Source of the DNA: Lachnospiraceae bacterium
GTDB taxonomy: Bacteria > Bacillota > Clostridia > Lachnospirales > Lachnospiraceae
Reading direction: 5' to 3'
DNA: 64,000 nucleotides
Assembly (NCBI GenBank): GCA_017518185.1
Contig: JAFWWB010000078.1
Location: 62,001-126,000 of the forward strand
Part shown: positions 1-64,000 of the stretch, piece after piece
How positions within the stretch are numbered: the stretch's first letter is position 1
Layout of the letters: every line of letters begins with the position of its first letter
Program-made: the position numbers and the translations under genes
Notes under the pieces: generated by a model
What the model was told of the DNA's origin: nothing
The model's database searches: none
Seen by the model: the letters and a program-made list of their open reading frames with translations, nothing else

Positions 1-55
1 CTGTCTCCTCCTGAAGCGTCTGTCCCGATTTTTCCTGCTTCTTTACTGCCATCAT
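1..55 (-). CDS. N-terminal fragment of an unidentified protein (cut by window edge)
   Basis: A GGAGGG ribosome binding site at about 61-65 precedes two adjacent ATG codons (positions 55 and 52), and the frame stays open to the window edge. It begins MMAVKKQEKSG and is lysine- and glutamine-rich. It starts 13 bases after the stop of the beta-helix gene, so it is probably the next gene of the same operon. There is too little sequence to assign a function. Confidence 0.5.
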   Translation of the reverse strand, partial: MMAVKKQEKSGQTLQEET

Positions 56-68
56 GTAACCCTCCGTT

Positions 69-941
69 TTATCTTTTCCACTCGGGCGCGTCGCTGCGCC
101 TTCGTATATCGCTGCAATGGATCACGGTAGCTCCGGGATCCACCTCGCTCTTTTCAATGATGAGCTCACCTATATATTCTGCCGTGATGGTCCCTGCGGC
201 AGGGTTGAAGACGCTGCCTATGCCGCTCCTCACATCAGCCTCTACCTTTGAATACTCGAATGCAAGGGTCGTGTTCATGAGACGGCAGTTACGCAGGGTG
301 AGCCCGTCTATATAGCACATGCCCTGAAGGCTCTCTATGGTACAGTTCTCCAGGGTAAGGTTCTTTGAATTCCAGCCAAGATACTCTCCTGAGACAAAGG
401 AATCCTTCACGGTAACATTCTCGCTGTTCCAGAAGGCATCCTTGGTAAGAAGGCAGGAGGAACGTACCACCACGTTCTTCGCCCCGTCAAAGGAATAGTT
501 TCCGTCAAGCTTAAGATCGTCCACCTCTATGTTTTCGCTGTTCATGGCGAAATAATCACCCTTTGCGGATACATGCTTAAGCCTTACCCCGCTGCAGCTC
601 CAGAGGGTCTCCGCCGCATCCGTCATTGCCGTGTCGGTGATGGAGATGTTCCTGCAGCGCCTGAAATTCTTCGGTGCCTGCAGAAGAGCCTTTTCTATCT
701 CGATATTCTCGGTATACCAGACCCCGGCCCTTGCCATGGCAAGCCAGCTGCTCTCGTACACCTTCACGTTCCTGCAATACCAGAGAGGATATTTCCATCC
801 GAAGAGGCACTGTCTTATCTCGATATCAGAGGCCTGCTTGAGAGGTGACTCGCCGCTGTCAAACACACAGTTATCAATGACAAGTCCTTTCTGCCCGAAC
901 AGGGCACGCTCTCCCGTAAAATGCTGTTCACTGTATTTCAT
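69..941 (-). CDS. DUF3737-type right-handed beta-helix protein
   Basis: This 290-residue protein has no signal peptide. It is built from short repeating units of the form N-hydrophobic-x-hydrophobic-x-x-C/S (for example ENIEVDDLKL and KNLTLENCTI), which is the ladder pattern of a parallel beta-helix. Length and wording match the DUF3737 family of Firmicutes, whose biochemical function is unknown. GGAG lies 10 bases before the ATG, inside the end of the preceding aminotransferase gene, and the two genes are one base apart, so they are very likely co-transcribed. The family call is by recognition; no activity is inferred. Confidence 0.8.
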   Translation of the reverse strand: MKYSEQHFTGERALFGQKGLVIDNCVFDSGESPLKQASDIEIRQCLFGWKYPLWYCRNVKVYESSWLAMARAGVWYTENIEIEKALLQAPKNFRRCRNISITDTAMTDAAETLWSCSGVRLKHVSAKGDYFAMNSENIEVDDLKLDGNYSFDGAKNVVVRSSCLLTKDAFWNSENVTVKDSFVSGEYLGWNSKNLTLENCTIESLQGMCYIDGLTLRNCRLMNTTLAFEYSKVEADVRSGIGSVFNPAAGTITAEYIGELIIEKSEVDPGATVIHCSDIRRRSDAPEWKR

Positions 942-942
942 C

Positions 943-2079
943 TTAGATATTCTCCAATGCTCTTTTTAGTCTTCCGAGCCCGTCTTCAAGCATGGTTGAG
1001 GGGCAGGCCAGGTTCATGCGTACAAAACCCTCTCCGCCTTTGCCGTATTCCCTTCCCTCCGACAGGATCAGCCCTGTCTTTTCCCTTATCTCCGCCGCAT
1101 CCCTGCCGCTTTTCATCCACAGAAGATATGTGGCATCCGAATGCACGGTCTCGATGCCCGGGATCTCGTTCTTTATAAATTCTTCAGCCCTGTCCCTGTT
1201 GTTAAAAAGGTAGGCCATCAGCGCATCCAGCCATTCTCCGCCTTTATTGAAGGCCGCCTCGGCCGCGCACTGGGCGAAGACGTTCGGTTCCCCTGCCTCA
1301 TCGGTATTGATCCCGCGCCATACCTTATGTCTCAGTATCTCATTTTCGGCGTACACCGCAGCGCTGTGTATCCCCGCAAGGTTGAATGCCTTGGAAGGGG
1401 AGAGGCAGCTGGCGCTGACCTCCGCGCACAGCGGCGAGACGGATGCAAAGGGAACATAGCTTTTCCCCGGCCGCACTATATCACAGTGAACCTCGTCAGA
1501 GATCACTGTGACACCGTATCTCTTTGAAAGCTCTCCCATCCGCTGAAGCTCTTCCGCGCTCCAGATGTTCCCCGTGGGGTTGTGGGGATTGGAGAGCAGC
1601 AAAAGCCTTGACTGCGGATCGGCAAGCTTCTTTTCCAGGTCTTCAAAATCTATGCTGTAGGCGCCGTCCTTATATACCAGCTCACATTCCAGTGCCCTGC
1701 AGCCGTTGTTCTCAATACAGTTATAAAATATGTCGTAGACCGGAGTCAGTATGACTACCTTTTCGTTCGGGGTTGTGAGTTTTCTCACCATGGAGGAAAT
1801 GGCCGGTATCACCCCGGTGCAAAATATAAGCCCTTCCCTTTTCATGGTAAAGCCGTGGCGGCGTTCCCACCAGCCCGTGTAGGCCTCATACCAGGCATCC
1901 TCGATATCGGTATAGCCGAAGATACCGTGCGCTGCACGTTCCTCCAGCGCCCCGATCACCTCCGGAGCGGTCTTTATCTCCATATCCGCCACCCACATGG
2001 GCAGCTCCCCCTCCTTCACCTGCCATTTCCAGGCTGCGGTGCCGGAGCGGTCTGTCACGCTGTCAAAGTCGTACTTCAT
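943..2079 (-). CDS. MalY/PatB-type PLP-dependent aminotransferase / C-S beta-lyase
   Basis: A 378-residue fold-type I PLP enzyme. SNPHNPTG (163-170), SDEVHCDI (194-201) and the Schiff-base lysine K230 in SPSKAFNLAG are all present, and the length is normal for MalY/PatB. Family members cleave C-S bonds in cystathionine or cysteine conjugates, or act as aminotransferases; the sequence does not decide which. The start ATG directly abuts the TelA stop codon with only a weak ribosome site, suggesting translational coupling. It acts in the cytoplasm and probably belongs to the same transcript as telA and the DUF3737 gene. Confidence 0.88.
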   Translation of the reverse strand: MKYDFDSVTDRSGTAAWKWQVKEGELPMWVADMEIKTAPEVIGALEERAAHGIFGYTDIEDAWYEAYTGWWERRHGFTMKREGLIFCTGVIPAISSMVRKLTTPNEKVVILTPVYDIFYNCIENNGCRALECELVYKDGAYSIDFEDLEKKLADPQSRLLLLSNPHNPTGNIWSAEELQRMGELSKRYGVTVISDEVHCDIVRPGKSYVPFASVSPLCAEVSASCLSPSKAFNLAGIHSAAVYAENEILRHKVWRGINTDEAGEPNVFAQCAAEAAFNKGGEWLDALMAYLFNNRDRAEEFIKNEIPGIETVHSDATYLLWMKSGRDAAEIREKTGLILSEGREYGKGGEGFVRMNLACPSTMLEDGLGRLKRALENI

Positions 2080-3312
2080 TTATTTCTTTATTCCCCTGAC
2101 CTCAAGCAGCTTGTTCTTCAGCTCGGCCTCCATGCGCGCCATCTCGGCTTCTGCAGCGGCACGCTTCTCGCGTCCCTCGCTCTGTATGCGCATGACCTCG
2201 TCGAAGGTGCTGATGAGGTTCTGGTTGGTCTTGTTCAGGGTCTCGATATCCACGATGCCTCTCTGGGCTTCCTTCTCGGTCTCGATGGTGGCGATCTTCA
2301 GGGCCTCGGCATTCTTCTGGAGGATCTGGTTCGTCACATCCGTCACCGCGCGCTGTGCCTTTGCAGCTTCGGTAGCGTTCTGGATACCCAGCGCTATGAC
2401 CATCTGGCTCTTCCACAGAGGGATGGTGTTGACCACGGTGGAACGGATCTTGTCCACCATCTGCATATCGTTGGACTGTATCATCCTTATCTGGGGAGCT
2501 GTCTGCATGGCAACCACTCGGGTAAGCTCCAGGTCGGTGAGCTTCTTGGAGAAACGCTCGCACATATCCTGATAGTCCTTTGCAGCCTGCGCATCCTCGG
2601 CGAGTCCGGTCTGTCTTGCCTTTTCCTGCAGCTGGGGAAGTACGGTTCCCTCAGCCTCGGCCAGCTTCTTCTTGCCGGCGATGATGTACATGGTGAGCTC
2701 CTTGAAATACACAAGGTTCATGTCGTACATCTTATCCATCAGAGCCGCGTCCTTCATGAGCCTTGTCTCGTGCTCCTCAAGGGCTGCCACTATCTTGTTG
2801 ATATTGACTTCGGCCTTGTCATATTTGCTCTTGAGCATCTCCACCTTGTTGGTCTGCTTCTTGAAGAAGCCCTTGATGCCCTTCTCCTCTTCATTGAAGC
2901 CCTTGAGCTCGCCCACAACTCCGGTGAGCAGGGCTCCCACTTCACCCATATCCTTAGTACGGACACTGGCCAGGGCCTTATCTGAGAAATCAGCCATCTT
3001 CTGCTGGGTTGACGCGCCATAGGTCATGACCGCATTGCTGTCGGTGATGTCGATCTGTGCCGCGAAATCCTCCACCATCTTGAGCTCTTCTGCGGAAAGC
3101 TGCTGCTCGGCAACATCCGTTGCGCTTGCCGCTGCCTCGGGCGCGCTCTTGGGGAGTTCAAGGGTTATAGCCGGTGACGCCGGTGCGGCTGCTGCCGCTG
3201 CGGGCGCCGCTGCAGCTTCTGCCGCGGGAGCCTCTGCCTTGAAAGGATCCATGGTAAGTGTGGGGGCAGGCATTTCCGCCTGCATCATTTCCTCCAAACT
3301 GTTCTCAGCCAT
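2080..3312 (-). CDS. telA: TelA-family toxic anion resistance protein
   Basis: The start at 3312 (MAENSLEEMM) is preferred because GGAGG lies 8 bases upstream; the open frame reaches 3387, but that extension reads through a repeat element. This gives 410 residues. An alanine/proline-rich N-terminus is followed by a long alpha-helical body typical of the TelA family (tellurite/toxic-anion resistance, often of unproven function), including the characteristic stretch with IRMIQSNDMQMVDKIRSTV. There is no membrane segment. TelA proteins usually sit beside XpaC-like proteins, as here, although an inverted-repeat element separates the two genes. A role in envelope stress is likely but unproven. Confidence 0.85.
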   Translation of the reverse strand: MAENSLEEMMQAEMPAPTLTMDPFKAEAPAAEAAAAPAAAAAAPASPAITLELPKSAPEAAASATDVAEQQLSAEELKMVEDFAAQIDITDSNAVMTYGASTQQKMADFSDKALASVRTKDMGEVGALLTGVVGELKGFNEEEKGIKGFFKKQTNKVEMLKSKYDKAEVNINKIVAALEEHETRLMKDAALMDKMYDMNLVYFKELTMYIIAGKKKLAEAEGTVLPQLQEKARQTGLAEDAQAAKDYQDMCERFSKKLTDLELTRVVAMQTAPQIRMIQSNDMQMVDKIRSTVVNTIPLWKSQMVIALGIQNATEAAKAQRAVTDVTNQILQKNAEALKIATIETEKEAQRGIVDIETLNKTNQNLISTFDEVMRIQSEGREKRAAAEAEMARMEAELKNKLLEVRGIKK

Positions 3313-3340
3313 TTTTAGTGTCCTCCTATTATTATTTAAG

Positions 3341-3448
3341 ATCCCTCGACTTCGCAGGCCGGCGGCCTGCTCCGCTCGGGATGACAATACAATTTAATGT
3401 TTTGCCCACTTTTGTCATTCCGAGCGAGCAAAGCGAGTCGAGGAATCC
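3341..3448. repeat. Inverted-repeat element between xpaC and telA
   Basis: The left arm (3341-3387) and right arm (3413-3448) are imperfect inverted copies. Both carry the core CCTCGACT and a terminal GGRATGACA block. The same consensus occurs in the same arrangement at 41647-41827, inside a coding sequence. The element lies wholly in the xpaC-telA gap, and the transcript could fold into a long hairpin. It looks like a small non-autonomous dispersed repeat; no coding capacity is seen. Confidence 0.8.
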
Positions 3449-3481
3449 TGTGCTTGCTTATTTCCCCCGGACTGACGATCT

Positions 3482-4786
3482 TTAGTTATTGTTACCGGAT
3501 ATTACGTTGGTCGACGAGAAGTCCCTTCCGGTAAGGCCCTCCTGCTCCAGCATCATCCTCATGACCTCGGCATCCGTGGAGATGTCAAGGCTGGTATCGT
3601 CAAAGAGTCCGTCAAAAAGCTTGTCGAAGGCGTCGTTCATCACGTCTATCGTGGACTCTATCTCTTTCTTTGAGCTCTCTATATTGCTGCTGCTCTTCTC
3701 CTGCTTGTCAAGCTCTATATAGGAATTGAGCAGCTTCACCATGGTGGGCAGGTAATAGCTCATAAGCCTGCGCAGGTATTCCGTAAGGTGTGGCTGTTCC
3801 TTTGCCCTGTCCAGTATCTGCCGTACGGAGTGTTCCATGCGGTCCAGTTTACCCGACACCTCTTCTCCGGGTATAAGATCGTTGCATTCCCGGAGCTGCT
3901 TTATGAATTCCTCTCCCTGCCTGAACATCTCTCTCTGCTCGGGAGTGTATATGCTTTCCTCTTCTTCCCGCTCCTTTGCGGCTTTTTCGGCCTCCAGATA
4001 ATGCTGATAGGTCTCGGCGCTGGTGATCAGGGTCTTCTCCGTGCTGTCCAGGTTTCCCTGTGTGAACCAGCCCTTCTTCAGCATCTTCTTAAGATCTTTC
4101 TTAAGCTTATCCTCGGGCTTTCCCAGCGCTGCGGCCAGCGCGCCGATATCCGCATAGGTCTTATCACCGAGGGCCTTCACTATCTTTTCAAAACGCTCTA
4201 TGAGGGAGAACTCTCCCGCTCCCACCGCTCCGCCGAATATTGCGAGCGCAGGTATGATCAAAAGCCCGAGGCCTATAAAGGTGGCCATACCGCCGCTCAG
4301 TATGCCGGGCATGAGCATGATGGTTATTATCGCTCCGGCGGCTATGCCCATCACGGAGCCGACACCGGCAGCAAGCTTGTCGCTGGAAAGGTTCTTGTAA
4401 AGTGAGTTGACAAAGGGCTGCGGCTGTACATAAGCCTGCCTCGGAGGGGTCTGCTGCATCATCTGCGCGGCCATCCGGGGATCCGCGGCGCGCTGCTGCT
4501 GGAGACGCTGTATCTCCTGGTAGGTCCTGGTCTGCTGCCAGTTGGGATTTCTTGCGGCCGAGGTCCTGGATGCGGGATCCGGCGTGCCGGGCGTACGGTA
4601 GGTAGTCGTATCAAAGCTCCGTCCCATGCTGCTGAACATGCTCTCGATGCCCTTGGCCACATCCCTGCTGAGATTGCTGTAGTTCCCGCTGTCGACAGCA
4701 TCCTGCACGGTCTGACCCACCTGGATCACACCGTTGATGCCCTCGTTTATGGCATTTTCAATCTTTGTGGAAAGATCCTCTGCCAT
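3482..4786 (-). CDS. XpaC-like membrane protein (5-bromo-4-chloroindolyl phosphate hydrolysis family)
   Basis: A 434-residue protein. The N-terminal 110 residues are polar and glutamine-rich. Two hydrophobic segments follow (around 140-190, with GIAAGAIITIMLMPG and GLGLLIIPALAIFGG), then a long charged helical cytoplasmic region. This architecture and the TelA neighbour identify the XpaC-like family, whose name comes from a Bacillus phenotype rather than a proven activity. The start ATG directly follows the stop of the flavoprotein gene, with a GAGG site just upstream. It is expected to work with TelA at the membrane. Confidence 0.75.
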   Translation of the reverse strand: MAEDLSTKIENAINEGINGVIQVGQTVQDAVDSGNYSNLSRDVAKGIESMFSSMGRSFDTTTYRTPGTPDPASRTSAARNPNWQQTRTYQEIQRLQQQRAADPRMAAQMMQQTPPRQAYVQPQPFVNSLYKNLSSDKLAAGVGSVMGIAAGAIITIMLMPGILSGGMATFIGLGLLIIPALAIFGGAVGAGEFSLIERFEKIVKALGDKTYADIGALAAALGKPEDKLKKDLKKMLKKGWFTQGNLDSTEKTLITSAETYQHYLEAEKAAKEREEEESIYTPEQREMFRQGEEFIKQLRECNDLIPGEEVSGKLDRMEHSVRQILDRAKEQPHLTEYLRRLMSYYLPTMVKLLNSYIELDKQEKSSSNIESSKKEIESTIDVMNDAFDKLFDGLFDDTSLDISTDAEVMRMMLEQEGLTGRDFSSTNVISGNNN

Positions 4787-6163
4787 TTATTCCTCTTTTC
4801 CGGCTATCACCCTTGCCACATGCACGCCGCTGGCGGAGGCATGGGAAAGACTATGGGTAATGCCGCTGCAGTCGCCTATTATGAACAGGCCTTCGTGGAG
4901 GGTCTCAAGCCTTTCGTTGATCTCCACTTCCATATTGTAGAACTTGACCTCCACGCCGTAAAGCAGGGTGTCCGCATTTGCGGTACCCGGAGCGATGCGG
5001 TCAAGCTTGTAGATCATCTCTATTATGCCGTCCAGGATACGGCCCGGCATGACAAGGGCCAGGTCACCGGGAGTGGCATTAAGGGTAGGCGTGATAAAGG
5101 CTTCCCTGATGCGGGAAGGCGTGGAACGGTGGCCCGTCGTAAGGTCGCCGAAGCGCTGCACTATTACTCCGCCTCCCAGCATGTTTGAAAGCCTGGCTAT
5201 GCTCTCGCCGTAGCCGTTGGAATCCTTGAAGGGCTCGGAGAAATGCTTTGCCACCAGAAGGGCAAAGTTGGTATTCTCGGTCTGCTTTGAAGGATCCTCA
5301 TAGCTGTGGCCGTTGACGGTCACTATGCCGTTGGTATTCTCCGCGACCACCGCGCCCTTGGGGTTCATACAGAAGGTGCGCACCAGGTCGCCGTACTTCT
5401 CGGTACGGTATACTATCTTGCTCTCATAGAGCTCATCGGTAAGGTGAGAGAATATAGCTGCGGGCAGCTCCACACGGACGCCCAGATCCACGCGGTTGCT
5501 CTTGGTGGGGATCTCCAGCTCCTTGCAGACACCTTCCATCCACTTGCTGCCGCTTCGTCCCGCGGAGATTATGCACCGGTCCGCATAATAGCTCTTTCCA
5601 TCCGTGATCACCTCATAACCGCCTGCGGTCTGTTTTACATGTTCCACGGGTGTGCGGAAGAAGAATTCCACCTGAGGCGAGAGCTCCTTATAGATATTCT
5701 CCAGCACGATATAGTTGATATCGGTTCCGAGATGCCTTACGGAGGCATCCAGCAGCTGGAGCCCGTTCTGGAGACAGAGCTTCTTTATATCCGTATTGGC
5801 GGTGGAATAAAGCTTTGTGCCGTTGCCGCCATGAGAAAGGTTGATGCCGTCCACATAGCGCATGAGCTCCAGCGCGCGTTCCTTTCCTATGTACTCGTAC
5901 AGAGTGCCGCCGAACTGGTTGGTGATATTGTATTTGCCATCGGAAAAAGCACCCGCGCCGCCGAAGCCGTTCATGATCGAACAGGGCTTGCAGCCTACGC
6001 AGTTCTTTACCTTGACCCCGTCGATGGGGCATTTGCGACGGTCCAGGGGATTGCCGCTCTCAAACACGGCTATCTTCATCTCCGGGCAGAGACGCTTCAG
6101 CTCATATGCGGAGAATATGCCTCCGGGGCCTGCTCCGATTATTATAACGTCATAATCATTCAC
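4787..6163 (-). CDS. FAD-dependent dehydrogenase/oxidoreductase (COG2509-like)
   Basis: A 458-residue flavoprotein with an N-terminal dinucleotide-binding motif ([16 protein letters not shown]), a cysteine-containing segment (RRKCP followed by NCVGCKPC) and a C-terminal FAD-contact motif ([17 protein letters not shown]). These match a family of uncharacterised FAD-dependent dehydrogenases common in Firmicutes. The start is GTG at 6163: GGAG lies 10 bases upstream inside the phosphorylase gene, and no in-frame ATG fits better. It overlaps the GH130 gene by 8 bases. The substrate is unknown; nothing ties it directly to mannoside metabolism except operon position. Confidence 0.82.
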
Positions 6164-7334
6164 TTTTCATGTACTCCAGATTTCTGTTGATAAGTTCTAT
6201 CCTCTGTGCCACGCAGTCCCTGCTGCGGAGGGGATCCTCCGGTGTGTTGAAGATGTAATCCGCAAGGCGGTCCACAGTGGTGGATGCCACATGGAGGCGG
6301 GTATCCGATGAGGCATAGTAGATATAGATCTCATCCTTCTCATTCCTTACCGCGCCGTTGGTGAACACCACATTGGAAACATCGCCTATGCGCTCGCCCC
6401 CGAGAGGGCCCATGAACATGCCTCCCGGCTCCGCTATAACCTCCGTAGGATCTTCGAGTGAGGTTGCAAAGCAGTAGAGAACGTATCTTAAGCCTGCTGC
6501 CGTATTGCGGACGCCGTGGGCTATATGGAGCCAGCCCCTGTCCGTCTTGATGGGCACCGCGCCTGCGCCGTTCTTGGCCTCGGTGATGGTGTGGTATTTA
6601 CGCCTGCTGGTTATCTTCTCTTCATCAATTACGGCATGCTCTATGTCGTCACAGAGGCCGAAGCCTATGCCGCCGCCGCTGCCGGTATCGATGAAATCGT
6701 CCATGGGACGGGTATAAAAGGCATACTTCCCGTCTACGAATTCGGGATGCAGCACCACGTTCCTCTGCTGGGGAGATCTTAAGGTCTTCAGGTTATCAAG
6801 CCTCTCCCAGGTCTTCAGATCCTTAGTGCGGACTATGCCCGCCGCCGCCACTGCAGCAGAAAGATCGTCAGTCGATCTGTCCTTACTCTCGGAACAGAAC
6901 ACACCGTAGATCCAGCCGTCTTCATGCTCCGTGAGCCTCATATCATATACATTTGTCTCCTCCGGACAGGTGTCCGGAAGGAGCACCGGCAGGTCGTGGA
7001 AACGGAAGCCCTCGGTGGGCCTGTCCGACTCAGCCACGGCAAAGAAGGATTTCCTGTCGTTGCCCTCTACTCTTGCCACAAGATAATATTTTCCGTCCTT
7101 ATAAAGGGCGCCGGAATTGAACACGCAGTTCACCCCAAGCCTCTCGCAGAAGTTGGGGTTGGTATCCGGGTTCAGGTCATATTTCCAGAACAGGGGAATA
7201 TGCCTGGCCGTAAGCACGGGATGTACATAACGCTTGTACACGCCGTTATAAAAGCGCTCATCCACGCTGTTCTTCCTGGCGATGAGCTGCTCGTATCTTC
7301 TGTTTAATTCAATGTATTTCGGATGAACCTTCAT
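6156..7334 (-). CDS. 4-O-beta-D-mannosyl-D-glucose phosphorylase (GH130)
   Basis: A 392-residue protein matching GH130 subfamily 1 along its length, including [19 protein letters not shown] and [13 protein letters not shown]. Asp131 in NVYDMRL sits at the position known as the general acid in characterised mannosylglucose phosphorylases. The enzyme phosphorolyses mannosyl-beta-1,4-glucose to mannose 1-phosphate and glucose in the cytoplasm. It lies 5 bases behind the cellobiose 2-epimerase gene, which supplies that substrate from mannobiose, so the pair forms the known epimerase/phosphorylase route. No signal peptide is present. Confidence 0.92.
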
Positions 7335-7339
7335 AGATC

Positions 7340-8509
7340 TTATAATCTCCTCAACGCCTCAATGCACATACGGCCGTTGTGGTAAGGACATTTCCAGGGC
7401 TCGACTATGGGTCGTCTCTTTTCATCGGGCTGCCCGTCCTTCGTCACCGCATAGAACCATTCGCTGCCTTCCCTGTGGTCAATGGAATAAGTCTTTATGA
7501 ACTCCCATTCCGCCTCTGCGGCTTCCAGGAAATACTTCTTTTCGGGAGATACCGCGTATGCGTTCAGGAAGCCCACCAGGGTCTCCGCCTGCACCCACCA
7601 GATCCTGTCCTCGTTGACCACACCCTTATCACATTCATTCGCAAGGGAATGTCCGTCAAAGGCAACTTTTCTGACGTTTTCCGCCAGATCGATGGTGATG
7701 GGCCGGAGCTTCTCCGTATAGTCCTTACGGTCAAGTATCTCAAGTCCCCTGTCTATGAGCCAGCTGGTCTCGATATCATGGCCGTAGGAATACAGGTCTA
7801 TAAGGGTATTATATTCGTGATCGAAGAACACCTCCTGCCGGTGGAGCGCAGGATTATACATCTTATCCGCAAAGAGATCCAGCATCCAGCAGAGCTTTTC
7901 CGCCACGCGTTCATCCTTATCCACCCTGTAGAGCTCAGTGTATGCTTCAAATACGTGGAGCAGGGTGTTCATGGTGCGGGTGGCCATAACGCCGTTCTCC
8001 GAAAGCTTCTCATTGCTGACGGGCTTAAACTCCCTGTCAAAAGCCTCCAGGTATCCGCCCTCGTCACGGCAGCGGCCCTCTATAACCTCAAAGAGGGCAT
8101 AAGCCTCCTCCAGTGCCTTCCGGTCTCCCGAAGCCGCATAATAAGAGCTCAGGGCGTATATGCAGAAGGCCTGGTTGTAGGTATGCTTTGTGGTATCAAG
8201 CGGCTTTCCGTCATAGCTCATGGACCAGTACACCCCGCCGTTCTCACGGTCGAGGCAGTACTGCGACAGAAACTTATAGCCGTGCCTTGCCTGGTCCAGC
8301 AGGGCCGGGTCCTTTAATAACATATAGGCATTAGAGAAGAACCACACAATGCGGTTATTCAGTATGCAGCCCTTCTCCGCCTTTTTGTCGAGCTTCAGGT
8401 CAAAATCCAGCAGACCGTACCAGCCGCCGTATTCATCATCTCTCAGCCCCGTCCAGAAAGGGATTATGTGGCCCGTGAGTTCTTCCTTTATCTCTTCCTT
8501 CATTCCCAT
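7340..8509 (-). CDS. Cellobiose 2-epimerase (AGE family)
   Basis: A 389-residue protein of the N-acylglucosamine 2-epimerase superfamily with an (alpha/alpha)6-barrel. Recognisable motifs include [15 protein letters not shown] near the N-terminus, [14 protein letters not shown], the histidine-containing [21 protein letters not shown], and CPYHNGR near the C-terminus. These fit cellobiose 2-epimerases, which convert beta-1,4-mannobiose to mannosylglucose. The downstream GH130 gene supports this substrate. AGGAG lies about 10 bases before the first ATG (8509); a second ATG at 8503 is also possible. No transporter or mannanase gene is adjacent, so uptake must be encoded elsewhere. Confidence 0.9.
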
Positions 8510-8525
8510 TTTATTTGCTCTCCTG

Positions 8526-9800
8526 TTAAGAGTTAGGGGTTTCGATCTTCTCTTTCCTTGTCCTCACATGCTTGTCATTGGATGATAGCATCTTATAAGC
8601 CGAATCCACAAAGTAATGCTTTGCTTCGGTCTTTACATGGCTCACCATGGCGGACTTGGCCGAGGAAAGGGCGATAAACGCTATGATAGCTGATATCACT
8701 GCGGATGCGCCGATGGCAGGGCCTATCGACAGGCTGAAGAGGAAATAGCTTACAAGGAAACAGATGACCGCCGCAATGGCAAAGGTAATGCAGAAATGCT
8801 TCGTGCACTGGCCCTTGTCTATGGGCAGATCGCCGGTGACCTTTCCTGTCTGGCCGTTCATCGCAAAGGTATAAGCATTACCGTTCCAGCGGGTGGTGAG
8901 CATCCAGACAGGGAGCATGCAGTAGGTGACCTTGCCCTGCTTTATGTCCACACTCACCCTGTCGGCGTGAACGCTGTCATAACCGGTAACGGACTCACGC
9001 AGCTTTTCCTCGGAGGTATTCTTTATCCTCCCGTTCACCCTGGGCTTAACATCATCTGCAGTCTCATCATATTTGCTGGCAAGATAGCCGGAAAAATATG
9101 CGGGATCGTAGGGGATGATCTTAGAGTAATCGAAGGGCTCGATGGAGTCCATGTACTCGTCCCTCATCTCCTTTGCACCGTCCGCGGGAACCTTCTCGTA
9201 GCGCATTTTGGCTATACGGGATACCGCATATTCCTTGGTCTCCTTAAACTTGGAGCCGTTCTCCTCGAAGGTACGCTCCTTCGTCGCGGTATAGAAACCG
9301 CTGGCGTTGCAGTCGCAGTCGAAGAGCCAGAAAGGAACATACACGCCCTTGATCTCCTCCAGGCGGTTGCTGTTCACGAAGCCGGGAGGAAGGAGCTTCT
9401 TGCCCTTGTAATAATTCTCCATGGCCTCCTGGGCCACCTTCTTGTCGTTGGCAAAGGGTATGATGCCGTCCGGCAGGTTCATGCCGGTGAAGACACTCTC
9501 CATGATGGCCGGATTGCCGCAGTAAGGGCATTCCGTAGCGCCCAGCTGGCCGTCGCATACCATAACGGCGCCGCAGCTGTCGCAGGTGTATTCCTTCACG
9601 CCTTCGGCGCCGGCTTCCAGCTTCGCGCCCTCGGACTGGGTCCACTCACCGGAAACATCGTTTCCGCTGTTCTTCTTCACCTCGCTCATGTCGAAGGAAG
9701 ATTCACAGTATACACATACCATCTTCTGCTGCTCGCCGTTGAACTCAAGCGGCCCGCCGCAGTTTGGACAGAGATATTCCTGTAAACTTGAATCAGCCAT
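8526..9800 (-). CDS. Zinc-ribbon membrane protein of unknown function
   Basis: A 424-residue protein with two N-terminal zinc ribbons: C11/C14 with C29/C32, then a second CDSC...CPYC pair. A central beta-rich region follows (with GVYVPFWLFDCDCNASG), then two adjacent hydrophobic segments near 340-385 and a basic C-terminus. This layout is common among Firmicute TFIIB-type zinc-ribbon proteins, which databases sometimes mislabel as helicases. A strong AAGGGGG site precedes the ATG. It sits between gpmA and the epimerase gene with short gaps, so it is probably co-expressed with them. Function is unknown; metal sensing or envelope quality control are only guesses. Confidence 0.8.
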   Translation of the reverse strand: MADSSLQEYLCPNCGGPLEFNGEQQKMVCVYCESSFDMSEVKKNSGNDVSGEWTQSEGAKLEAGAEGVKEYTCDSCGAVMVCDGQLGATECPYCGNPAIMESVFTGMNLPDGIIPFANDKKVAQEAMENYYKGKKLLPPGFVNSNRLEEIKGVYVPFWLFDCDCNASGFYTATKERTFEENGSKFKETKEYAVSRIAKMRYEKVPADGAKEMRDEYMDSIEPFDYSKIIPYDPAYFSGYLASKYDETADDVKPRVNGRIKNTSEEKLRESVTGYDSVHADRVSVDIKQGKVTYCMLPVWMLTTRWNGNAYTFAMNGQTGKVTGDLPIDKGQCTKHFCITFAIAAVICFLVSYFLFSLSIGPAIGASAVISAIIAFIALSSAKSAMVSHVKTEAKHYFVDSAYKMLSSNDKHVRTRKEKIETPNS

Positions 9801-9863
9801 ATAGAACCCCCTTTTAAATGTTATGATCTTTCGCGTTGGCCCCGGATCGCTGCCAGCGCTTAC

Positions 9864-10610
9864 TTACTTGGCTTTACCCTGGTTAGCTACAGCCTCCATC
9901 TTTGCCTTGAGGGCTTCCTGGTCCCCAAGATAGTAGCTCTTTATCACGTTGAAATTATCATCGAATTCGTAAACGAGAGGGGTTCCGGTGGGGATGTTGA
10001 CGCCCAGGATCTCGTCTGCGCTCTTGTTGTCAAGATACTTCACAAGGGCACGGAGTGAATTTCCGTGAGCTGCGATGATGACACGCTTGCCGGCCTTCAT
10101 GTCCGCCTTGATATTCTTAAGGTAATAAGGGATGACACGCTCAATGGTGGTCTCAAGGCTCTCGTTTGCAGGCAGGAAATAAGGATCCACATCCCTGAAC
10201 ATCTCAAGCTTCTTTGCGCTTCTCTCGTCGTCGTCGGAAAGCTCGGGGGGCTTAACGTCGAAGGAACGGCGCCAGATCTTCACCTGGTCCTCACCGAACT
10301 TCTCGGCAGCTTCGGACTTGTTCTTGCCCTGAAGGTCGCCGTAGTGACGCTCGTTCAGCTCCCATGCCTTGACAACGGGCAGCCAGTTTCTGTCCATCTC
10401 GTCAAGTATATGATTAAGGGTGTGGATAGCTCTCTTAAGATAAGAGGTGTAGCAGATATCGAAATCATAGCCTTCAGCCTTCAGGAGCTTACCTGCAGCC
10501 TTAGCCTCCTCATGTCCTTTCTCGGACAGGTCAACATCGGTCCAGCCCGTGAAAAGGTTCAGTTTGTTCCACTCACTCTCGCCATGTCTTACAAGTACCA
10601 GCTTTGTCAT
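9864..10610 (-). CDS. gpmA: 2,3-bisphosphoglycerate-dependent phosphoglycerate mutase
   Basis: A 248-residue enzyme with the catalytic [10 protein letters not shown] motif at the N-terminus, [13 protein letters not shown] in the middle and the second catalytic histidine in [15 protein letters not shown]. All are diagnostic of the cofactor-dependent mutase that interconverts 3- and 2-phosphoglycerate in glycolysis. Length is normal. ATGGAGG provides the ribosome site. A terminator at 10675-10700 separates it from the Nudix operon, so it should have its own promoter in the remaining 64 bases, though no convincing -35/-10 pair was found there. Confidence 0.95.
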
Positions 10611-10674
10611 CGTAATACCTCCATATGATATGATGATTTATTTACAGCAGCGCGTTACCCGGCGCTGAAGCATC

Positions 10675-10700
10675 AAAAAACCGCGGGCACAGACCCACGG
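10675..10700 (-). terminator. Rho-independent terminator upstream of gpmA
   Basis: Read on the minus strand, CCGTGGG pairs with CCCGCGG (one G-U pair) around a six-base loop and is followed by six T residues at 10675-10680. It would end transcription coming from the Nudix operon, or act as an attenuator ahead of gpmA. Confidence 0.75.
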
Positions 10701-10769
10701 TCAATATTACCACAAACAGGGCTGTTTAGTCAACGCGGGTTTTGGCGTCATTACCGCCTTCATGTTATG

Positions 10770-10916
10770 GTTACTGTTCAGCGGCTGGCCAGCCGCTGAA
10801 CGTAACACGCTTGCCGCCATGCAGAATCAGCTACGCTGATGGGCGGCAAGCCTGCCGCTCAAAACTATGGCCCGTAGCCACGCAGCGCCGTGCGTGGCTC
10901 GGGGCTGAACAGTAAC
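10770..10916. repeat. Multibranched inverted-repeat element
   Basis: A 13-base terminal inverted repeat (GTTACTGTTCAGC at 10770-10782, its complement at 10904-10916) encloses three internal hairpins. These are a perfect 26-base palindrome at 10776-10801, a stem of CTTGCCGCC with GGCGGCAAG at 10810-10850 (with an inner ATCAGC/GCTGAT stem), and AGCCACGCA with TGCGTGGCT at 10876-10899. The gap between gpmA and the Nudix gene (10611-10919) holds this element and the terminator only. It begins 3 bases after the Nudix stop codon and contains no gene. It may be a small mobile repeat or a structured RNA. Confidence 0.8.
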
Positions 10917-10919
10917 AAG

Positions 10920-11384
10920 TTATGACAATCTGTGCTCCGCAAGCCTTCCTTCTTCATCGTAAACCAGCTTCAGGGAAAAGAACGGGCGGTCTTCTTCAAG
11001 CAGCCTGAAAAAGATGCGGTCCCCCTCCCATATGGGAAGATCGTACACCTTACTTTTATCCACCCACTCGAGTTCTCCTTCATCACAGTCCCTCTCTTCT
11101 CCGGTAAAGCTTCCGGAGGTATACAGATACATATACTCCGTGATCTCACCGTACACGAAGGTGACGATACCCCTGAAACGGTGGTCCAGGAGCGTATATC
11201 CGGTCTCTTCCAGGACTTCACGGTACAGGGCATCCTCCGGGCTCTCACCCGGCTCCAGCTTTCCGCCTATTCCCAGCCACTTATCCTTATTAAGGTCGCC
11301 TTCCTTCTTTGTCCTGTGGAGCATAAGGTACTTTCCGTCACGCTCAAGATAACAGAGGCAGGTGTTCATCATCTTTTTATCCAT
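10920..11384 (-). CDS. Nudix hydrolase (MutT-like)
   Basis: A 154-residue protein with a complete Nudix box at residues 40-62 (GGKLEPGESPED, then REVLEETG), the magnesium-binding catalytic motif of the family. It probably sanitises an oxidised nucleotide such as 8-oxo-dGTP or hydrolyses another nucleoside diphosphate derivative; specificity cannot be read from the sequence. The start at 11384 follows an AAGGAG site. The gene overlaps the preceding kinase-like gene by 16 bases and is the last gene of that operon, followed directly by the inverted-repeat element. Confidence 0.88.
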   Translation of the reverse strand: MDKKMMNTCLCYLERDGKYLMLHRTKKEGDLNKDKWLGIGGKLEPGESPEDALYREVLEETGYTLLDHRFRGIVTFVYGEITEYMYLYTSGSFTGEERDCDEGELEWVDKSKVYDLPIWEGDRIFFRLLEEDRPFFSLKLVYDEEGRLAEHRLS

Positions 11385-12361
11385 CGATCCTCACTCCTTG
11401 CAGAAAATCTAAGCAGCCTTTCCGCCTTCCGCAGGTTCTGTCCGGGATGATCCTGGGAAAAATAGATATTTCCCCGGAGGTGGTCCGTATAATAGCGCAG
11501 CCCCAGTTCAAAACAGATCCGTGAGAGTGCCTGCGGAACAGCATCCCTCTCCTCCTTTGAGAGACTTACGAATCCCGCGGATGTATAGGCATCCATCAAT
11601 ATACTGCAGCGCTCTTCATCAGCGCCGTCTTCATTCATGCACATGGAACGCATGCAGTCCGCGATATCAAGTATGCGCGGCCCGTTCATGAAACTGTCCG
11701 TATCGATGGCCGCGATCACCCGGCCGTCCCGCATGAGAAGGTTTGCTGCCTTAACATCACCGTGGATCAGCTGCCTGCCGGGAAAAGTGAGCGCACACAG
11801 TCTTTCGCCATGTTCCTCGATGATATCTTCAAGCTGCGAAAGCCTCTCCGCCGACGTTTCCTTCACCGCGGCCCTGTATGCGCGGATATGAGCCTCGAGG
11901 TCGTGAAGTCCGGGAAGTATGTCCTCCGCGCCGTCTCCCGCTTCGGAAAGGATATAATGAAGCTTTGCAAGCCCTTCGCCGCAGGAACGGAGTATATCCT
12001 CCCCGCAGCCGGCGGGAACAGTATCACCGACGATAAAATGATAAGCCCGCCATATACCGCCGTTTTTATCTTCCTGAAAGAAGCTGTCGTCCAAAGAGCG
12101 TATCCACTGCGGAAACTCCCAGTCCCCGGTCTTGTCCTTCAGCCTTTCGCAGGCCTCCGCATAGAGCAGATAGTCCTTCTCCATGGCAGCAAGCCGGCTG
12201 CCGAAAAGCTCCCTGTCAAGGCGCTGAAGAATGATGCGGGCTTCTCCGCACTCCGCGATAAAACTCCGGTTCACATGCCCGCCGGATATCTTCTTTATAT
12301 TTTCCGGTTCCCTGCCGGAAAAGCTCCCAAAAGCAGTGCGCGCGTCAGTCAGGCACATCAT
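11369..12361 (-). CDS. APH/choline-kinase-fold phosphotransferase (NahK-like)
   Basis: The C-terminal half holds the catalytic loop LIHGDVKAANLL and a metal-binding AIDTDSFMNGP, the two signatures of the aminoglycoside/choline kinase fold. The N-terminal ISGGHVNRSFIA resembles the nucleotide-binding lobe of N-acetylhexosamine 1-kinase-type proteins. The phosphoacceptor is not known; an amino sugar is plausible. The ATG at 12361 is preferred (330 residues); a TTG nine bases upstream is possible. It overlaps the end of the MATE gene, so expression is probably coupled to it. Confidence 0.78.
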   Translation of the reverse strand: MMCLTDARTAFGSFSGREPENIKKISGGHVNRSFIAECGEARIILQRLDRELFGSRLAAMEKDYLLYAEACERLKDKTGDWEFPQWIRSLDDSFFQEDKNGGIWRAYHFIVGDTVPAGCGEDILRSCGEGLAKLHYILSEAGDGAEDILPGLHDLEAHIRAYRAAVKETSAERLSQLEDIIEEHGERLCALTFPGRQLIHGDVKAANLLMRDGRVIAAIDTDSFMNGPRILDIADCMRSMCMNEDGADEERCSILMDAYTSAGFVSLSKEERDAVPQALSRICFELGLRYYTDHLRGNIYFSQDHPGQNLRKAERLLRFSARSEDRWIKR

Positions 12362-13715
12362 TTCCGTCAACCACAGACTTTCCCAGCCATTTCTTCCTGT
12401 ACCAGTAATACATTACGATGAGCCCGCGTATACATTCATCCGTAGCCGTTCCGATAAAGATACCAGCAACGCCCACTCCCAGCGCCACTCCGACAATATA
12501 ACCCGTCGTGAGCCCCAGGCCCCAGTTACACAGTATACCTGCTATGAGCGGAAAGATATATGCTCCGGCAGCCTTGAGACTGCTCACGAAGGTCATGTTG
12601 AGACAGCGCCCCATTTCAACAAATATATCAACTATCATTATCATCTGAGCGAGAGCGATTATGTTGGTATTATCCGTGAAAATGTGCAGCGTGTACCGGC
12701 AGAAGACCGCGTTCAGACCTGCAAGCGCAATGGTTATGGGCATTGAGGTTCCCAAAGTCCTGAACACTCTTTTATATGCCGCATCCGTCTTCCCTGCTCC
12801 CACCAGATGTCCGGTGATTATCTGTGTGGCCATAGCGGAAGCATTGGAGAAGATCATGGCAAAGGAGATGAGGGTATTACAGTACGCCCTCGCATTGACC
12901 GCATCGTTTCCCATTGCATTGATAAAGGAGAGCAGGGTAGTCTGGTAAAGATTGTAGGTGAGATTTTCACCGGCGGAAGGAAGTCCGATCTTTACCATCT
13001 TGGAAAGCAGCCTGGAGGGAAAAGGCCTCAGATAACGCAGTGAGAACCTTCCCGTTTTTGTTGCATAGAAAAATACGATGAGGGCCGCAACTGCTATGGC
13101 TCTTGCCGCGACCGTGGATATCGCCACCCCGGCCACTCCCATGTTCAGATGCTTTAACGGGCCGTAGAGAAAGAGGTAATTTCCTATGATATTGATGACA
13201 TTGATGCAGAACGTGACCTGCATGCCTATCCTGGTGTATCCGTTGCAGCGCAGTATCTGGAGCATGACGCCCGATACCGCCATCAGGAAACCGCCGCCCC
13301 CGACGATATAGATATATGTCATCGATAAAGGACGCATCTCCGGAGAAACGTGGAGAAAGTCCATTATAAGAGGATTGACCAGACAAAAGACCACGCTGAG
13401 CACAACGCCGAACACCAGGTTCACCACAACCGCAAGGGTGTATATCATGTTCATGCGGTCATGCATTCCGGCTCCGAGATACTGCGCCACTACCACGCTG
13501 GTAGCCGTGGCAATGATATTGCAGAGTATGAGCATCATGAACATGATGGTATTTGCATTTCCCACCGCTCCGACGGCATACTCGTCATAGTGGCTGAGCA
13601 TAACGGTATCGACGTTGTTCAGCATGGTATTCAGCAGGAGTTCCAGGAACATGGGACCTGCCAGTACCAGGAGCGGGGTTTTTTCGTCTATGACGACGGT
13701 TTTGTTCTTTTCCAT
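12345..13715 (-). CDS. MATE-family multidrug/Na+ antiporter
   Basis: A 456-residue protein with about 12 hydrophobic segments in two similar halves. The opening PLLVLAGPMFLELLLNTMLN followed by NNVDTVMLSHY is the typical MATE N-terminus, with VVAQYLGAG in the following loop. MATE transporters export cationic drugs or metabolites using sodium or proton gradients at the cytoplasmic membrane. The gene starts 8 bases after the lipoprotein gene and overlaps the following kinase-like gene. No clear ribosome site is seen, so coupling to the upstream gene is likely. The substrate is unknown. Confidence 0.9.
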   Translation of the reverse strand: MEKNKTVVIDEKTPLLVLAGPMFLELLLNTMLNNVDTVMLSHYDEYAVGAVGNANTIMFMMLILCNIIATATSVVVAQYLGAGMHDRMNMIYTLAVVVNLVFGVVLSVVFCLVNPLIMDFLHVSPEMRPLSMTYIYIVGGGGFLMAVSGVMLQILRCNGYTRIGMQVTFCINVINIIGNYLFLYGPLKHLNMGVAGVAISTVAARAIAVAALIVFFYATKTGRFSLRYLRPFPSRLLSKMVKIGLPSAGENLTYNLYQTTLLSFINAMGNDAVNARAYCNTLISFAMIFSNASAMATQIITGHLVGAGKTDAAYKRVFRTLGTSMPITIALAGLNAVFCRYTLHIFTDNTNIIALAQMIMIVDIFVEMGRCLNMTFVSSLKAAGAYIFPLIAGILCNWGLGLTTGYIVGVALGVGVAGIFIGTATDECIRGLIVMYYWYRKKWLGKSVVDGNDVPD

Positions 13716-13723
13716 AAAATTTT

Positions 13724-15172
13724 TCAGGGCATGGCCGTTGCGATGAATTTATAACGGTACTGCATGTATAAGTCTGCGCTGTCATAGTCCCCGGTATAAG
13801 AAGTCACGAATTCCGCGGTATGTCCGTCGTATCCGTTCTCGTCCTCATCGACTCCGAAACGTTCGGTTGCTACTATCTCTCCGTCCTTTGTATAGACGAC
13901 AAAGAATGCGCCTTCAAGGAAGTGCTCGTAATCCGCGTCGCTCCAGTCCGCAGTCAGTCTGAATACGTTTCCTTCCTTCGTGAGCTCAGCCTCCGGGACA
14001 GGCTCTTCATATTCACAGACATTGGCAGCAAAGGGCAGCATGATAAAACGGGCTCCTGCAGGCAGGCCCACATCCCAGACCAGATCTTTGCCGGGCCCCA
14101 CCACTATCTGCCACACTTTGCCTTCAGGTTCGCTGAGGCTTCTCCAGCTCGCTTCCTCGCGGGTCTCATCGGGATTCCAGAAATACTCCCGCCCCTCCGT
14201 GTTACTTTCATAATCCTCCGGACCGCCAAGGATGATGAACTCATCATTACGGAAGGCCCTCGTCGCATCCGTTATGTTCCTGCATCTTAGCAGCGTCTTT
14301 CCGTCAGCACTTTCCACAAAACTGTATCTGATATATCCGTCAAGGCTCATGTAATCCGTCCCCGTATAATTCTGGGGGACCGCACTTTCATATGCCGAGT
14401 AAACATCATCAGAAAGCGGTTCCGCCGTCTCGCCGGTGTAAGCCCAGGCATAGAGCTCATAACGTGCGTAATCATATTCGGGAAAAATGTACGCAAGTTC
14501 ACCGTTGTCGCCGCCTGAAGAAAAGCTCCTCACCCTGTATGGATTGTCGTCGGAGTCGAAGAACAGCGCGAAATCATGGGTAACGATCCCGTGAGGCTGC
14601 CCCACCTCAAGGTCTATGCGGCGGCCGGCTCCCGTGGCCTCGTTCGCCACTTCCGTATATGTCGAAGGATCTATCTGCTCATAGATACCCTCACCGGCAC
14701 TCTCGCGGAGGTAAGCCGTTATCACCAGTTCGGAAAAATCCTTATTGCTATAGTCACCAAGCTGTGCCTGGAGCAGATCCTTCGAGCCTTTTGTAAGCAC
14801 ACGGGTGCGGCTGTCACCTGCGGATATCACATCGCCGGCCTCGTTCTTCATTTCAAAAGTAAGGTATGCCGAAGCGGGGAAAGAATGCTTATTCTCCACC
14901 TCCAGCCAGAGATCCGTATTGTCTTCACCAAACTTGACAGGCTTCACGTCAAAACTGCCTATGCACTCCACTGAGATCTTGGACAGGAACTCCTCGTTAG
15001 CCTTAACAATTTCCTCCGGTGTGTGTACTTCAACATCATACACCTCACTGCGTGAACCGCCATTTTTGTTCTTCCCGCTACTGCCCGTGTTCTCCATCCC
15101 GTCTCCGTCAAGTGCGCAGCCTGCCAGCAGTACAGCTGTTGCGATCATCAATGCGAACAGTTTTTTCTTCAT
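13724..15172 (-). CDS. Secreted lipoprotein of unknown function
   Basis: The start at 15172 is chosen because AAGGCGG lies just upstream; the longer frame to 15190 would bury that site. The 482-residue product begins with a lipoprotein signal peptide, MKKKLFALMIATAVLLAGC, with the lipobox LLAGC. The mature part starts with a glycine/asparagine-rich linker and then a mixed beta-rich region containing many tyrosines and acidic residues, with no catalytic motif that I recognise. It should be anchored on the outer face of the membrane. It heads the lipoprotein-MATE-kinase-Nudix operon. Confidence 0.75.
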   Translation of the reverse strand: MKKKLFALMIATAVLLAGCALDGDGMENTGSSGKNKNGGSRSEVYDVEVHTPEEIVKANEEFLSKISVECIGSFDVKPVKFGEDNTDLWLEVENKHSFPASAYLTFEMKNEAGDVISAGDSRTRVLTKGSKDLLQAQLGDYSNKDFSELVITAYLRESAGEGIYEQIDPSTYTEVANEATGAGRRIDLEVGQPHGIVTHDFALFFDSDDNPYRVRSFSSGGDNGELAYIFPEYDYARYELYAWAYTGETAEPLSDDVYSAYESAVPQNYTGTDYMSLDGYIRYSFVESADGKTLLRCRNITDATRAFRNDEFIILGGPEDYESNTEGREYFWNPDETREEASWRSLSEPEGKVWQIVVGPGKDLVWDVGLPAGARFIMLPFAANVCEYEEPVPEAELTKEGNVFRLTADWSDADYEHFLEGAFFVVYTKDGEIVATERFGVDEDENGYDGHTAEFVTSYTGDYDSADLYMQYRYKFIATAMP

Positions 15173-15244
15173 TCTTTTTCCGCCTTTCATAACATATTAC
15201 TTTTTATCAGGCAAAAGTTTTTAGCAAGCTTGTTTTACACTATA

Positions 15245-16123
15245 TCATATTTTATGCGGAACTTCATCTGCGTTCCCTGCATTTTTAAAACCATCTGTTT
15301 CCTTTACAATCTTTTTTTCCTGAGACTTCACCCTTCGTTCAAGTTTCTTAATGTCCTCCGCCGGCGGCAGCTCCTCCGGCTTAATTCCCCTTTCTCCCAG
15401 CATCTTGCGTACTGTACGGTTATTTTGCACGTGCTCCTCCGTGATAGGAGTTTCACCCTGTAGATCCTTTTCTTCCACATTATAATTTGTCATTTCCGTT
15501 GCCAGATTCTTTGCAGCTATCGTTAGTGTTGGAAGGAAATCTGACAATGGCCTGTTTTCTTTTACGCCCAACCGCTTCTTCATTTCCTGCGTGGTATTGC
15601 CGCCAAAAAGAGCCGTGTCCCCTTTTGAACGAATCCTGCCAAAACCTTTATCGTCCACTCCACGCTCGTATATATTCTTGGACATGCGCTTTTCAGATTC
15701 CTTCAGCCTGTCCCTGGCGTTTGCCCTCTCAATATATGCTATTCTTTCCTCTATTACTTCCTGTTTTCTCGTTTGTACAGCAAAATAGCTCTGTGCAAAA
15801 GCTATCTCTTCTTTACGTGGATCTCCATTTTGAGCAACCAGATAACAGGCGTACCGGGTAAGCATGTAATCTTTGATATTCCTGTGCGCCCCTTTTCCTG
15901 TCTCTATCATTTTCGTGACCTCACGAAAATGATCAGAAAACATATTTCCTGCTATCTCACAGGACTCAACAGCTCGATCTATTGCGTTAGAGAAATTTTC
16001 CCAACGATCATACCCTAAATGCGACATCAAATCTCTGGCAAACCAGAATTCTATGCCATCATCCGTATGCTGTGCCATATCATCGAATGACGATTTCATT
16101 TTTCCTATCTGATTCTTATCCAT
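15245..16123 (-). CDS. dinD: DinD-type DNA-damage-inducible protein (BRO/antirepressor fold)
   Basis: A 292-residue protein. The N-terminal region (IEFWFARDLMSHLGYDRWEN, then CEIAGNMFSDHF) is a Bro-N-like domain. The central TRYACYLVAQNGDPRKEEIA and the later FGRIRSKGDTALFGG are diagnostic of the DinD family. DinD of E. coli is SOS-inducible and affects RecA filaments; in gut Firmicutes the gene is mostly found on mobile or accessory DNA. It lies 113 bases behind a small HTH gene, and the intervening DNA holds conspicuous palindromes. The region is visibly AT-richer than the neighbouring operons, which suggests acquisition. Confidence 0.87.
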   Translation of the reverse strand: MDKNQIGKMKSSFDDMAQHTDDGIEFWFARDLMSHLGYDRWENFSNAIDRAVESCEIAGNMFSDHFREVTKMIETGKGAHRNIKDYMLTRYACYLVAQNGDPRKEEIAFAQSYFAVQTRKQEVIEERIAYIERANARDRLKESEKRMSKNIYERGVDDKGFGRIRSKGDTALFGGNTTQEMKKRLGVKENRPLSDFLPTLTIAAKNLATEMTNYNVEEKDLQGETPITEEHVQNNRTVRKMLGERGIKPEELPPAEDIKKLERRVKSQEKKIVKETDGFKNAGNADEVPHKI

Positions 16124-16146
16124 TCCTAAATTCTCCCTTCTAACAA

Positions 16147-16189
16147 GTCGAATTTGACCTGTTAAACGTATCGAATTCGATACGTTTAA
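16147..16189. promoter_or_regulatory. Palindromic operator candidates upstream of dinD
   Basis: A perfect 28-base palindrome (16162-16189, centre CGAATTCG) lies about 40 bases upstream of the dinD ATG. A second near-palindrome, GTCGAATTTGAC, occupies 16147-16158. A third CGAATTCG core is at 16223-16230. These do not match the GAAC-N4-GTTC LexA box of Gram-positives. They look like binding sites for a dimeric regulator, possibly the HTH protein encoded just upstream. Confidence 0.6.
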
Positions 16190-16236
16190 GAATCCGCCCT
16201 ATAATGTTCACCGGTTCCCCGCCGAATTCGATCATG

Positions 16237-16437
16237 TTACCCGTTCTTGTTCTTCTTTACCATTTCCTCATACGCCAGCTGAAATGCGATCAACCTGGGT
16301 ATATATTCCGGCGGAGTCCGTCTTCCCGCTTCCCAATCTTCCAAAGTGCGTACCGGGATTCCGGTACGTATTGAAAATTCCTTTCTGTTTTCACCGACGC
16401 TTTCACGAAGCTCTGTTATTCTCTCTGCTATATTCAT
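16237..16437 (-). CDS. Small XRE-like helix-turn-helix protein
   Basis: A 66-residue protein consisting essentially of one HTH domain: RKEFSIRTGIPVRTLEDWEA is the recognition region, followed by GRRTPPEYIPRLI. The start at 16437 is chosen because GGAGGG lies immediately upstream; an earlier ATG at 16455 would place that site inside the gene. The promoter is flanked by an 11-base inverted repeat, which suggests autoregulation. It is probably a repressor for itself and for dinD. Confidence 0.75.
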   Translation of the reverse strand: MNIAERITELRESVGENRKEFSIRTGIPVRTLEDWEAGRRTPPEYIPRLIAFQLAYEEMVKKNKNG

Positions 16438-16447
16438 ATTATTCCCT

Positions 16448-16503
16448 CCACGCATTGCGATAAAGATAATATATCATATTATTGATTTTTTTGCAATGCG
16501 TGG
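16448..16503 (-). promoter_or_regulatory. Sigma-A promoter inside an 11-base inverted repeat (small HTH gene)
   Basis: On the minus strand, TTGCAA (16491-16496) and TATATT (16468-16473) are separated by 17 bases. CCACGCATTGC at 16448-16458 and its exact complement at 16493-16503 bracket this promoter. One arm covers part of the -35 and the other lies just after the expected start site, adjacent to the ribosome binding site. This is the usual layout of an autorepressed operator. Confidence 0.65.
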
Positions 16504-16558
16504 TTAAAACTTTCTTCTGAAATGTTCTTATGCATATAGACCGAATTGTTTAAGAACT

Positions 16559-16597
16559 AAAAAACGGGCCTGAGAGCTTCTCAGACCCGCGCTTTTT
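16559..16597 (-). terminator. Terminator at the end of the WYL/M48 operon
   Basis: An 11-base stem (16565-16575 with 16579-16589, one G-U pair, three-base loop) is followed on the minus strand by six T residues (16559-16564). A five-T run on the plus side (16593-16597) could make it bidirectional. It lies about 30 bases after the stop codon of the last gene. Confidence 0.88.
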
Positions 16598-16628
16598 CTG
16601 TTTACCGGCCATGGGCCGGGATGATCCT

Positions 16629-17207
16629 TTACTTCTTTACTTTCACGGTCACGTTCTTTGTTATACCGCCCTTGAAGCCAAGGGAAAGAGTTACGCTTCC
16701 GCTATTCTTGGTGAGGTTGGAGACGGTGACTGTCGTCTTATCCTCTCCTATGGCAGCCGTCACATTCTTCATGCCCTTGATGCTGATGCTTTCAGGCGCT
16801 ATGAGATGCTGTGCTCCGCTTGCATCCTTGTAGCTGCATACAAGGTTTGCTACAGCGCTGCCATTTGTTCCGAGGCTTATCTTGGCAGCTTTAACCTTCA
16901 CGGCGGTCTTCTTTGCCTTGACGTTCTTCAGAGTTACATCGACTTCTTTCTCAATGCCGCTGATCGTAAGCTTAAAGCTCAGCTCACCGATCTTCAGGTT
17001 CTTGGCGTTAAGGTTCTTGCCGTCGTAGTCCACGATGATGTTTCCGGCATCGTTGATCACTGCATGGTAGTCCTTGCTGCTCACGCTGACATCTATGATC
17101 TCACCGCCAACTTCCTTAAGGGTGGGAACGATTACCATCTTCTGTCCGGTCACCACATCGTACTTGCTCTGGATCTTCAGGCTTGCACTATATTTTGACG
17201 CATCCAT
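16629..17207 (-). CDS. Ig-like-fold protein of unknown function, last gene of accessory operon
   Basis: A 192-residue, lysine-, valine- and threonine-rich protein that is almost entirely predicted beta strand. It resembles two tandem bacterial Ig-like repeats (for example GELSFKLTISGIEKEVDVTL and GSVTLSLGFKGGITKNVTV). It has no signal peptide or sorting signal, which is unusual for a fragment of a surface protein. A GAGG site precedes the ATG. It lies 48 bases behind the glycine-rich membrane protein gene and just before a terminator, so it is the last cistron of a six-gene unit. It could be a genuine small protein or a captured fragment. Confidence 0.6.
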   Translation of the reverse strand: MDASKYSASLKIQSKYDVVTGQKMVIVPTLKEVGGEIIDVSVSSKDYHAVINDAGNIIVDYDGKNLNAKNLKIGELSFKLTISGIEKEVDVTLKNVKAKKTAVKVKAAKISLGTNGSAVANLVCSYKDASGAQHLIAPESISIKGMKNVTAAIGEDKTTVTVSNLTKNSGSVTLSLGFKGGITKNVTVKVKK

Positions 17208-17255
17208 CGCTATTACCTCATTCGCTCACGGCAGATTATCCCCAAACGGTCTCTA

Positions 17256-18284
17256 TCAGTTTTCTTCCTTTTGTGGAATAACTCTGAGTTCTTTCAGACG
17301 ATCCTCAACAGAAACCGCTATTTTCCCAGATTCATCTGTCAACACCCCGTCATCCGTAAGCAAATGGGTATCAAGAACAGTTTTAATTGATACCGCTATG
17401 CTCGCACAAGAAGCAATTACTTTCTTCGATTCAGGCTTATACTGCTTATAATCATCCCCTTCTTCTTTAAAAATATCTTCCATTTTGTAGATCAGAGGGA
17501 GAAAATAAGCGTCCAGTCTGGCTAGCAGATTATAAAATACATATGTCCTTCTTCTGATTGCCTCGCACTGTAAAGCAGCTGTAGACAGCTGTTCCGCAAT
17601 CTGTATTGCTTCTGCTCTATTTGTGTATGCCTTTTCAAGATTCTTCTTTGCAGCCGCCCCAGCCACGAATCCAACAACCATCAGTGCCGGACCAGCCACA
17701 AGGCCACCAAGGACAGCTGTACCTCCGGCCATACCGAGTCCACCAGCTGCAAGTGAACCACCACCAAAAAATGCAAGTGTAGCATTCGTAGCGGCAGCAC
17801 CACTTAATGAAGCAATCGCTGTTCCGGTTGACGCGCAAGCAAAAGCTTGTGCCGCTCCATATGCACCGAACGCCACCAGCGCCCCACCTGCTGTTCCCGC
17901 TACAGCTCCACCTGCTATGGAGCCGGCAAAATTGACCATCGATTGCAACACCTCAAAATCCTGTTGATCAATATGGAATTTTCTCAGCTCATCCAGTCCT
18001 TCCGAATCTTTGAAATCAACGTTTTTGATCTGCGTAAAAGTGTCAAGGAATTCGACTATGCTGCTATTAAGGACATATAGCTTTTCTTCTCCAAGCTGAC
18101 TAAGAGACCGACCGCACGCAAATCTCTGTGCATTAAGCCAATCCGTAGTTTCCTGTACCATTTCATTTGCATCTTTGTTGATCTTAGAAGCGTTGTTGGC
18201 ATCTATCCCTGCCTTTATTGATTTTCCAATGCCCACGCCGCCCGTAGCAGCTGCTACTCCAATAAATAATAAAGGTACTGGCAT
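17256..18284 (-). CDS. Glycine/alanine-rich membrane-inserting protein, unknown function
   Basis: A 342-residue protein. It opens with a hydrophobic segment (LLFIGVAAATGGVGIG), then has a charged helical region. From about 115 to 210 there are several glycine-zipper-like hydrophobic helices (for example FAGSIAGGAVAGTAGGALV and GGLGMAGGTAVLGGLVAGP), and then a long helical C-terminal region. Such helices can pack tightly in membranes and are found in some pore-forming or membrane-remodelling proteins; that function is only an inference here. AAGGAGG precedes the start. It sits 14 bases after the TerB-like gene. Confidence 0.68.
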   Translation of the reverse strand: MPVPLLFIGVAAATGGVGIGKSIKAGIDANNASKINKDANEMVQETTDWLNAQRFACGRSLSQLGEEKLYVLNSSIVEFLDTFTQIKNVDFKDSEGLDELRKFHIDQQDFEVLQSMVNFAGSIAGGAVAGTAGGALVAFGAYGAAQAFACASTGTAIASLSGAAATNATLAFFGGGSLAAGGLGMAGGTAVLGGLVAGPALMVVGFVAGAAAKKNLEKAYTNRAEAIQIAEQLSTAALQCEAIRRRTYVFYNLLARLDAYFLPLIYKMEDIFKEEGDDYKQYKPESKKVIASCASIAVSIKTVLDTHLLTDDGVLTDESGKIAVSVEDRLKELRVIPQKEEN

Positions 18285-18298
18285 ATTCTTATCCTCCT

Positions 18299-19126
18299 TT
18301 AAAGTGCGATCAGATCTTTGACGCTCTCAAAGATCACATTTTTCCTGTCCTGAATCTCATTTACCATAGATTCTATCTTTAGATACGGTCTATCAGTCGT
18401 TTTAATCCATGCAAGCTCTTTTTCCAGATCCATAAGTGTCAGGATACTGCTCTCCATTTCAAGGAATTCAGCCTTGTCAATATCAAGCTTTCTTACAATA
18501 TACTTGAGTAGTTTTCTTTCCGTTTCATCATAGTTCTCATCGCTGTATGCCACGGAAAGAAGATCCCATACCAAAAGCTTTGGAGTTATAAAGGAATCCT
18601 CTGTCCTCATCGATGATATAATTGCATCTTCCACGCCATCCTGAACAACATCATAATAATCGTCTGTATCTATGACCTTATCGAGTTGTTCTTTGCATTC
18701 CTTTATTATCTGGGCCTTCTTCTGCACAAAATCAGGATCTAACTCCATGCAAATCCCATCAAATTTTTCTTCCTCACTGTGATAGATCTGTCCATCTGCT
18801 GCCATCAGATAATATATGATCTTGATTGCATTCTTTGTGGAAATACAACTCACCCGAATACCGCTGTTCTCTTCCTTCGGATTATCTTCTTTCTGCGCAG
18901 ACTCAGAATAGGTACCTTCCGTTTTATTAGGTACATCAGACGGAAGACTATCCTCCTTTCCTTCCTCCGAGGTCTTATTTGCCCCTTTCCCCGCAAAAAG
19001 ATCCGGCATTTTTATTCCTTTCGCCGCATTTGCTACCGAATCAGCCGCTCCCTTCGCTGCATTCGCCACATTTCCGGCTGCATCCTGAAGGCTACCCTTC
19101 ATCTTTTCAAAATCGAATTTTGCCAT
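18299..19126 (-). CDS. TerB-like protein with amphipathic N-terminus
   Basis: A 275-residue protein. The first 45 residues are an alanine-rich amphipathic repeat (GNVANAAKGAADSVANAAKG), followed by a polar, acidic linker. The C-terminal 180 residues resemble a TerB/DjlA-type helical domain: LMAADGQIYHSEEEKFDGI and later AYSDENYDETERKLLKYIV, the paired acidic helices of that fold. TerB domains occur in stress-response and phage-resistance contexts associated with membranes. The gene lies between the M48 protease and glycine-rich membrane protein genes with gaps under 20 bases, so the three probably work together. Confidence 0.68.
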   Translation of the reverse strand: MAKFDFEKMKGSLQDAAGNVANAAKGAADSVANAAKGIKMPDLFAGKGANKTSEEGKEDSLPSDVPNKTEGTYSESAQKEDNPKEENSGIRVSCISTKNAIKIIYYLMAADGQIYHSEEEKFDGICMELDPDFVQKKAQIIKECKEQLDKVIDTDDYYDVVQDGVEDAIISSMRTEDSFITPKLLVWDLLSVAYSDENYDETERKLLKYIVRKLDIDKAEFLEMESSILTLMDLEKELAWIKTTDRPYLKIESMVNEIQDRKNVIFESVKDLIAL

Positions 19127-19143
19127 ATCCTGTACCTCTCTTT

Positions 19144-21528
19144 TTATAATTGTAGAGCTATGTCTGAATCCATCAGTGCGTCAAACTCTTCTTGATTGGT
19201 GAATTGTGGTTCTCTACCAAGCACTCGCTGTATTACAACATTTCCTTTGATCACAAGATCTGAATTTCCTGTTGCAAGTCCCTCTTTCATGTAATCAAAT
19301 CCTTCTATAAAAGCTTCAATGTCCTGAGCCAGGTAATCCGAAACACGTTCTGTAAGCTTTGCTTTATATTCTTCCAATACCTGCATCACCTGTATAGTCT
19401 TTGCTTCTGTCAGGATCATCTTCTCATGTATCAGCTGAGCTTCTTTTCTTTCATTGGAGATTTCCTTAACAATTGCCACTGCGGATCTCCCAGCACCGAC
19501 ATAATTAAACCTTGCCGCAAACCTTCCGGCAAACAGAACCCAATTACCGCCGGATTCAAGTGCTGCATGGACAGCGGCATCCGCCGTATCTGCAACTGTG
19601 AAAGTCATACTGGAAATCGTGATCATTCTCTTTACTGTTCTGTTCCTGAATGGAATGACATTACTCCAATCTATTCCTTTCAAGCCTTTATGATCGGCAA
19701 TCTCAACACAAAGATGTGATACAAAAAATCCAAGCCTTACATATATCTCGTTAAGAGCAACCGGTATAGCCTGTTTCCCAAGAGCCTTATACATCGTAAT
19801 CTCATGCCGGAGATCCAGCTTATGATTCTCATACAGATCATCAACAAACGCTGGAAGTCCTGAATCCTTCAAAATAGGGAGCGCGGAAATCTCATATAGC
19901 AGAGATACAAATATACCAGGTATTCCCATGCCACCACCGGCAGTATTTTTTGAGCCACCCATATCACTAACAAGATGTCCAAACCAGTTGTCAGCACACT
20001 TTGCAATCTCTACAATGATCGGTGTAGAGGCAACCAGATGTGATAATCTATGAAGAGCCTTAGGAACTTCCTCTCCGCTTTCCTCTTCATATTTCTTTTC
20101 TGCCACAGCCACAAGCCAATTAAGGATCCCTGTTATCACGGCCGGAGCAAGCACCTGAATAATGTCGCTAGGAGTTGTTTCAACAAATATGAAATGCCAC
20201 TCGCCGTCCTTGTTAACAAATGACCCCAGCCTGAGGAACTGTACAACAATAGATGAAACAAGCCCAACAGGTGTGGGATGATGAGCAAGATCAGCCAAAT
20301 GATGATTCTTCGCAGAAACGCCTATTCCCGCACCTTTCCACAGATTATCCTGTGCCACCTTGAAAGCCTGTTCCAGATCACTGATAGAATCCTTTAACCT
20401 TGCGCGATCAAATCCGCGGGATTTTGCATATTCCTGAATAAAATTATTGACCTGTTGGTGTGACAGCCCAATATCCTTCCCTGTAATCTTTGTTTCACCG
20501 ATAAATATAGCATCTATGGCTCCTGCCATAATTCCGCTGAATACCGCAAACGCATAATCAACTTTATCAGCTTCACAGGTATACCTCTTAAGCTCTTTAT
20601 TGACACGTTCCAATTCAGCATCAATATTTATATCGCTATCCCCTGAGGCCTGAAGAGAAATATCTGCGGCTACGATCTCTTCTTCAACTATATCTTCAGC
20701 TTCTTTCTCTTTTTTTACGTCAATGGTATAGCTTCCATCAAGGATTCCCTGATACTGATCTGACTTTGAAAACTCATAGCATTCGTAGGCTCTTGTCGCA
20801 AGCCTCGGGTGAGTATCTCCCTGTGTCAGCATCGCTTCAATTAATTGATTCGACTTTGAATCATTAACAAATGCTTTCAGATCCAGAGCTTGTTTGATAA
20901 ACTCATCCCGATTGATATTATTGCTATATCCGTGGATTTTTAGAAGAGCATCCACCATGTTTTCTGCTTTACCATCACAGAGCACAGCGGCACGATCTGC
21001 TGAAAGCTCACTGCATCTATCCCAAAACAAGAGTGCCTTTATCAACGTAGGAGTAAGAAATCTTCTAATGCCCGGTATAGACGAAAGGGGGCTGTTTTCA
21101 ATTCCCTCAATAAGCTGCATTGCCATCGAATGATACAGATAATGCTTGCAGGCAATATGCCCACACTCGTGAGCCAGAACACTTGGAATAAGCTCATTGG
21201 GAACCTTTTTTACGAGCTCAGATGTCACAAAAATATAAGGATTCGAACTCCCGCCGGTTGCGGCATTGATTTCTTTTGACTTAACATAGTAAAGCTCTGG
21301 CACCACTATACCTAATTTCTCACATATCGGCGGTAACTGATTATAAATCTCCGGCATCTGATTCTCACTCAGTCGGATAGCCGATGACATGAACGATATT
21401 TTTGCTGCTTTTTCATCGAAATTCGTGATGTATGCTTCTCTAAGTTTGACAAACTTTGGAAAAGCGTTCAATGCAGCAAATGCTTTTCGATCCAAATCAT
21501 GTACGTACAATTCAGCGTTGTATGCCAT
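19144..21528 (-). CDS. M48 metalloprotease with large uncharacterised C-terminal region
   Basis: A 794-residue protein. Residues 1-270 are an M48-type zinc peptidase: HECGH at 120-124 gives two zinc ligands and the general base, and E174 in ELSADRAA is the expected third ligand. Unlike HtpX it has no N-terminal transmembrane helices. Residues 270-310 form an acidic linker. The remaining 480 residues contain hydrophobic helices (AFAVFSGIMAGAIDAIFIG, IIQVLAPAVITGILNWLVAV) and histidine-rich motifs (NHHLADLAHHPTPVGL, NWFGHLVSDMGG) in a domain I cannot assign to a characterised family. A GGAGGGG site precedes the start, 20 bases after the WYL regulator. The protease probably acts at or on a membrane. 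Confidence 0.8.
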   Translation of the reverse strand: MAYNAELYVHDLDRKAFAALNAFPKFVKLREAYITNFDEKAAKISFMSSAIRLSENQMPEIYNQLPPICEKLGIVVPELYYVKSKEINAATGGSSNPYIFVTSELVKKVPNELIPSVLAHECGHIACKHYLYHSMAMQLIEGIENSPLSSIPGIRRFLTPTLIKALLFWDRCSELSADRAAVLCDGKAENMVDALLKIHGYSNNINRDEFIKQALDLKAFVNDSKSNQLIEAMLTQGDTHPRLATRAYECYEFSKSDQYQGILDGSYTIDVKKEKEAEDIVEEEIVAADISLQASGDSDINIDAELERVNKELKRYTCEADKVDYAFAVFSGIMAGAIDAIFIGETKITGKDIGLSHQQVNNFIQEYAKSRGFDRARLKDSISDLEQAFKVAQDNLWKGAGIGVSAKNHHLADLAHHPTPVGLVSSIVVQFLRLGSFVNKDGEWHFIFVETTPSDIIQVLAPAVITGILNWLVAVAEKKYEEESGEEVPKALHRLSHLVASTPIIVEIAKCADNWFGHLVSDMGGSKNTAGGGMGIPGIFVSLLYEISALPILKDSGLPAFVDDLYENHKLDLRHEITMYKALGKQAIPVALNEIYVRLGFFVSHLCVEIADHKGLKGIDWSNVIPFRNRTVKRMITISSMTFTVADTADAAVHAALESGGNWVLFAGRFAARFNYVGAGRSAVAIVKEISNERKEAQLIHEKMILTEAKTIQVMQVLEEYKAKLTERVSDYLAQDIEAFIEGFDYMKEGLATGNSDLVIKGNVVIQRVLGREPQFTNQEEFDALMDSDIALQL

Positions 21529-21548
21529 ACCGTTTTCCCCTCCACTTT

Positions 21549-22505
21549 TTATTTTATCAGCTCAATATATGAGCCTTGACTTCTCAACCACATCTCTATT
21601 CCGGTTCCGAACACCTCCGCCCGTACAGTATAGATACCATCCTCTTCATCCAGGATCTCTGCCGTGGGAAGCTTATCCAAAATAGCGTCTATATCCGTAC
21701 CAGAATATTTAAAGGTGATCTTCTGGAGCTTGCCACCATACATGAACTGAACTCTCTTCCGAAACTCCCCCTCTTCAAATCTGCTGCTGTAAGGAATGTG
21801 GAATCTTTCCTCCAACACCGTCATTTTCTTTATTCTGTCGATCCGATAAATCGTAGGAAATGAATCATTTATCACATCAAATCTTTGTCTTACTGTTTCA
21901 TCATCAATAAATGCTGTCAGATAAAAATAATATTCCGAAAACATTATTGCCAACGGCTGAAGTTTTCTCTTAACCGTTTTCTTGTCCTTAGTGCGGTAAT
22001 AGGAGATTTCTATATATCTGGCCTCCCGTATCGCTCCTCCCAATTCCCACATTCTGTCAATGAATTTAGTTTTATGCCTTAACTCGATATAATGATATTC
22101 CTCGTTGCTTATAAGGTCTTTTACCAGCTTCTGGTTGCTCTTAGGTACACAGCAGGTGATCAGTTTATCAAGCATTTCCACCATTTCTGCCTTTGTAAAA
22201 GCCCTGCTATCCAACAGGATTTTGCAAAGAGCCAATACTTCGCTGTTTTGAAGCCGAACCTTGTATAGCGTTTCTAATCGATATCCCTTTGCCAATCTGT
22301 CATATACTACAGTATTAACGATTCCTGACCGTTCAGAATCAGCATCAAGGAAATTTCTTATATCATCTATATCTCTTGTGATGCTTCTTTCGTTTACCCC
22401 GTATAGAAGTGCTTCCTCGGCTTTGTTTACCACATAACCTTCCGTCAGCTTGGTATATATCTGTAGCACACGCCCTATTTTATCGTTCTTTAACTCTTCA
22501 TCCAT
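21549..22505 (-). CDS. WYL-domain transcriptional regulator
   Basis: A 318-residue protein. The N-terminal region (residues 1-75) is a winged-HTH-like segment containing the ERSITRDIDDIRNFLD motif typical of DeoR/WYL regulators. The central WYL domain includes YIEISYYRTKDKKTV, FSEYYFYLTAFID and YRIDRIKKM, and a WCX-type C-terminus follows. WYL proteins bind nucleic acid or nucleotide ligands and often control phage-defence operons (known for BrxR and CapW). AGGAGG precedes the ATG. It lies directly upstream of the M48 gene and is its likely regulator. Confidence 0.87.
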   Translation of the reverse strand: MDEELKNDKIGRVLQIYTKLTEGYVVNKAEEALLYGVNERSITRDIDDIRNFLDADSERSGIVNTVVYDRLAKGYRLETLYKVRLQNSEVLALCKILLDSRAFTKAEMVEMLDKLITCCVPKSNQKLVKDLISNEEYHYIELRHKTKFIDRMWELGGAIREARYIEISYYRTKDKKTVKRKLQPLAIMFSEYYFYLTAFIDDETVRQRFDVINDSFPTIYRIDRIKKMTVLEERFHIPYSSRFEEGEFRKRVQFMYGGKLQKITFKYSGTDIDAILDKLPTAEILDEEDGIYTVRAEVFGTGIEMWLRSQGSYIELIK

Positions 22506-22558
22506 GCTGACCTCCTATCTTGTATTCGCATTATAGCATCCGAGAAGGACACATTCTG

Positions 22559-22777
22559 TCATTTCGAATCATCTTTTTGTTTTTTTCTCCAGTTTTTATA
22601 TTCTCCGGTAGTAATACGCCCGTCTGTCGGTTTCTCCGTGTCCTTCGGAATTGCCCATTCATGTCCAAACCGTGTAGCTCCAGGTATTCTTCCTTGTGAA
22701 CACAATGTTTGAACCCTTCTCCGTGTAATACCCCATTTTTCAGCAACGTCCTTAATGGTAAGATATTCTTCAATCAT
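22559..22777 (-). CDS. Small excisionase/MerR-like HTH protein
   Basis: A 72-residue protein whose N-terminus (LTIKDVAEKWGITRRRVQTL) is a winged-helix DNA-binding domain of the excisionase/MerR type, followed by CSQGRIPGATRFG and a basic tail. Closely similar small proteins are common in Lachnospiraceae accessory regions. It is the first gene after a strong promoter and lies 53 bases before the WYL gene, so it is probably a co-regulator of the operon. The ribosome site is modest (GGTGATC). Confidence 0.75.
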   Translation of the reverse strand: MIEEYLTIKDVAEKWGITRRRVQTLCSQGRIPGATRFGHEWAIPKDTEKPTDGRITTGEYKNWRKKQKDDSK

Positions 22778-22823
22778 AGATCACCGTACTTTCCATATTC
22801 TAAGACTATACATAACTTATTCT

Positions 22824-22852
22824 ATCATATTCCAAACAACGAACGATGTCAA
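22824..22852 (-). promoter_or_regulatory. Strong sigma-A promoter of the HTH-WYL-M48 operon
   Basis: On the minus strand, a consensus TTGACA (22847-22852) and TATGAT (22824-22829) are separated by exactly 17 bases. The expected start leaves a leader of about 40 bases before the small HTH gene. No other comparable promoter is seen before 16559, so it should drive all six genes. Confidence 0.8.
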
Positions 22853-22877
22853 CAAAATGGCCGAGGATCTCCCACTC

Positions 22878-22920
22878 AAAAAAGCCCCCAGAGTACGCTC
22901 ACAGCGCACCCCAGGGGGCT
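22878..22920 (-). terminator. Terminator between the lysozyme remnant and the accessory operon
   Basis: On the minus strand a GC-rich stem (AGCCCCC with GGGGGCT at the base, further pairing inside) spans 22884-22920. It is followed by six T residues (22878-22883). It closes transcription coming from the SH3-domain remnant just before the promoter of the HTH/WYL operon. Confidence 0.9.
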
Positions 22921-22925
22921 CCCCA

Positions 22926-23322
22926 TCACTTCCTCACGGCATCCTTCAGCTCTATCCATCCAACACCGCTCTTCAATTTCCCATACCCATCCTTAACCTC
23001 AAGGATCGTAAACACTCCGTTCCCGGTCGTTTTCCCGGTCATCGGATACCCTTCTCCCGGGCCTGTCCGGATCGGCAGGTTCTTCACCTTCACCAGGAAC
23101 GGCACCTTGGCCTCTTCTGCCGCCTTCCTAGCATACTTCTCATAAAACTCCTGTCCGTAACCCGCCCGTTTCACCTTCATAGCCTCACTCTGATCCGTAG
23201 GCCGCTCATACTGTGTCAGCACCACATCAGAAGCCTCCCGCACACTCTTCGCCCCCTGCAGGGCCTTCAGCACGCCCGGATATTCCCAAGCAGCCCGGCC
23301 ACGCCATAGACATATAAAAGGA
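22926..23322 (-). pseudogene. C-terminal remnant of a cell-wall lysozyme/SH3b protein
   Basis: The open frame runs from a stop at about 23323 to 22926 without a convincing start; a GTG at 23273 is possible. The N-terminal part (GAKSVREASDVVLTQYERP and the following GYGQEFYEKYA) matches the end of a phage-tail-tip-lysozyme-type catalytic domain. The rest (NLPIRTGPGEGYPMTG, GVFTILEVKDGYGKL, GVGWIEL) is one bacterial SH3 cell-wall-binding domain. The catalytic part and signal peptide are missing, so this is most likely a decayed 3' end. A perfect terminator follows it. Confidence 0.7.
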
Positions 23323-24078
23323 CTAAGTCAAGGCGGCCTCTCCATTTCCTAAAGCCATCCGACTTAGCCCTATTATACGGTTATCACCGTTAATGATAAC
23401 ATTACCTCCGTTGCCCCAATGGCCTCCTCCTATCCCGGCACCTCCGAAATGATTAAAGGAGCCATGAACACTGGCATCAACAGTTCCTCCGTTTATCGTG
23501 ACAGTTCCGCCGCTTCCGCTGCTTCCGCCGCCTATAGCCGCGCCGTTACCGCTGCTGATGACGTTTACCGTTCCCCCGTTTATAAACACCTTTCCGCCGT
23601 TACCATGATACCCGCCTCCGATCCCGGCTGCATAATCACCGCTGTTTGCGGTTACGTTTCCACCATTTACGATCAGCGTACCGCCGGTTTCAATCGATGC
23701 GGATTCATTGTTACGGCCTCCGCCTATACCGGCAGCATAATCCCCTCCTTTTACATTCACCGTTCCTCCGTGTATGATGATGGTACCTGCCGGATTACCG
23801 TCAGAGCCCCCTATGCCCGCATTATAATTGCCTGCGGCTGCAACAAGCTTCCCCTCATCTCCTTCCTCTGCATATATCGTAAGCGTATTGTCTCCGCTTA
23901 CATTGATGCCCTTGTTCGCATTCAGGGTCGCTCCGCCGCAGAGCACGAGATTGGCAGAACCGTGAGATAATCTCAAGAGGCGCAAGGACCTTGCCTTTTC
24001 TGCTCCTGCGCGTTGAAAACCCCGTATAAAGTAAAAATGACAGTTCGCACTGCCATTTTCAGAGAAGGTATTTCTTTC
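23323..24078 (-). pseudogene. Remnant of a glycine-rich beta-helix surface protein
   Basis: The frame is open from a stop at 24079-24081 to 23323; the only starts are non-ATG (TTG at 23985). Five imperfect repeats alternate GGTVNV- or GGNVTA-type strands with AAGIGGG turns, typical of repetitive surface or adhesin proteins of gut Firmicutes. The N-terminal part (residues before SANLVLCGG) and C-terminal tail (after VIINGDN) do not fit the repeat pattern. No signal peptide, anchor or promoter is present. It appears to be an internal piece of a larger gene joined to the lysozyme remnant. Confidence 0.65.
24033..24057 (-). terminator. Terminator downstream of ftsH
   Basis: AATGGCAGT and ACTGTCATT (one G-U pair) flank a GCGA tetraloop and are followed by five T residues on the minus strand (24033-24037). 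It lies about 170 bases after the ftsH stop codon and is the first terminator after it, so it probably ends the long clpS-to-ftsH transcript. The rest of the 24082-24226 gap holds only a possible extended -10 (TGCTATAAT) without a good -35. Confidence 0.75.
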
Positions 24079-24226
24079 TTATGGGGTTATAGCAAAAAAC
24101 TATAAAATGTATTGGGGGTTACATCCTGCATTATAGCAGACCCCGTATTTTATTCCATTCTCAAAACTCACAAAATTTACAATGAATTCTCCGGATTTTT
24201 AGTAATTTTTGCAAATGTACCCGGTA

Positions 24227-26029
24227 TCAGGCGAAGAGTGCCTCGAACTCCTCCCTGCCGATGCGTTCCTTCTCGATGAGAAGGGCGGCGCAGTTATGCA
24301 TGATCTGGAGGTTTTCCTCCAGTATGCGCTTTGCCTCGGCGTGGCAGCTGTCGATTATCTTCTTCACCTCGGCGTCGATCTCGGCTGCCTTGGCCTCGCT
24401 GGTGGTCTTGGCGTGGGCCAGATCCCGGCCTATGAAGACCTCATTGTCGTCATCCTCGTAGCAGATGAGGCCCAGATCCGACATACCGAAGCGGGTCACC
24501 ATGGCCCTTGCGGTCTTTGTGGCGCTCTTGATATCGCTGGACGCTCCGGTGCACACATCCCCGAAGATGATCTCCTCGGCGACACGGCCTCCCAGGCTCA
24601 CGATTATATCCTGCTTCAGCTGTTCCTTCGAGCGGTGGTTGTCATCATTATCGGGAACGGGCATCATATAGCCTGCTGCTCCCTCTCCGGTGGGGATCAC
24701 GGATACGGTGTAGACGGAACCGGTAAGGGGCAGGAGATGCATGAGTATGGCGTGGCCCGACTCATGATAGGCCGTGATCTTCTTATCCCTTTCGCTGATC
24801 ACATGGCTCCTCTTCTCGGTTCCTATGCCCACCTTTATAAAGGAGCTCTTCACATCTTCGTAATTTATGAAGTGCCTGTCATCCTTCGCGGCCTTGATAG
24901 CTGCCTCGTTCAGCAGGTTCTCAAGATCCGCGCCGGAAAAGCCTGCGGTGGTGCGGGCAAGCTGGGTAAGATCCACATCCTCTGCAAGAGGCTTGTTCTT
25001 CGCATGCACCTTGAGTATGTCGGTGCGGCCCTGCACGTCGGGAAGGCTGACGGTGATCTTACGGTCGAAACGTCCGGGACGGAGTATGGCGGGATCCAGT
25101 ATATCCACCCTGTTGGTGGCCGCCAGCACGATTATGCCTTCATTGGCCTCGAAGCCGTCCATCTCCACCAGGAGCTGGTTCAGGGTCTGCTCCCTTTCGT
25201 CGTGGCCGCCGCCCATGCCGGCGCCCCTGCGCCTTGCCACTGCGTCGATCTCATCGATAAAGACTATGCAGGGCGCGTTCTTCTTTGCATCCTCGAAAAG
25301 GTCCCTGACGCGGCTTGCGCCCACGCCCACGAACATCTCCACGAAATCCGCACCGGAGATGGAGAAAAAGGGCACCTTTGCCTCGCCGGCTATGGCCTTG
25401 GCAAGCAGGGTCTTTCCGGTACCGGGACGTCCCTCAAGGAGTATGCCCTTGGGGATCCTGGCTCCCAGCTCCGTATACTTTCCGGGGGCTTTAAGGAAAT
25501 CCACTATCTCGTCCAGATCGTCCTTCTCCTCATGAAGGCCCGCCACATCCGCGAAGGTGGTCTTGGAATCCGTGACCATCTGGGCGCGGCTCTTGCCGAA
25601 GTTCATCATACGGCTTCCCGGGCCGCTGCCCGCCTGGTTGTTCATCATGCTGCTGTAGAAGAACACAAAGATCACCAGGACGATAAGGGACGGCAGCACG
25701 TACATAAGGAACCAGTTGTCCTCTGGCACGTCCTCTATGCGGAGGGAGATATCCTTGTCCCTCACATATTCCTCAATCTTCTTTACGTCGGTAACGTTGA
25801 AGGAGTGGCCAGCGCGGTCAGTAGTGGTGACCACTATGGTACCGGTAGGCACCTCCTTGTTCTGCTGAATGGTGACGGTCATGACCCTGCCGTCCTCCAC
25901 AGCCCGGAAGAAATCCTCCTGCGTATACTGGGATGTGCGCTTCACCGAAAAGCTGATCCATATGGCAGCCGCCATCAGTATCACTATCAGCAGAAAGACG
26001 AAGCTGTAGCTGTTCCTTTTCTTTTCCAA
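24227..26029 (-). CDS. ftsH: ATP-dependent zinc metalloprotease FtsH
   Basis: A 600-residue membrane AAA+ protease with two transmembrane segments (8-27 and about 107-126). Walker A is EGRPGTGKT (199-207), Walker [10 protein letters not shown], the pore motif is FVGVGASR, and the zinc site is HESGH (422-426). It degrades misfolded membrane proteins and short-lived regulators. Walker A has arginine where nearly all FtsH proteins have proline (G-R-P-G instead of G-P-P-G); the invariant GxxxxGKT is intact. It starts 3 bases after hpt, the common hpt-ftsH pairing, but here at the end of a glycan operon. Confidence 0.95.
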
Positions 26030-26032
26030 TGC

Positions 26033-26554
26033 TTAGTCCTCCACGACCCCTATGTAGGGGAGATTCCTGTATTTCTGGGCGTAGTCCAGGCCGTAGCCCA
26101 CTATGAACTCGTCCGGTACCTTAAAGCCCGTGTAGTCCACCTGCACCTCATGGGTGCGGCGGGAAGGCTTGTCGAGCAGTGTGCAGAGCTTAAGACTGGC
26201 AGGCTTGCGGCCCTGGAGCATCTTAAGCAGGTAGGAAAGGGTGCGGCCGCTGTCCACGATATCTTCGACCACCATCACGTCCTTGGCCTCCAGGGTCTCG
26301 TCCAGATCCTTGACTATGCGGACCACTCCGCTGGAGCTCTTCTCATCCCCGTAGCTCGAAACGCTCATAAAGTCTATGGTCACGGGTATGGTTATGCGCT
26401 TTGCCAGCTCGCAGGTGAAGAACACTCCGCCCTTCAGCACGCTTACCAGGTGCAGGCTCTTTCCCGCATAGTCCGCGCTTATCTGTTCTCCCAGCTCCCT
26501 GATCCGCCGGTTCACCTCTTCTTCGCCGATAAGTACCTTTATCTGATCCATCAT
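26033..26554 (-). CDS. hpt: Hypoxanthine phosphoribosyltransferase
   Basis: A 173-residue type I phosphoribosyltransferase with the PRPP-binding motif VMVVEDIVDSGRTL and the N-terminal VSVLKGGVFF loop. It salvages hypoxanthine and guanine to IMP and GMP. In Firmicutes hpt normally sits between tilS and ftsH; ftsH follows here, but the upstream neighbour is a glycosyltransferase-like gene 15 bases away. That gap is the largest in the whole 24-kb run. Confidence 0.94.
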   Translation of the reverse strand: MMDQIKVLIGEEEVNRRIRELGEQISADYAGKSLHLVSVLKGGVFFTCELAKRITIPVTIDFMSVSSYGDEKSSSGVVRIVKDLDETLEAKDVMVVEDIVDSGRTLSYLLKMLQGRKPASLKLCTLLDKPSRRTHEVQVDYTGFKVPDEFIVGYGLDYAQKYRNLPYIGVVED

Positions 26555-26569
26555 GATGCTCCTCCTGAT

Positions 26570-27328
26570 CTATATGTGGATACCGTATGTTGAAAGGAAT
26601 TCCTTCATTTCACCGTAATCCGAAAAATCCTTTTTCCAGCCATGGACTGCATAGGGGATGTCTCCGGTCCTGACCCTGTGCCGCAGGCTGTATTCCCCGG
26701 CAAAACGGTGGCCAAGCTCCACGGGAGCCGGCTTAAAGCCAATGCCCGAATCCCTGCCGAAGACGCCGAAGAAGATATCCTCATTCCTGAACCAGAGCTT
26801 TCTCCTTAATGAATGCTTCTTAAGGAGCTCCCTGCAGTGCTTCACGTGCCGGAGTGAAAAACCTCCGTTGCCCATCTCGATGCCGTCGCCCTTATGCTTG
26901 CAGCAGCGGATGTGGCTCCGGATGTCCCCGGTCAGGGTCCACTCCCAGATCTGCCGCGGCGGCTCCCAGGGCGCGCCCGTATAATCATACCCCTCAGAGA
27001 TGTATCTGTCCAGTTCATCGCTGTTACCCCAGATCACCGCGTCCGTCTGGGCTATCAGCACGTATTCGTAATGCTCGAAGGCGGCGTAAAGCCCGTCGGA
27101 GAGCATCAGCTTATTGTAGCCTTTTATCCCGTCAAAGAATTCCGGTGCAAAGCTCTGGTGCTTTCCCGCAGGGAAACGCTCCGAATACCAGGACATGTCC
27201 CTGCCCTCAGGCAGCACAAAGTATATATCCCTGTATCTTAGCAGCTCAAAATACCTGCTCACACAGGCTTCCTCATCCGCATCCAGGCGCGGCTTATATA
27301 CGGGTATCAGAACTGCCGCTTTCTGCAT
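26570..27328 (-). CDS. DUF5672-type glycosyltransferase-like protein
   Basis: A 252-residue protein with an N-terminal VLIPVYKPRLDADE, a middle YEYVLIAQTDAVIWG (a probable metal/nucleotide-sugar site with an aspartate) and GAPWEPP followed by GNGGFSLRHV. These are hallmarks of the DUF5672 family, considered GT-A-like glycosyltransferases. GGAG precedes the ATG. It overlaps the preceding GT4 gene by 35 bases. The sugar donor is unknown. It is the last glycan gene before hpt-ftsH. Confidence 0.78.
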   Translation of the reverse strand: MQKAAVLIPVYKPRLDADEEACVSRYFELLRYRDIYFVLPEGRDMSWYSERFPAGKHQSFAPEFFDGIKGYNKLMLSDGLYAAFEHYEYVLIAQTDAVIWGNSDELDRYISEGYDYTGAPWEPPRQIWEWTLTGDIRSHIRCCKHKGDGIEMGNGGFSLRHVKHCRELLKKHSLRRKLWFRNEDIFFGVFGRDSGIGFKPAPVELGHRFAGEYSLRHRVRTGDIPYAVHGWKKDFSDYGEMKEFLSTYGIHI

Positions 27329-28457
27329 AGAGCTCCTCTATCGTATCAACCATATGCCCCCAGGAAAAACGTTCTTCCTCGGCTGCTATGTTTTCCGCAA
27401 ATTCTCCTGCCCTGTCTTCCTTAAAGAAGCGCTCTATGGCCAATGCCAGGGCACCTTCGTCCCCCGGTGGGACGATAAAGCCGGTGCGTCCGTCGGTCAC
27501 AGCCTCGGGAAGGCCTCCGACCGCAGTCGCTATCACCGGCAGGCCGAAGCCGAAGGCTATCTGCACTATGCCGGACTGGGTGGCGGAGATGTAAGGGCAG
27601 ATGCAGAGATCCGCCGCCGCGAAATACTGCTCTACATCCGTATCCGGCACATAGCCGTCCCTCACGGAAAAACAGTCTTCCGCACCGCTTTCTTTAATCA
27701 GGGCATCATATTCGGCGCGCTTCCCGCCGAAATCCCCGGCTGCCACTATCTTAAGGCCGTCGATACGTCCCTTCAGGGCGCCGGCCGCCTTTATCAGGTA
27801 TTCAAGTCCTTTATATTTTCTCACCAGACCGAAGAAGAGCAGCACCTTCTCATCCGCTGAAAGCCCGATCTTTTCCCTGGCCTCCGCCTTTGACATGCCG
27901 CTGAAGCGGAAGGCGTTGTAGCTGGGGTGCATGTTCTCCGCAAAGCTCATCTTCGGCAGGAGACGCTTTAAGTCCGCTCCGTCCTCCTTTGAATGCACCA
28001 CACAGAAGGCCGCCCGCTTAAGGGTTCCCTTCGTCAGCGCCGCATCCATGGGAAAACGCTCATGGGGCAGCACGTTATGGCAGATGAAGCAGACCGGTAT
28101 GCCCTTCAGCTTCTTAAGGAGCCCCTGAAAACAGGGTGCAAAATAAGGATGCCACCAGGAGAGTATGCAAAGGTCCGGCTTCTCTTTTTTTATGGCTGCC
28201 GCCGCGCGCCCCCAGTTAAAGGGGTTTGCGGTATTTATTATAAAGCGTGTATCCTCAATGGCAAAGCTTTTATTTGCATAGTCCCTCTGCTCCTTCTTAA
28301 AGAGCAGCTTCGGGTACTGCATGGAAAAGGAATAGCAGAGTGTAACATATCTTTTCGACAGTTCCCTTGCAAGCATCCCGCTGTAATGGGATATGCCGCC
28401 CTTAAAGGGATAGAAGGGACCTATGACTGCAATGCGCTTAAGCTTTTCCGAAGGCAT
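27294..28457 (-). CDS. GT4-family glycosyltransferase
   Basis: A GT-B fold transferase of 387 residues. The start at 28457 is chosen for its GGAG site; a longer frame to 28475 is less likely. The N-terminal VIGPFYPFKGGISHYSGML loop and the C-terminal nucleotide-sugar region (VLLFFGLVRKYKGLEYLIKA, GFGLPVIATAVGGLPEAV) are standard for GT4 enzymes of polysaccharide assembly. It overlaps both neighbours. Donor and acceptor are unknown. Confidence 0.87.
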   Translation of the reverse strand: MPSEKLKRIAVIGPFYPFKGGISHYSGMLARELSKRYVTLCYSFSMQYPKLLFKKEQRDYANKSFAIEDTRFIINTANPFNWGRAAAAIKKEKPDLCILSWWHPYFAPCFQGLLKKLKGIPVCFICHNVLPHERFPMDAALTKGTLKRAAFCVVHSKEDGADLKRLLPKMSFAENMHPSYNAFRFSGMSKAEAREKIGLSADEKVLLFFGLVRKYKGLEYLIKAAGALKGRIDGLKIVAAGDFGGKRAEYDALIKESGAEDCFSVRDGYVPDTDVEQYFAAADLCICPYISATQSGIVQIAFGFGLPVIATAVGGLPEAVTDGRTGFIVPPGDEGALALAIERFFKEDRAGEFAENIAAEEERFSWGHMVDTIEELYAESGSSDTRI

Positions 28458-29556
28458 CGGTCCTCTCCTCTGCAAATTCCAGCCATTCAGCTGTGATCTT
28501 CCCTGCGCTCACCTTCTCCCTGAGCTCCGATGCGGCCTTTGCGACCCGCGCCGCTTCCTCAGGATATTCCAGCATCTTTCTCATGGCTGCGGCCATCTCC
28601 TTTGCATTGGAGCATTCCACCAGAAGACCGTTGCCGCCGTCCTCTATAAGGGCGGCAGGGCCTCCGCAGGGACAGTCGGTTGCGATGACCGGAAGTCCCA
28701 GCACCATGGCTTCTATCAGGGCATTGGGCATGCCCTCATATACGGAAGGCAGCACGAACATTGCCGCATCCCTTATGTATTCCTCAACATCCTTCCGGCC
28801 GCCCTTCATGAGCACCCGCTCTTCAAGGCCGTGGGCGTGAACATATTCCGCCACCTGAAGCCTTGAGTTGTCTTTGGTATCGCCGCCTATGAGCTCAAGG
28901 GTATAGTCGGGATAGTCCTTCAGCAGGCGCTCGAAGGCCTTCACCAGGGTCAGCTGGTCCTTCTGATAGCTGAAGCGGCCCACGCTGACTATGGACTTCC
29001 GTCTTTCGCCGGTATAGGGCTCCTTAAGGAAGGCAGGGTTCACGGGATTGAGTATGACCCGCGACCTTCCCCCGCAGCAATCCTTAAAGAAAGCCGCGGC
29101 GCTCTTAGTCTGGAACACGGCTCCCGCCGCAGAGGCGTAGAGCTTCTTTGCGATCATCTTATCACGCTTCGACGCGTAATCCTTCTCCGGGTCGTTGCGC
29201 ACGGATATCATAATGGGAATCTTCAGCGGCCTTGCCGCGAGGATCGCCCGGTAATTCGCGGATTTCATGAAGGAGATCACCAGGTCCGGCTTCTCCTCCG
29301 CCATGCATTTCCTCAGATGCCCTATGCGCAGGCGCATCCGGGAGAGCTTTCCTTTTTTCTCCTCTGCTTCCGAAAGGCCGCAGATCACCCGGCGCACGCC
29401 CTCAGGAAGGGGATACTCCTCCTTCTCGGCGGTAAGGGTGGCCACAACGCAGTCTATACCCTTCGCGGCCATCTCCGCCGCCAGTGTAAGCACCACGCGC
29501 TCAGCCCCCCCCTTGCCAAGGGCATATATGTGAAAAAGCACCTTACTTATCTTCAC
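28438..29556 (-). CDS. GT4-family glycosyltransferase
   Basis: A GT-B enzyme with HIYALGKGGAERV near the N-terminus and SVGRFSYQKDQLTLVKAF, LPSVYEGMPNALIEAM and ATDCPCGGPAALIEDG in the C-terminal donor-binding domain. The GTG at 29556 is preferred because GGGAG lies 8 bases upstream; another GTG at 29565 overlaps that site. It transfers a sugar from a nucleotide donor during surface glycan synthesis. It overlaps the genes on both sides, so translation is probably coupled. Confidence 0.86.
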   Translation of the reverse strand: MKISKVLFHIYALGKGGAERVVLTLAAEMAAKGIDCVVATLTAEKEEYPLPEGVRRVICGLSEAEEKKGKLSRMRLRIGHLRKCMAEEKPDLVISFMKSANYRAILAARPLKIPIMISVRNDPEKDYASKRDKMIAKKLYASAAGAVFQTKSAAAFFKDCCGGRSRVILNPVNPAFLKEPYTGERRKSIVSVGRFSYQKDQLTLVKAFERLLKDYPDYTLELIGGDTKDNSRLQVAEYVHAHGLEERVLMKGGRKDVEEYIRDAAMFVLPSVYEGMPNALIEAMVLGLPVIATDCPCGGPAALIEDGGNGLLVECSNAKEMAAAMRKMLEYPEEAARVAKAASELREKVSAGKITAEWLEFAEERTDAFGKA

Positions 29557-30679
29557 GAAGTACACTCCCGTAAAAATCCTGGAGCTCCAGGACCTGTTTC
29601 TTTATATCAAAGCCCGCGGCCGCCATCTTTTCGCTGCAGTGCATGAGAGACTGCCTTTCACTGCGGGGATACTTTTCCGCAAGTGCCAGGGCCTTCTCCG
29701 CCCAGCTCTTCACCCCCGAGGAAAGGGGCTCGTATACCGCGAGCTCCGTTATGTCAACATCTCTTGTCACCGTATCGGAGAGCAGGGCAGGTACGCCGCC
29801 TGCCTGGGATTCCACTATGGTCCCGGGCAGTCCTTCATAAAAAGAAGGAAATACCAGCACATCCATTGCCTGGTAATAAGGCGCCGGATCCGGGCACATG
29901 CCGGCGAATATCACATTTTCCGAAATACCGAGTTCCCCGGCTTTCTGCTTTACTTTCTCCAGTTCTTCCCCGTCTCCCACAAGCAGGAGCAGCGCATCCT
30001 TCCTCTGCTTCAGAAGTTCCTTAAAGACCTCCAGCAGGAAGGGATGGTTCTTTGCGTAATGAAAACGGCCAACATGTCCGACCACAAAACGGTCTTCTAT
30101 CCCGAGTTCCTTCTTTAAGCTGTCGCCGCCACGGAGGTTTTCTGCGGTAGGCGCAAAGCGTTCCAGCTCTTCGGAATTGGGGATGAGTCTTACTCTGTCC
30201 ATGGTCCCGTATACGGCCTTTGCCGCATCTGTGGAGCAGGCCAGCATATAGTCCGTTTTATCGGACAGTCCCCTTCTGGTCCATTTTTTGAACATTCCCG
30301 AAAGCCCGGGTTCAACGCCGGCGCTGTGGGCATGGGCCAGGGTGACCATTCCCGCCTTCTTTGCAAGAGGCAGGTACAGGGCCGCGGTATTGGTGCTGTG
30401 GCCCTCCACTATATCGGTATCGCCGTGCTCTTCAAAAAGCTTACGCATACCGCTTTTGAAGGATGCGGCGTTTATTATCTTATACTTCGGCCCCCTGTAG
30501 ATACGGGAACCCAGCTCCAGGGCCTCTTTTTCGTAATACCCCGGCGCCTCGTTAAGGAGAAAATCAAAGGTGAACTTCTCCCTGTCCATATGGCGCCATA
30601 CATCCATGATGCGGCTTTCGGCGCCGCCCATGGAAAGGCCTCCCAGTACATGCAGGATGACGATGCGTCCGTCCCGCAT
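29543..30679 (-). CDS. GT4-family glycosyltransferase (EpsF-like)
   Basis: A 378-residue GT-B enzyme beginning ILHVLGGLSMGGAESRIMDV, the opening typical of EpsF-like exopolysaccharide transferases. The donor domain shows VGHVGRFHYAKNHPFLLEV and FPSFYEGLPGTIVESQ. The start codon overlaps the stop of the deacetylase gene in a TGATG arrangement, a sign of coupled translation. The sugar specificity is not predictable. Confidence 0.86.
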   Translation of the reverse strand: MRDGRIVILHVLGGLSMGGAESRIMDVWRHMDREKFTFDFLLNEAPGYYEKEALELGSRIYRGPKYKIINAASFKSGMRKLFEEHGDTDIVEGHSTNTAALYLPLAKKAGMVTLAHAHSAGVEPGLSGMFKKWTRRGLSDKTDYMLACSTDAAKAVYGTMDRVRLIPNSEELERFAPTAENLRGGDSLKKELGIEDRFVVGHVGRFHYAKNHPFLLEVFKELLKQRKDALLLLVGDGEELEKVKQKAGELGISENVIFAGMCPDPAPYYQAMDVLVFPSFYEGLPGTIVESQAGGVPALLSDTVTRDVDITELAVYEPLSSGVKSWAEKALALAEKYPRSERQSLMHCSEKMAAAGFDIKKQVLELQDFYGSVLREDK

Positions 30680-31458
30680 CAGTGCTTTCCTTTCATAGCT
30701 TTCATGATCCTTCCGACGGCCCCCTTCAGGAAGGCGCAGAGGAATTCTGCGATGTCACACACGAAGGACCTCTTACGGGCTTTCATGGAAAGGAGCTCCC
30801 CGTAATCAATGAAGCGCTCCCTCTGTCCGCCGAAGAGCTTTTCCCACTCTTCGATATCCTCATCCTCAAGCTCCCAGGTATGCACCACAAAGGTGGTGAC
30901 ACCCTCCTGCTTTTTTAATTCCCTGTCCTTCAGAAAAGAGATGGGCAGGAACTTAAGACCCTTGCGGAGGAAAGGACCGTTTCCGTAGCCGTCGGTAACA
31001 TATGTATAGCCCGCTTCCTTAAGGGCTTTCAGGGTATTTCCGTCAAAGCTGTGGCCCGGCGCCATGAATATACGGCTGTCGATGCCAAGCTCCTTAAGCT
31101 TCTTTCTGCCGTTACGGAGCATATGTATCTGCCTTGAATATCTCACTCCGGCAAACTCCGCCTTGGGATTCAAAGGGAAAAGGCCGCCGCACTTCGTGGT
31201 ATAGACGTGATGGTAGCCATGCACCGCAACGGTCCAGCCCTCGTCAATGCGCTCCTTAAGCCAGGCAGCGTAACGTGCGCGGTCATCGAAGTCCTTATTC
31301 CTGTCTTCACCGGCATCCAGCTTTTGATCCTCACAGGCGGGGATCACTCCGATAAGGGGCTTTATCCCGTACTTATCCAGAAGGTCCTCGAAACGCTTAA
31401 AGCGTTTCCAATCCATCTCAGGCGTTATATCATCGATCCTGACCGCGATCTTTCGCAA
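30679..31458 (-). CDS. DUF2334-type polysaccharide deacetylase
   Basis: A 259-residue protein. VRIDDITPEMDW near the N-terminus carries the paired catalytic aspartates, VAVHGYHHVY has the metal-binding histidines, and FMAPGHSFDGNTL has a third active-site histidine. This is the DUF2334 branch of the NodB-like deacetylase fold. No signal peptide is seen, so it probably acts in the cytoplasm on a lipid-linked sugar. It lies 3 bases behind the GtrII-type gene. Confidence 0.84.
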   Translation of the reverse strand: MRKIAVRIDDITPEMDWKRFKRFEDLLDKYGIKPLIGVIPACEDQKLDAGEDRNKDFDDRARYAAWLKERIDEGWTVAVHGYHHVYTTKCGGLFPLNPKAEFAGVRYSRQIHMLRNGRKKLKELGIDSRIFMAPGHSFDGNTLKALKEAGYTYVTDGYGNGPFLRKGLKFLPISFLKDRELKKQEGVTTFVVHTWELEDEDIEEWEKLFGGQRERFIDYGELLSMKARKRSFVCDIAEFLCAFLKGAVGRIMKAMKGKH

Positions 31459-31461
31459 ATT

Positions 31462-33009
31462 TTATTCCTCCGTATATTTTTCTATCTCATCATCGGAAAG
31501 GAAGAGGACCATGGTCCCGTCTATGACCTTTACCGAATCCTTTGAGGGCCATGGCTTCATTTCGGAAAACTCCGGCAGCTTCGCCAGTTCTTTCTTCCTC
31601 TTCTCCCCTGCATTACCGTATTCTGCGGACACATACCAGTTAAGGGCAGCCACGTACTCCCTCTGGGTACTGAGATAAATATTGGACACCACTCCGCTCA
31701 TCATGGGAGCCGAGGGAACGTATTCAGGCATCTGCCAGAGATTCCCGTATATGGCGATATCCATATCATCGGAATAGCCTTCCTCCAGCTCCATCCTTGC
31801 CTCGATGCGGTTGATGAGGCGCTCTGTCTGACGGTTTGCCCTGTCCATGCTCTCGTATGACTGCGCCGCGATGACAACGAAATGCAGGCACACTGCCGTG
31901 AGCAGCGCCCGCCATATAAAGGCGGTACCGATCTTCAGTTTATTGCCGTCTCCCGCCGATGCCTTAAGTTTTCCGCCCAGCAGAAGCGGCATGATCCAGA
32001 TAAGACACATGCTGTAGGACATGGGGCTGGAGATGTAGGAGACGCCCTCCGATATAAAGGCGAAGATATGGGTGGCCACAGGAAGCAGCAGCCCCAGCAG
32101 CACCATCAGTATCACTTTCAGCGGCTCCTTATACAGCTTCCTCTTTATGATAAGGGTCAGTACCATGGCGATCACTACAAGGATCACCAGCACGTTTGTC
32201 ACGTTATAAAATGTCAGCTTCCAGCGCACCAGCAGGAAGCGGGCGAATTCCACATAGCTGCTGACAAAGGCCCCGGTGATGCGGGATACTATGCCTCCGC
32301 GGGCATCCTTAAGGCCCATATAATCAGCCATTTCGGAATCGAAGATCTGCCAGGCCAGTTTCATCCCCGCCAGATACACCACCATGGCGGTGATCCCCGC
32401 CGTAAGGCAGATGCCGGCGGTACGGAAGACCTCCTTCAGCTTCTTTTCCTTATCGAGGAGAAGCAGCAGGAGCTTAAACATTATCAGCACTATGGTCACG
32501 GAGAGATAGGACTGGTAAAAGGCCATGGAAGCAGCCAGCGACAGCGCCGCCAGGGGTATGCCCCACTTTCCCTGGTATACAAAAAGGAGATATACCGCCA
32601 GCACCGAAAGCATCATTCCGAAGAAGTATCCGTCGGCGGTGTACATATATGCGAAGGTGCCGGTGACCACCGGGTTCGCCACCATGATGAAGCCTGTCAG
32701 CACCTGCGAAAAGCTGTCCCTTATGTCAAAGATCTCCGCCACCAGCACAGCCGCCGCAGCTATGAAGACGATGCTCAGAAGCCCTATGAGCCAGGTAAGC
32801 TCATAGTTCCCTCTTACTGCTTCCACCAGATGGAGCAGATACCTTCCCATTGCCACGGTCCAGCTGCGGGAGATGCTCTCAAGATAATTGTATGAATCGC
32901 AGCAGAGAAATTTATTGGACAGTCTGAAACCGTGGGTAAGGAGTCCCAGTACCAGCGTCCAGAGAAAAACCCTTTTCTGCCGCAGGGTTATATGTTTAGT
33001 CTCCGCCAT
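31462..33009 (-). CDS. GtrII-family polytopic glucosyltransferase
   Basis: A 515-residue protein with about ten transmembrane segments. The N-terminal loop (RLSNKFLCCDSYNYLESISR, then MGRYLLHLVEAVRGNYE) and the DGYFFGMMLSVLAVYLLF region match the GtrII glucosyltransferase family. These enzymes move glucose from a polyprenyl-phosphate carrier onto O-antigen-type glycans outside the membrane. The GtrB homologue that makes the carrier-linked sugar is the directly preceding gene (14-base overlap). A GtrA domain is encoded in the 39.9-42.0 kb fusion gene, so all three Gtr parts are present. Confidence 0.83.
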   Translation of the reverse strand: MAETKHITLRQKRVFLWTLVLGLLTHGFRLSNKFLCCDSYNYLESISRSWTVAMGRYLLHLVEAVRGNYELTWLIGLLSIVFIAAAAVLVAEIFDIRDSFSQVLTGFIMVANPVVTGTFAYMYTADGYFFGMMLSVLAVYLLFVYQGKWGIPLAALSLAASMAFYQSYLSVTIVLIMFKLLLLLLDKEKKLKEVFRTAGICLTAGITAMVVYLAGMKLAWQIFDSEMADYMGLKDARGGIVSRITGAFVSSYVEFARFLLVRWKLTFYNVTNVLVILVVIAMVLTLIIKRKLYKEPLKVILMVLLGLLLPVATHIFAFISEGVSYISSPMSYSMCLIWIMPLLLGGKLKASAGDGNKLKIGTAFIWRALLTAVCLHFVVIAAQSYESMDRANRQTERLINRIEARMELEEGYSDDMDIAIYGNLWQMPEYVPSAPMMSGVVSNIYLSTQREYVAALNWYVSAEYGNAGEKRKKELAKLPEFSEMKPWPSKDSVKVIDGTMVLFLSDDEIEKYTEE

Positions 33010-33937
33010 CTTCCTTCTTTACGATGCTCCTTATAACATATTGGGGTGAATTGTTCATGCTTATGTATATGCGCCCCACGTATTCTCCCAAGAGTCCCAG
33101 CATTATCATTATCATGCCGCCGAAGAACACAAGTATGGCCGCCAGCGAGGCAAAGCCCACCACACGGTCAGGCAGCACGAAATGCTGTATGATTATGACT
33201 ATTCCGTAGATAAATCCGGCAAGAGCCGCGATCACTCCTATAACGGTGGCTATGCGGAGGGGCTTTACGGAAAAGGCCGTAAAACCGTTCATCCACAGGC
33301 CCAGCAGCTTTTTGAGCGTATAGCCGGACTCCCCCACCTCGCGCTTTCTGTGGTTCACGTCCACGTTCACGATGTTGCGTGTGGAACGCAGGACCAGGCC
33401 TATCACGTAGGGGTAGGAATTCTCGTAGCGTATCATGTCGTTTACTACAAAACGCTTTGCCGCAAAATAGCTGGAAATATAAAGCTCCTTCGGTTTACCC
33501 AGCATAAAGCGGGTCATCCTGTCATTTGCATAGCTCCCGAAATTCCTGAAGGGTGAATGCTTCTTCGAGGAATAGCGGGCATAAGCCACATCCGCGCCGT
33601 TCTCAAGGGCATGCACCAGCTTATCAGCCTCCTCAGGAGGGGTCTGTCCGTCATCGTCAAGGCAGACCACGATGTCGCCCTCCGACTGTCTGAGCCCAGC
33701 CATAAGGGCGCTGTGCTGTCCGAAATTACGCGCAAAATCTATGGCGGTGATGCGGCTGTCCCCAAGGGCCAGGGCCTTTATCACCTCAAAGGTATCGTCG
33801 GGAGAGCAGTCGTTCACGAGTATGATCTCATACTCATACTCCCGCATCTCCTCCATTTTTTTCCGTATGCCCTCTACCACGCTGCCTATGGTCTCCCGGC
33901 TGCGGTAGCAGGGTATCACAAAGCTTATGAGACCCAT
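32996..33937 (-). CDS. gtrB: GtrB-like polyprenyl-phosphate glycosyltransferase (GT2)
   Basis: A 313-residue GT2 enzyme with [19 protein letters not shown] at the N-terminus, VCLDDDGQTPPEEADKLV with the metal-binding DxD, and HRKREVGESGYTLKKLLGLW. Two transmembrane helices close the protein. This is the GtrB/ArnC type, which loads a sugar onto undecaprenyl phosphate. Together with the adjacent GtrII homologue it should modify a surface glycan. It overlaps the GNAT gene upstream by 13 bases. Confidence 0.88.
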   Translation of the reverse strand: MGLISFVIPCYRSRETIGSVVEGIRKKMEEMREYEYEIILVNDCSPDDTFEVIKALALGDSRITAIDFARNFGQHSALMAGLRQSEGDIVVCLDDDGQTPPEEADKLVHALENGADVAYARYSSKKHSPFRNFGSYANDRMTRFMLGKPKELYISSYFAAKRFVVNDMIRYENSYPYVIGLVLRSTRNIVNVDVNHRKREVGESGYTLKKLLGLWMNGFTAFSVKPLRIATVIGVIAALAGFIYGIVIIIQHFVLPDRVVGFASLAAILVFFGGMIMIMLGLLGEYVGRIYISMNNSPQYVIRSIVKKEDGGD

Positions 33938-34425
33938 TCCTTCTTATGCTCCATAAAACACGCGCCGTCACCGCCCGGGATCTTCTTAAACCCCCGGCTC
34001 AGATAAAGTCTCATGGCGGCTTCATTTTCTTCCCTGAGCCTTAATGTCACACGCGCAAGGCCCATATCTTTATAGGCATGGGCAAGCGCAAGATCGATGA
34101 CCTCGCCGCCTACGCCCCTGCCTCTGGCGCTCTCTTCACCTATGAATATGCCGAATTCCGCTTCGCCGGCGCTTCTGTCGATATCCCTGAAATACTGGGA
34201 ACCCACCGCTTTCCCGCTGTCCTTAAGTACTATGATGAACTGCTCCACAAAGCCGGCAGCCACCTTTTCCTTAAGCCACTGCTCATGGATCTCCCTTGTC
34301 AGCGGGGTCTTTACGAAGAAATTCTCCATCACCGCCGGTGAATTGCGCCAGCGTATCACATCATCCGTATCCTCAGCCGTAATTGGCCGCAGTATGACAT
34401 TCTTTCCTTCTATGTTCTCAGTCAT
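33925..34425 (-). CDS. GNAT-family N-acetyltransferase
   Basis: A 166-residue protein. The acetyl-CoA pyrophosphate-binding loop is EESARGRGVGGEVIDLALAH and the later region LRLREENEAAMRLYLSRGF is a standard GNAT motif. In this locus it may acetylate the 4-amino group made by WecE, the role played by PseH or WecD in related pathways, but nothing in the sequence proves that. It overlaps both neighbours by 8-13 bases. Confidence 0.84.
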   Translation of the reverse strand: MTENIEGKNVILRPITAEDTDDVIRWRNSPAVMENFFVKTPLTREIHEQWLKEKVAAGFVEQFIIVLKDSGKAVGSQYFRDIDRSAGEAEFGIFIGEESARGRGVGGEVIDLALAHAYKDMGLARVTLRLREENEAAMRLYLSRGFKKIPGGDGACFMEHKKEWVS

Positions 34426-36013
34426 GCGAATATATAATATACCTTACTGCGCCCGAGGTAAGGCGGTATTCCTCCCTGAAGGGCTCGCAGTCTCCATATC
34501 TCTCCGCCAGAAAGGCGTTCAGCTCTTCAACTTCGAGGCCCACACCCTCCCTGACTACAAAACGGCATCTTGTATCCGTAAGCAGCTTCTCCGCATCCCC
34601 TATGCCCAGTGCTTCAAGGCGATGCTCCTGCAGGGGGCTTCCGTAGATCCAGCCTCCAAGGGTCACCACATTAGGGGTCTCTTCATGTTCAAAGGTGCCC
34701 CTTGTCCTGTCCACGGCGGCATAGGTATCCAGGAGGAAGATCTCCTCCGGCTTTTCAGCCATATAGGAGTATAACACATAAGTGTCGATATTTACAGCCC
34801 TTTGTTCTCCCGCCGCCTTAAAGGGATGGATGAAGACTGCGGCCGCTGCCAGCACCGCAGCTGCCACGGCAGCCGGGACTATCTCCTTCTTCTTATCCGT
34901 CTCCGCTCCCGCAAGAAGACCGGCGAGCCAGGCTGTGCCGGCCATATAAAGGGAAAGGGTCACCCGCTCGGGGGCCCTGCCCCGGTAGAGCAGATAGAGG
35001 TACAGAAGGATATGAAGGCCTGCCGCAGCTATGGCCGCAAGGCTCCCCCACAGCTCCTTTTTCATGATCATCATGACAAGACAGGCGGCAAAAACCAGCA
35101 GGAACACCGCGCTGTAAGGCAGATCCTCCGAAAAACATTTTTGCCTCAGGTTCCATACTGCGGCGCTTAAGGCTTCCCGGCCCTTAAGGGTGCGTCCGGG
35201 CTCAACCCAGGCAGCCATGGAGGAAAACCTTTCCGCATCTGCCTCTTCATCGGCGAGCAGGCTGTAGTTCAGATATAAGGGAAGCTCCGCCCCCGACACT
35301 CCGAGGCCCCGGTAATACTCCTTTGCGGCGTCGCTCTCCCACACTCCCGTGTAGTCGTAGAGATCTGTTCTTGCGTCATTCAAGGCCAGGTATTCCTTCC
35401 ATTCAGGGGCAGAGTAGGCTAAAGCATGCACGCCTGCAAAGACCAGCCAGGCGGATGCAAGCATGCCTGCTGCCGTAAGCACCGGCTTCAGGGACTTCTT
35501 CCCCGCCCTGATGCAGAGGTAAACAAAAGCAATGAGGCACAGCGGGGCAAGCATCAAGAAGACCTGTGGTCTGATGGCATCGCAGAGTTTGAGCATCACC
35601 ACTGCGGGGATAAGGTCTTTCAGTTTCAGCTCCCTTCCTTCGGCGGCCAGGTTTCCCGCAGAAAAGAGGGCTGCCGCCCCGCAGGCCGCCGCCACCACGG
35701 TATAGTGGGGCGTGAGAAAAAGGGAAGGGAAAAACAGAAGGAACAGGCCCACAGCCACGCAGCTTCCCTTTACGCCGCTCTTCCCCCTGTATACGGAATG
35801 GAATATCACCGCAAGTGCGGCAATGAGGCAGGCCCATAAAAACAGGCCGAACCAGGGCACGTCCGGCCCTATCCTGTACAATAAGGACAATACAAAAGAA
35901 AGCCCGGCCCTCATATAGACCGTGTGGCAGTCCGGGGAGCCGCCGGCGGCTCCCGAAAGTATGTCCTCTATCTGGAGATCGTCATTCAGGATGAAGATGG
36001 ATATGTCTTCCAT
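34418..36013 (-). CDS. Polytopic membrane protein, probable GT-C-like enzyme
   Basis: A 531-residue protein with around ten hydrophobic segments followed by a soluble C-terminal region (from about 425) containing EKPEEIFLLDTYAAVDRT. A short acidic N-terminal loop (LNDDLQIEDILSG) precedes the first conserved helix and could hold the aspartate pair common in GT-C glycosyltransferases. No exact family is recognised. It directly abuts wecE and overlaps the GNAT gene. A role in transferring a sugar or modifying the glycan outside the membrane is inferred from context. Confidence 0.68.
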   Translation of the reverse strand: MEDISIFILNDDLQIEDILSGAAGGSPDCHTVYMRAGLSFVLSLLYRIGPDVPWFGLFLWACLIAALAVIFHSVYRGKSGVKGSCVAVGLFLLFFPSLFLTPHYTVVAAACGAAALFSAGNLAAEGRELKLKDLIPAVVMLKLCDAIRPQVFLMLAPLCLIAFVYLCIRAGKKSLKPVLTAAGMLASAWLVFAGVHALAYSAPEWKEYLALNDARTDLYDYTGVWESDAAKEYYRGLGVSGAELPLYLNYSLLADEEADAERFSSMAAWVEPGRTLKGREALSAAVWNLRQKCFSEDLPYSAVFLLVFAACLVMMIMKKELWGSLAAIAAAGLHILLYLYLLYRGRAPERVTLSLYMAGTAWLAGLLAGAETDKKKEIVPAAVAAAVLAAAAVFIHPFKAAGEQRAVNIDTYVLYSYMAEKPEEIFLLDTYAAVDRTRGTFEHEETPNVVTLGGWIYGSPLQEHRLEALGIGDAEKLLTDTRCRFVVREGVGLEVEELNAFLAERYGDCEPFREEYRLTSGAVRYIIYSHD

Positions 36014-37138
36014 TTAGTGCGAATAAAACTCCCTGACCATGTTTATGATGTACATGTTCTGCTCCTCAGTAAGGCCCCAGTACAGGGGAAGACGGAGCAG
36101 TCTCTCGCTCTCCTTCGTAGTGTACCGGTCCTCGCCGGAGAATCGGCCGTATTTGATCCCCGCAGGCGCGCTGTGAAGGGGAACGTAGTGTGACACCGCA
36201 AGAATGCCCTTCTCCCCCAGGAAGGCCTTGAGGCGGCTGCGTTCTTCGCCGTCCTTCGTCTTTATGTAGAACATATGGGCATTGTGTACACAGCCCTCAG
36301 GCACTGTCGGCAGCTCTATCCTGTCCTCCAGCTCCTTAAGCTCACGGTAATAAGTATTCCAGATGTTTATGCGGAATTCCGTGATCTCATCCGCCATCTC
36401 CAGCTGCGCGTAAAGGTAAGCCGCATTCATGTCGCTGGGTAGATAGGAGGAGCCTGCTGCCTGCCAGGTATACTTGTCCACCTGGCCCCTGAAGAAGCGG
36501 CTGCGGTCGGTGCCCTTCTCCCTTATTATCTCGGCCCTGTCCGCCAGGCCGGCATCCTTTAAGAGTATGGCGCCGCCCTCTCCCATGCTGAAATTCTTGG
36601 TCTCGTGGAAGGAGAAGCAGCCCATGTCGCCTATGGCTCCCAGGGCCTTTCCCTTGTAGCTTGCCATTATGCCCTGGGCCGCATCCTCTATGACGTATAA
36701 GCCATGCCGCTTTGCGATATCGCAGATCGTATCCATCTCGCAGGATACACCGGCATAATGCACCGGTACTATGGCTTTGGTCTTTTCCGTGACCGCCGCT
36801 TCGATAAGCTGCTCGTCTATGTTCATTGTATCGGGGCGAACGTCCACGAATACAGCCGTAGCGCCTCTCAGCACAAAGGCATCGGCGGTGGAGACAAAGG
36901 TATAGGAGGGCATGATGACCTCATCCCCGGGTCCTATGTCCGCCAGCAGCGCCGCCATCTCGGTGGCATGGGTGCAGGAGGTGGTGAGCAGGGCCTTTGC
37001 CGTACCCGTGCGCTCCTCTATCCAGGCGTTGCAGAGCTTAGTGTATTTACCGTCTCCGCAGATCTTCTGTGCCTCCACGCATTCCTTAATGTATTCCAGT
37101 TCCTTTCCCGTAAACGGAGGGACGTTGAAATTGATCAT
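36014..37138 (-). CDS. wecE: TDP-4-amino-4,6-dideoxygalactose transaminase (WecE/RffA)
   Basis: A 374-residue DegT-type sugar aminotransferase that matches WecE closely along its length: GDEVIMPSYTFVSTADAFVL, VDVRPDTMNIDE, FHETKNFS (with the PLP lysine) and REKGTDRSRFFRGQVDKYTW. WecE converts TDP-4-keto-6-deoxyglucose to TDP-Fuc4N. The rmlA/rmlB genes for its precursor are not in the window. It could alternatively aminate the PseB product, but the WecE-specific motifs argue against this. It overlaps the upstream membrane protein by 4 bases. Confidence 0.92.
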   Translation of the reverse strand: MINFNVPPFTGKELEYIKECVEAQKICGDGKYTKLCNAWIEERTGTAKALLTTSCTHATEMAALLADIGPGDEVIMPSYTFVSTADAFVLRGATAVFVDVRPDTMNIDEQLIEAAVTEKTKAIVPVHYAGVSCEMDTICDIAKRHGLYVIEDAAQGIMASYKGKALGAIGDMGCFSFHETKNFSMGEGGAILLKDAGLADRAEIIREKGTDRSRFFRGQVDKYTWQAAGSSYLPSDMNAAYLYAQLEMADEITEFRINIWNTYYRELKELEDRIELPTVPEGCVHNAHMFYIKTKDGEERSRLKAFLGEKGILAVSHYVPLHSAPAGIKYGRFSGEDRYTTKESERLLRLPLYWGLTEEQNMYIINMVREFYSH

Positions 37139-38838
37139 CTCTTCACCTCATATATTTCATAGCCGGCTGCCATGCCGTTCTTCTCAAAGCCTTCCCGTTC
37201 CATATATTCAAATACGAACGCGGCTTTTTCTTCCGTCTTTTCAGTGTCTTCCTTTATGACAAACACCGCAGGGCCTTCCAGCGCCTCCAGCGAAGCCTTA
37301 AGCTCCTCCGCGGGGTAGCTGTCCAGATCAGGCCAGAGGTTGGTTACCGCAGGGTCCATGCCGCTGATGTAATGAAGGCCCGGAGCGTTGCCCCATACCA
37401 TGAGCTTCCCTTCTTTTCCCTCAAGGGCCTTTTCAAGGGCACTGACAGTCTCGTGATTCTTCTCTGTCGTAAATACTCCCTGCAGACGCCCTTCCGTAAA
37501 CATGCTGTCCATGGGACTGCCGTCCTCCCCGTCGTTGAAGGAATAGCACAGGCCGAAGCCCATTGACTGCAGAAGCAGTAAAGCCGCAAGCCCGCTGCCC
37601 ATGCAGATCACGGGATAAGACCAGATCTCCTTCCGCTTTTCCTCCCTGAGTGTGCCCATGAGGGCTCCTAGCCCGAAAGGCAGGAAGACGAACATATTGT
37701 TAATGCAGGCATAGATGTGATTATTGCTTCCAAGGGGCGTTATCAGTATAAGTATCAGCGACAGCAGCGCCAGCGAACACTCGGAGGCATGGGCCTTTCT
37801 GTAAAAGAGCACATAAAGATCTGCCACCGCCGTGAGCAGTATAAAGAGCACCGCCACGTGTACCATGCTGCTGTATCCGTAGTATCTTAAGTCAAAAAGG
37901 CCGCTCCGTATGAACCAGATCACCAGAAGAGCCATGCCTCCGCAGAATACGATGCGTTTAAGCATCTCAAGCTTTCCCGGCAATATCGAGAACATCAATA
38001 TACCCAGCGCCGTTCCGGCAAGCACTCCGAGAAGCCATTTTACATGCATCAGGTAATTGTCCAGAATATTGGACAGCATCTCTCCCAGGGAATATCCTCC
38101 CTGTCCGCTGCCCGATAAAAGTCCCGCTATCCAGTCTGCCATGCCTGTAAGCGCAGGTATCCCGCCGCTGATAAGAAGCGGGACCAATGCAAGGGCAAGG
38201 CCTGCAGCATAGCCGCCCACGCATATGCCCAGATCTGCCGGGAGCTCCTTCGCCCTCTTCCAGCGGAGATCATCATATATCACATAAAGGATAAGGGCGC
38301 AGTGCACGGCATTGGAGACTCTCGCAAAGAACATGAAACCAAGGAGCGCCCCTGCCCCGAAGAGCAGCCTGCGGTCCTTCCTCATCATGCCGTGATAGAG
38401 GAGCACTGCGGCCACATCGGGCACCAGCCAGCCCGAATACTGGTATATTATGAGCTTCGGGCACCAGCATAAGCCCAGAGCAGCCAGAAGGCAGAGCGTC
38501 AGCAGCTCCTCCTGAAGCCTGTTTTTCATGGCCAGCAGTATGAATATGCATACTCCCGCAGGTATCAGCGCCGAGAGTATGTTCATCCATAAAAGCTTCC
38601 CGCCGGTTAAAAGGAATATGCCCCTGCCAAGCAGGTTTGAAAGGAGGGTGGCATATTTCCAGCTGCCCTCCATGCTGTCAAAGAACTCATAATTTCCCAC
38701 GGCATAAAGGGTATCCTCGATATCTATGCCCCTTACCGCCTGCAGGATAACGAATACGATGAAGAGCAGACAATAGCAGACGGTCCGCCGTCTGACCCTG
38801 TAAGGCTTCTCTGTTAAAAGCGCCTCCTCCTGCTCCAT
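37135..38838 (-). CDS. Polytopic membrane protein of the glycan locus (GT39/GT-C-like)
   Basis: A 567-residue protein with about eleven transmembrane segments and a C-terminal extracytoplasmic-type domain from about 425 onward (GKLMVWGNAPGLHYISGMDP). The first loop carries RGIDIEDTLYAVGNYEF with acidic residues in the position expected for a GT-C enzyme. No precise family is recognised. It starts at the last base of the epimerase gene, suggesting coupled translation. Its likely role is external glycan transfer or polymerisation. Confidence 0.68.
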   Translation of the reverse strand: MEQEEALLTEKPYRVRRRTVCYCLLFIVFVILQAVRGIDIEDTLYAVGNYEFFDSMEGSWKYATLLSNLLGRGIFLLTGGKLLWMNILSALIPAGVCIFILLAMKNRLQEELLTLCLLAALGLCWCPKLIIYQYSGWLVPDVAAVLLYHGMMRKDRRLLFGAGALLGFMFFARVSNAVHCALILYVIYDDLRWKRAKELPADLGICVGGYAAGLALALVPLLISGGIPALTGMADWIAGLLSGSGQGGYSLGEMLSNILDNYLMHVKWLLGVLAGTALGILMFSILPGKLEMLKRIVFCGGMALLVIWFIRSGLFDLRYYGYSSMVHVAVLFILLTAVADLYVLFYRKAHASECSLALLSLILILITPLGSNNHIYACINNMFVFLPFGLGALMGTLREEKRKEIWSYPVICMGSGLAALLLLQSMGFGLCYSFNDGEDGSPMDSMFTEGRLQGVFTTEKNHETVSALEKALEGKEGKLMVWGNAPGLHYISGMDPAVTNLWPDLDSYPAEELKASLEALEGPAVFVIKEDTEKTEEKAAFVFEYMEREGFEKNGMAAGYEIYEVKR

Positions 38839-39923
38839 CAGGCGTAGAACTCCTTATACCACTGCGCAAAGCGACGTATGCCCTCCCTGAGCGGAGTGGA
38901 AGGCCTGAAGCCGTAATCCTCCTCCAGCTTTGAGGTGTCCGCATAGGTCACTGCCACATCCCCGGGCTGCATGGGTACCAGTTCAAGGCGCTCCTCCAGC
39001 TTCAGGGATTTATCCAGAACCCCTGCTTCCTTCAGTTCCTCTCCCAGTATGCTCACGAATTCCATAAGGTCCACAGGGCTTGAGTTCCCGATATTATAGA
39101 CTGCTGCCGGAGGGAGCGGAAGCCCGTCATCGCCGGTGCGCTTATCGGGAGCTCCCTTCATCACAGCTTCCACGGCCTTCGTCACATCGTCCACATAGGT
39201 AAAATCCCTGCGGCACTTTCCGTTATTGAAGATCTTTATCTTCTCTCCCTTAAGGAGCTTTTCCGTAAAGGAGAAATAGGCCATATCCGGCCTTCCCGCA
39301 GGCCCGTATACCGTAAAGAAGCGGAGGGCCGTGGTAGGTATCTCGTAAAGCTTTGAGTAGGCATGGGCCATAAGCTCGTCGGTCTTTTTGGTTGCGCCGT
39401 ACAGGGACACGGGATGCTCCGTGGCATCCTCAACCCTGTAGGGTATGGAAGAATTGCTGCCGTAGATCGAGGAACTGGAAGCGTAGACCAGATGCTCCAC
39501 TCCCTTCCTTCCCTCATCAGAGGAATGACGGCATTCTTCAAGCACATAGTAGAAGCCCATTACATTGGCTTCCATATAAGCATCGGGATTCTCGATGGAA
39601 TAGCGCACTCCGGCCTGGGCAGCCAGGTTCACCACGACCGCAAAATCATTGGAGCTGAAAAGGGAGTGGAGAAGCTGCCTGTCGGCTATGCTGCCCTTTA
39701 CGAAACGGAAGCTGCTCTTAGATCTCTCCGCGGCCTCTTCGATCTTTTTAAGCCTGTACTCCTTTATGGCGGGGTCATAATAATCATTTACGCTGTCCAG
39801 CCCGGTTATCCTCATGCCGCTGTATTCAGCGGACTCAAGGAGCCTGCAGCAGAGGTTCGCCCCTATGAAGCCTGCGGCGCCTGTTATGAGTATATCTTTT
39901 CCCGACAGTTCAAGCTTTTTCAT
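38838..39923 (-). CDS. NAD-dependent UDP-glucuronate 4-epimerase-like protein
   Basis: A 361-residue short-chain dehydrogenase/reductase-type epimerase. The NAD motif is ITGAAGFIGANLCCRLLE, and the catalytic YxxxK lies in HPVSLYGATKKTDELMAHA. LAAQAGVRYSIENPDAYMEA and GKCRRDFTYVDDVTKAV are typical of UDP-glucuronate 4-epimerases (LspL/Cap1J type), which make UDP-galacturonate. Related specificities remain possible. GGAG precedes the ATG. It overlaps the fusion acyltransferase gene by 14 bases. Confidence 0.87.
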   Translation of the reverse strand: MKKLELSGKDILITGAAGFIGANLCCRLLESAEYSGMRITGLDSVNDYYDPAIKEYRLKKIEEAAERSKSSFRFVKGSIADRQLLHSLFSSNDFAVVVNLAAQAGVRYSIENPDAYMEANVMGFYYVLEECRHSSDEGRKGVEHLVYASSSSIYGSNSSIPYRVEDATEHPVSLYGATKKTDELMAHAYSKLYEIPTTALRFFTVYGPAGRPDMAYFSFTEKLLKGEKIKIFNNGKCRRDFTYVDDVTKAVEAVMKGAPDKRTGDDGLPLPPAAVYNIGNSSPVDLMEFVSILGEELKEAGVLDKSLKLEERLELVPMQPGDVAVTYADTSKLEEDYGFRPSTPLREGIRRFAQWYKEFYA

Positions 39924-42042
39924 TCTTCTTCTCCACCTTCTTGTCTTTAAAGATCCACAGCTTGCTCAGTATATAATTCAGCACGATCACGATGATGCTC
40001 ACGATCACATATTTCACCAGTATCTCGTTTATGCCCATGATCTGCACCAGCAGTACCATGAGCACCTCCTCCACTCCGAAGGAGAAGAGCCTTGCCGCCA
40101 CGAACTGTATGAACTCCGTGGTCACGTCCTTAAAGCCCGTCTTTTCACTGTGGAAGACGAAGCTGCGGTTGGTGACATAGGCAAATATCACCGTCACCAG
40201 CCAGCTGGCGGCATTGCCTATCAGTATCCTCCAGGTATCCGGCAGGAAGGAAAATACGTACATGGCGAAGATGGGATAAGTGACCCAGGACACTATGGTG
40301 GCCAGGACTCCCGCTATAAGATAATCCCATACTTCCTTCTTCGCATAGTAGATGCCAAGGGCCCAGTCACAGAACCACTCGCCGAAGTCGAAGAGCTTCG
40401 TGCGGAGGAGATCGATGACTATGCCCGCAGCCATTATGAGCAGCACGCAGCTCAGTATATGAAGAGGACGCAAATATCCGTAACTGTCTCCGACCTTAAG
40501 CCATATGGGCCAGCGGTAACGGAGCATCACATGCTCATGAAGGAGATATACGCCGAAAACATAAGGAGAGAGCTTTGCCGCAAGGGCGCCGATGCCGCCC
40601 TTCTTTTCCTTCATAAGTACGAAGCACATAAAGAGGGCCACGGCGGCGAAGTACACCGGCAGGCTGTTGTAATCGTCCGGCAGGTCTATTGCCGCCTCAA
40701 AGCCTTTGTCCGTAAGCATGCGCATAAGACTGAACCAAGGGATCACCAGAAGTGAACATACAACATAAGAGATAAAAGCCGTCAGCTTATGCTTAATGAA
40801 GGGCAGGCCGTAAAGCCTTATATAGGCGCCGGTGAGGTACAGGGTTATGAACCAGAGTATGCCCAGCCCCTTATCATCCAGAAGCTGGGGGATGGGATCG
40901 AAGCTCTTTACCAGGCAGTCAAAAACAAGAAGTACTATCACTGCCACTCCATGCCTGAACTGCCCGAGACTCTTTATGCCCTTCGACATAAAGGGAGCTA
41001 TGAGACTTAAGATGATATATACGGAAGCAAACCAGTAGTGGCTGTTGGATACCGGAAGGAGCAGGAACTGAAGACCGTATAAGTTGAACCAGCCCGGTAT
41101 GTCCTCTATGCCTGCCGCAAGGCACACTGCAGCGATGACCACGCTGTAGAAAAACAGCTGGAGCCAGAGCTTTACAATGCGCCGCAGTGAGAATCGGCTC
41201 TCCGGGGCGAAGTATCCGCTTATGAGGACATAGGCGTTTACGGAAACAAGGCAGAAGCACTCAAGCAGCCAGAAAAGGGCGTGATCCCCGGCGGGCGCCG
41301 TTTTCTGTGACACAAGGAGCTCACCCTTGCTGAGATAGTGAAGGGTCACTATCATCATCATGGCCAGAAGCCTTAAGAGCTCGAAGCGTCCGTCACGTTC
41401 CTTTTTTACCGGAGGAGGGCACTGCTCTGCGGGTGTCTTTTCAAAGACCAGCTTCTCCTCATCCCGGCTGACTTCACGGTAGCCAAGGTCCCGGAACACC
41501 TTAATGGAGGCCGCGTTATCCGGCTTTACTTCGGCCCTGAGGAGAGAGTATTTTTTCGCCGCAAGGGGCTCCATCATGGAGAGCATGCGCTTTGCAACGC
41601 CCTGTCCCCGCATGTCTCTGTCAACGCTGTAGCTTATGAGAGCGGTGGGAAGGATTCCTCGACTCCGCTCACTTTGTTCGCTCCGCTCGGAATGACAGGA
41701 AGAAGCGTCACTTTGTTCGCTCCGCTCGGAATGACATGAAGAAGCGTCACCCTGAACGGAGGATGCCGCTGCCCTTTCTTTGTCATCCCGAGCGGAGGCT
41801 GCGGAAGCAGCCGAAGTCGAGGGATCTTTTGTGAGCCTCACCTGTCCGAGGCCAAGGAAGAAATCCATGCACACGAACATATCGACGTCGGGATCCGCCA
41901 GCGCCTTTTCATACCAGGCCCTGTGCTCTTCCTTCGTTACGGTATGCCCCTTAAAGGAGGCGCGCTGCACCTCCTCATCATTCACCCATCTGAAATATCT
42001 GTCCCTGTCCGTAGGCAGGGCTTTTCTGAGATATGCCCTCAT
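39910..42042 (-). CDS. GNAT / acyltransferase-3 / GtrA triple-domain fusion protein
   Basis: A 710-residue protein with three recognisable parts. Residues 1-205 are a GNAT acetyltransferase (RGQGVAKRML at 145-154 binds acetyl-CoA). Residues 219-555 are an OafA-like acyltransferase-3 with about ten transmembrane helices, opening RFELLRLLAMMMIVTLHY. Residues 575-705 are a GtrA-like four-helix domain ending NYILSKLWIFKDK. About 60 residues of low complexity (73-132) interrupt the GNAT fold between two strands; they are the translation of an inverted-repeat element and contain two copies of DASSCHSERSEQS. The frame is intact. Acylation of a lipid-linked sugar plus flipping of the carrier is a reasonable joint role. 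Confidence 0.88.
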   Translation of the reverse strand: MRAYLRKALPTDRDRYFRWVNDEEVQRASFKGHTVTKEEHRAWYEKALADPDVDMFVCMDFFLGLGQVRLTKDPSTSAASAASARDDKERAAASSVQGDASSCHSERSEQSDASSCHSERSEQSERSRGILPTALISYSVDRDMRGQGVAKRMLSMMEPLAAKKYSLLRAEVKPDNAASIKVFRDLGYREVSRDEEKLVFEKTPAEQCPPPVKKERDGRFELLRLLAMMMIVTLHYLSKGELLVSQKTAPAGDHALFWLLECFCLVSVNAYVLISGYFAPESRFSLRRIVKLWLQLFFYSVVIAAVCLAAGIEDIPGWFNLYGLQFLLLPVSNSHYWFASVYIILSLIAPFMSKGIKSLGQFRHGVAVIVLLVFDCLVKSFDPIPQLLDDKGLGILWFITLYLTGAYIRLYGLPFIKHKLTAFISYVVCSLLVIPWFSLMRMLTDKGFEAAIDLPDDYNSLPVYFAAVALFMCFVLMKEKKGGIGALAAKLSPYVFGVYLLHEHVMLRYRWPIWLKVGDSYGYLRPLHILSCVLLIMAAGIVIDLLRTKLFDFGEWFCDWALGIYYAKKEVWDYLIAGVLATIVSWVTYPIFAMYVFSFLPDTWRILIGNAASWLVTVIFAYVTNRSFVFHSEKTGFKDVTTEFIQFVAARLFSFGVEEVLMVLLVQIMGINEILVKYVIVSIIVIVLNYILSKLWIFKDKKVEKKNEKA
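41647..41827. repeat. Inverted-repeat element inserted in frame inside the fusion gene
   Basis: The two arms (41651-41698 and 41780-41827) are inverted copies of the consensus also present at 3341-3448. Within it, a 39-base unit occurs twice in tandem (41671-41709 and 41710-41748) with a single mismatch. Because 39 is a multiple of three, the duplication keeps the reading frame. The element encodes residues 73-132 of the fusion protein. Confidence 0.88.
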
Positions 42043-42737
42043 TCCTCTCCCCTGCCGGTGAGCATACGGAATTTAAGCTCCGCCATAGCCCAGTCCTCCG
42101 GCGTATCGATGTCCTGTACCCTTTCTTCGGGTACTATGAGCGGAAGGGTCTTCTCCATGACAACCTTCCCCTGCTCCTTAAAGGAGCTTACTCTTATGGC
42201 GTAAAACTGTCCGCAGTCGTGATACTCGCTCTCCAGATCCTGTGAACGCTTAAGCTGGTCCTCGGGATAATGGGGCACGAGCCGTCCGTCACGTATCAGC
42301 AGCGCCCGTCTCGGCGGAAAGGAAAAACGCACCACCGGCATGACGCTGTCCGCATCACCTTTATATAATGCCTCCATGGCCTCTCTTATCGCATCTGCCG
42401 TGACAAAGGCTGCGGTGGGATATATACAGCAGAGCCCGTCAAAGCTCTCCCCCCGCTCTTCGTAGGCTTCCAGCACTTCCTTTATCACATCCGCGGTGGT
42501 GGCGTTATCGTCGGCATTTTCGGCGCTCCGCATAAAGGGCACCTCAGCGCCGTACTCCCTGGCCACTTCAGCTATCTTTTCATCATCGGTGGAGACCATG
42601 ACATGCTCAAATACCCCTGCAGCCTTTGCCGCCTCTATGGCATAGCTTATCATGGGTTTCCCCGCGAATTCCTTTATGTTCTTATGAGGGATACGCCTGC
42701 TGCCGCCCCTGGCGGTTATCAGTGCGAGACTTTTCAC
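42039..42737 (-). CDS. pseF: CMP-pseudaminic/acylneuraminic acid cytidylyltransferase (PseF-like)
   Basis: A 232-residue cytidylyltransferase. ITARGGSRRIPHKNIKEFAG is the nucleotide-binding signature, and VSTDDEKIAEVAREYGAEV and CCIYPTAAFVTADAI fit the PseF/NeuA family. It should activate a nonulosonic acid with CTP. PseB is encoded two genes upstream, but PseC, PseH, PseG and PseI are not recognised here, so the acid must be completed by genes elsewhere. It overlaps its neighbours by four bases on each side. Confidence 0.87.
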   Translation of the reverse strand: MKSLALITARGGSRRIPHKNIKEFAGKPMISYAIEAAKAAGVFEHVMVSTDDEKIAEVAREYGAEVPFMRSAENADDNATTADVIKEVLEAYEERGESFDGLCCIYPTAAFVTADAIREAMEALYKGDADSVMPVVRFSFPPRRALLIRDGRLVPHYPEDQLKRSQDLESEYHDCGQFYAIRVSSFKEQGKVVMEKTLPLIVPEERVQDIDTPEDWAMAELKFRMLTGRGEE

Positions 42738-43744
42738 TTCTTCCTGAGCCTCCTGTAGCCGAACAGTATTTTGTAATACACAAAAAAGAGGAGATTTGAG
42801 CTCTTATGAAGCTTCAGGAGCTTACGCTGCTCCGCATCAAAACACTCCTCCGCAAAGGGATCTTCAAGAAATCCCGGGCAGTACTCAAGCATAAGCTTCC
42901 GCAGATACGCCGTGTTCTTAAGCTTCTGCTTTTCACCGGCGTACATATATGAAAAAAGGGTGCCTGCGTAGGAAAGCTCCGCAAAGCGCCTGACCAGCTC
43001 CGTGCGGTAAGCCTCGTACAGCCCCCTCTCCTTAAAGCTCCTTATCATCTCCTCACCGGAACGCACACGATCCAGGCATTTTCCCCAGCTGACGTGGTGG
43101 GTGGTGGAGGAGCTGTCGGTATAATAATAATAAAGCGGTTCCGCCACTCTCTCGAAATGCCCGTAATAGGCGCTCCACACGGCGGCGGCGCAGTTGTCCT
43201 CATAGAACATGTCCTCAGGAAAGGACAGGCCGTTCTCCCGGATCAGACTGCTCTTATATATCTTGACCACCATGCTTCCGGGCCTTAAGATGAGGCGCTT
43301 ATGCTTCTCCTCATCCAGTATCCCGCACTGGTCGTCGGTATTCACCGTAACATTTCGGCCGGGCTTAAAGGCCTGCTCATCCACTATGGTGTAGTCGCAG
43401 CCCACAACATCGGCGCCGGTCTCTTCAGCCCTTCTTAAGAGCTTTTCAAACATCCCGGGATCAGCGAAATCGTCGCTGTCCATAAATCCGGTCCACTCTC
43501 CGGAGGCCGCCTTCATGCCAAGGTTCCTGGCGCCGCCCTGACGGTGGTTTGTTCCGGAGTAAATAACCCTTACGCCCTTTTCCTCATATTCCTTCAGTAT
43601 GTCCCGGGAGCTGTCGGTGGAGGCATCGTCTACGGCGATGATCTCCATATCCTTAAGGCTCTGCGTAAGCAGCGAATCCAGACAGAAGCGGAGCTTCCCT
43701 CCCGCCGCCATGTTATATACGGGGACAATGACGGAAAGCTTCAT
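42734..43744 (-). CDS. GT2-family glycosyltransferase
   Basis: A 336-residue GT-A transferase with VIVPVYNMAAGGKLRFCLDS at the N-terminus, IIAVDDASTDSSRDIL and the metal-binding WTGFMDSDDF. The C-terminal part is helical and basic. Members of this family add single sugars in capsule or teichoic-type polymers. It begins one base after pseB and overlaps pseF, so the three are coupled. Donor and acceptor are unknown. Confidence 0.88.
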   Translation of the reverse strand: MKLSVIVPVYNMAAGGKLRFCLDSLLTQSLKDMEIIAVDDASTDSSRDILKEYEEKGVRVIYSGTNHRQGGARNLGMKAASGEWTGFMDSDDFADPGMFEKLLRRAEETGADVVGCDYTIVDEQAFKPGRNVTVNTDDQCGILDEEKHKRLILRPGSMVVKIYKSSLIRENGLSFPEDMFYEDNCAAAVWSAYYGHFERVAEPLYYYYTDSSSTTHHVSWGKCLDRVRSGEEMIRSFKERGLYEAYRTELVRRFAELSYAGTLFSYMYAGEKQKLKNTAYLRKLMLEYCPGFLEDPFAEECFDAEQRKLLKLHKSSNLLFFVYYKILFGYRRLRKK

Positions 43745-43745
43745 C

Positions 43746-44741
43746 TCAATGGGCGTCCAGGGACTTAAGCCTTTCCCTTATATCCTCTACGCTCAGCCAC
43801 TCGGAATTGTTGCCCGAGGTATAGGAGAAGCCGTCGGGCACCTTTTTGCCCGTAGGCTTCGGCATGCGCTTGGTGCTCCAAACCATCTGGGGATAGATCA
43901 CGAAGTGCTTATCGTATTCATAGCAGGTCATGGAATCCTCGACCGTGACCATGATCTCGTGGAGCTTCTCGCCCTCTCTTATGCCCACCACGGGCTTCTC
44001 GCAGCCCGGAAGCATGGCTTCCGCCAGGTCGGTTATCTTAAAGGAAGGGATCTTGCTTATGAAGGTCTCGCCTCCCACGGATTCCTCAAGAGCCTTTATC
44101 ACCAGCTCCACGCCCTCACGGAGTGAGATCCAGAAGCGGGTCATGCGGTCATCGGTGATGGGAAGGCTTTTCTCTCCCCGGTCGATGAGCCCCTGGAAGA
44201 AGGGTATAACGGAACCGCGGCTGCCTGCCACGTTGCCGTAACGGACTATGGAGAACACCAGGTCGCTTGCGCCCGCATAGGCATTGGCCGCTATGAACAG
44301 CTTGTCGGAGACCAGCTTGGTGCCGCCGTATAAGTTCACGGGATTAACGGCCTTATCGGTGGAAAGCGCCACCACCTTGCTGACGCCGCAGTCCAGGGCA
44401 GCCTCGATGACGTTCATGGCGCCGTGGATATTGGTCTTGATGGCCTCGTTGGGATTGTATTCACAGGCAGGCACCTGCTTGAGGGCCGCCGCATGCACGA
44501 TAAAGTCCACACCGTTCAGAGCCCTGCGGAGACGGTCCACATCACGCACATCGCCTATGAAGAAACGCAGTTTGGATGCATATTCCTTAAAATCGTTCTG
44601 CATATTAAACTGCTTGAACTCGTCGCGGGAATAGATGATGATCTTCTTTACATCCGAATTCTCCAGACACCATTTCGTAAAACATCTTCCGAAGGAACCC
44701 GTGCCTCCGGTGACCAGTACTGTCTTGCCGTCCAGTATCAT
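43746..44741 (-). CDS. pseB: UDP-GlcNAc 4,6-dehydratase (inverting), PseB-like
   Basis: A 331-residue SDR enzyme. VLVTGGTGSFGRCFTKWCLE is the cofactor loop, and ALSTDKAVNPVNLYGGTKLV contains the catalytic residues and the wording typical of PseB, which converts UDP-GlcNAc to the 4-keto-6-deoxy-L-arabino sugar. It is the first step of pseudaminic acid synthesis, consistent with PseF downstream. ATGA overlap with glf indicates coupled translation. Confidence 0.9.
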   Translation of the reverse strand: MILDGKTVLVTGGTGSFGRCFTKWCLENSDVKKIIIYSRDEFKQFNMQNDFKEYASKLRFFIGDVRDVDRLRRALNGVDFIVHAAALKQVPACEYNPNEAIKTNIHGAMNVIEAALDCGVSKVVALSTDKAVNPVNLYGGTKLVSDKLFIAANAYAGASDLVFSIVRYGNVAGSRGSVIPFFQGLIDRGEKSLPITDDRMTRFWISLREGVELVIKALEESVGGETFISKIPSFKITDLAEAMLPGCEKPVVGIREGEKLHEIMVTVEDSMTCYEYDKHFVIYPQMVWSTKRMPKPTGKKVPDGFSYTSGNNSEWLSVEDIRERLKSLDAH

Positions 44742-45856
44742 TGTAATTCCTCCTTCGCCGTATTAAGGGCCAGATCTATGACCTTATCCATATCCAGATA
44801 TCTGTAGATGCCGAGCCTGCCGCCGAAGATCACGTTGCCCTTTTCCTTTGCCATCTCCGCATACTTTGCGTAAAGAGCATCGTTTGCGGCATTGTTGATG
44901 GGATAGTAGGGCTCGTCCCCGGGCTTCCAGGCAGTGGGATACTCCCTGGTTATCACTGTCTTCGGATTTCCGGGCACAGCCCTGCAGCCGAAATTGAAGT
45001 GCTTATGCTCTATCACCCTGGTGTAGGGGATCTCATATTCAGTATAATTCACTATTGCACTGCCCTGGTGGTTCTCCTCCTCCAGTACCTCGGTCTCGAA
45101 ACGAAGGCTGCGGTATTCCAGTGTGCCGTGGCAGTGGTCGAAGTATTCGTCTATAAGGCCGGTGAAGATGATCTTTTCCGCAAGGCCTTCGTAATATGCC
45201 CTGTCAGCGAAGAAATCCGTATCAAGGCGCACCTCGGTGCCCTCAAGCATACGCTCCACCAGCTTCGTGTAGCCCTCCACAGGGATGCCCTGGTAGGGAT
45301 CGTTGAAGTAATTGTTGTCATATTCGAAGCGCACCGGAAGCCTTCTTATTATAAATGCGGGAAGCTCGCTGCAGGGACGTCCCCACTGCTTCTCGGTGTA
45401 GCCCTTCACCAGCTTTTCGTAGATGTCCCGGCCCACCAGCTTTATGGCCTGCTCCTCAAGGTTCGCAGGCTCTCCGATGCCGGCTTCCTTTATCTGCTCT
45501 TCTATCTTCGCCTTCGCCTCTGCGGGAGTCTTCACTCCCCACATGGCGTGGAAGGTGTTCATATTGAAGGGGAGGTTGTAGAGCTCACCCTTGTAGAGAG
45601 CCACGGGAGTGTTGGTATAGCGGTTGAATTCCGCGTAGGAGTTCACGTAATCCCATACGTGCTTAAGCCCCGTGTGGAAGATGTGGGGACCGTATACATG
45701 TACCTCTATCCCCTCCTGTTCCTTACTGTAGCAGTTGCCCGCTATATGGTTCCTGCGTTCTATCACCAGACACTTCTTTCCGGCCTTCTTTGCTTTCGCC
45801 GCAAAGACCGCGCCGTAAATGCCCGCACCGACTATGAGATAATCATACTCCTTCAC
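44738..45856 (-). CDS. glf: UDP-galactopyranose mutase
   Basis: A 372-residue flavoenzyme. VGAGIYGAVFAAKAKKAGKK is the FAD-binding loop, RRNHIAGNCY follows, and VHVYGPHIFHTGLKHVWDY and VEGYTKLVERMLEGTEV are diagnostic of Glf. It interconverts UDP-galactopyranose and UDP-galactofuranose, so the surface glycan probably contains galactofuranose. It overlaps clpA by 14 bases and pseB by 4 bases. Confidence 0.94.
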   Translation of the reverse strand: MKEYDYLIVGAGIYGAVFAAKAKKAGKKCLVIERRNHIAGNCYSKEQEGIEVHVYGPHIFHTGLKHVWDYVNSYAEFNRYTNTPVALYKGELYNLPFNMNTFHAMWGVKTPAEAKAKIEEQIKEAGIGEPANLEEQAIKLVGRDIYEKLVKGYTEKQWGRPCSELPAFIIRRLPVRFEYDNNYFNDPYQGIPVEGYTKLVERMLEGTEVRLDTDFFADRAYYEGLAEKIIFTGLIDEYFDHCHGTLEYRSLRFETEVLEEENHQGSAIVNYTEYEIPYTRVIEHKHFNFGCRAVPGNPKTVITREYPTAWKPGDEPYYPINNAANDALYAKYAEMAKEKGNVIFGGRLGIYRYLDMDKVIDLALNTAKEELQ

Positions 45857-48113
45857 GCTTCTTCCCCCTGCCTTTTTCCGCTGTCACCGACACCCGGCCC
45901 TTGAGCCTCAGCTTCGGCTTTCCGCCTTCCATTCCAAGCTCGGCAGAGCCGCCCTTACGGAGCCTGCCGAATAGTATCTCGTTTACGAAGAGAGGCTTGA
46001 TCTCGCTGTCGATGGCCCTCTCTATCTCCCTGCCGCCGTAGTCCCTTGTGGTGCCCCTGCGGCAGATATAATCCATGGCCTCCCTGCTGATGCTGACGTT
46101 CACCTTTCTTCCCAGCAGCAGGTCGCTGAGCTCTTTCAGCTTCTTCTCCGTTATCTGCTCCGCCATGCGGTCGTTCATATGGTTGAAGGTCACCACGGCA
46201 CTGAGCCTGTTCCTGAATTCGGGAGTGAAGACCCTCTTGACCTCTTCCATCATGACACCGTCATTGAAGCTCCTTGCGCCGAAGCCTATGCTCTGGCGGC
46301 CGATGAGCCTTGCGCCCGCATTGCTGGTCATGATGATTATGACATTCTTGAAATCAGCCTTCTGGCCTTTGTTGTCCGTAAGGCTGGCGTAGTCCATCAC
46401 CTGCAGCAGCACGTTGAAGATATCGGGATGGGCTTTTTCTATCTCGTCGAGAAGAAGCACGCAGTGGGGATTGCGCCTGACCGCATCCGTAAGAAGTCCT
46501 CCGTCCTCATAACCCACGTAGCCCGCGGGAGAACCTATGAGCTTGGAGACAGTATGCTTCTCCGCATATTCACTCATATCAAAACGCACGAAGTTTATGC
46601 CAAGCTCCCTTGCCAGGACCTTGGCCACCTCCGTCTTTCCGACGCCGGTGGGCCCCACGAAAAGGAGGCTGGCTATGGGCTTGTTCTCCGCAAGCAGCCC
46701 CGCCCTGGACATATAGATGGAATCCACGATGCGGCGGACCGCTTCCTCCTGGCCGAAGATCGAAGAGGTGATGCGCTTGTAAAGGTCCTTCAGCCTCATT
46801 ACCTCTGCCTGTTCCGCCGTAGCCTTGGGAATGTTGGAAAGCTCCGCCAGCACGGTCTCTATCACATCCCTGCCCACGGTCTGGCGCTTCTTTCCCTCTT
46901 CGGGATGCATACGCCTCCAGGCCGCAGCTTCATCTATAAGGTCTATGGCCTTATCCGGCAGATACCTTCCGCCCATGAAGCTCTTGGAAAGCTTCACAGC
47001 GGTCTCAAGGGATTCCTTGCCGAACTTAATGCCATGGAATTTCTCATATTCACCCTTGATGCCCTGGAGTATCTTTATCGCTTCTTCCTCATCCGGCTCC
47101 TTTATGTCCACAGTGCAGAAGCGGCGGGCAAAGCCCTGGTTTTTGGTGAAATGCCGCTTATGCTCGTCGTAGGTAGTGGCGCCGATAAAGCGTATGCTGC
47201 CCTCCTCAAGATAGGGCCTCATCATATTGGAAGCATCCATTGAATTTGAGCCAAGATTCCCGGCTCCCACCAGGTTATGTATCTCGTCGATAAAGACCAC
47301 GGGATCATCCAGCTCCGCCAGATATTCCATAAGGTCTATGAGTCTCTTTTCAAAATCCCCTCTGTACTGGGTACCCGCCAGGAGCATGCCCACATCAAGG
47401 CTGTAGACCCGGGCTCCCTTCAGATCCTCAGGTACATTCCCCTCCACTATGCGCTTCACAAGACCCTTAACTATGCTGGTCTTGCCCACTCCGGGCTCGC
47501 CCACGAGCAGGGGGTTGTTCTTTTCCCTTCTGAGCAGTATGCGCATTATGCGGTCCAGCTCATCCTCACGGCCTATGAGGGGCTTGAAGTCCGCCGCCAC
47601 GTCGTTAAGGAGCATCAGGCAGTCGGGCAGGAGATCGTCATCGCTGTCTTCATCCTCCTCCGAAAGCTCGCCATCCTCCAGCATGCGCATCATATTTATG
47701 AACTCCTCGAGATTTCCCACCTGGCTTCCCAGATAGTGCATTCCGAAGGAATCCTTCTGCTTGTACATTCCGTATACGATATGATGCAGATAGATGAAAT
47801 CGCTCTCTTCGCGCTCAGCCGCGGAAGCCGCAGTCTCTATCATGGATGCAAAGCCATCGGAGATTATATCCGCTATACTGCTCTCCGCCTCCCCATCCTT
47901 TCTTCGGGGAACGATATTCTCAAGGAAATCGTTCAGGTTCTCCTTAAGCTCTTCCGCATTTCCGCCGCAGACTTCCACCAGCTTTTCAAACCAGGTCATC
48001 TGTGAAAGGATATGGAGCACATGCTCCGGCACCACCAGCTGGCTCTTCAGCTGCTGCGCCGATGCAAGTGTCATCTGCATCACTCTTTCAGTCTTACTGT
48101 CAAAAGTCATCAT
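45843..48113 (-). CDS. clpA: ClpA-type AAA+ unfoldase
   Basis: A 756-residue Clp ATPase with an N-domain, two AAA modules (GEPGVGKTSIVKG and GPTGVGKTEVAKV as Walker A), and IGF in RQSIGFGARS, the loop tripeptide that docks on ClpP. There is no ClpB-type middle domain, so it is ClpA rather than ClpB/ClpC. clpS overlaps it directly upstream (ATGA). clpP is not nearby and must be encoded elsewhere. It feeds N-degron substrates to ClpP. Confidence 0.93.
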   Translation of the reverse strand: MMTFDSKTERVMQMTLASAQQLKSQLVVPEHVLHILSQMTWFEKLVEVCGGNAEELKENLNDFLENIVPRRKDGEAESSIADIISDGFASMIETAASAAEREESDFIYLHHIVYGMYKQKDSFGMHYLGSQVGNLEEFINMMRMLEDGELSEEDEDSDDDLLPDCLMLLNDVAADFKPLIGREDELDRIMRILLRREKNNPLLVGEPGVGKTSIVKGLVKRIVEGNVPEDLKGARVYSLDVGMLLAGTQYRGDFEKRLIDLMEYLAELDDPVVFIDEIHNLVGAGNLGSNSMDASNMMRPYLEEGSIRFIGATTYDEHKRHFTKNQGFARRFCTVDIKEPDEEEAIKILQGIKGEYEKFHGIKFGKESLETAVKLSKSFMGGRYLPDKAIDLIDEAAAWRRMHPEEGKKRQTVGRDVIETVLAELSNIPKATAEQAEVMRLKDLYKRITSSIFGQEEAVRRIVDSIYMSRAGLLAENKPIASLLFVGPTGVGKTEVAKVLARELGINFVRFDMSEYAEKHTVSKLIGSPAGYVGYEDGGLLTDAVRRNPHCVLLLDEIEKAHPDIFNVLLQVMDYASLTDNKGQKADFKNVIIIMTSNAGARLIGRQSIGFGARSFNDGVMMEEVKRVFTPEFRNRLSAVVTFNHMNDRMAEQITEKKLKELSDLLLGRKVNVSISREAMDYICRRGTTRDYGGREIERAIDSEIKPLFVNEILFGRLRKGGSAELGMEGGKPKLRLKGRVSVTAEKGRGKKREGV

Positions 48114-48424
48114 TCACTCTCCAGATCGATGTTAAAGGGAAAGCCCTCCGCTCTTGCCTTCTCCACGGCCTGCCTCCTCTTGGTAGCGGCGATGTCGTAA
48201 GGGTAACGGGCTATCACCGCCCGGCCCTCACGGTGGACCTTGTACATGAGCTCCACGGCTTTTTCCCTGGGTTTATCAAAAATCTTAACAAGTATGTCCA
48301 CAACAAAATCCATGGTGGTCACGTCGTCATTGAGCATGATCACCTTGTAGAGCGAGGGTTTCTTCGGTTTATACTTTACGGCCGCAGACGTATTAGCGCT
48401 GCGCCCCCTCTTATGTTCAGGCAT
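48110..48424 (-). CDS. clpS: ClpS adaptor protein
   Basis: A 104-residue adaptor with a basic N-terminal extension. YKVIMLNDDVTTMDFVVDIL and MYKVHREGRAVIARYPYDIA are the conserved core that binds N-end-rule residues and the ClpA N-domain. It overlaps clpA by four bases. No ribosome site is visible in front of the ATG; a 12-base hairpin sits about 14 bases upstream and could affect translation or transcription into the operon. Confidence 0.93.
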   Translation of the reverse strand: MPEHKRGRSANTSAAVKYKPKKPSLYKVIMLNDDVTTMDFVVDILVKIFDKPREKAVELMYKVHREGRAVIARYPYDIAATKRRQAVEKARAEGFPFNIDLESE

Positions 48425-48437
48425 ATTAAAACACAGT

Positions 48438-48464
48438 GAGGACAGGGGTCAGACCCCTGCCCTC
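48438..48464 (-). terminator. Hairpin upstream of clpS (attenuator or weak terminator)
   Basis: A 12-base stem with a three-base loop (48438-48449 with 48453-48464, one G-U pair) built around the palindrome GGGGTCAGACCCC. It is followed on the minus strand by an interrupted T stretch (GTGTTTT), not a full T run. It could partially stop transcription from the 73-residue protein gene, letting some reach clpS. Confidence 0.5.
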
Positions 48465-48488
48465 ATCATCCTCCTGCATAAACCCGTT

Positions 48489-48710
48489 TTAGTTTCCGTC
48501 ATCAACGGCAGATGCAACCGAGCTCACCACAGAGCTCACTACAGATATGACCACGGCCAGGATGATGATAAGGCCGCCGCCCATGACAACAAAAAGACCT
48601 CCCATGGCTGCCTGCTGTGAAGCATCTTCACCTGCCGCAAGAACATTTGCTCCCATAGCCGTCCATATTCCCGAAAGGGCTGCTGCCCCTTTTAAGATTT
48701 TTCCGCGCAT
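48489..48710 (-). CDS. Small membrane protein of unknown function
   Basis: A 73-residue protein: a signal-like N-terminus (GAAALSGIWTAMGANVLAAG), then a second hydrophobic helix (GGLFVVMGGGLIIILAVVIS) and a serine/valine-rich end. A GGAGGT site and an excellent promoter precede it, so it is probably real. It lies 64 bases ahead of clpS and may be the first gene of the long operon. It could be a membrane-anchored regulator or a gas-vesicle-like oligomer, but no function is supported. Confidence 0.65.
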   Translation of the reverse strand: MRGKILKGAAALSGIWTAMGANVLAAGEDASQQAAMGGLFVVMGGGLIIILAVVISVVSSVVSSVASAVDDGN

Positions 48711-48737
48711 TTCTCAATACCTCCGCATACGAGGGAT

Positions 48738-48766
48738 ATTATACAACTATATAAGACTTTATGCAA
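48738..48766 (-). promoter_or_regulatory. Sigma-A promoter ahead of the clpS/glycan operon
   Basis: On the minus strand, TTGCAT (48761-48766) and a consensus TATAAT (48738-48743) are separated by 17 bases. It is the only strong promoter seen before the clpS-to-ftsH run. Confidence 0.8.
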
Positions 48767-48793
48767 GTGCGGGGAAAGCCCCGCTCCTTAAGA

Positions 48794-49477
48794 TCAAAGC
48801 CCCACCCACCAGGCATCCTGGCCTTCTTCGGGAACGGGCAGATATTTCTTCATGGCTTTTTCTATAAGGAAGGAACTCATATAGGCCCAGCAGCCCGGTG
48901 CCAGTATTATGGCCGGAGGCATGACCTTCACAAACAGCACAAAGCCGTACAGTATGACCAGCAGCAGCACGCTGAAGTAGATATAGCGTATGGCCAGTAC
49001 AAAGGACATGAAGATGATCTGCATAGTGCTTATGTCCAGCCTGGAGAGCAGTGGGAACATATAGGTAAAGAGCATACCCACTATCACCAGCACTATGCCG
49101 CAGACCATGTAAAGCTCCACCAGCTGTTCGCTCTTATCCTTGAAGGCGCTGCGCATGCCGTTGGTGATGATATCCTCAAGGGATGCTCCCAGTGTGCTCA
49201 TCCAGGTAAGGAGGAAGAGACAGATCACCAGCAGAAGTAAAGTCATCACGGTCGCCTTGAAGAAGTTCTGCTTCCAGGACTTGAAATACTCCTTTATCAT
49301 ATAGCCCCGGTTCATGCGTATGCATTTCACCACGGTATAATAAAGTGCCGTTGTGGATGCACCTATTGTAATGATGGGAATGCTTGTGACAAACCAGATC
49401 ACACTGATTATCATCACATTGCCTATCTTGGTGAGGGCTCTTGTTATTGGTCCGTTTACTGAAAAAAGATCCTTCAT
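48794..49477 (-). CDS. yesL: YesL-family (DUF624) membrane protein
   Basis: A 227-residue protein with five transmembrane segments. The N-terminal MKDLFSVNGPITRALTKIGN and the IPIITIGASTTALYYTVVK motif identify the YesL family, which is regularly encoded beside carbohydrate ABC importers; its role is unproven. A terminator hairpin directly upstream overlaps the place where a ribosome site would be, so translation may be weak or regulated by that structure. Confidence 0.82.
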   Translation of the reverse strand: MKDLFSVNGPITRALTKIGNVMIISVIWFVTSIPIITIGASTTALYYTVVKCIRMNRGYMIKEYFKSWKQNFFKATVMTLLLLVICLFLLTWMSTLGASLEDIITNGMRSAFKDKSEQLVELYMVCGIVLVIVGMLFTYMFPLLSRLDISTMQIIFMSFVLAIRYIYFSVLLLVILYGFVLFVKVMPPAIILAPGCWAYMSSFLIEKAMKKYLPVPEEGQDAWWVGL

Positions 49478-49482
49478 GTCAT

Positions 49483-49514
49483 AAAAAGGGGGAGGCAGTA
49501 TAACTGTCTCCCCC
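49483..49514 (-). terminator. Terminator between the permease genes and yesL
   Basis: GGGGGAG-type stem (49488-49498 with 49504-49514) followed on the minus strand by five T residues. It lies between the stop codon of the second permease gene and the yesL start. Confidence 0.85.
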
Positions 49515-49536
49515 GCTCCTTTTGTTTTTGATCAGA

Positions 49537-50400
49537 TCAACCCTTGACAGAACCTGCTGCCAGACCACCGACGATGTACTTTGAAAGGATCAGGTACACC
49601 ACGATGACAGGGAAGATCGAGAATGCGATGGTCGCATACACAACACCCATATCAAACTTCAGGAAGTCTGCGCCACGCAGCTGTGCGATGAGGATGGGCA
49701 GCGTCTTCTTCGTATCCGTGGAAATTACCAGGTTGGGAGTAAAGTAGTTATTCCAGCTTGCCACGAAGGAGAAGATCGCCTGCACTGCCATGGCCGGAAC
49801 CATCAGCGGCAGCACTATCGTATTGAAGATCCTTACCTCACCGGCGCCGTCTATACGTGCCGCCTCAAGCAGCTCGATAGGCAGTGCACTCTCCATGTAT
49901 TGCTTCATATAGAAGAATACTATGGGAGCAGCGATGGAAGGAACGATCAGAGGAATGAAATTGTCCATTAGGTGCATCTTGTCGATCAACTGCAGGAAAC
50001 CGAGTGCGGTAACCTGGGTAGGGATCATCATGATGGCAAGTATCATCGTAAAGATCGCCTTCTTAAGCTTGAACTCATATGCGTGGATGGCATATGCCGT
50101 CATAGCGGAGAAGTATACGGAAAGAGCCGCGGTGCTGACGGAAACTATAAGGCTGTTGATCATACCCCTGAGTATAGGCTGGGTGCCTGTCAGCGCGTTC
50201 TTAAGGTTCTCGAAGAGATGAACGCTGGGTATGGGTGTAAAGCCCTTGGTCAGCTCACCCTTTGAACGGGTGGCATTAATAAGCAGTATGTAGAACCAGA
50301 TGAGGCAGAAGATACAGGCGATGGTGAGCACCACATATGCCACCGCACGTCTGGCCTTTACGCCTCCCTTTTGTTTTTCTTCAACCATATTTACCTGCAT
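49537..50400 (-). CDS. Carbohydrate ABC importer permease (LacG/MalG type)
   Basis: A 287-residue inner-membrane permease with six transmembrane segments. The EAARIDGAGE motif marks the cytoplasmic loop that contacts the ATPase. It pairs with the LacF-type permease 18 bases upstream. No ATPase gene is present, as is usual for importers that use a shared MsmX-type ATPase. Confidence 0.92.
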   Translation of the reverse strand: MQVNMVEEKQKGGVKARRAVAYVVLTIACIFCLIWFYILLINATRSKGELTKGFTPIPSVHLFENLKNALTGTQPILRGMINSLIVSVSTAALSVYFSAMTAYAIHAYEFKLKKAIFTMILAIMMIPTQVTALGFLQLIDKMHLMDNFIPLIVPSIAAPIVFFYMKQYMESALPIELLEAARIDGAGEVRIFNTIVLPLMVPAMAVQAIFSFVASWNNYFTPNLVISTDTKKTLPILIAQLRGADFLKFDMGVVYATIAFSIFPVIVVYLILSKYIVGGLAAGSVKG

Positions 50401-50418
50401 GTCAGTATCCTCCCTTCT

Positions 50419-51366
50419 TTACTTTTTCCCGTACTTATCCTGGTTGCCGCTGAACTTGAAGACTATGAAGCTCAGGACACCGGTGATGAAGAACAGGATA
50501 ACTGACAGCGCACCACCCATACCGTAGTTCTTGCTGTACAGGTGCTTGTTCAGTCGCATGATCAGGGTCATTGAAGTTTCCTGAGGCTGACCGGAGCCCT
50601 TGGTCAGTATCTGAGGAACATCGAACATCTGGAGACCACCGATAAGGGAGGTGACCAGCACGTAGATCAGTATCGGGCGGAGGATGGGAAGCGTTATTCG
50701 CCAGAAGATCTGGTTTGCGGTAGCGCCGTCCACCTCGGCAGCCTCAAGGAGGGAGGTGTCTATACCCATCATACCTGCCAGCAGCAGGATGGTGGTGTTA
50801 CCGAACCACATGAGGCAGTTCATCAAAGCCACCAGGGTACGTACGCTTCCGGTATGAGCCAGGAAGTCGTAGGCCACATACTCATTGGGATCGGAGATCT
50901 TTCCGATAAGGAGCTGGAAGCCTTTCATTATATCGTTGACAGGGCCAACGGTGGAGAACAAGGTGAAGAATAACATTGAAAACGCCGATGCCATTATCAG
51001 GTTCGGCAGATAGATCACTGTCTTAAAGAATCTCTGTCCCTTGAGCCTTAAGCTGGGATCCGAGAACCATGCCGCAAAGAGCAGCGAAATGACGATCTGA
51101 GGTATGAAGCCCATGATCCACATGATCATGGTATTCTTCAGATCCTTCAGGAAAAGACCTTCAGAAAAGATCTTTCCGTAGTTCCCGAGACCGGTCCACT
51201 TGGGTCCGATGATCTCGAGGCCGTCACGGTAATTGATGTAAAAACTGTTCTTGATGGTGCTGATAAGCGGTATCAGCTGGAAAATGATGAATACCACAAT
51301 GAATGGTATCAGGAAGATGTAACCCCATTTGTTATAAGAAACAACGGACTTGCCCTTTTTATTCAT
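50419..51366 (-). CDS. Carbohydrate ABC importer permease (LacF/MalF type)
   Basis: A 315-residue permease with six transmembrane segments. EAAEVDGATANQIF is its ATPase-docking motif, preceded by NTTILLLAGMMGID. GGAGG precedes the ATG. It lies 164 bases behind the binding-protein gene; that gap contains a stable hairpin which probably makes the binding protein more abundant than the permeases. Confidence 0.92.
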   Translation of the reverse strand: MNKKGKSVVSYNKWGYIFLIPFIVVFIIFQLIPLISTIKNSFYINYRDGLEIIGPKWTGLGNYGKIFSEGLFLKDLKNTMIMWIMGFIPQIVISLLFAAWFSDPSLRLKGQRFFKTVIYLPNLIMASAFSMLFFTLFSTVGPVNDIMKGFQLLIGKISDPNEYVAYDFLAHTGSVRTLVALMNCLMWFGNTTILLLAGMMGIDTSLLEAAEVDGATANQIFWRITLPILRPILIYVLVTSLIGGLQMFDVPQILTKGSGQPQETSMTLIMRLNKHLYSKNYGMGGALSVILFFITGVLSFIVFKFSGNQDKYGKK

Positions 51367-51460
51367 GCCCTTACCTCCATAAGTTACCTTTCAATTATCA
51401 TGCTGTCTAAACAGCAAACAAAGAAAATGTTTCCACTTTCTTTGGCGGTACTTTTTTCAT

Positions 51461-51492
51461 AAAACGTGCCTGCCCTGATCGGACAGGCACGT
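51461..51492 (-). terminator. Hairpin between binding-protein and permease genes
   Basis: A 12-base stem (51464-51475 with 51481-51492, one G-U pair) followed on the minus strand by a short T tract. It lies 40 bases after the binding-protein stop codon. It is probably a partial terminator or mRNA stabiliser that sets the ratio of binding protein to permeases. The rest of this 164-base gap holds only the permease ribosome site. Confidence 0.72.
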
Positions 51493-51530
51493 CCATGAAT
51501 TACTTAGTGCTTATCAATCCAAAGTATCGA

Positions 51531-52982
51531 TTATCTGCTGAGTGCAGGATACTTTGCAGTGATGGAGTTGTAGAACTTCTCAAGAGCATCGTCGTAAGAA
51601 CCGTTGCCATCGAAGTAATCCTTCATAGCGTTCTGGAACTCCTCGTTGCAGCCCTGATCATAAGCGCTGATCTTGTCGAGGCTGATGTTCTTAGCACCTG
51701 CTGCGAACATTCCGAGAGGATTCTGGCCACCGAACACTGCGCTGGTGTAATCGCTTGCAGCCATCTCTTCCATAGCGGGCTGGTTGTTTACGAAGTCGTC
51801 ATCCTGCTTAACGATGTCGATCATGATGTCCTTGTCAACGGTAAGCTTTCTCATGATGTCAGCAACGGTAGCCTTGTTGTCGGTACCGGTAGCTGCGCAG
51901 ATCCAGGTGCCGCCCCAGAAGAAGCCCTGAGGTCCTTCGGTTGCGCCCCAGCCACCCTGGTTAGCGATGGATCCGTCAACATCAGCTGCCATACAGAAGT
52001 TGATCAGCCAAGCGGGCCCAAAGTAGCAGAATACCTTGCCATCGGGATAGAAGCCTGCGCTCCAGTCATCGCTCCAAAGAGCAGCGGTGCTCTTGATCTC
52101 GCCAGCATCATACATTTCCTTGGTATCATCAACCCATGCCTTGATGTTGTCATCGATCTGGATCTTCTTGTCTGCGCTTACCCAGGGAACGCTAACGTTG
52201 TTGGAGTAAGTACGGTAAGTATCGTTAACGGTTGCAGTCATGTAATAGCCTGCATCCTTCATCTGAGCTGCAGTCTCCTTGTAGGTAGCCCAATCCTTGA
52301 CAGCAGCCTGAACGGTGTCATGATCGTCAGCGCCGAGAACTGCGGTAGCAGCCTCACGGTTGTAGATCAGAACGCCGGGGCAGCCCTGCCATGAAACACC
52401 CTTAAGCTTGCCGTCAGAGCTGGTCATAACGTCCTGGGTGTACTTGTACTGGGTGCTCAGCTCAGCGATGGGATCGATACCGAGCTCGTTCACGGGAAGA
52501 GTGTAATCGGTATCAACATACTTCAGAGCGTAGTCAGCCTCAACAAGGAAAAGGTCGATCTTGTCATCAGCTGCTGCGTCAGCCTGCTTGAGGAGATCCT
52601 CATCAAGCTTGTTCTGATAGCCGTTGTCATCGGAAGGAGTGATGGTCCAGACAACATCGATATCACCGATCTTGCCGTGGGTAGCGTCCACTTCCTCATA
52701 TCCGGGATAGTGATCGGTCAGACGGCTCTTGAACTCCTCATTCCAGCAGTAGATGTTGAGAACCTTTCCTTCGGTCTCCTCAGCTACGTCAACAACCTCA
52801 GCGGTCTCGTCAAGCTTCTTCTCCTCGGTAGGAGCTGCCTCCTCCTTCTTCTCCTCGGTATCGCCGCCGTTATCAGCAGGTGCCTCGGTAGGAGCTGCGC
52901 TGCCACCCTCTTCGCCACAGGCTGCAAGAGCGCCAACACTCATGATCATTGCCATGCTTAATGCCAATAATCTCTTTTTCAT
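51531..52982 (-). CDS. Carbohydrate ABC importer substrate-binding lipoprotein
   Basis: The start at 52982 follows a GGAGG site. The 483-residue product has a lipoprotein signal peptide, MKKRLLALSMAMIMSVG, then the lipobox LAAC. A glutamate/alanine/proline-rich linker follows, then a solute-binding domain of the family-1 type (CAATGTDNKATVADIMRKLT, FGPAWLINFCMAAD). It captures a sugar outside the cell and delivers it to the permease pair downstream. The sugar is unknown. A cre-like site upstream suggests catabolite control. Confidence 0.92.
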   Translation of the reverse strand: MKKRLLALSMAMIMSVGALAACGEEGGSAAPTEAPADNGGDTEEKKEEAAPTEEKKLDETAEVVDVAEETEGKVLNIYCWNEEFKSRLTDHYPGYEEVDATHGKIGDIDVVWTITPSDDNGYQNKLDEDLLKQADAAADDKIDLFLVEADYALKYVDTDYTLPVNELGIDPIAELSTQYKYTQDVMTSSDGKLKGVSWQGCPGVLIYNREAATAVLGADDHDTVQAAVKDWATYKETAAQMKDAGYYMTATVNDTYRTYSNNVSVPWVSADKKIQIDDNIKAWVDDTKEMYDAGEIKSTAALWSDDWSAGFYPDGKVFCYFGPAWLINFCMAADVDGSIANQGGWGATEGPQGFFWGGTWICAATGTDNKATVADIMRKLTVDKDIMIDIVKQDDDFVNNQPAMEEMAASDYTSAVFGGQNPLGMFAAGAKNISLDKISAYDQGCNEEFQNAMKDYFDGNGSYDDALEKFYNSITAKYPALSR

Positions 52983-53044
52983 GTTGCATTTACCTCCCAT
53001 AAAAATGTTATTACGTCTCCGGCCCTTTGCCGGCTACGGTGTGA

Positions 53045-53073
53045 AGTGTAGCACAGTGGTACATAATATGCAA
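53045..53073 (-). promoter_or_regulatory. Sigma-A promoter of the sugar ABC operon
   Basis: On the minus strand, TTGCAT (53068-53073) and TACACT (53045-53050) are separated by 17 bases. A second, weaker candidate (TTGTAG at 53111-53116 with TAATAT at 53087-53092) lies just upstream, next to the cre site. Confidence 0.7.
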
Positions 53074-53117
53074 GAGTTTTTCGGGTATATTAATAAAGTT
53101 TGTCGGTTTTCTACAAT

Positions 53118-53134
53118 ATGAAAGCGTTTTCATT
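53118..53134. promoter_or_regulatory. cre-like operator (CcpA or LacI-family)
   Basis: ATGAAAGCGTTTTCATT matches the CcpA cre consensus WTGAAARCGYTTTCWN at every defined position. It lies about 45 bases upstream of the better -35 and directly beside the second possible promoter. It suggests carbon-catabolite control, or control by a LacI-type repressor, of the sugar importer. Confidence 0.78.
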
Positions 53135-53203
53135 CACAATTATTCACAATCCGTTCATAATTGTTCATAGTCCGTTCATATATTTATGTAACCCGCCTCC
53201 CAT

Positions 53204-53235
53204 AAAAAGACCCCTGCGGCAGATAAACCGCAGGG
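53204..53235 (-). terminator. Terminator downstream of the chemoreceptor gene
   Basis: CCCTGCGG and CCGCAGGG (53212-53219 and 53228-53235) form a perfect 8-base stem with an eight-base loop. It is followed on the minus strand by GTC and five T residues (53204-53208). It ends the MCP transcript just ahead of the sugar operon promoter. Confidence 0.88.
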
Positions 53236-53267
53236 ATCTTCCATTTTCCCCATTCACAGTCAACGTT

Positions 53268-55022
53268 TTACAGCCTCTCGAACCTGCCCACTTCCTGGTT
53301 CAGTTCACCGCTGATGCTCTGGTTTGTCTCCACCAGAGCGTTCACATCCCGAATATTGGACGCTATCTCGCCGGCGCTGTTCTCGGCGGCATCTATGGAT
53401 CTGGCCGATATGCTCACGGAATCACCTATGGCGCCAACCGAGCCGTTCATGTGATCCATGGCTGCATCCAGCCGCTTAGCCTCCTCGGAAAGACCGTCCA
53501 GCACCTCGCTGAAATGTCTCGCGCTCTGCTCATATTTATTTCCGGTATCCACAAAGGCATCGTAGTCCGCCAGCACTGTCCCGTTAATGAAATCTATGAC
53601 CGCGGTAGCGTTCTCGGAAAGCTCACGCACCGCTTCCGTAACGTTCTTGCTGATATTCTGGATATCCACGGCCGTTTTGCTGGAATCGTCCGCCAGATTG
53701 CTGATCTCGCCGGCCACCACGGCAAAGCCCCTGCCGGCCTCTCCGGCCCTTGCGGCCTCTATGCTGGCGTTAAGGGAAAGGAGGTTGGTCTGCGAGGCTA
53801 TATCCAGTATGTTATCGGTAAGCTCGCCTATGCGGTTGACCTGGGCGGAATTCTCGACGGAACGCCGGAGCACCGTGTTGAGCTCCGCGATGCGCTCGCC
53901 CGTGGTCTTCTTCTTCTTCGCAGCCTCGGCCTGTATCTGCCCGGCCTCTTTCATGACCTTTCCCGCAAACTCTCCGCCCTGCTTCGTCTTAAGACCCATA
54001 TCCTCCACGGAATCCTTCACACCCTCAAGGCTCCTGGAGATATCCTCCGTGGTATCCGTCACGCCTCTCATGGCCTCCGATACCTGGTCCATGGCAGCTC
54101 CGGACCTTGTGACGCTGCCGTTGGCATCCCTCATCCTGGCGCTTATGGCCTCCGAGGTTTCCTTTAAGCTGTCGGCGTTGCTCCTGAGCTTCTGCATTAT
54201 AGCCTGCAGAGTCTCGACATATTCGTTGATGCCTTCCACCACGCTGCCGATCTCGTTATCGGCCCTGACCCCGATGCGCCGGCTTAAGTCTCCCTTGCCG
54301 CGGCGTATCAGGTCTATCATGCCGTTCAGCTCAAGAGCGGTCCTTCTCAGGGGTATGGTCATGAACTTCAGCACCACGAAAATGGCTGCCGCCACCACCG
54401 CCAGGAAAATGATGATGCCCGCCACGGTAAAGTTGCGGCTGCTGTTCATCATATCCGTGGAGCTCTTCATGCCGTCCTGCCTTATCTTCTCGATAAGATC
54501 GGTGAGCTCATTGTAGGAGTCGTTCAGCGCAGCCGTGGGGCCAACGATGTTTTCCCGGCACATGTTGAAGGCCAGCTGCCGGTTTATCTCGGAGGCCACC
54601 ACACAGTCGTCGCATACCTTTGTGTATTCGTCCAGGTTATCCTTCAGCTTATCCAGTACACTCTCATAGCCGGTCGCCCCATCGGAGGCCATGGCCGTAC
54701 GCAGTGAGCTTATCATACCGTCCAGGGAATCCTTCTGCTTATTGTAGCTGTTCAGGGATTCCTGCCTCGCCTCATCGTCGGCGGCGAGTATGGCTGTCAC
54801 CAGCTCCTTCTGCATATCCACCGTGGCGATGTTCAGGGCCGCCAGCATATCTGCGTAGGATACGGCGGCGGAGTTTACCTTCTCACTCACCTCCTGCATC
54901 CTGTGGCTCTCCTGTATGCTGTAAAAGCCCGTGGCCGCATACACGAGGGTAAGGATAAGGAAGATGATCCCTATCACGAAATTGATGCGTTTTACAAATG
55001 GTACCGGATTTCTGTTTTCCAT
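53268..55022 (-). CDS. Methyl-accepting chemotaxis protein
   Basis: A 584-residue receptor. One transmembrane helix near 13-32, a helical extracytoplasmic sensor domain to about 185, a second helix near 193-215, a HAMP region and then the signalling domain. The signalling hairpin tip is [20 protein letters not shown]. The sensor region resembles four-helix-bundle ligand-binding domains. AAGGGGG precedes the start. It follows the large secreted protein by 19 bases, so the two are probably co-expressed. The ligand is unknown. Confidence 0.92.
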
Positions 55023-55041
55023 ATTAACCCCCTTTTAAAGA

Positions 55042-58000
55042 TCATTTTATTATCCCGGATCCCTTCTTTTTTATGTTGAAGGTCACGGTCTTGACTCCGC
55101 CGTAGTTGCCCTTGCCGTGGATGACCACAGTGGCCTTTCCGGCGTTGACATTATTATAATAGCCCAGTATCTCGAAGTCCACGTTGGGATCCTGGTTATT
55201 GTTTATGGTCACTTCCTTGTTGTCGATATAGATGGCTCCTCCGGTATATGTCTTGTCGGGCACGGTAACCTTTGCCTTGGAGATATCAGCCTGTACTATG
55301 CGGTAGTTGATGCGCATCATGCCCGTGTAGCAGCCCTTGCCGCTGATACGTACATGGAGCATGGTGCCTGCAGGTATCACATCCTTCGGATCGATATTGT
55401 CACCGGCGGTCCTGCTGACGGGCCTGCCGCTGTTGATGACCTGTACATCCTGTGAATACCTGAAGTAGATCTCCTTTGAATCGTAATCCGTTCCGGCCTT
55501 CAGTTTCTTACCGTTGACGTCGATGATCACCGGCTTTGTCTTGTAGGCTCCGGGCTTTGAACTGTAAGTCTTGTCCGGCGCATAGCTGTAGCTGTCAAGT
55601 AGGGCTATGTTCATGGCAGTGACGCTGAACTGGCGCGTAACCTTTCCGCTGTAGCCGCCCTTTCCGGTGATCGTGAAGCTGGGCTTTTTCCCTCCGGCGG
55701 TTACCTTCTTGTTGTTGCTGCACTTTATGGTGTAATCCACACCCTCCGTAAGCTCGATCCCGTTCACCTTAAGCCATACATAAGGTACGGCGCCGCCCTT
55801 TTCATACTGCACCTCGGTATCATAAAGCAGGAAGTCATTTCCCTTTTCATCAAAAGGCAGGTTCTTCTTGCTGAGATCCACCTTGCAGATCTTATACTTC
55901 ATAGTGAAGCTGCCGCTGTAACCGGTCTTATCTTTAGCGGTGATGACAGCCTCCGCGGTACCGGGATTCAGTTTCTTTCTGTAGCTTACGGTATAATCAC
56001 GTCCGCGTTTCAGCTCCTCTCCTCCGTAAAGAGGCACGACATGGGTCTCGGGCATGATGCCCCTGCCGCAGTAGTCAAAGCTCGTCTGGTTCTTTTCAAA
56101 GGTGAAGCTGAAGTTATTCTTATTGAGCTCCTTACCGTTGATCTTGAAGTTCACATCCTTGACGCCGCTTGCCCTGCCGTCTTCAAGGGCCTTTATGCGG
56201 AGGGTTGCGGTACCTGTGGTGTCCCCGCCGATGACGGAAGCCTCGTAATCGGTTCCGGGGGTAAGAAGGGTGCCGCCTGCGGTAACCTGCAGGTTAAGCT
56301 TCGCCCCGTTCTTATCCTTAAGGCTGTCAACGCTCACTCCTCCGGCAGTCCATGTCTGTGCGGGCACGGCGCTGACCTTTGCCTTGGAAAGGTCCAGCTT
56401 CGCGGCAAGCACCGCAAAGTCGCAGTCGATGGTCCCGGTGAAGTTCCCCACGCCATTTACCGTCAGTACATAGTTTCCGGGCCCCTTGATCCTGACGGGA
56501 TCGATCACATAATCGTTCCCCTCCTTCAGCTTCTTCTTATTAAAGCTTAAGTTTGCCTTCGGCACAAGACTGCCATTTGCCGCCACGGTAACGGACTTCG
56601 ATAACGCCCGGGAGATATCTGCCGGCTCAATGGTGAAACAGAAGGTCTGCTGCTCATAGTTCTTCTTCATCTTAATGATGACAGCAGCCTGGGGACCGGC
56701 GTTGATATTGTTCTTGTAGCTTATGGTATAATCGGTCTTTTCCTTAAGGAGACGGTTTCCCTCGTAGACACGGAGGCCTTCCGGCTTCTGGGCCTTTCCG
56801 TTATATACATAGCTGCCCACGCTGGCCTCAGCCACCCACAGACCCGAGGGTATATTAGCAGAGACATTGCCCCACTGCTCCATATCTTCGGGATATTCAG
56901 CCACATCACCCCACTCCGGCTTCTTCAGCGTATAATATTCCCAGACTTCGTAGCTGTATACTCGCTCGGTCTTCTTTCCCTGTTTGGTCTCGGTCTCGAA
57001 ATCCTTATACGCCACGCTCTTTATGGTGCACATGCCGTCGGAGGCGATGTCGGCTTCCGTTATGGTAAATGGTCCTTTGTAGATCTTTACGGCACTATTC
57101 CCGCTGGCATTCTCTCTCGGAGACGCACCGTTTATGGTATAAAGTATGGTAGCTCCGGGAGTGAGAGAACGCATGTATATAAGGTCGGTCTTGCCGATCT
57201 CATAAGCCTGAGGCAATATGACCGGTGCCTCCACCGAAAGCTCCATCCACACGTTCACGTTACAGGTTGCGGATACATTTGTCTTTTTGACCTTGGGCTC
57301 TACCTTCGGCTTCACGGTTATCACCGCGTCGCCCACGCCCACGGCGTCGATCACGCCCCACTGCTCCACTATCTTCTTGTCTACGATCTTCTGCTGGAGA
57401 TCCACCTTGGCCACGGTCTTCTTACTGGTCTCCATTACCACGTTAAGGTCGTCGGCATCCGCCGGTTCCACCGTGAGCTTAAGCTCCACCTTCTCGTCAA
57501 GCTGCAGCTTGTACGAATTGGTGCTTACGGTGATCTTGCTGATGTACACCACTATATGGGTGTTCCATTCAAGCTTTTTCTCTTTGCTGCCGGCCTTTAC
57601 TTTCGCGCGGAGCACGCTGTCGCCTCTCTCTGCAAGAGCGGTGATCTTGCCTTTCTTTACATCTATAGTGGCGTAGGTGCTGCCGCCATCAACCTCCCAG
57701 CTAGCGGTGATGCCTTCCGCCAGGGGTACGGCTTCATCCGAAGGGGAATGCTTATCGATCTTCACCTTGGCAGAGAGCTTGGGGAGATCGTGGGCCACGT
57801 CCTGGTCGAGCTTTATGGTATGCGTCTTGTTCTTTGAATTGGCTTCGGGGTCCGAAGTGACGGCGATATCCTTTATATAGTCGTTTTTGATCTCGATCTC
57901 TTTGCTCTCCTCGCCGCTCTTCCTTGCGGAGCCTGCATCATCTATCGTGACATTGGTAACTATCGCGCACCAGTAGTGATGGCCGTTAAACACCACATGT

Positions 58001-58860
58001 CCCACGCCTATCTTGGAATAGACCTGGTCGGTGCAGATACCATATCCCGACCAGCCCGAAGCGATATCGCCCGGATCCTTCTTGCCCTGCAGGATGAATT
58101 CCTTGTAGCTGCCCTGCTTGACATTATAAGGAAGTATGCTGTCCCAGCTGTCACCGTTGGGCCGTGTATCATCCATTCTGAGCGCTATCTCGCAGGCTCT
58201 CTCCAGTGCCAGCTTCTCAATGCCCCTGTCATAGGAAAGGAGGCCCTTGCTTTTGGCCAGTCTTATCTGGTTCACGGAGACCATAAGGGCCTCGGCGGAG
58301 CCGTTCTCGTACTTGAGCTTGATCTTTACCTTCGAGGTATTGGAAGCCTGTACCGGCTCGCCGTCTGACTCAGCATCCTCCTCGGGAAGATCCGCCGCAT
58401 CCTCAGATACGGTATTATCTGAAAGGCTCTCCTCCGCGGAAAGCTCTTCTTCGGGCTCAACCTCTTCTTCGGCTTCCTCTTCATAAGCCTCTTCTGCCTC
58501 TTCGGCCTCAGCGGCTTCCGCAGACTCTTCCTCAGCCTCGGTTTCTTCGGTCTCTGCGGCTTCTTCCTCATCTGCATCCCCGGTCTCTCCGGGAAGCTCT
58601 TCAAAGTCTTCCTCCGTATCCTCAGCGTTTACAGCCTCTTCTTCATCCTCTGCGGATACTTCCGCATCCTCATCCGAGGCCGCCCCGGTATCCCCGGGAT
58701 CTGCCTCCTCTGTATCGCTTCCGTCAGATCCCTCCGAAAGCATCTCTTCTTCTGCCTCAGGCTCCGCAGCCCTTACGGTCAGCGCCGGTGAGAACTCACC
58801 GAAGACCAGTGTAAGGGTAAGCAGCCAGGCCAGTCCCTTCCGAAAACTCCTTTTTTTCAT
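55042..58860 (-). CDS. Large secreted protein with acidic linker, CAP domain and Ig-like/MBG-type repeats
   Basis: The start at 58860 follows AAGGAGG. The 1272-residue product has a signal peptide (about 1-31), then a glutamate-rich segment (32-165). A CAP/SCP domain spans about 190-305, an Ig-like region about 395-480, and a chitobiase-C-like segment (TPGATILYTINGASPREN) lies near 520-600. Several repeats then carry the pattern KxDYTISYKNNxNAG, typical of cell-surface Ig-like modules. No LPXTG or other sorting motif is seen at the C-terminus (KKKGSGIIK). In the CAP domain the usual HTRP motif is DTRP. Adhesion or wall interaction is likely. Confidence 0.85.
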   Translation of the reverse strand: MKKRSFRKGLAWLLTLTLVFGEFSPALTVRAAEPEAEEEMLSEGSDGSDTEEADPGDTGAASDEDAEVSAEDEEEAVNAEDTEEDFEELPGETGDADEEEAAETEETEAEEESAEAAEAEEAEEAYEEEAEEEVEPEEELSAEESLSDNTVSEDAADLPEEDAESDGEPVQASNTSKVKIKLKYENGSAEALMVSVNQIRLAKSKGLLSYDRGIEKLALERACEIALRMDDTRPNGDSWDSILPYNVKQGSYKEFILQGKKDPGDIASGWSGYGICTDQVYSKIGVGHVVFNGHHYWCAIVTNVTIDDAGSARKSGEESKEIEIKNDYIKDIAVTSDPEANSKNKTHTIKLDQDVAHDLPKLSAKVKIDKHSPSDEAVPLAEGITASWEVDGGSTYATIDVKKGKITALAERGDSVLRAKVKAGSKEKKLEWNTHIVVYISKITVSTNSYKLQLDEKVELKLTVEPADADDLNVVMETSKKTVAKVDLQQKIVDKKIVEQWGVIDAVGVGDAVITVKPKVEPKVKKTNVSATCNVNVWMELSVEAPVILPQAYEIGKTDLIYMRSLTPGATILYTINGASPRENASGNSAVKIYKGPFTITEADIASDGMCTIKSVAYKDFETETKQGKKTERVYSYEVWEYYTLKKPEWGDVAEYPEDMEQWGNVSANIPSGLWVAEASVGSYVYNGKAQKPEGLRVYEGNRLLKEKTDYTISYKNNINAGPQAAVIIKMKKNYEQQTFCFTIEPADISRALSKSVTVAANGSLVPKANLSFNKKKLKEGNDYVIDPVRIKGPGNYVLTVNGVGNFTGTIDCDFAVLAAKLDLSKAKVSAVPAQTWTAGGVSVDSLKDKNGAKLNLQVTAGGTLLTPGTDYEASVIGGDTTGTATLRIKALEDGRASGVKDVNFKINGKELNKNNFSFTFEKNQTSFDYCGRGIMPETHVVPLYGGEELKRGRDYTVSYRKKLNPGTAEAVITAKDKTGYSGSFTMKYKICKVDLSKKNLPFDEKGNDFLLYDTEVQYEKGGAVPYVWLKVNGIELTEGVDYTIKCSNNKKVTAGGKKPSFTITGKGGYSGKVTRQFSVTAMNIALLDSYSYAPDKTYSSKPGAYKTKPVIIDVNGKKLKAGTDYDSKEIYFRYSQDVQVINSGRPVSRTAGDNIDPKDVIPAGTMLHVRISGKGCYTGMMRINYRIVQADISKAKVTVPDKTYTGGAIYIDNKEVTINNNQDPNVDFEILGYYNNVNAGKATVVIHGKGNYGGVKTVTFNIKKKGSGIIK

Positions 58861-58948
58861 TTCTGCCTCCTTGTAGATATTGATATCCTGCGGGAACGGG
58901 CAACTCCCGCATCCGGATAAACCCATACTATTTTAATATAACATATCC

Positions 58949-58970
58949 TGTCCAACAAATGTCCAACAAA
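58949..58970. repeat. Tandem 11-base direct repeat in the fbp/CAP-protein divergent region
   Basis: TGTCCAACAAA occurs twice back to back (58949-58959 and 58960-58970) between the two divergent genes, about 90 bases upstream of the large secreted protein gene. It may be a regulator-binding site or part of that gene's promoter; no clean -35/-10 pair for it could be fixed. Confidence 0.5.
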
Positions 58971-59014
58971 ATAAAAATATTTCATCCGGGACAAAAACAC
59001 GCAGGGTGTTCTTC

Positions 59015-59043
59015 TTGCGGGAGGCTTCTCTATCTGATACAAT
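59015..59043 (+). promoter_or_regulatory. Promoter of fbp implying a leaderless transcript
   Basis: TTGCGG (59015-59020) and TACAAT (59038-59043) are separated by exactly 17 bases. The ATG of fbp begins only 7 bases after the -10 element, so the expected transcription start coincides with the start codon. No ribosome binding site is present between them. Confidence 0.65.
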
Positions 59044-59050
59044 CATAGCC

Positions 59051-61006
59051 ATGAAAAAAGACATCTCATATTTAAAACTCTTATCAAGGCAGTACCCCAC
59101 GATAGCTTCCGCCTCCACGGAGATAGTGAACCTCCAGTCAATACTCAACCTTCCGGCGGCTACCGAGCACTTCATCTCGGATGTGCACGGGGAATACGAG
59201 CAGTTCAATCATGTGCTCAGGAACGGTTCAGGAGCTATCAGGCGGAAGATCGACGAGGGCTTCGGCAATACCCTCACCCGGAAAGACAAGCGTGAGCTTG
59301 CCTCGCTGATCTATTATCCTGAAGAGAGGCTTTCGCTGGTGATCGAGGAGGAGGAGAACCTTGACGACTGGTACCGCATAATGCTGCACCGGCTCGTGCA
59401 GGTGACCAGACGTGCCGCGTCGAAATATACCCGTTCCAAGGTGCGCAAGGCCCTGCCTAAGGATTTTGCCTATGTTATAGAAGAGCTTATCACCGAAAAG
59501 GAAGAAATAGAAGACAAGGAACGTTATTATAACGAGATAATCCACACCATAATTCGCATAGGGCGCGCAAGGGAATTCATCATCGCCCTTGCCGGTCTCA
59601 TACAGCGGCTGGTGGTGGATCATCTCCATATAGTGGGCGACATCTTCGACCGGGGGCCCGGTCCCCACATAATCATGGACACCCTGATGAACTATCACTC
59701 CGTGGACATCCAGTGGGGCAACCATGATATCAGCTGGATAGGCGCCGCCGCAGGTTCTGCGGCCTGCATAGCCACTGTCATCCGCATTTCCGCGCGCTAC
59801 GGCAATCTGGACATACTGGAAGAGGGCTACGGCATAAACCTCATCCCTCTGGCAAAGTTCGCCATGGAAACCTACGGGGACGATCCCTGTGAGGCGTTTT
59901 CCATACGCTGCGGCAGGGACTACGATACCCGCGACATGGCCCTTGATATGAAGATGCACAAGGCCATAACCATACTCCAGCTCAAGCTGGAAGGACAGCT
60001 GATACGCCGCTGCCCCTGCTTCGGTATGGAGAACAGGCTGCTGCTCCAGAATATCGATATGAAGAAGGGCGTGATAAGGCTTGACGGAAAGACCTATCCC
60101 CTGAAGGATACCAATTTCCCTACCATTGATCCCGCCGATCCCTATGAACTCTCTGAAGCGGAGTATATAGTCATAGGCAAGCTCAAGCAGGCCTTTCTCC
60201 ACAGTGAAAAGCTGCAGAAGCATGTCCGCTTCCTTCTTTCCATCGGAGGTCTTTACAAGGTACACAACGGAAACCTCCTCTATCACGGCTGCGTGCCCCT
60301 GAATCCCGACGGCAGCTTTAAGAGCGTGAACCTTTTCGGAAAGGAATATGCGGGCCGCGCTCTTTACGACGCCCTGGAATCCTATGTGAGGAAGGGGTAT
60401 TACGCCAATGAGAAACGTGCTGAGCGCCGCCGCGGCCAGGACGTGATCTGGTACATCTGGGCAGGTCCCTCTTCCCCCGTGTTCGGAAAGGACAAGATGG
60501 CTACCTTCGAATCCTATTTTATAGAGGACAAAAAAGCTTCGAAAGAAGAAAAGAACTGTTATTACAGTCTCTACGAACGCGAGGAAGTACTCGACAGCAT
60601 ACTTAAGGAATTCGGGCTCACCGAGCCCGGCGCCCATATCATCAACGGTCATGTGCCCGTGCAGGTCAAAAAGGGGGATACCCCGCTGAAATGCGGCGGA
60701 AAGCTGCTTGTCATCGACGGCGGCTTTTCAAAGGCATATCACGAGAAGACCGGTATATCCGGCTACACGCTGATCGTGAATTCCCACGGCATGAACCTTA
60801 TGGCCCATGAGCTTTTCGAATCCAGGGAGGACTCGATACTGAACGGTTCCGACATCATCTCCGATTCGATACCCGTGGAGCAATACGCCAGAAGGCATTT
60901 CGTGGCCGACACCGATATAGGTGCCGAGCTGCGCAGCAGCATCTCCGATCTTGAGGCACTTCTTGCGGCTTATTGCGACGGACGCCTTAAAGAAAAGGGT
61001 GAATGA
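59051..61006 (+). CDS. fbp: Class III fructose-1,6-bisphosphatase
   Basis: The start at 59051 (MKKDISYLKLLSRQYPT) matches the usual N-terminus of clostridial class III enzymes and gives 651 residues. Metallophosphatase motifs are all present: SDVHGEY, VGDIFDRGPGP and WGNHDIS. It converts fructose-1,6-bisphosphate to fructose-6-phosphate in gluconeogenesis. It is the only large gene on the plus strand. A well-placed promoter ends 7 bases before the ATG and no ribosome site is seen, so translation may be leaderless. Confidence 0.95.
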   Translation: MKKDISYLKLLSRQYPTIASASTEIVNLQSILNLPAATEHFISDVHGEYEQFNHVLRNGSGAIRRKIDEGFGNTLTRKDKRELASLIYYPEERLSLVIEEEENLDDWYRIMLHRLVQVTRRAASKYTRSKVRKALPKDFAYVIEELITEKEEIEDKERYYNEIIHTIIRIGRAREFIIALAGLIQRLVVDHLHIVGDIFDRGPGPHIIMDTLMNYHSVDIQWGNHDISWIGAAAGSAACIATVIRISARYGNLDILEEGYGINLIPLAKFAMETYGDDPCEAFSIRCGRDYDTRDMALDMKMHKAITILQLKLEGQLIRRCPCFGMENRLLLQNIDMKKGVIRLDGKTYPLKDTNFPTIDPADPYELSEAEYIVIGKLKQAFLHSEKLQKHVRFLLSIGGLYKVHNGNLLYHGCVPLNPDGSFKSVNLFGKEYAGRALYDALESYVRKGYYANEKRAERRRGQDVIWYIWAGPSSPVFGKDKMATFESYFIEDKKASKEEKNCYYSLYEREEVLDSILKEFGLTEPGAHIINGHVPVQVKKGDTPLKCGGKLLVIDGGFSKAYHEKTGISGYTLIVNSHGMNLMAHELFESREDSILNGSDIISDSIPVEQYARRHFVADTDIGAELRSSISDLEALLAAYCDGRLKEKGE

Positions 61007-61149
61007 TGGCTGCGCCGCCCAAAAAAAAGGAACTGATATGCTCGCCCCTTACCGTGATAGCCACGGCGCTCTTCTTTATATCCCTCGGCAGATACGGCGT
61101 GAGCAAAGCTTATCCTGACCCCTTCGAGCAGACTGCCGGGCAGTACTGA
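61003..61149 (+). CDS. Possible small membrane peptide downstream of fbp
   Basis: A 48-residue frame starts at the ATG that overlaps the fbp stop (ATGA) and ends at 61149. It has a basic start (PPKKKEL), one hydrophobic stretch (PLTVIATALFFISLG) and a polar tail. The overlap suggests coupled translation. No homologue is recognised and the upstream site is weak, so it may be chance. Confidence 0.35.
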   Translation: MMAAPPKKKELICSPLTVIATALFFISLGRYGVSKAYPDPFEQTAGQY

Positions 61150-61159
61150 TACGTTTTTA

Positions 61160-61585
61160 TTATGCGACCAGCTTCTTCTCTATCCTGCTTATGTTCTTAC
61201 CGTTCTCAAAACGGTAGGTAAAGCTGTCCATCCGTTTTTTCACCATAAAGATGCCCAGACCTCCTATGGCTCTTTCCTCAGCGGAAAGGGTTATATCGGG
61301 ATCCTTATGCGCCGTGGGATCGAAGGGCACTCCGCTATCCTCCAGTTCCATCCAGAAAACCGCAGGCTCATCACCCTGTGGAGGGATCACATCCATGGTG
61401 ATATGCACCTCGCCCTTACCGGGAGTGTAGGCGTAATTGCAGATGTTCACAAAAAGCTCTTCCACGCAGACATGCAGCTGCACCTTTACCCTGCGGGGGC
61501 AGGCATTGGCCTCCAGCAGCTCATTCGCCCACACCAGCACATCATCAAGCCTGTCCCTGACGGCAACGATGGTTTCATCACGCAT
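61160..61585 (-). CDS. RsbW-like anti-sigma/serine kinase ATPase
   Basis: The start at 61585 follows GGAGG inside the end of the transporter gene. The 141-residue product has the HATPase fold: VCVEELFVNICNYAY (N box), LEDSGVPFDPT (G1) and GGLGIFMVKKRMD (G2). This resembles RsbW/SpoIIAB-type proteins that bind sigma factors or anti-sigma antagonists. No STAS-domain or sigma gene is in the window, but one may lie beyond the right edge. Confidence 0.84.
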   Translation of the reverse strand: MRDETIVAVRDRLDDVLVWANELLEANACPRRVKVQLHVCVEELFVNICNYAYTPGKGEVHITMDVIPPQGDEPAVFWMELEDSGVPFDPTAHKDPDITLSAEERAIGGLGIFMVKKRMDSFTYRFENGKNISRIEKKLVA

Positions 61586-63956
61586 GTTTTTTACCTCCAT
61601 TTCCCTTTACAACTCTGTAGAGCACTATCACTACGGCAGCCACCACGTAAACGCAGGCGCCGGCCATCATAGGAGTCAGCATTCCCTTTCCGGGCAGGAG
61701 CAGCAGCTCCGCGATCATGGGCGCAAAGGTAAGCAGTATATACGCCAGCACGACCGAGAATATCAGGGCAGTGGATTCGTCCACCGCATCCTTCACCACC
61801 TTCAGTTCCATGAACTGGTCCATGACCATGGGCGTGCCGAAGCCGTCCAGGAAGCCCAGTATCATGCTGCTGAGCACCAGCATGAGCATTATGGGCGGAA
61901 CATGGAGTATGAAGATACCCACCGCCGTCAGCAAAAAGGTCGCTGCCACGCAGAGAGGCAGGCCGAAACGCTTCCTTGCCTTCGCCACCAGCGCCGGTCC
62001 TATATATATGCCCGCTATACCGTTTGCGATATAGCAGTAGCTCAGCATGACGGAGCTTATGCCCCTGGTCTGGCATATAGCCGGTATCAGTGTCACGCAG
62101 AGCATAACGCCTATGTTCAGCGGTATGCCGAAGAATACCACGTAGAACAGCATCTCCGGTGAGAAGATCATCTTCTTTATGCCTGCTGCGCTGATAGGCT
62201 TGCTCTCCTCGTCTTTCTTCTTTCTCTTAAGCATTGCCTTCCAGGGAACCGCGATCAGACACGCACCCATATAAGCCGCAAAGATGAGGGCGGAGATCAT
62301 GAATGTGGCGGAATAGCCCATGTTGGCGGAAAGTATGGCTCCGAGTCCGGCTCCGCAGGTGGCGCCCGCAAGCAGTCCGGCATTGTCCTGTGAGATATTG
62401 TTGCTCCTGCCCTCTTCGGACTCGTAACCGCTGGTTATCAGATAGTTGGATATCTGCTTGAAGCCGGCATAGGCAAATCCCGCTATGGCACGGCAGATCA
62501 CTATGACCATGGCCCCGCCCAGGGCAAACGCCGAGATATTGGCGGCCATCATCACCAATGTCGAAACGACCAGCGTCACCCTTATATCACGCTTCTTCAC
62601 AAAACGGGGCACCACCAGCATGCCTATCATCTGCGCAAAGCCCTCCAGCGTCAGTGGCAGGGCGGCGGTAAGGCCCGACGAAAGGCCGAAGAGGGTCTCC
62701 CCGCTGGCACGTATGAGCATGGCTGCATAAGGCACGCACATGTACTCCGCAGTAGAGCAGAGAAAGCCCGTAAGACGCAGGGCTACGCTCACTTTCTTTT
62801 CCGAGAACTCTCCCTTTTCGGACGCTCCGCCTTCCACCAGCTCAACGATATTACTGAGTTCAAAGACGAAGATCAGCAATATCACCAGCGTGGAGATCAG
62901 CGTCAGCACTATGCTGATCATCTGGGAGTTCATGGCCTTCTTCGATACCTCGGCCTCCAGATACAGAAGCTCCTCACCCTCGCCGGCGCCGAACACAAAG
63001 GAAAGGATGTCCGACTGTTCATCGGTCCGGCGCACCTCCACGAGATGCTCGGCTATACGCACCGTATGCAGTGTCTCCAGCGAAGATACCCTGTCGGATA
63101 TATACTCTGTAAGTCCCTCCACATCGCGAAGATCCACTCCCTGTTCCCTTACCTTCTTCACGGTATTCTCCAGATTCTGCAGCGAGGTCCTGGTGGCAAG
63201 TTCGATCTTTCCGCGGTAATCCTTCTGGTAACCGATGATGGATATCGCTGAAAGCAGCAGTATGACTGTCGTCAGTATGACGGCGGAGCCAAGCTTTTCC
63301 CGGGTCCTTTCCTGCTTCTCACCATGCTTTTTCAGGAAGGACTCGGACTGCAGGAAACGCAGGAGTATCTTAAGTGCCACGATCGTCGCCACAAGCAGTA
63401 TCAGAGTGAGCCAGACCGCCTGCTCCTTAACTGTTTCAAACTGGCTGTCAAAAATCTTCTCCTTATACACACAGCCAAAGAAGCCTATGACAGTACCGTT
63501 ATCATGTATGGCGGAAAGCCGGCTCCGCAGCCCTCCGGCCACTACTCCTCCGCCTCCCTCTTCAACCAGCCCCGGAAGGGCGCGGGTAAAGTCACCCGAC
63601 GAGATAAATGAACGTATGTGTGTGTCCTCCATCCAGGAGGGTGAATACATGAGCCTGCCGCCCCGGGTGATGATAAAGGGTTCGGTTCCCGGGAACTGGT
63701 CCGTAAAGCTTTTGAAGATCTCATCCGTGCCGTAGTAATTCCCGAAGCTCTTTCCGAAGCCGAGAGCCGTTTCCATATCCGATACCGCATCACTCTCTAT
63801 ACGGCTTATGACCTGCTCCTGCAGTTCGATGGCAGTGGTACGGTAATTGAGATAACCCATAACCGCCACGAAACAGATACCGAAGGCGGCCATAAAGATC
63901 ATCAGCAGGCCGTAGATACGGTTCCTGCGCATCCTGTTTTCTTTATCATTCTTCAT
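61578..63956 (-). CDS. Sensor-domain / MFS-transporter fusion protein
   Basis: The start at 63956 or 63959 follows GGAG; the frame continues a little further upstream without need. The protein (about 792 residues) begins with a transmembrane helix and a Cache-like extracytoplasmic region (up to about residue 180). A second helix pair and another extracytoplasmic region (about 255-345) follow. Then come about twelve helices of a major facilitator transporter (AGFAYAGFKQISNYLITSG, FLDGFGTPMVMDQFMEL). A sensing module fused to a transporter suggests a substrate-regulated exporter or a transport-coupled receptor. An RsbW-like gene overlaps its 3' end. Confidence 0.78.
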   Translation of the reverse strand: MKNDKENRMRRNRIYGLLMIFMAAFGICFVAVMGYLNYRTTAIELQEQVISRIESDAVSDMETALGFGKSFGNYYGTDEIFKSFTDQFPGTEPFIITRGGRLMYSPSWMEDTHIRSFISSGDFTRALPGLVEEGGGGVVAGGLRSRLSAIHDNGTVIGFFGCVYKEKIFDSQFETVKEQAVWLTLILLVATIVALKILLRFLQSESFLKKHGEKQERTREKLGSAVILTTVILLLSAISIIGYQKDYRGKIELATRTSLQNLENTVKKVREQGVDLRDVEGLTEYISDRVSSLETLHTVRIAEHLVEVRRTDEQSDILSFVFGAGEGEELLYLEAEVSKKAMNSQMISIVLTLISTLVILLIFVFELSNIVELVEGGASEKGEFSEKKVSVALRLTGFLCSTAEYMCVPYAAMLIRASGETLFGLSSGLTAALPLTLEGFAQMIGMLVVPRFVKKRDIRVTLVVSTLVMMAANISAFALGGAMVIVICRAIAGFAYAGFKQISNYLITSGYESEEGRSNNISQDNAGLLAGATCGAGLGAILSANMGYSATFMISALIFAAYMGACLIAVPWKAMLKRKKKDEESKPISAAGIKKMIFSPEMLFYVVFFGIPLNIGVMLCVTLIPAICQTRGISSVMLSYCYIANGIAGIYIGPALVAKARKRFGLPLCVAATFLLTAVGIFILHVPPIMLMLVLSSMILGFLDGFGTPMVMDQFMELKVVKDAVDESTALIFSVVLAYILLTFAPMIAELLLLPGKGMLTPMMAGACVYVVAAVVIVLYRVVKGNGGKKHA

Positions 63957-64000
63957 CATTCTTCTCCGTATATATCTCGTCACAGATCGCGAGGAAATCA
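63946..64000 (-). CDS. C-terminal end of an upstream gene (cut by window edge)
   Basis: A frame enters from the window edge and ends with TGA at 63946, overlapping the start of the sensor-MFS gene. It reads DFLAICDEIYTEKNDEE at its end, plausible protein sequence, and the overlap is the same style seen across the region. It is too short to identify. Confidence 0.35.
   Translation of the reverse strand, partial: DFLAICDEIYTEKNDEE

Follow-up and report, generated by a model that had tools for sequence, protein, structure and literature searches.

In work on the Bunzi system, BnzB reportedly protects against phage. In the excerpted text of two sources, TerB is listed as a domain common to Shango and Bunzi (PMC10952713), and Bunzi is placed among the systems of unknown mechanism in a 2026 review (PMC12926258). 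The locus analyzed here lies in a 64,000-nucleotide stretch of a Lachnospiraceae contig (the window) and resembles Bunzi in possessing a BnzB domain, an adjacent TerB-domain protein, and a small co-directional operon. It differs in having an M48 domain ahead of BnzB, an extra PDC-M09A gene, a C-terminal tail, and three core genes, and the two-gene Bunzi layout, which lacks a protease fusion, is not matched by the window. PDC-M09, a PADLOC candidate comprising PDC-M09A and PDC-M09B, shares with the window PDC-M09A and a tail common to PDC-M09B-type proteins, but in the window an M48-BnzB head replaces the PDC-M09B domain and a TerB gene is added. Our M48-BnzB protein has no PDC-M09B match in PADLOC, and the tail alone is held in common. 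Shango and Dionysus also have TerB domains but differ in their partners (for Dionysus, as given in the excerpt of PMC12926258). According to the excerpt of PMC12255303, the RRDM island of E. coli (RptR, a type I restriction-modification system, DarTG, and M48) is a phage-protective operon that, like the window, includes an M48 metallopeptidase; there, however, the M48 has a gene of its own next to the restriction-modification genes, and the excerpt makes no mention of BnzB, TerB, or PDC-M09A.

An earlier note on this DNA had proposed a six-gene operon as a candidate undescribed defense or stress system. Homology to BnzB and PDC-M09A makes a defense role likely, but "undescribed" is too strong, as the parts come from described or catalogued families, and the number of genes does not hold. 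The sequences point to what is probably a horizontally acquired defense cassette, part of a modular superfamily uniting Bunzi-type BnzB proteins and the candidate PDC-M09.

The promoter, terminators, and six co-directional open reading frames (ORFs) that had been described were all recovered by ORF, promoter, and terminator scans (Table 1). The six ORFs all run along the minus strand, separated by 14 to 53 nt, and the ATG of the helix-turn-helix (HTH) gene lies about 46 nt from the promoter -10 element. Promoter-like sites between positions 14000 and 26000 occur at chance level (16 observed versus 17.9 expected from shuffles), and the operon promoter is the best of the 16. Both operon terminators have the longest stems among the 13 detected (9.4 +/- 3.2 expected). 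No palindromic operator was detected, only two pairs of short direct repeats; Rfam had no matches in 12000-26600, and no tRNA was found in the window. The Pfam matches to TerB, M48, WYL, and HTH_17 all exceed curated cut-offs.

Table 1. Features of the operon and of the neighboring unit, in window positions.
Feature	Position	Strand	Evidence or remark
HTH_17/excisionase-like DNA-binding protein, 72 aa	22559-22777	-	Pfam HTH_17 5.9e-9
WYL-domain regulator, 318 aa	21549-22505	-	Pfam WYL 3.2e-8
Core gene 1, M48-BnzB-tail	19144-21528	-	Pfam M48 5.9e-15; PADLOC BnzB
C-terminal tail module of core gene 1	19144-19428	-	Common to PDC-M09B and BnzB-only partners
Core gene 2, TerB-domain protein, 275 aa, variable N terminus	18299-19126	-	Pfam TerB 3.2e-8
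Core gene 3, glycine-zipper membrane protein, PDC-M09A family, 342 aa	17256-18284	-	PDC-M09A 3.9e-29
"Ig-like" ORF, outside the system	16629-17207	-	79% DNA identity to a long frame in the same genome
Promoter TTGACA-17-TATGAT	22824-22852	-	11/12 consensus matches
Downstream terminator, 12-pair stem	16564-16590	-	Terminator scan
Upstream terminator, 15-pair stem, T tail	22885-22917	-	Terminator scan
Neighboring unit: XRE-like HTH, 72 aa	16237-16455	-	HTH_31 sub-threshold; phrog_8 2.5e-8
Neighboring unit: DinD/PDC-S13 candidate defense gene	15245-16123	-	PDC-S13 2.2e-121; NCBIfam DinD 371.9 bits (cut-off 242)

The operon is AT-richer than both flanks, as had been claimed: the G+C content of 16559-22920 is 0.431, versus 0.527 in 5001-15200 and 0.545 in 22921-33000. 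Among 1,153 sliding positions, the five lowest-GC stretches of operon length (0.428) start between 16251 and 16501, placing the operon inside the AT-richest stretch of the window. The AT-rich block extends beyond the operon to approximately 15.2 kb, covering a second small unit (HTH plus DinD), which shares the block but lies outside the operon.

Close relatives (50% or more) amounted to 15 loci, window included. All three core genes are present in the same order in 10 of these (the window, L018, L019, L021, L023, L027, L028, L120, L201, and L202). Three others (L022, L024, and L121) have the C-terminal part of gene 1 followed by the TerB and zipper genes, one (L129) is a broken copy with its pieces still in order, and in the last (L020) the sequence stops 0.7 kb past gene 1 and the second ORF there has no TerB match. 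As far as can be seen, 14 of the 15 loci keep the core order, and M48-BnzB-tail, TerB, and the glycine-zipper PDC-M09A protein constitute one conserved three-gene core, which bears out the suggestion that protease, TerB protein, and membrane protein form one unit.

The six-gene version fares less well: the three core genes are not scattered independently among relatives, but the other three are. Of the 10 complete loci, 3 have the WYL gene upstream of the core (the upstream sequence of L019 is too short to tell), and WYL homologues occur in 9 of 38 loci (L120-L157), in 5 of 16 new loci, and in none of 22 control loci. Relatives of the window's WYL protein stand beside PDC-M09A/BnzB systems (71% in L136), and the gene is an optional but recurrent part. 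In comparison with the BrxR/CapW repressors, the WYL domain is present; a phmmer search with the protein gave no PDB match at E <= 0.01. The small HTH protein is probably a regulator but was found in a single relative (L027) and was rejected as a conserved part. The Ig-like ORF, which has no Pfam match at E <= 0.1, was likewise rejected, as it is the C-terminal end, now detached, of large proteins specific to the genus; its identity to the long frame extends over 562 bp at the 3' end of that frame.

The first core protein had been described as a protease with a 480-residue unknown region. The region exists, but it consists of a BnzB domain (aa 287 to 702; PDLC03834, E = 9.9e-46, model positions 125 to 487 of 504) and a C-terminal tail of about 92 residues (aa 701 to 794). 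The M48 site has HECGH at aa 120 to 124 and SELSAD at aa 173 to 178, providing HExxH and the downstream Glu ligand, and HECGH and SExxAD are intact in all 10 full-length relatives. The protease is not universal even among close relatives, no M48 part having been found in L022. In the BnzB domain, the key H, S, and D of the motifs HHx(6)H and HxxSD are invariant across 21 BnzB proteins, and the BnzB model matched none of 14 well-known control genomes. The motifs HHx6H, HxxSD, and GxGxP are reminiscent of YdjM/DUF457 membrane metal-dependent hydrolases. A relationship to YdjM was dropped after hhalign returned E = 0.24 and a probability of 0.3% (profile versus 11 YdjM proteins), although H and HxxxD..GI(P) are in register in that alignment. 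Searches of solved structures gave no convincing relative of BnzB, PDC-M09A, or WYL, and in the open-access literature searched we found no paper that appears to cover an M48-BnzB protein.

The M48 domain resembles HtpX (NCBIfam, 4.2e-12; PDB 3cqb, 9.7e-5 by profile), and TerB families are known from tellurite and membrane stress. Both features would suit a role in membrane-protein quality control or envelope stress, in which an HtpX-like M48 protease acts alongside a stress protein of the TerB type and a membrane partner, with no link to phage. The window protein has the HExxH...E site of HtpX/Ste24-type proteases but is fused to BnzB and the tail, and its scores fall far short of all the NCBIfam HtpX equivalog cut-offs (best, 45.8 versus 341 bits). 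BnzB and PDC-M09A are, moreover, families of the defense catalogue, and the genomic distribution also argues against such a role (see below).

The TerB domain of core gene 2 (PF05099) scores 34.3 bits versus a Pfam gathering score of 24.4, and core gene 3 (PDC-M09A model PDLC04407) contains seven GxxxG motifs and hydrophobic stretches at residues 3 to 15 and 183 to 204. Given the BnzB match and an adjacent TerB protein, with TerB listed as common to Shango and Bunzi, the locus could be canonical Bunzi in which BnzA has diverged. We regard this as improbable: the BnzA model (PDLC03833) has no matches in the window's genome, yet it detects BnzA, in part or whole, adjoining BnzB in four others (G224, G819, G507, and G557). 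The TerB protein itself does not match BnzA and has no PADLOC match at E <= 1, the partner is instead PDC-M09A, and the M48 fusion and tail are extra.

Of 920 ORFs in the collected loci, 16 carry the tail, and the next-best match has E = 0.004. When the tail was the sole query, PDC-M09A stood next to it, or with just TerB intervening, in 12 of 13 new loci at E <= 1e-10 and in 13 of 16 at all strengths, and none of the six parts modelled was found in any of the 22 control loci. The exceptions are L212 (a strong tail match) and L215 (weak), which have the tail without PDC-M09A, and L216, the weakest match, which has stops and no recognized part. Tails are carried by M48-BnzB proteins, by BnzB alone (L123 and L124), and by PDC-M09B (L125, L126, and further PDC-M09B-like relatives). 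BnzB and PDC-M09A are together in one 784-aa protein in L153, and a more diverged TerB gene is also present in PDC-M09B-type loci (L125-L127 and others). Because the part preceding the tail is swappable, BnzB and the candidate PDC-M09 appear to be built on one chassis, of which the window carries a protease-armed version.

Of 34 other genomes of the genus, 2 carry the full-length unit, on contigs other than that bearing ftsH. Ten same-genus genomes were taken from those with an ftsH match for a comparison of the site. The distance from ftsH to its 424-aa neighbor is 1.2 to 3.0 kb in six of them versus 14.4 kb in the window, a span that exceeds the operon, and most of the six have other genes within this interval, so that the ends of the insertion are approximate. 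The six include G029, whose ftsH was missed by ORF calling and positioned by another search, and G029 and G001, both without the unit at this site, carry it on other contigs. Of the other four, G007 gave a match to the next gene (W7340) alone, the contig of G010 ends, and G018 and G030 did not show the 424-aa gene. On the MATE side, the orthologue is in different surroundings in 12 genomes. With the site free of the unit in 6 of 10 genomes and a patchy distribution, the core unit is mobile. Rarity in the genus, location on other contigs, and the empty site together indicate that the unit is not housekeeping, leaving the quality-control explanation rather unlikely.

The locus could alternatively be a toxin module acting selfishly, or a competition system (a stabilizer of a mobile element or a kin killer), and not a phage defense: the effector is modular, its N-terminal part can be swapped, its partner is membrane-like, the unit is mobile, and relatives of the BnzB domain occur on plasmids of Lactiplantibacillus and Lactococcus. 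Homology to a Bunzi component speaks against this, as does the failure to find in the relatives a fourth conserved gene able to serve as immunity protein or antitoxin, and we consider it very unlikely. Viral contigs scanned by pattern yielded no relative of M48-BnzB or PDC-M09A, and tblastn found no PDC-M09A relative in phages.

Proteins flanking the core (148 proteins, 17 core loci) matched 68 PADLOC families at E <= 1e-15 versus 42 for the control, with no clear enrichment. As the control, 148 proteins were sampled randomly from the 278 at MATE and ftsH loci, and removal of three long ones left 145; the seven IetA matches in this control are probably the ftsH genes themselves. Among the 25 PADLOC families listed for each of the two sets, most are kinase- and ATPase-type models, and 8 of 10 large flank proteins have no PADLOC match at E <= 1e-8. 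The one clear defense neighbor is an Orf5/HEC-06 protein adjoining the M48 gene in L020.

For the defense cassette that we favor, these parts suggest the following scheme. Until infection, the operon would be kept low by the WYL and HTH proteins. The membrane-acting part would be the glycine-zipper protein, TerB may anchor or sense at the membrane, and the first protein would dock through its tail to the TerB or zipper protein, with its N-terminal part determining the action. In the M48-bearing version, infection would free the complex, M48 and the conserved His/Asp BnzB domain would cut or unlock a membrane target, probably their own zipper partner, and the resulting membrane damage would halt phage production (abortive infection). 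More tentatively, and as a possibility to which we give less than even weight, Bunzi and PDC-M09 may be one modular immune family in which the TerB/glycine-zipper membrane chassis is fixed, the tail serves for docking, and the head can be exchanged. Here a zinc-protease head would proteolytically arm its own membrane-disrupting partner upon infection, forming a protease/pore pair on a non-gasdermin plan.

The tail rule and the swappable heads tie Bunzi to PDC-M09, a candidate defense system. The suggested constant parts are TerB, the glycine zipper, and the tail, and the suggested variable part is the head, making the mechanism approachable by comparing natural heads and by removing active sites. 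The tail also offers a sequence handle for finding further, unlisted heads, within what these comparisons suggest to be a modular family of membrane-linked defenses.

The core of the operon is a set of three conserved genes, accompanied by local regulators. The operon's HTH_17, WYL, M48, and TerB domains each exceed their Pfam cutoffs, and in the M48 protein, residues 287 to 702 match BnzB, a component of the Bunzi defense system (PADLOC, 9.9e-46). The glycine-rich protein, a glycine-zipper protein with seven GxxxG motifs and hydrophobic stretches at residues 3 to 15 and 183 to 204, matches PDC-M09A of the candidate defense system PDC-M09 (PADLOC, 3.9e-29), and the TerB protein has no match among PADLOC models. 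The M48 protein does not reach the NCBIfam cutoffs for the housekeeping protease HtpX, and that assignment was rejected. A same-genus genome has another M48 fusion, with a microbial PARG catalytic domain as the partner (L029:7081-9081, 2.2e-29).

Of 34 other same-genus genomes, two encode a full-length relative of the M48-BnzB protein (G001, 68%; G029, 62%), and MAGs labeled Acetatifactor, Solobacterium, Erysipelothrix, and Oscillospiraceae have further ones at 59 to 68%; the zinc-site motifs of M48 are unbroken in 10 of 10 full-length relatives. Among 15 close loci (the window counted), the order M48-BnzB, TerB, PDC-M09A is complete in 10: the window and, from other genomes, L018, L019, L021, L023, L027, L028, L120, L201, and L202. 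A contig end falls inside gene 1 in L024 and L121, which retain the remainder of the core, and L022 retains BnzB, TerB, and PDC-M09A, with no M48 part seen though the upstream sequence is present. The copy in L129 is broken, its pieces still in order, and the sequence of L020 stops 0.7 kb past gene 1. The ORF after the M48-BnzB gene there (L020:7188-7892) has an amphipathic N-terminus like those of TerB proteins without a TerB match, from which the second core gene may be swappable too. Pairwise identities of M48-BnzB correlate with those of PDC-M09A (r = 0.74; 45 pairs, 10 loci) and more weakly with those of TerB (r = 0.59). In a tree whose branch support is weak in part, the window and the two same-genus copies lie on separate branches, with Erysipelotrichaceae and Oscillospiraceae copies interspersed. 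Of the six genes proposed as one unit in the earlier note, these three form the core; the Ig-like ORF, the small HTH, and WYL do not belong to it.

The last ~92 residues of M48-BnzB, its tail, are found in 16 of the 920 ORFs that the collected loci contain. Carriers include M48-BnzB proteins, BnzB proteins without M48 (L123, L124), and PDC-M09B matches (L125, L126); others resemble PDC-M09B (L127, L128, L203, L205 to L208, L211, and L213), more weakly in L209, L210, L212, and L214. The tail is shared, and the part before it, the head, is swappable. Because many of the first loci were found through PDC-M09A or M48, the adjacency of tail and PDC-M09A is partly by construction, and a search with the tail alone was therefore run on samples of 392 and 398 genomes, overlapping the earlier samples; 16 loci were examined, omitting the window and three genomes used before. 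At E ≤ 1e-10, PDC-M09A adjoins the tail gene, or only TerB intervenes, in 12 of 13 loci, the exception being L212, and TerB is present in 11 of the 13, weakly in five of these (E, 2e-8 to 5e-5). PDC-M09A lies beside the tail in one of the three weaker loci (L214) and not in L215 or L216. In L204 the frame that bears the tail is short, about 100 residues. One 784-residue protein in L153 combines BnzB and PDC-M09A, and in L122 TerB and PDC-M09A come after a 1,124-residue protein that has a kinase domain and lacks the tail. A single cluster in L206 holds tandem systems, with a pair of tail proteins, a pair of PDC-M09A genes, TerB, and WYL. A related glycine-zipper gene adjoins PDC-M40B proteins and a WYL gene in L132 and L133, an arrangement suggestive of a further head on the same chassis.

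Among 391 genomes of the class, the BnzB model matches 21, one of them the window's own, and it matches none of 14 control genomes. Bunzi and the window have BnzB in common, whereas a model search of the window's genome found no match to BnzA, which adjoins BnzB in G224, G819, G507, and G557 (only its C-terminal part in the last three). The BnzB neighbor in L140 to L145 is a PDC-M09A-like gene; the likeness is weak by BLAST in L143 to L145, and PADLOC confirms such partners in L142 and L143. Residues D48, D107, H130, H137, H193, S196, and D197 (L136 numbering) are invariant across 21 BnzB proteins, a pattern that points to a metal or catalytic site. The L125 to L127 proteins lack that site and were rejected as BnzB, and a suspected kinship of BnzB with YdjM hydrolases was unsupported on comparison.

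WYL turns up repeatedly beside members of the wider BnzB/PDC-M09A family. Of the 10 complete loci, three (the window, L021, and L023) have it upstream, and homologues occur in 9 of 38 loci of the wider family (L120 to L157), 5 of 16 new loci, and none of 22 control loci; the highest identity in the wider family is 71%, in L136, where BnzB shares just 26% identity. The small HTH has a single recurrence, in L027. In L032, a WYL piece of 71% identity lies near a different kind of M48 protein (42% over the M48 part, without BnzB).

The Ig-like ORF has no homologue among the core or control loci compared. A search of 144 genomes matched its domain in 9, which all belong to a single genus and include the window's genome; the domain occurs at 36 places besides the window's, 22 of them in open frames of 877 to 4,044 residues. 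In 6 of 6 places read, it terminates the frame, preceded by repeat-like sequence that stays open for at least 497 residues, and the DNA of the ORF shares 79% identity across 562 bp with another such place in the same genome. The ORF is a C-terminal domain detached from large repeat proteins specific to the genus, putatively surface proteins, and lies outside the system. Many such ends occur in the genus; the stand-alone one is possibly recombination debris.

A sequence scan bears out the positions of the promoter, both terminators, and the six ORFs, as well as the earlier claim that the operon is AT-richer than both flanks (G+C of 0.431 for 16559-22920 versus 0.527 and 0.545). The lowest G+C among stretches of the same length is 0.428, in the best five, which start 58 to 308 bases left of the operon. 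The AT-rich block extends to about 15.2 kb, covering a second unit, which pairs a DinD gene with a small HTH; a DinD relative (34%) adjoins the BnzB/PDC-M09A pair of L140. A direct repeat occurs twice at a spacing of 32 nt, and one copy overlaps the -10 element; the copies are possible regulator sites or may be chance. Two short ORFs resemble gene remnants, that at 22926-23273 being a lysozyme/SH3 end (Phage_lysozyme2, 6e-5, below the cutoff) and that at 23323-23985 a piece of a glycine-rich repeat protein.

Features within and beside the operon
Feature	Position	Match
DinD gene, PADLOC candidate PDC-S13	15245-16123	2.2e-121 (PADLOC)
Small HTH beside DinD gene, same AT-rich block	16237-16455	
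Ig-like ORF	16629-17207	
Direct repeat CATATTC(T/C)AA, copy 1	22794-22803	
Direct repeat CATATTC(T/C)AA, copy 2	22826-22835	
Remnant-like ORF	22926-23273	
Remnant-like ORF	23323-23985	

The interval from ftsH to the 424-aa gene is 14.4 kb in the window and, with the operon absent, 1.2 to 3.0 kb in 6 of the 10 same-genus genomes retrieved. Two of these six, G001 and G029, have the unit on other contigs, so the unit moves. Plasmids of Lactiplantibacillus and Lactococcus carry BnzB-domain relatives, with query coverage of no more than 49% in the matches listed; no relative was found in phage records or in a pattern-based search of viral contigs.

The mechanism that we propose is, in its details, tentative and rather doubtful. 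The WYL and HTH proteins would control the operon, as BrxR and CapW do (PMC12255303). The M48 domain would arm the system by proteolysis, the tail would dock the first protein, and the glycine-zipper protein, given its GxxxG motifs and hydrophobic stretches, would act on the membrane. The phage-protective RRDM island of Escherichia coli also includes an M48 gene (PMC12255303). In a scan for defense islands, the flanks of the core loci were not clearly richer in defense-gene families than those of control loci. The make-up of the cassette, the linkage of its genes, the tail rule, and its mobility are direct observations, and we consider it probable that the operon holds a genuine mobile cassette of three conserved genes, a version of the putative BnzB/PDC-M09 type of defense with a protease fused on.
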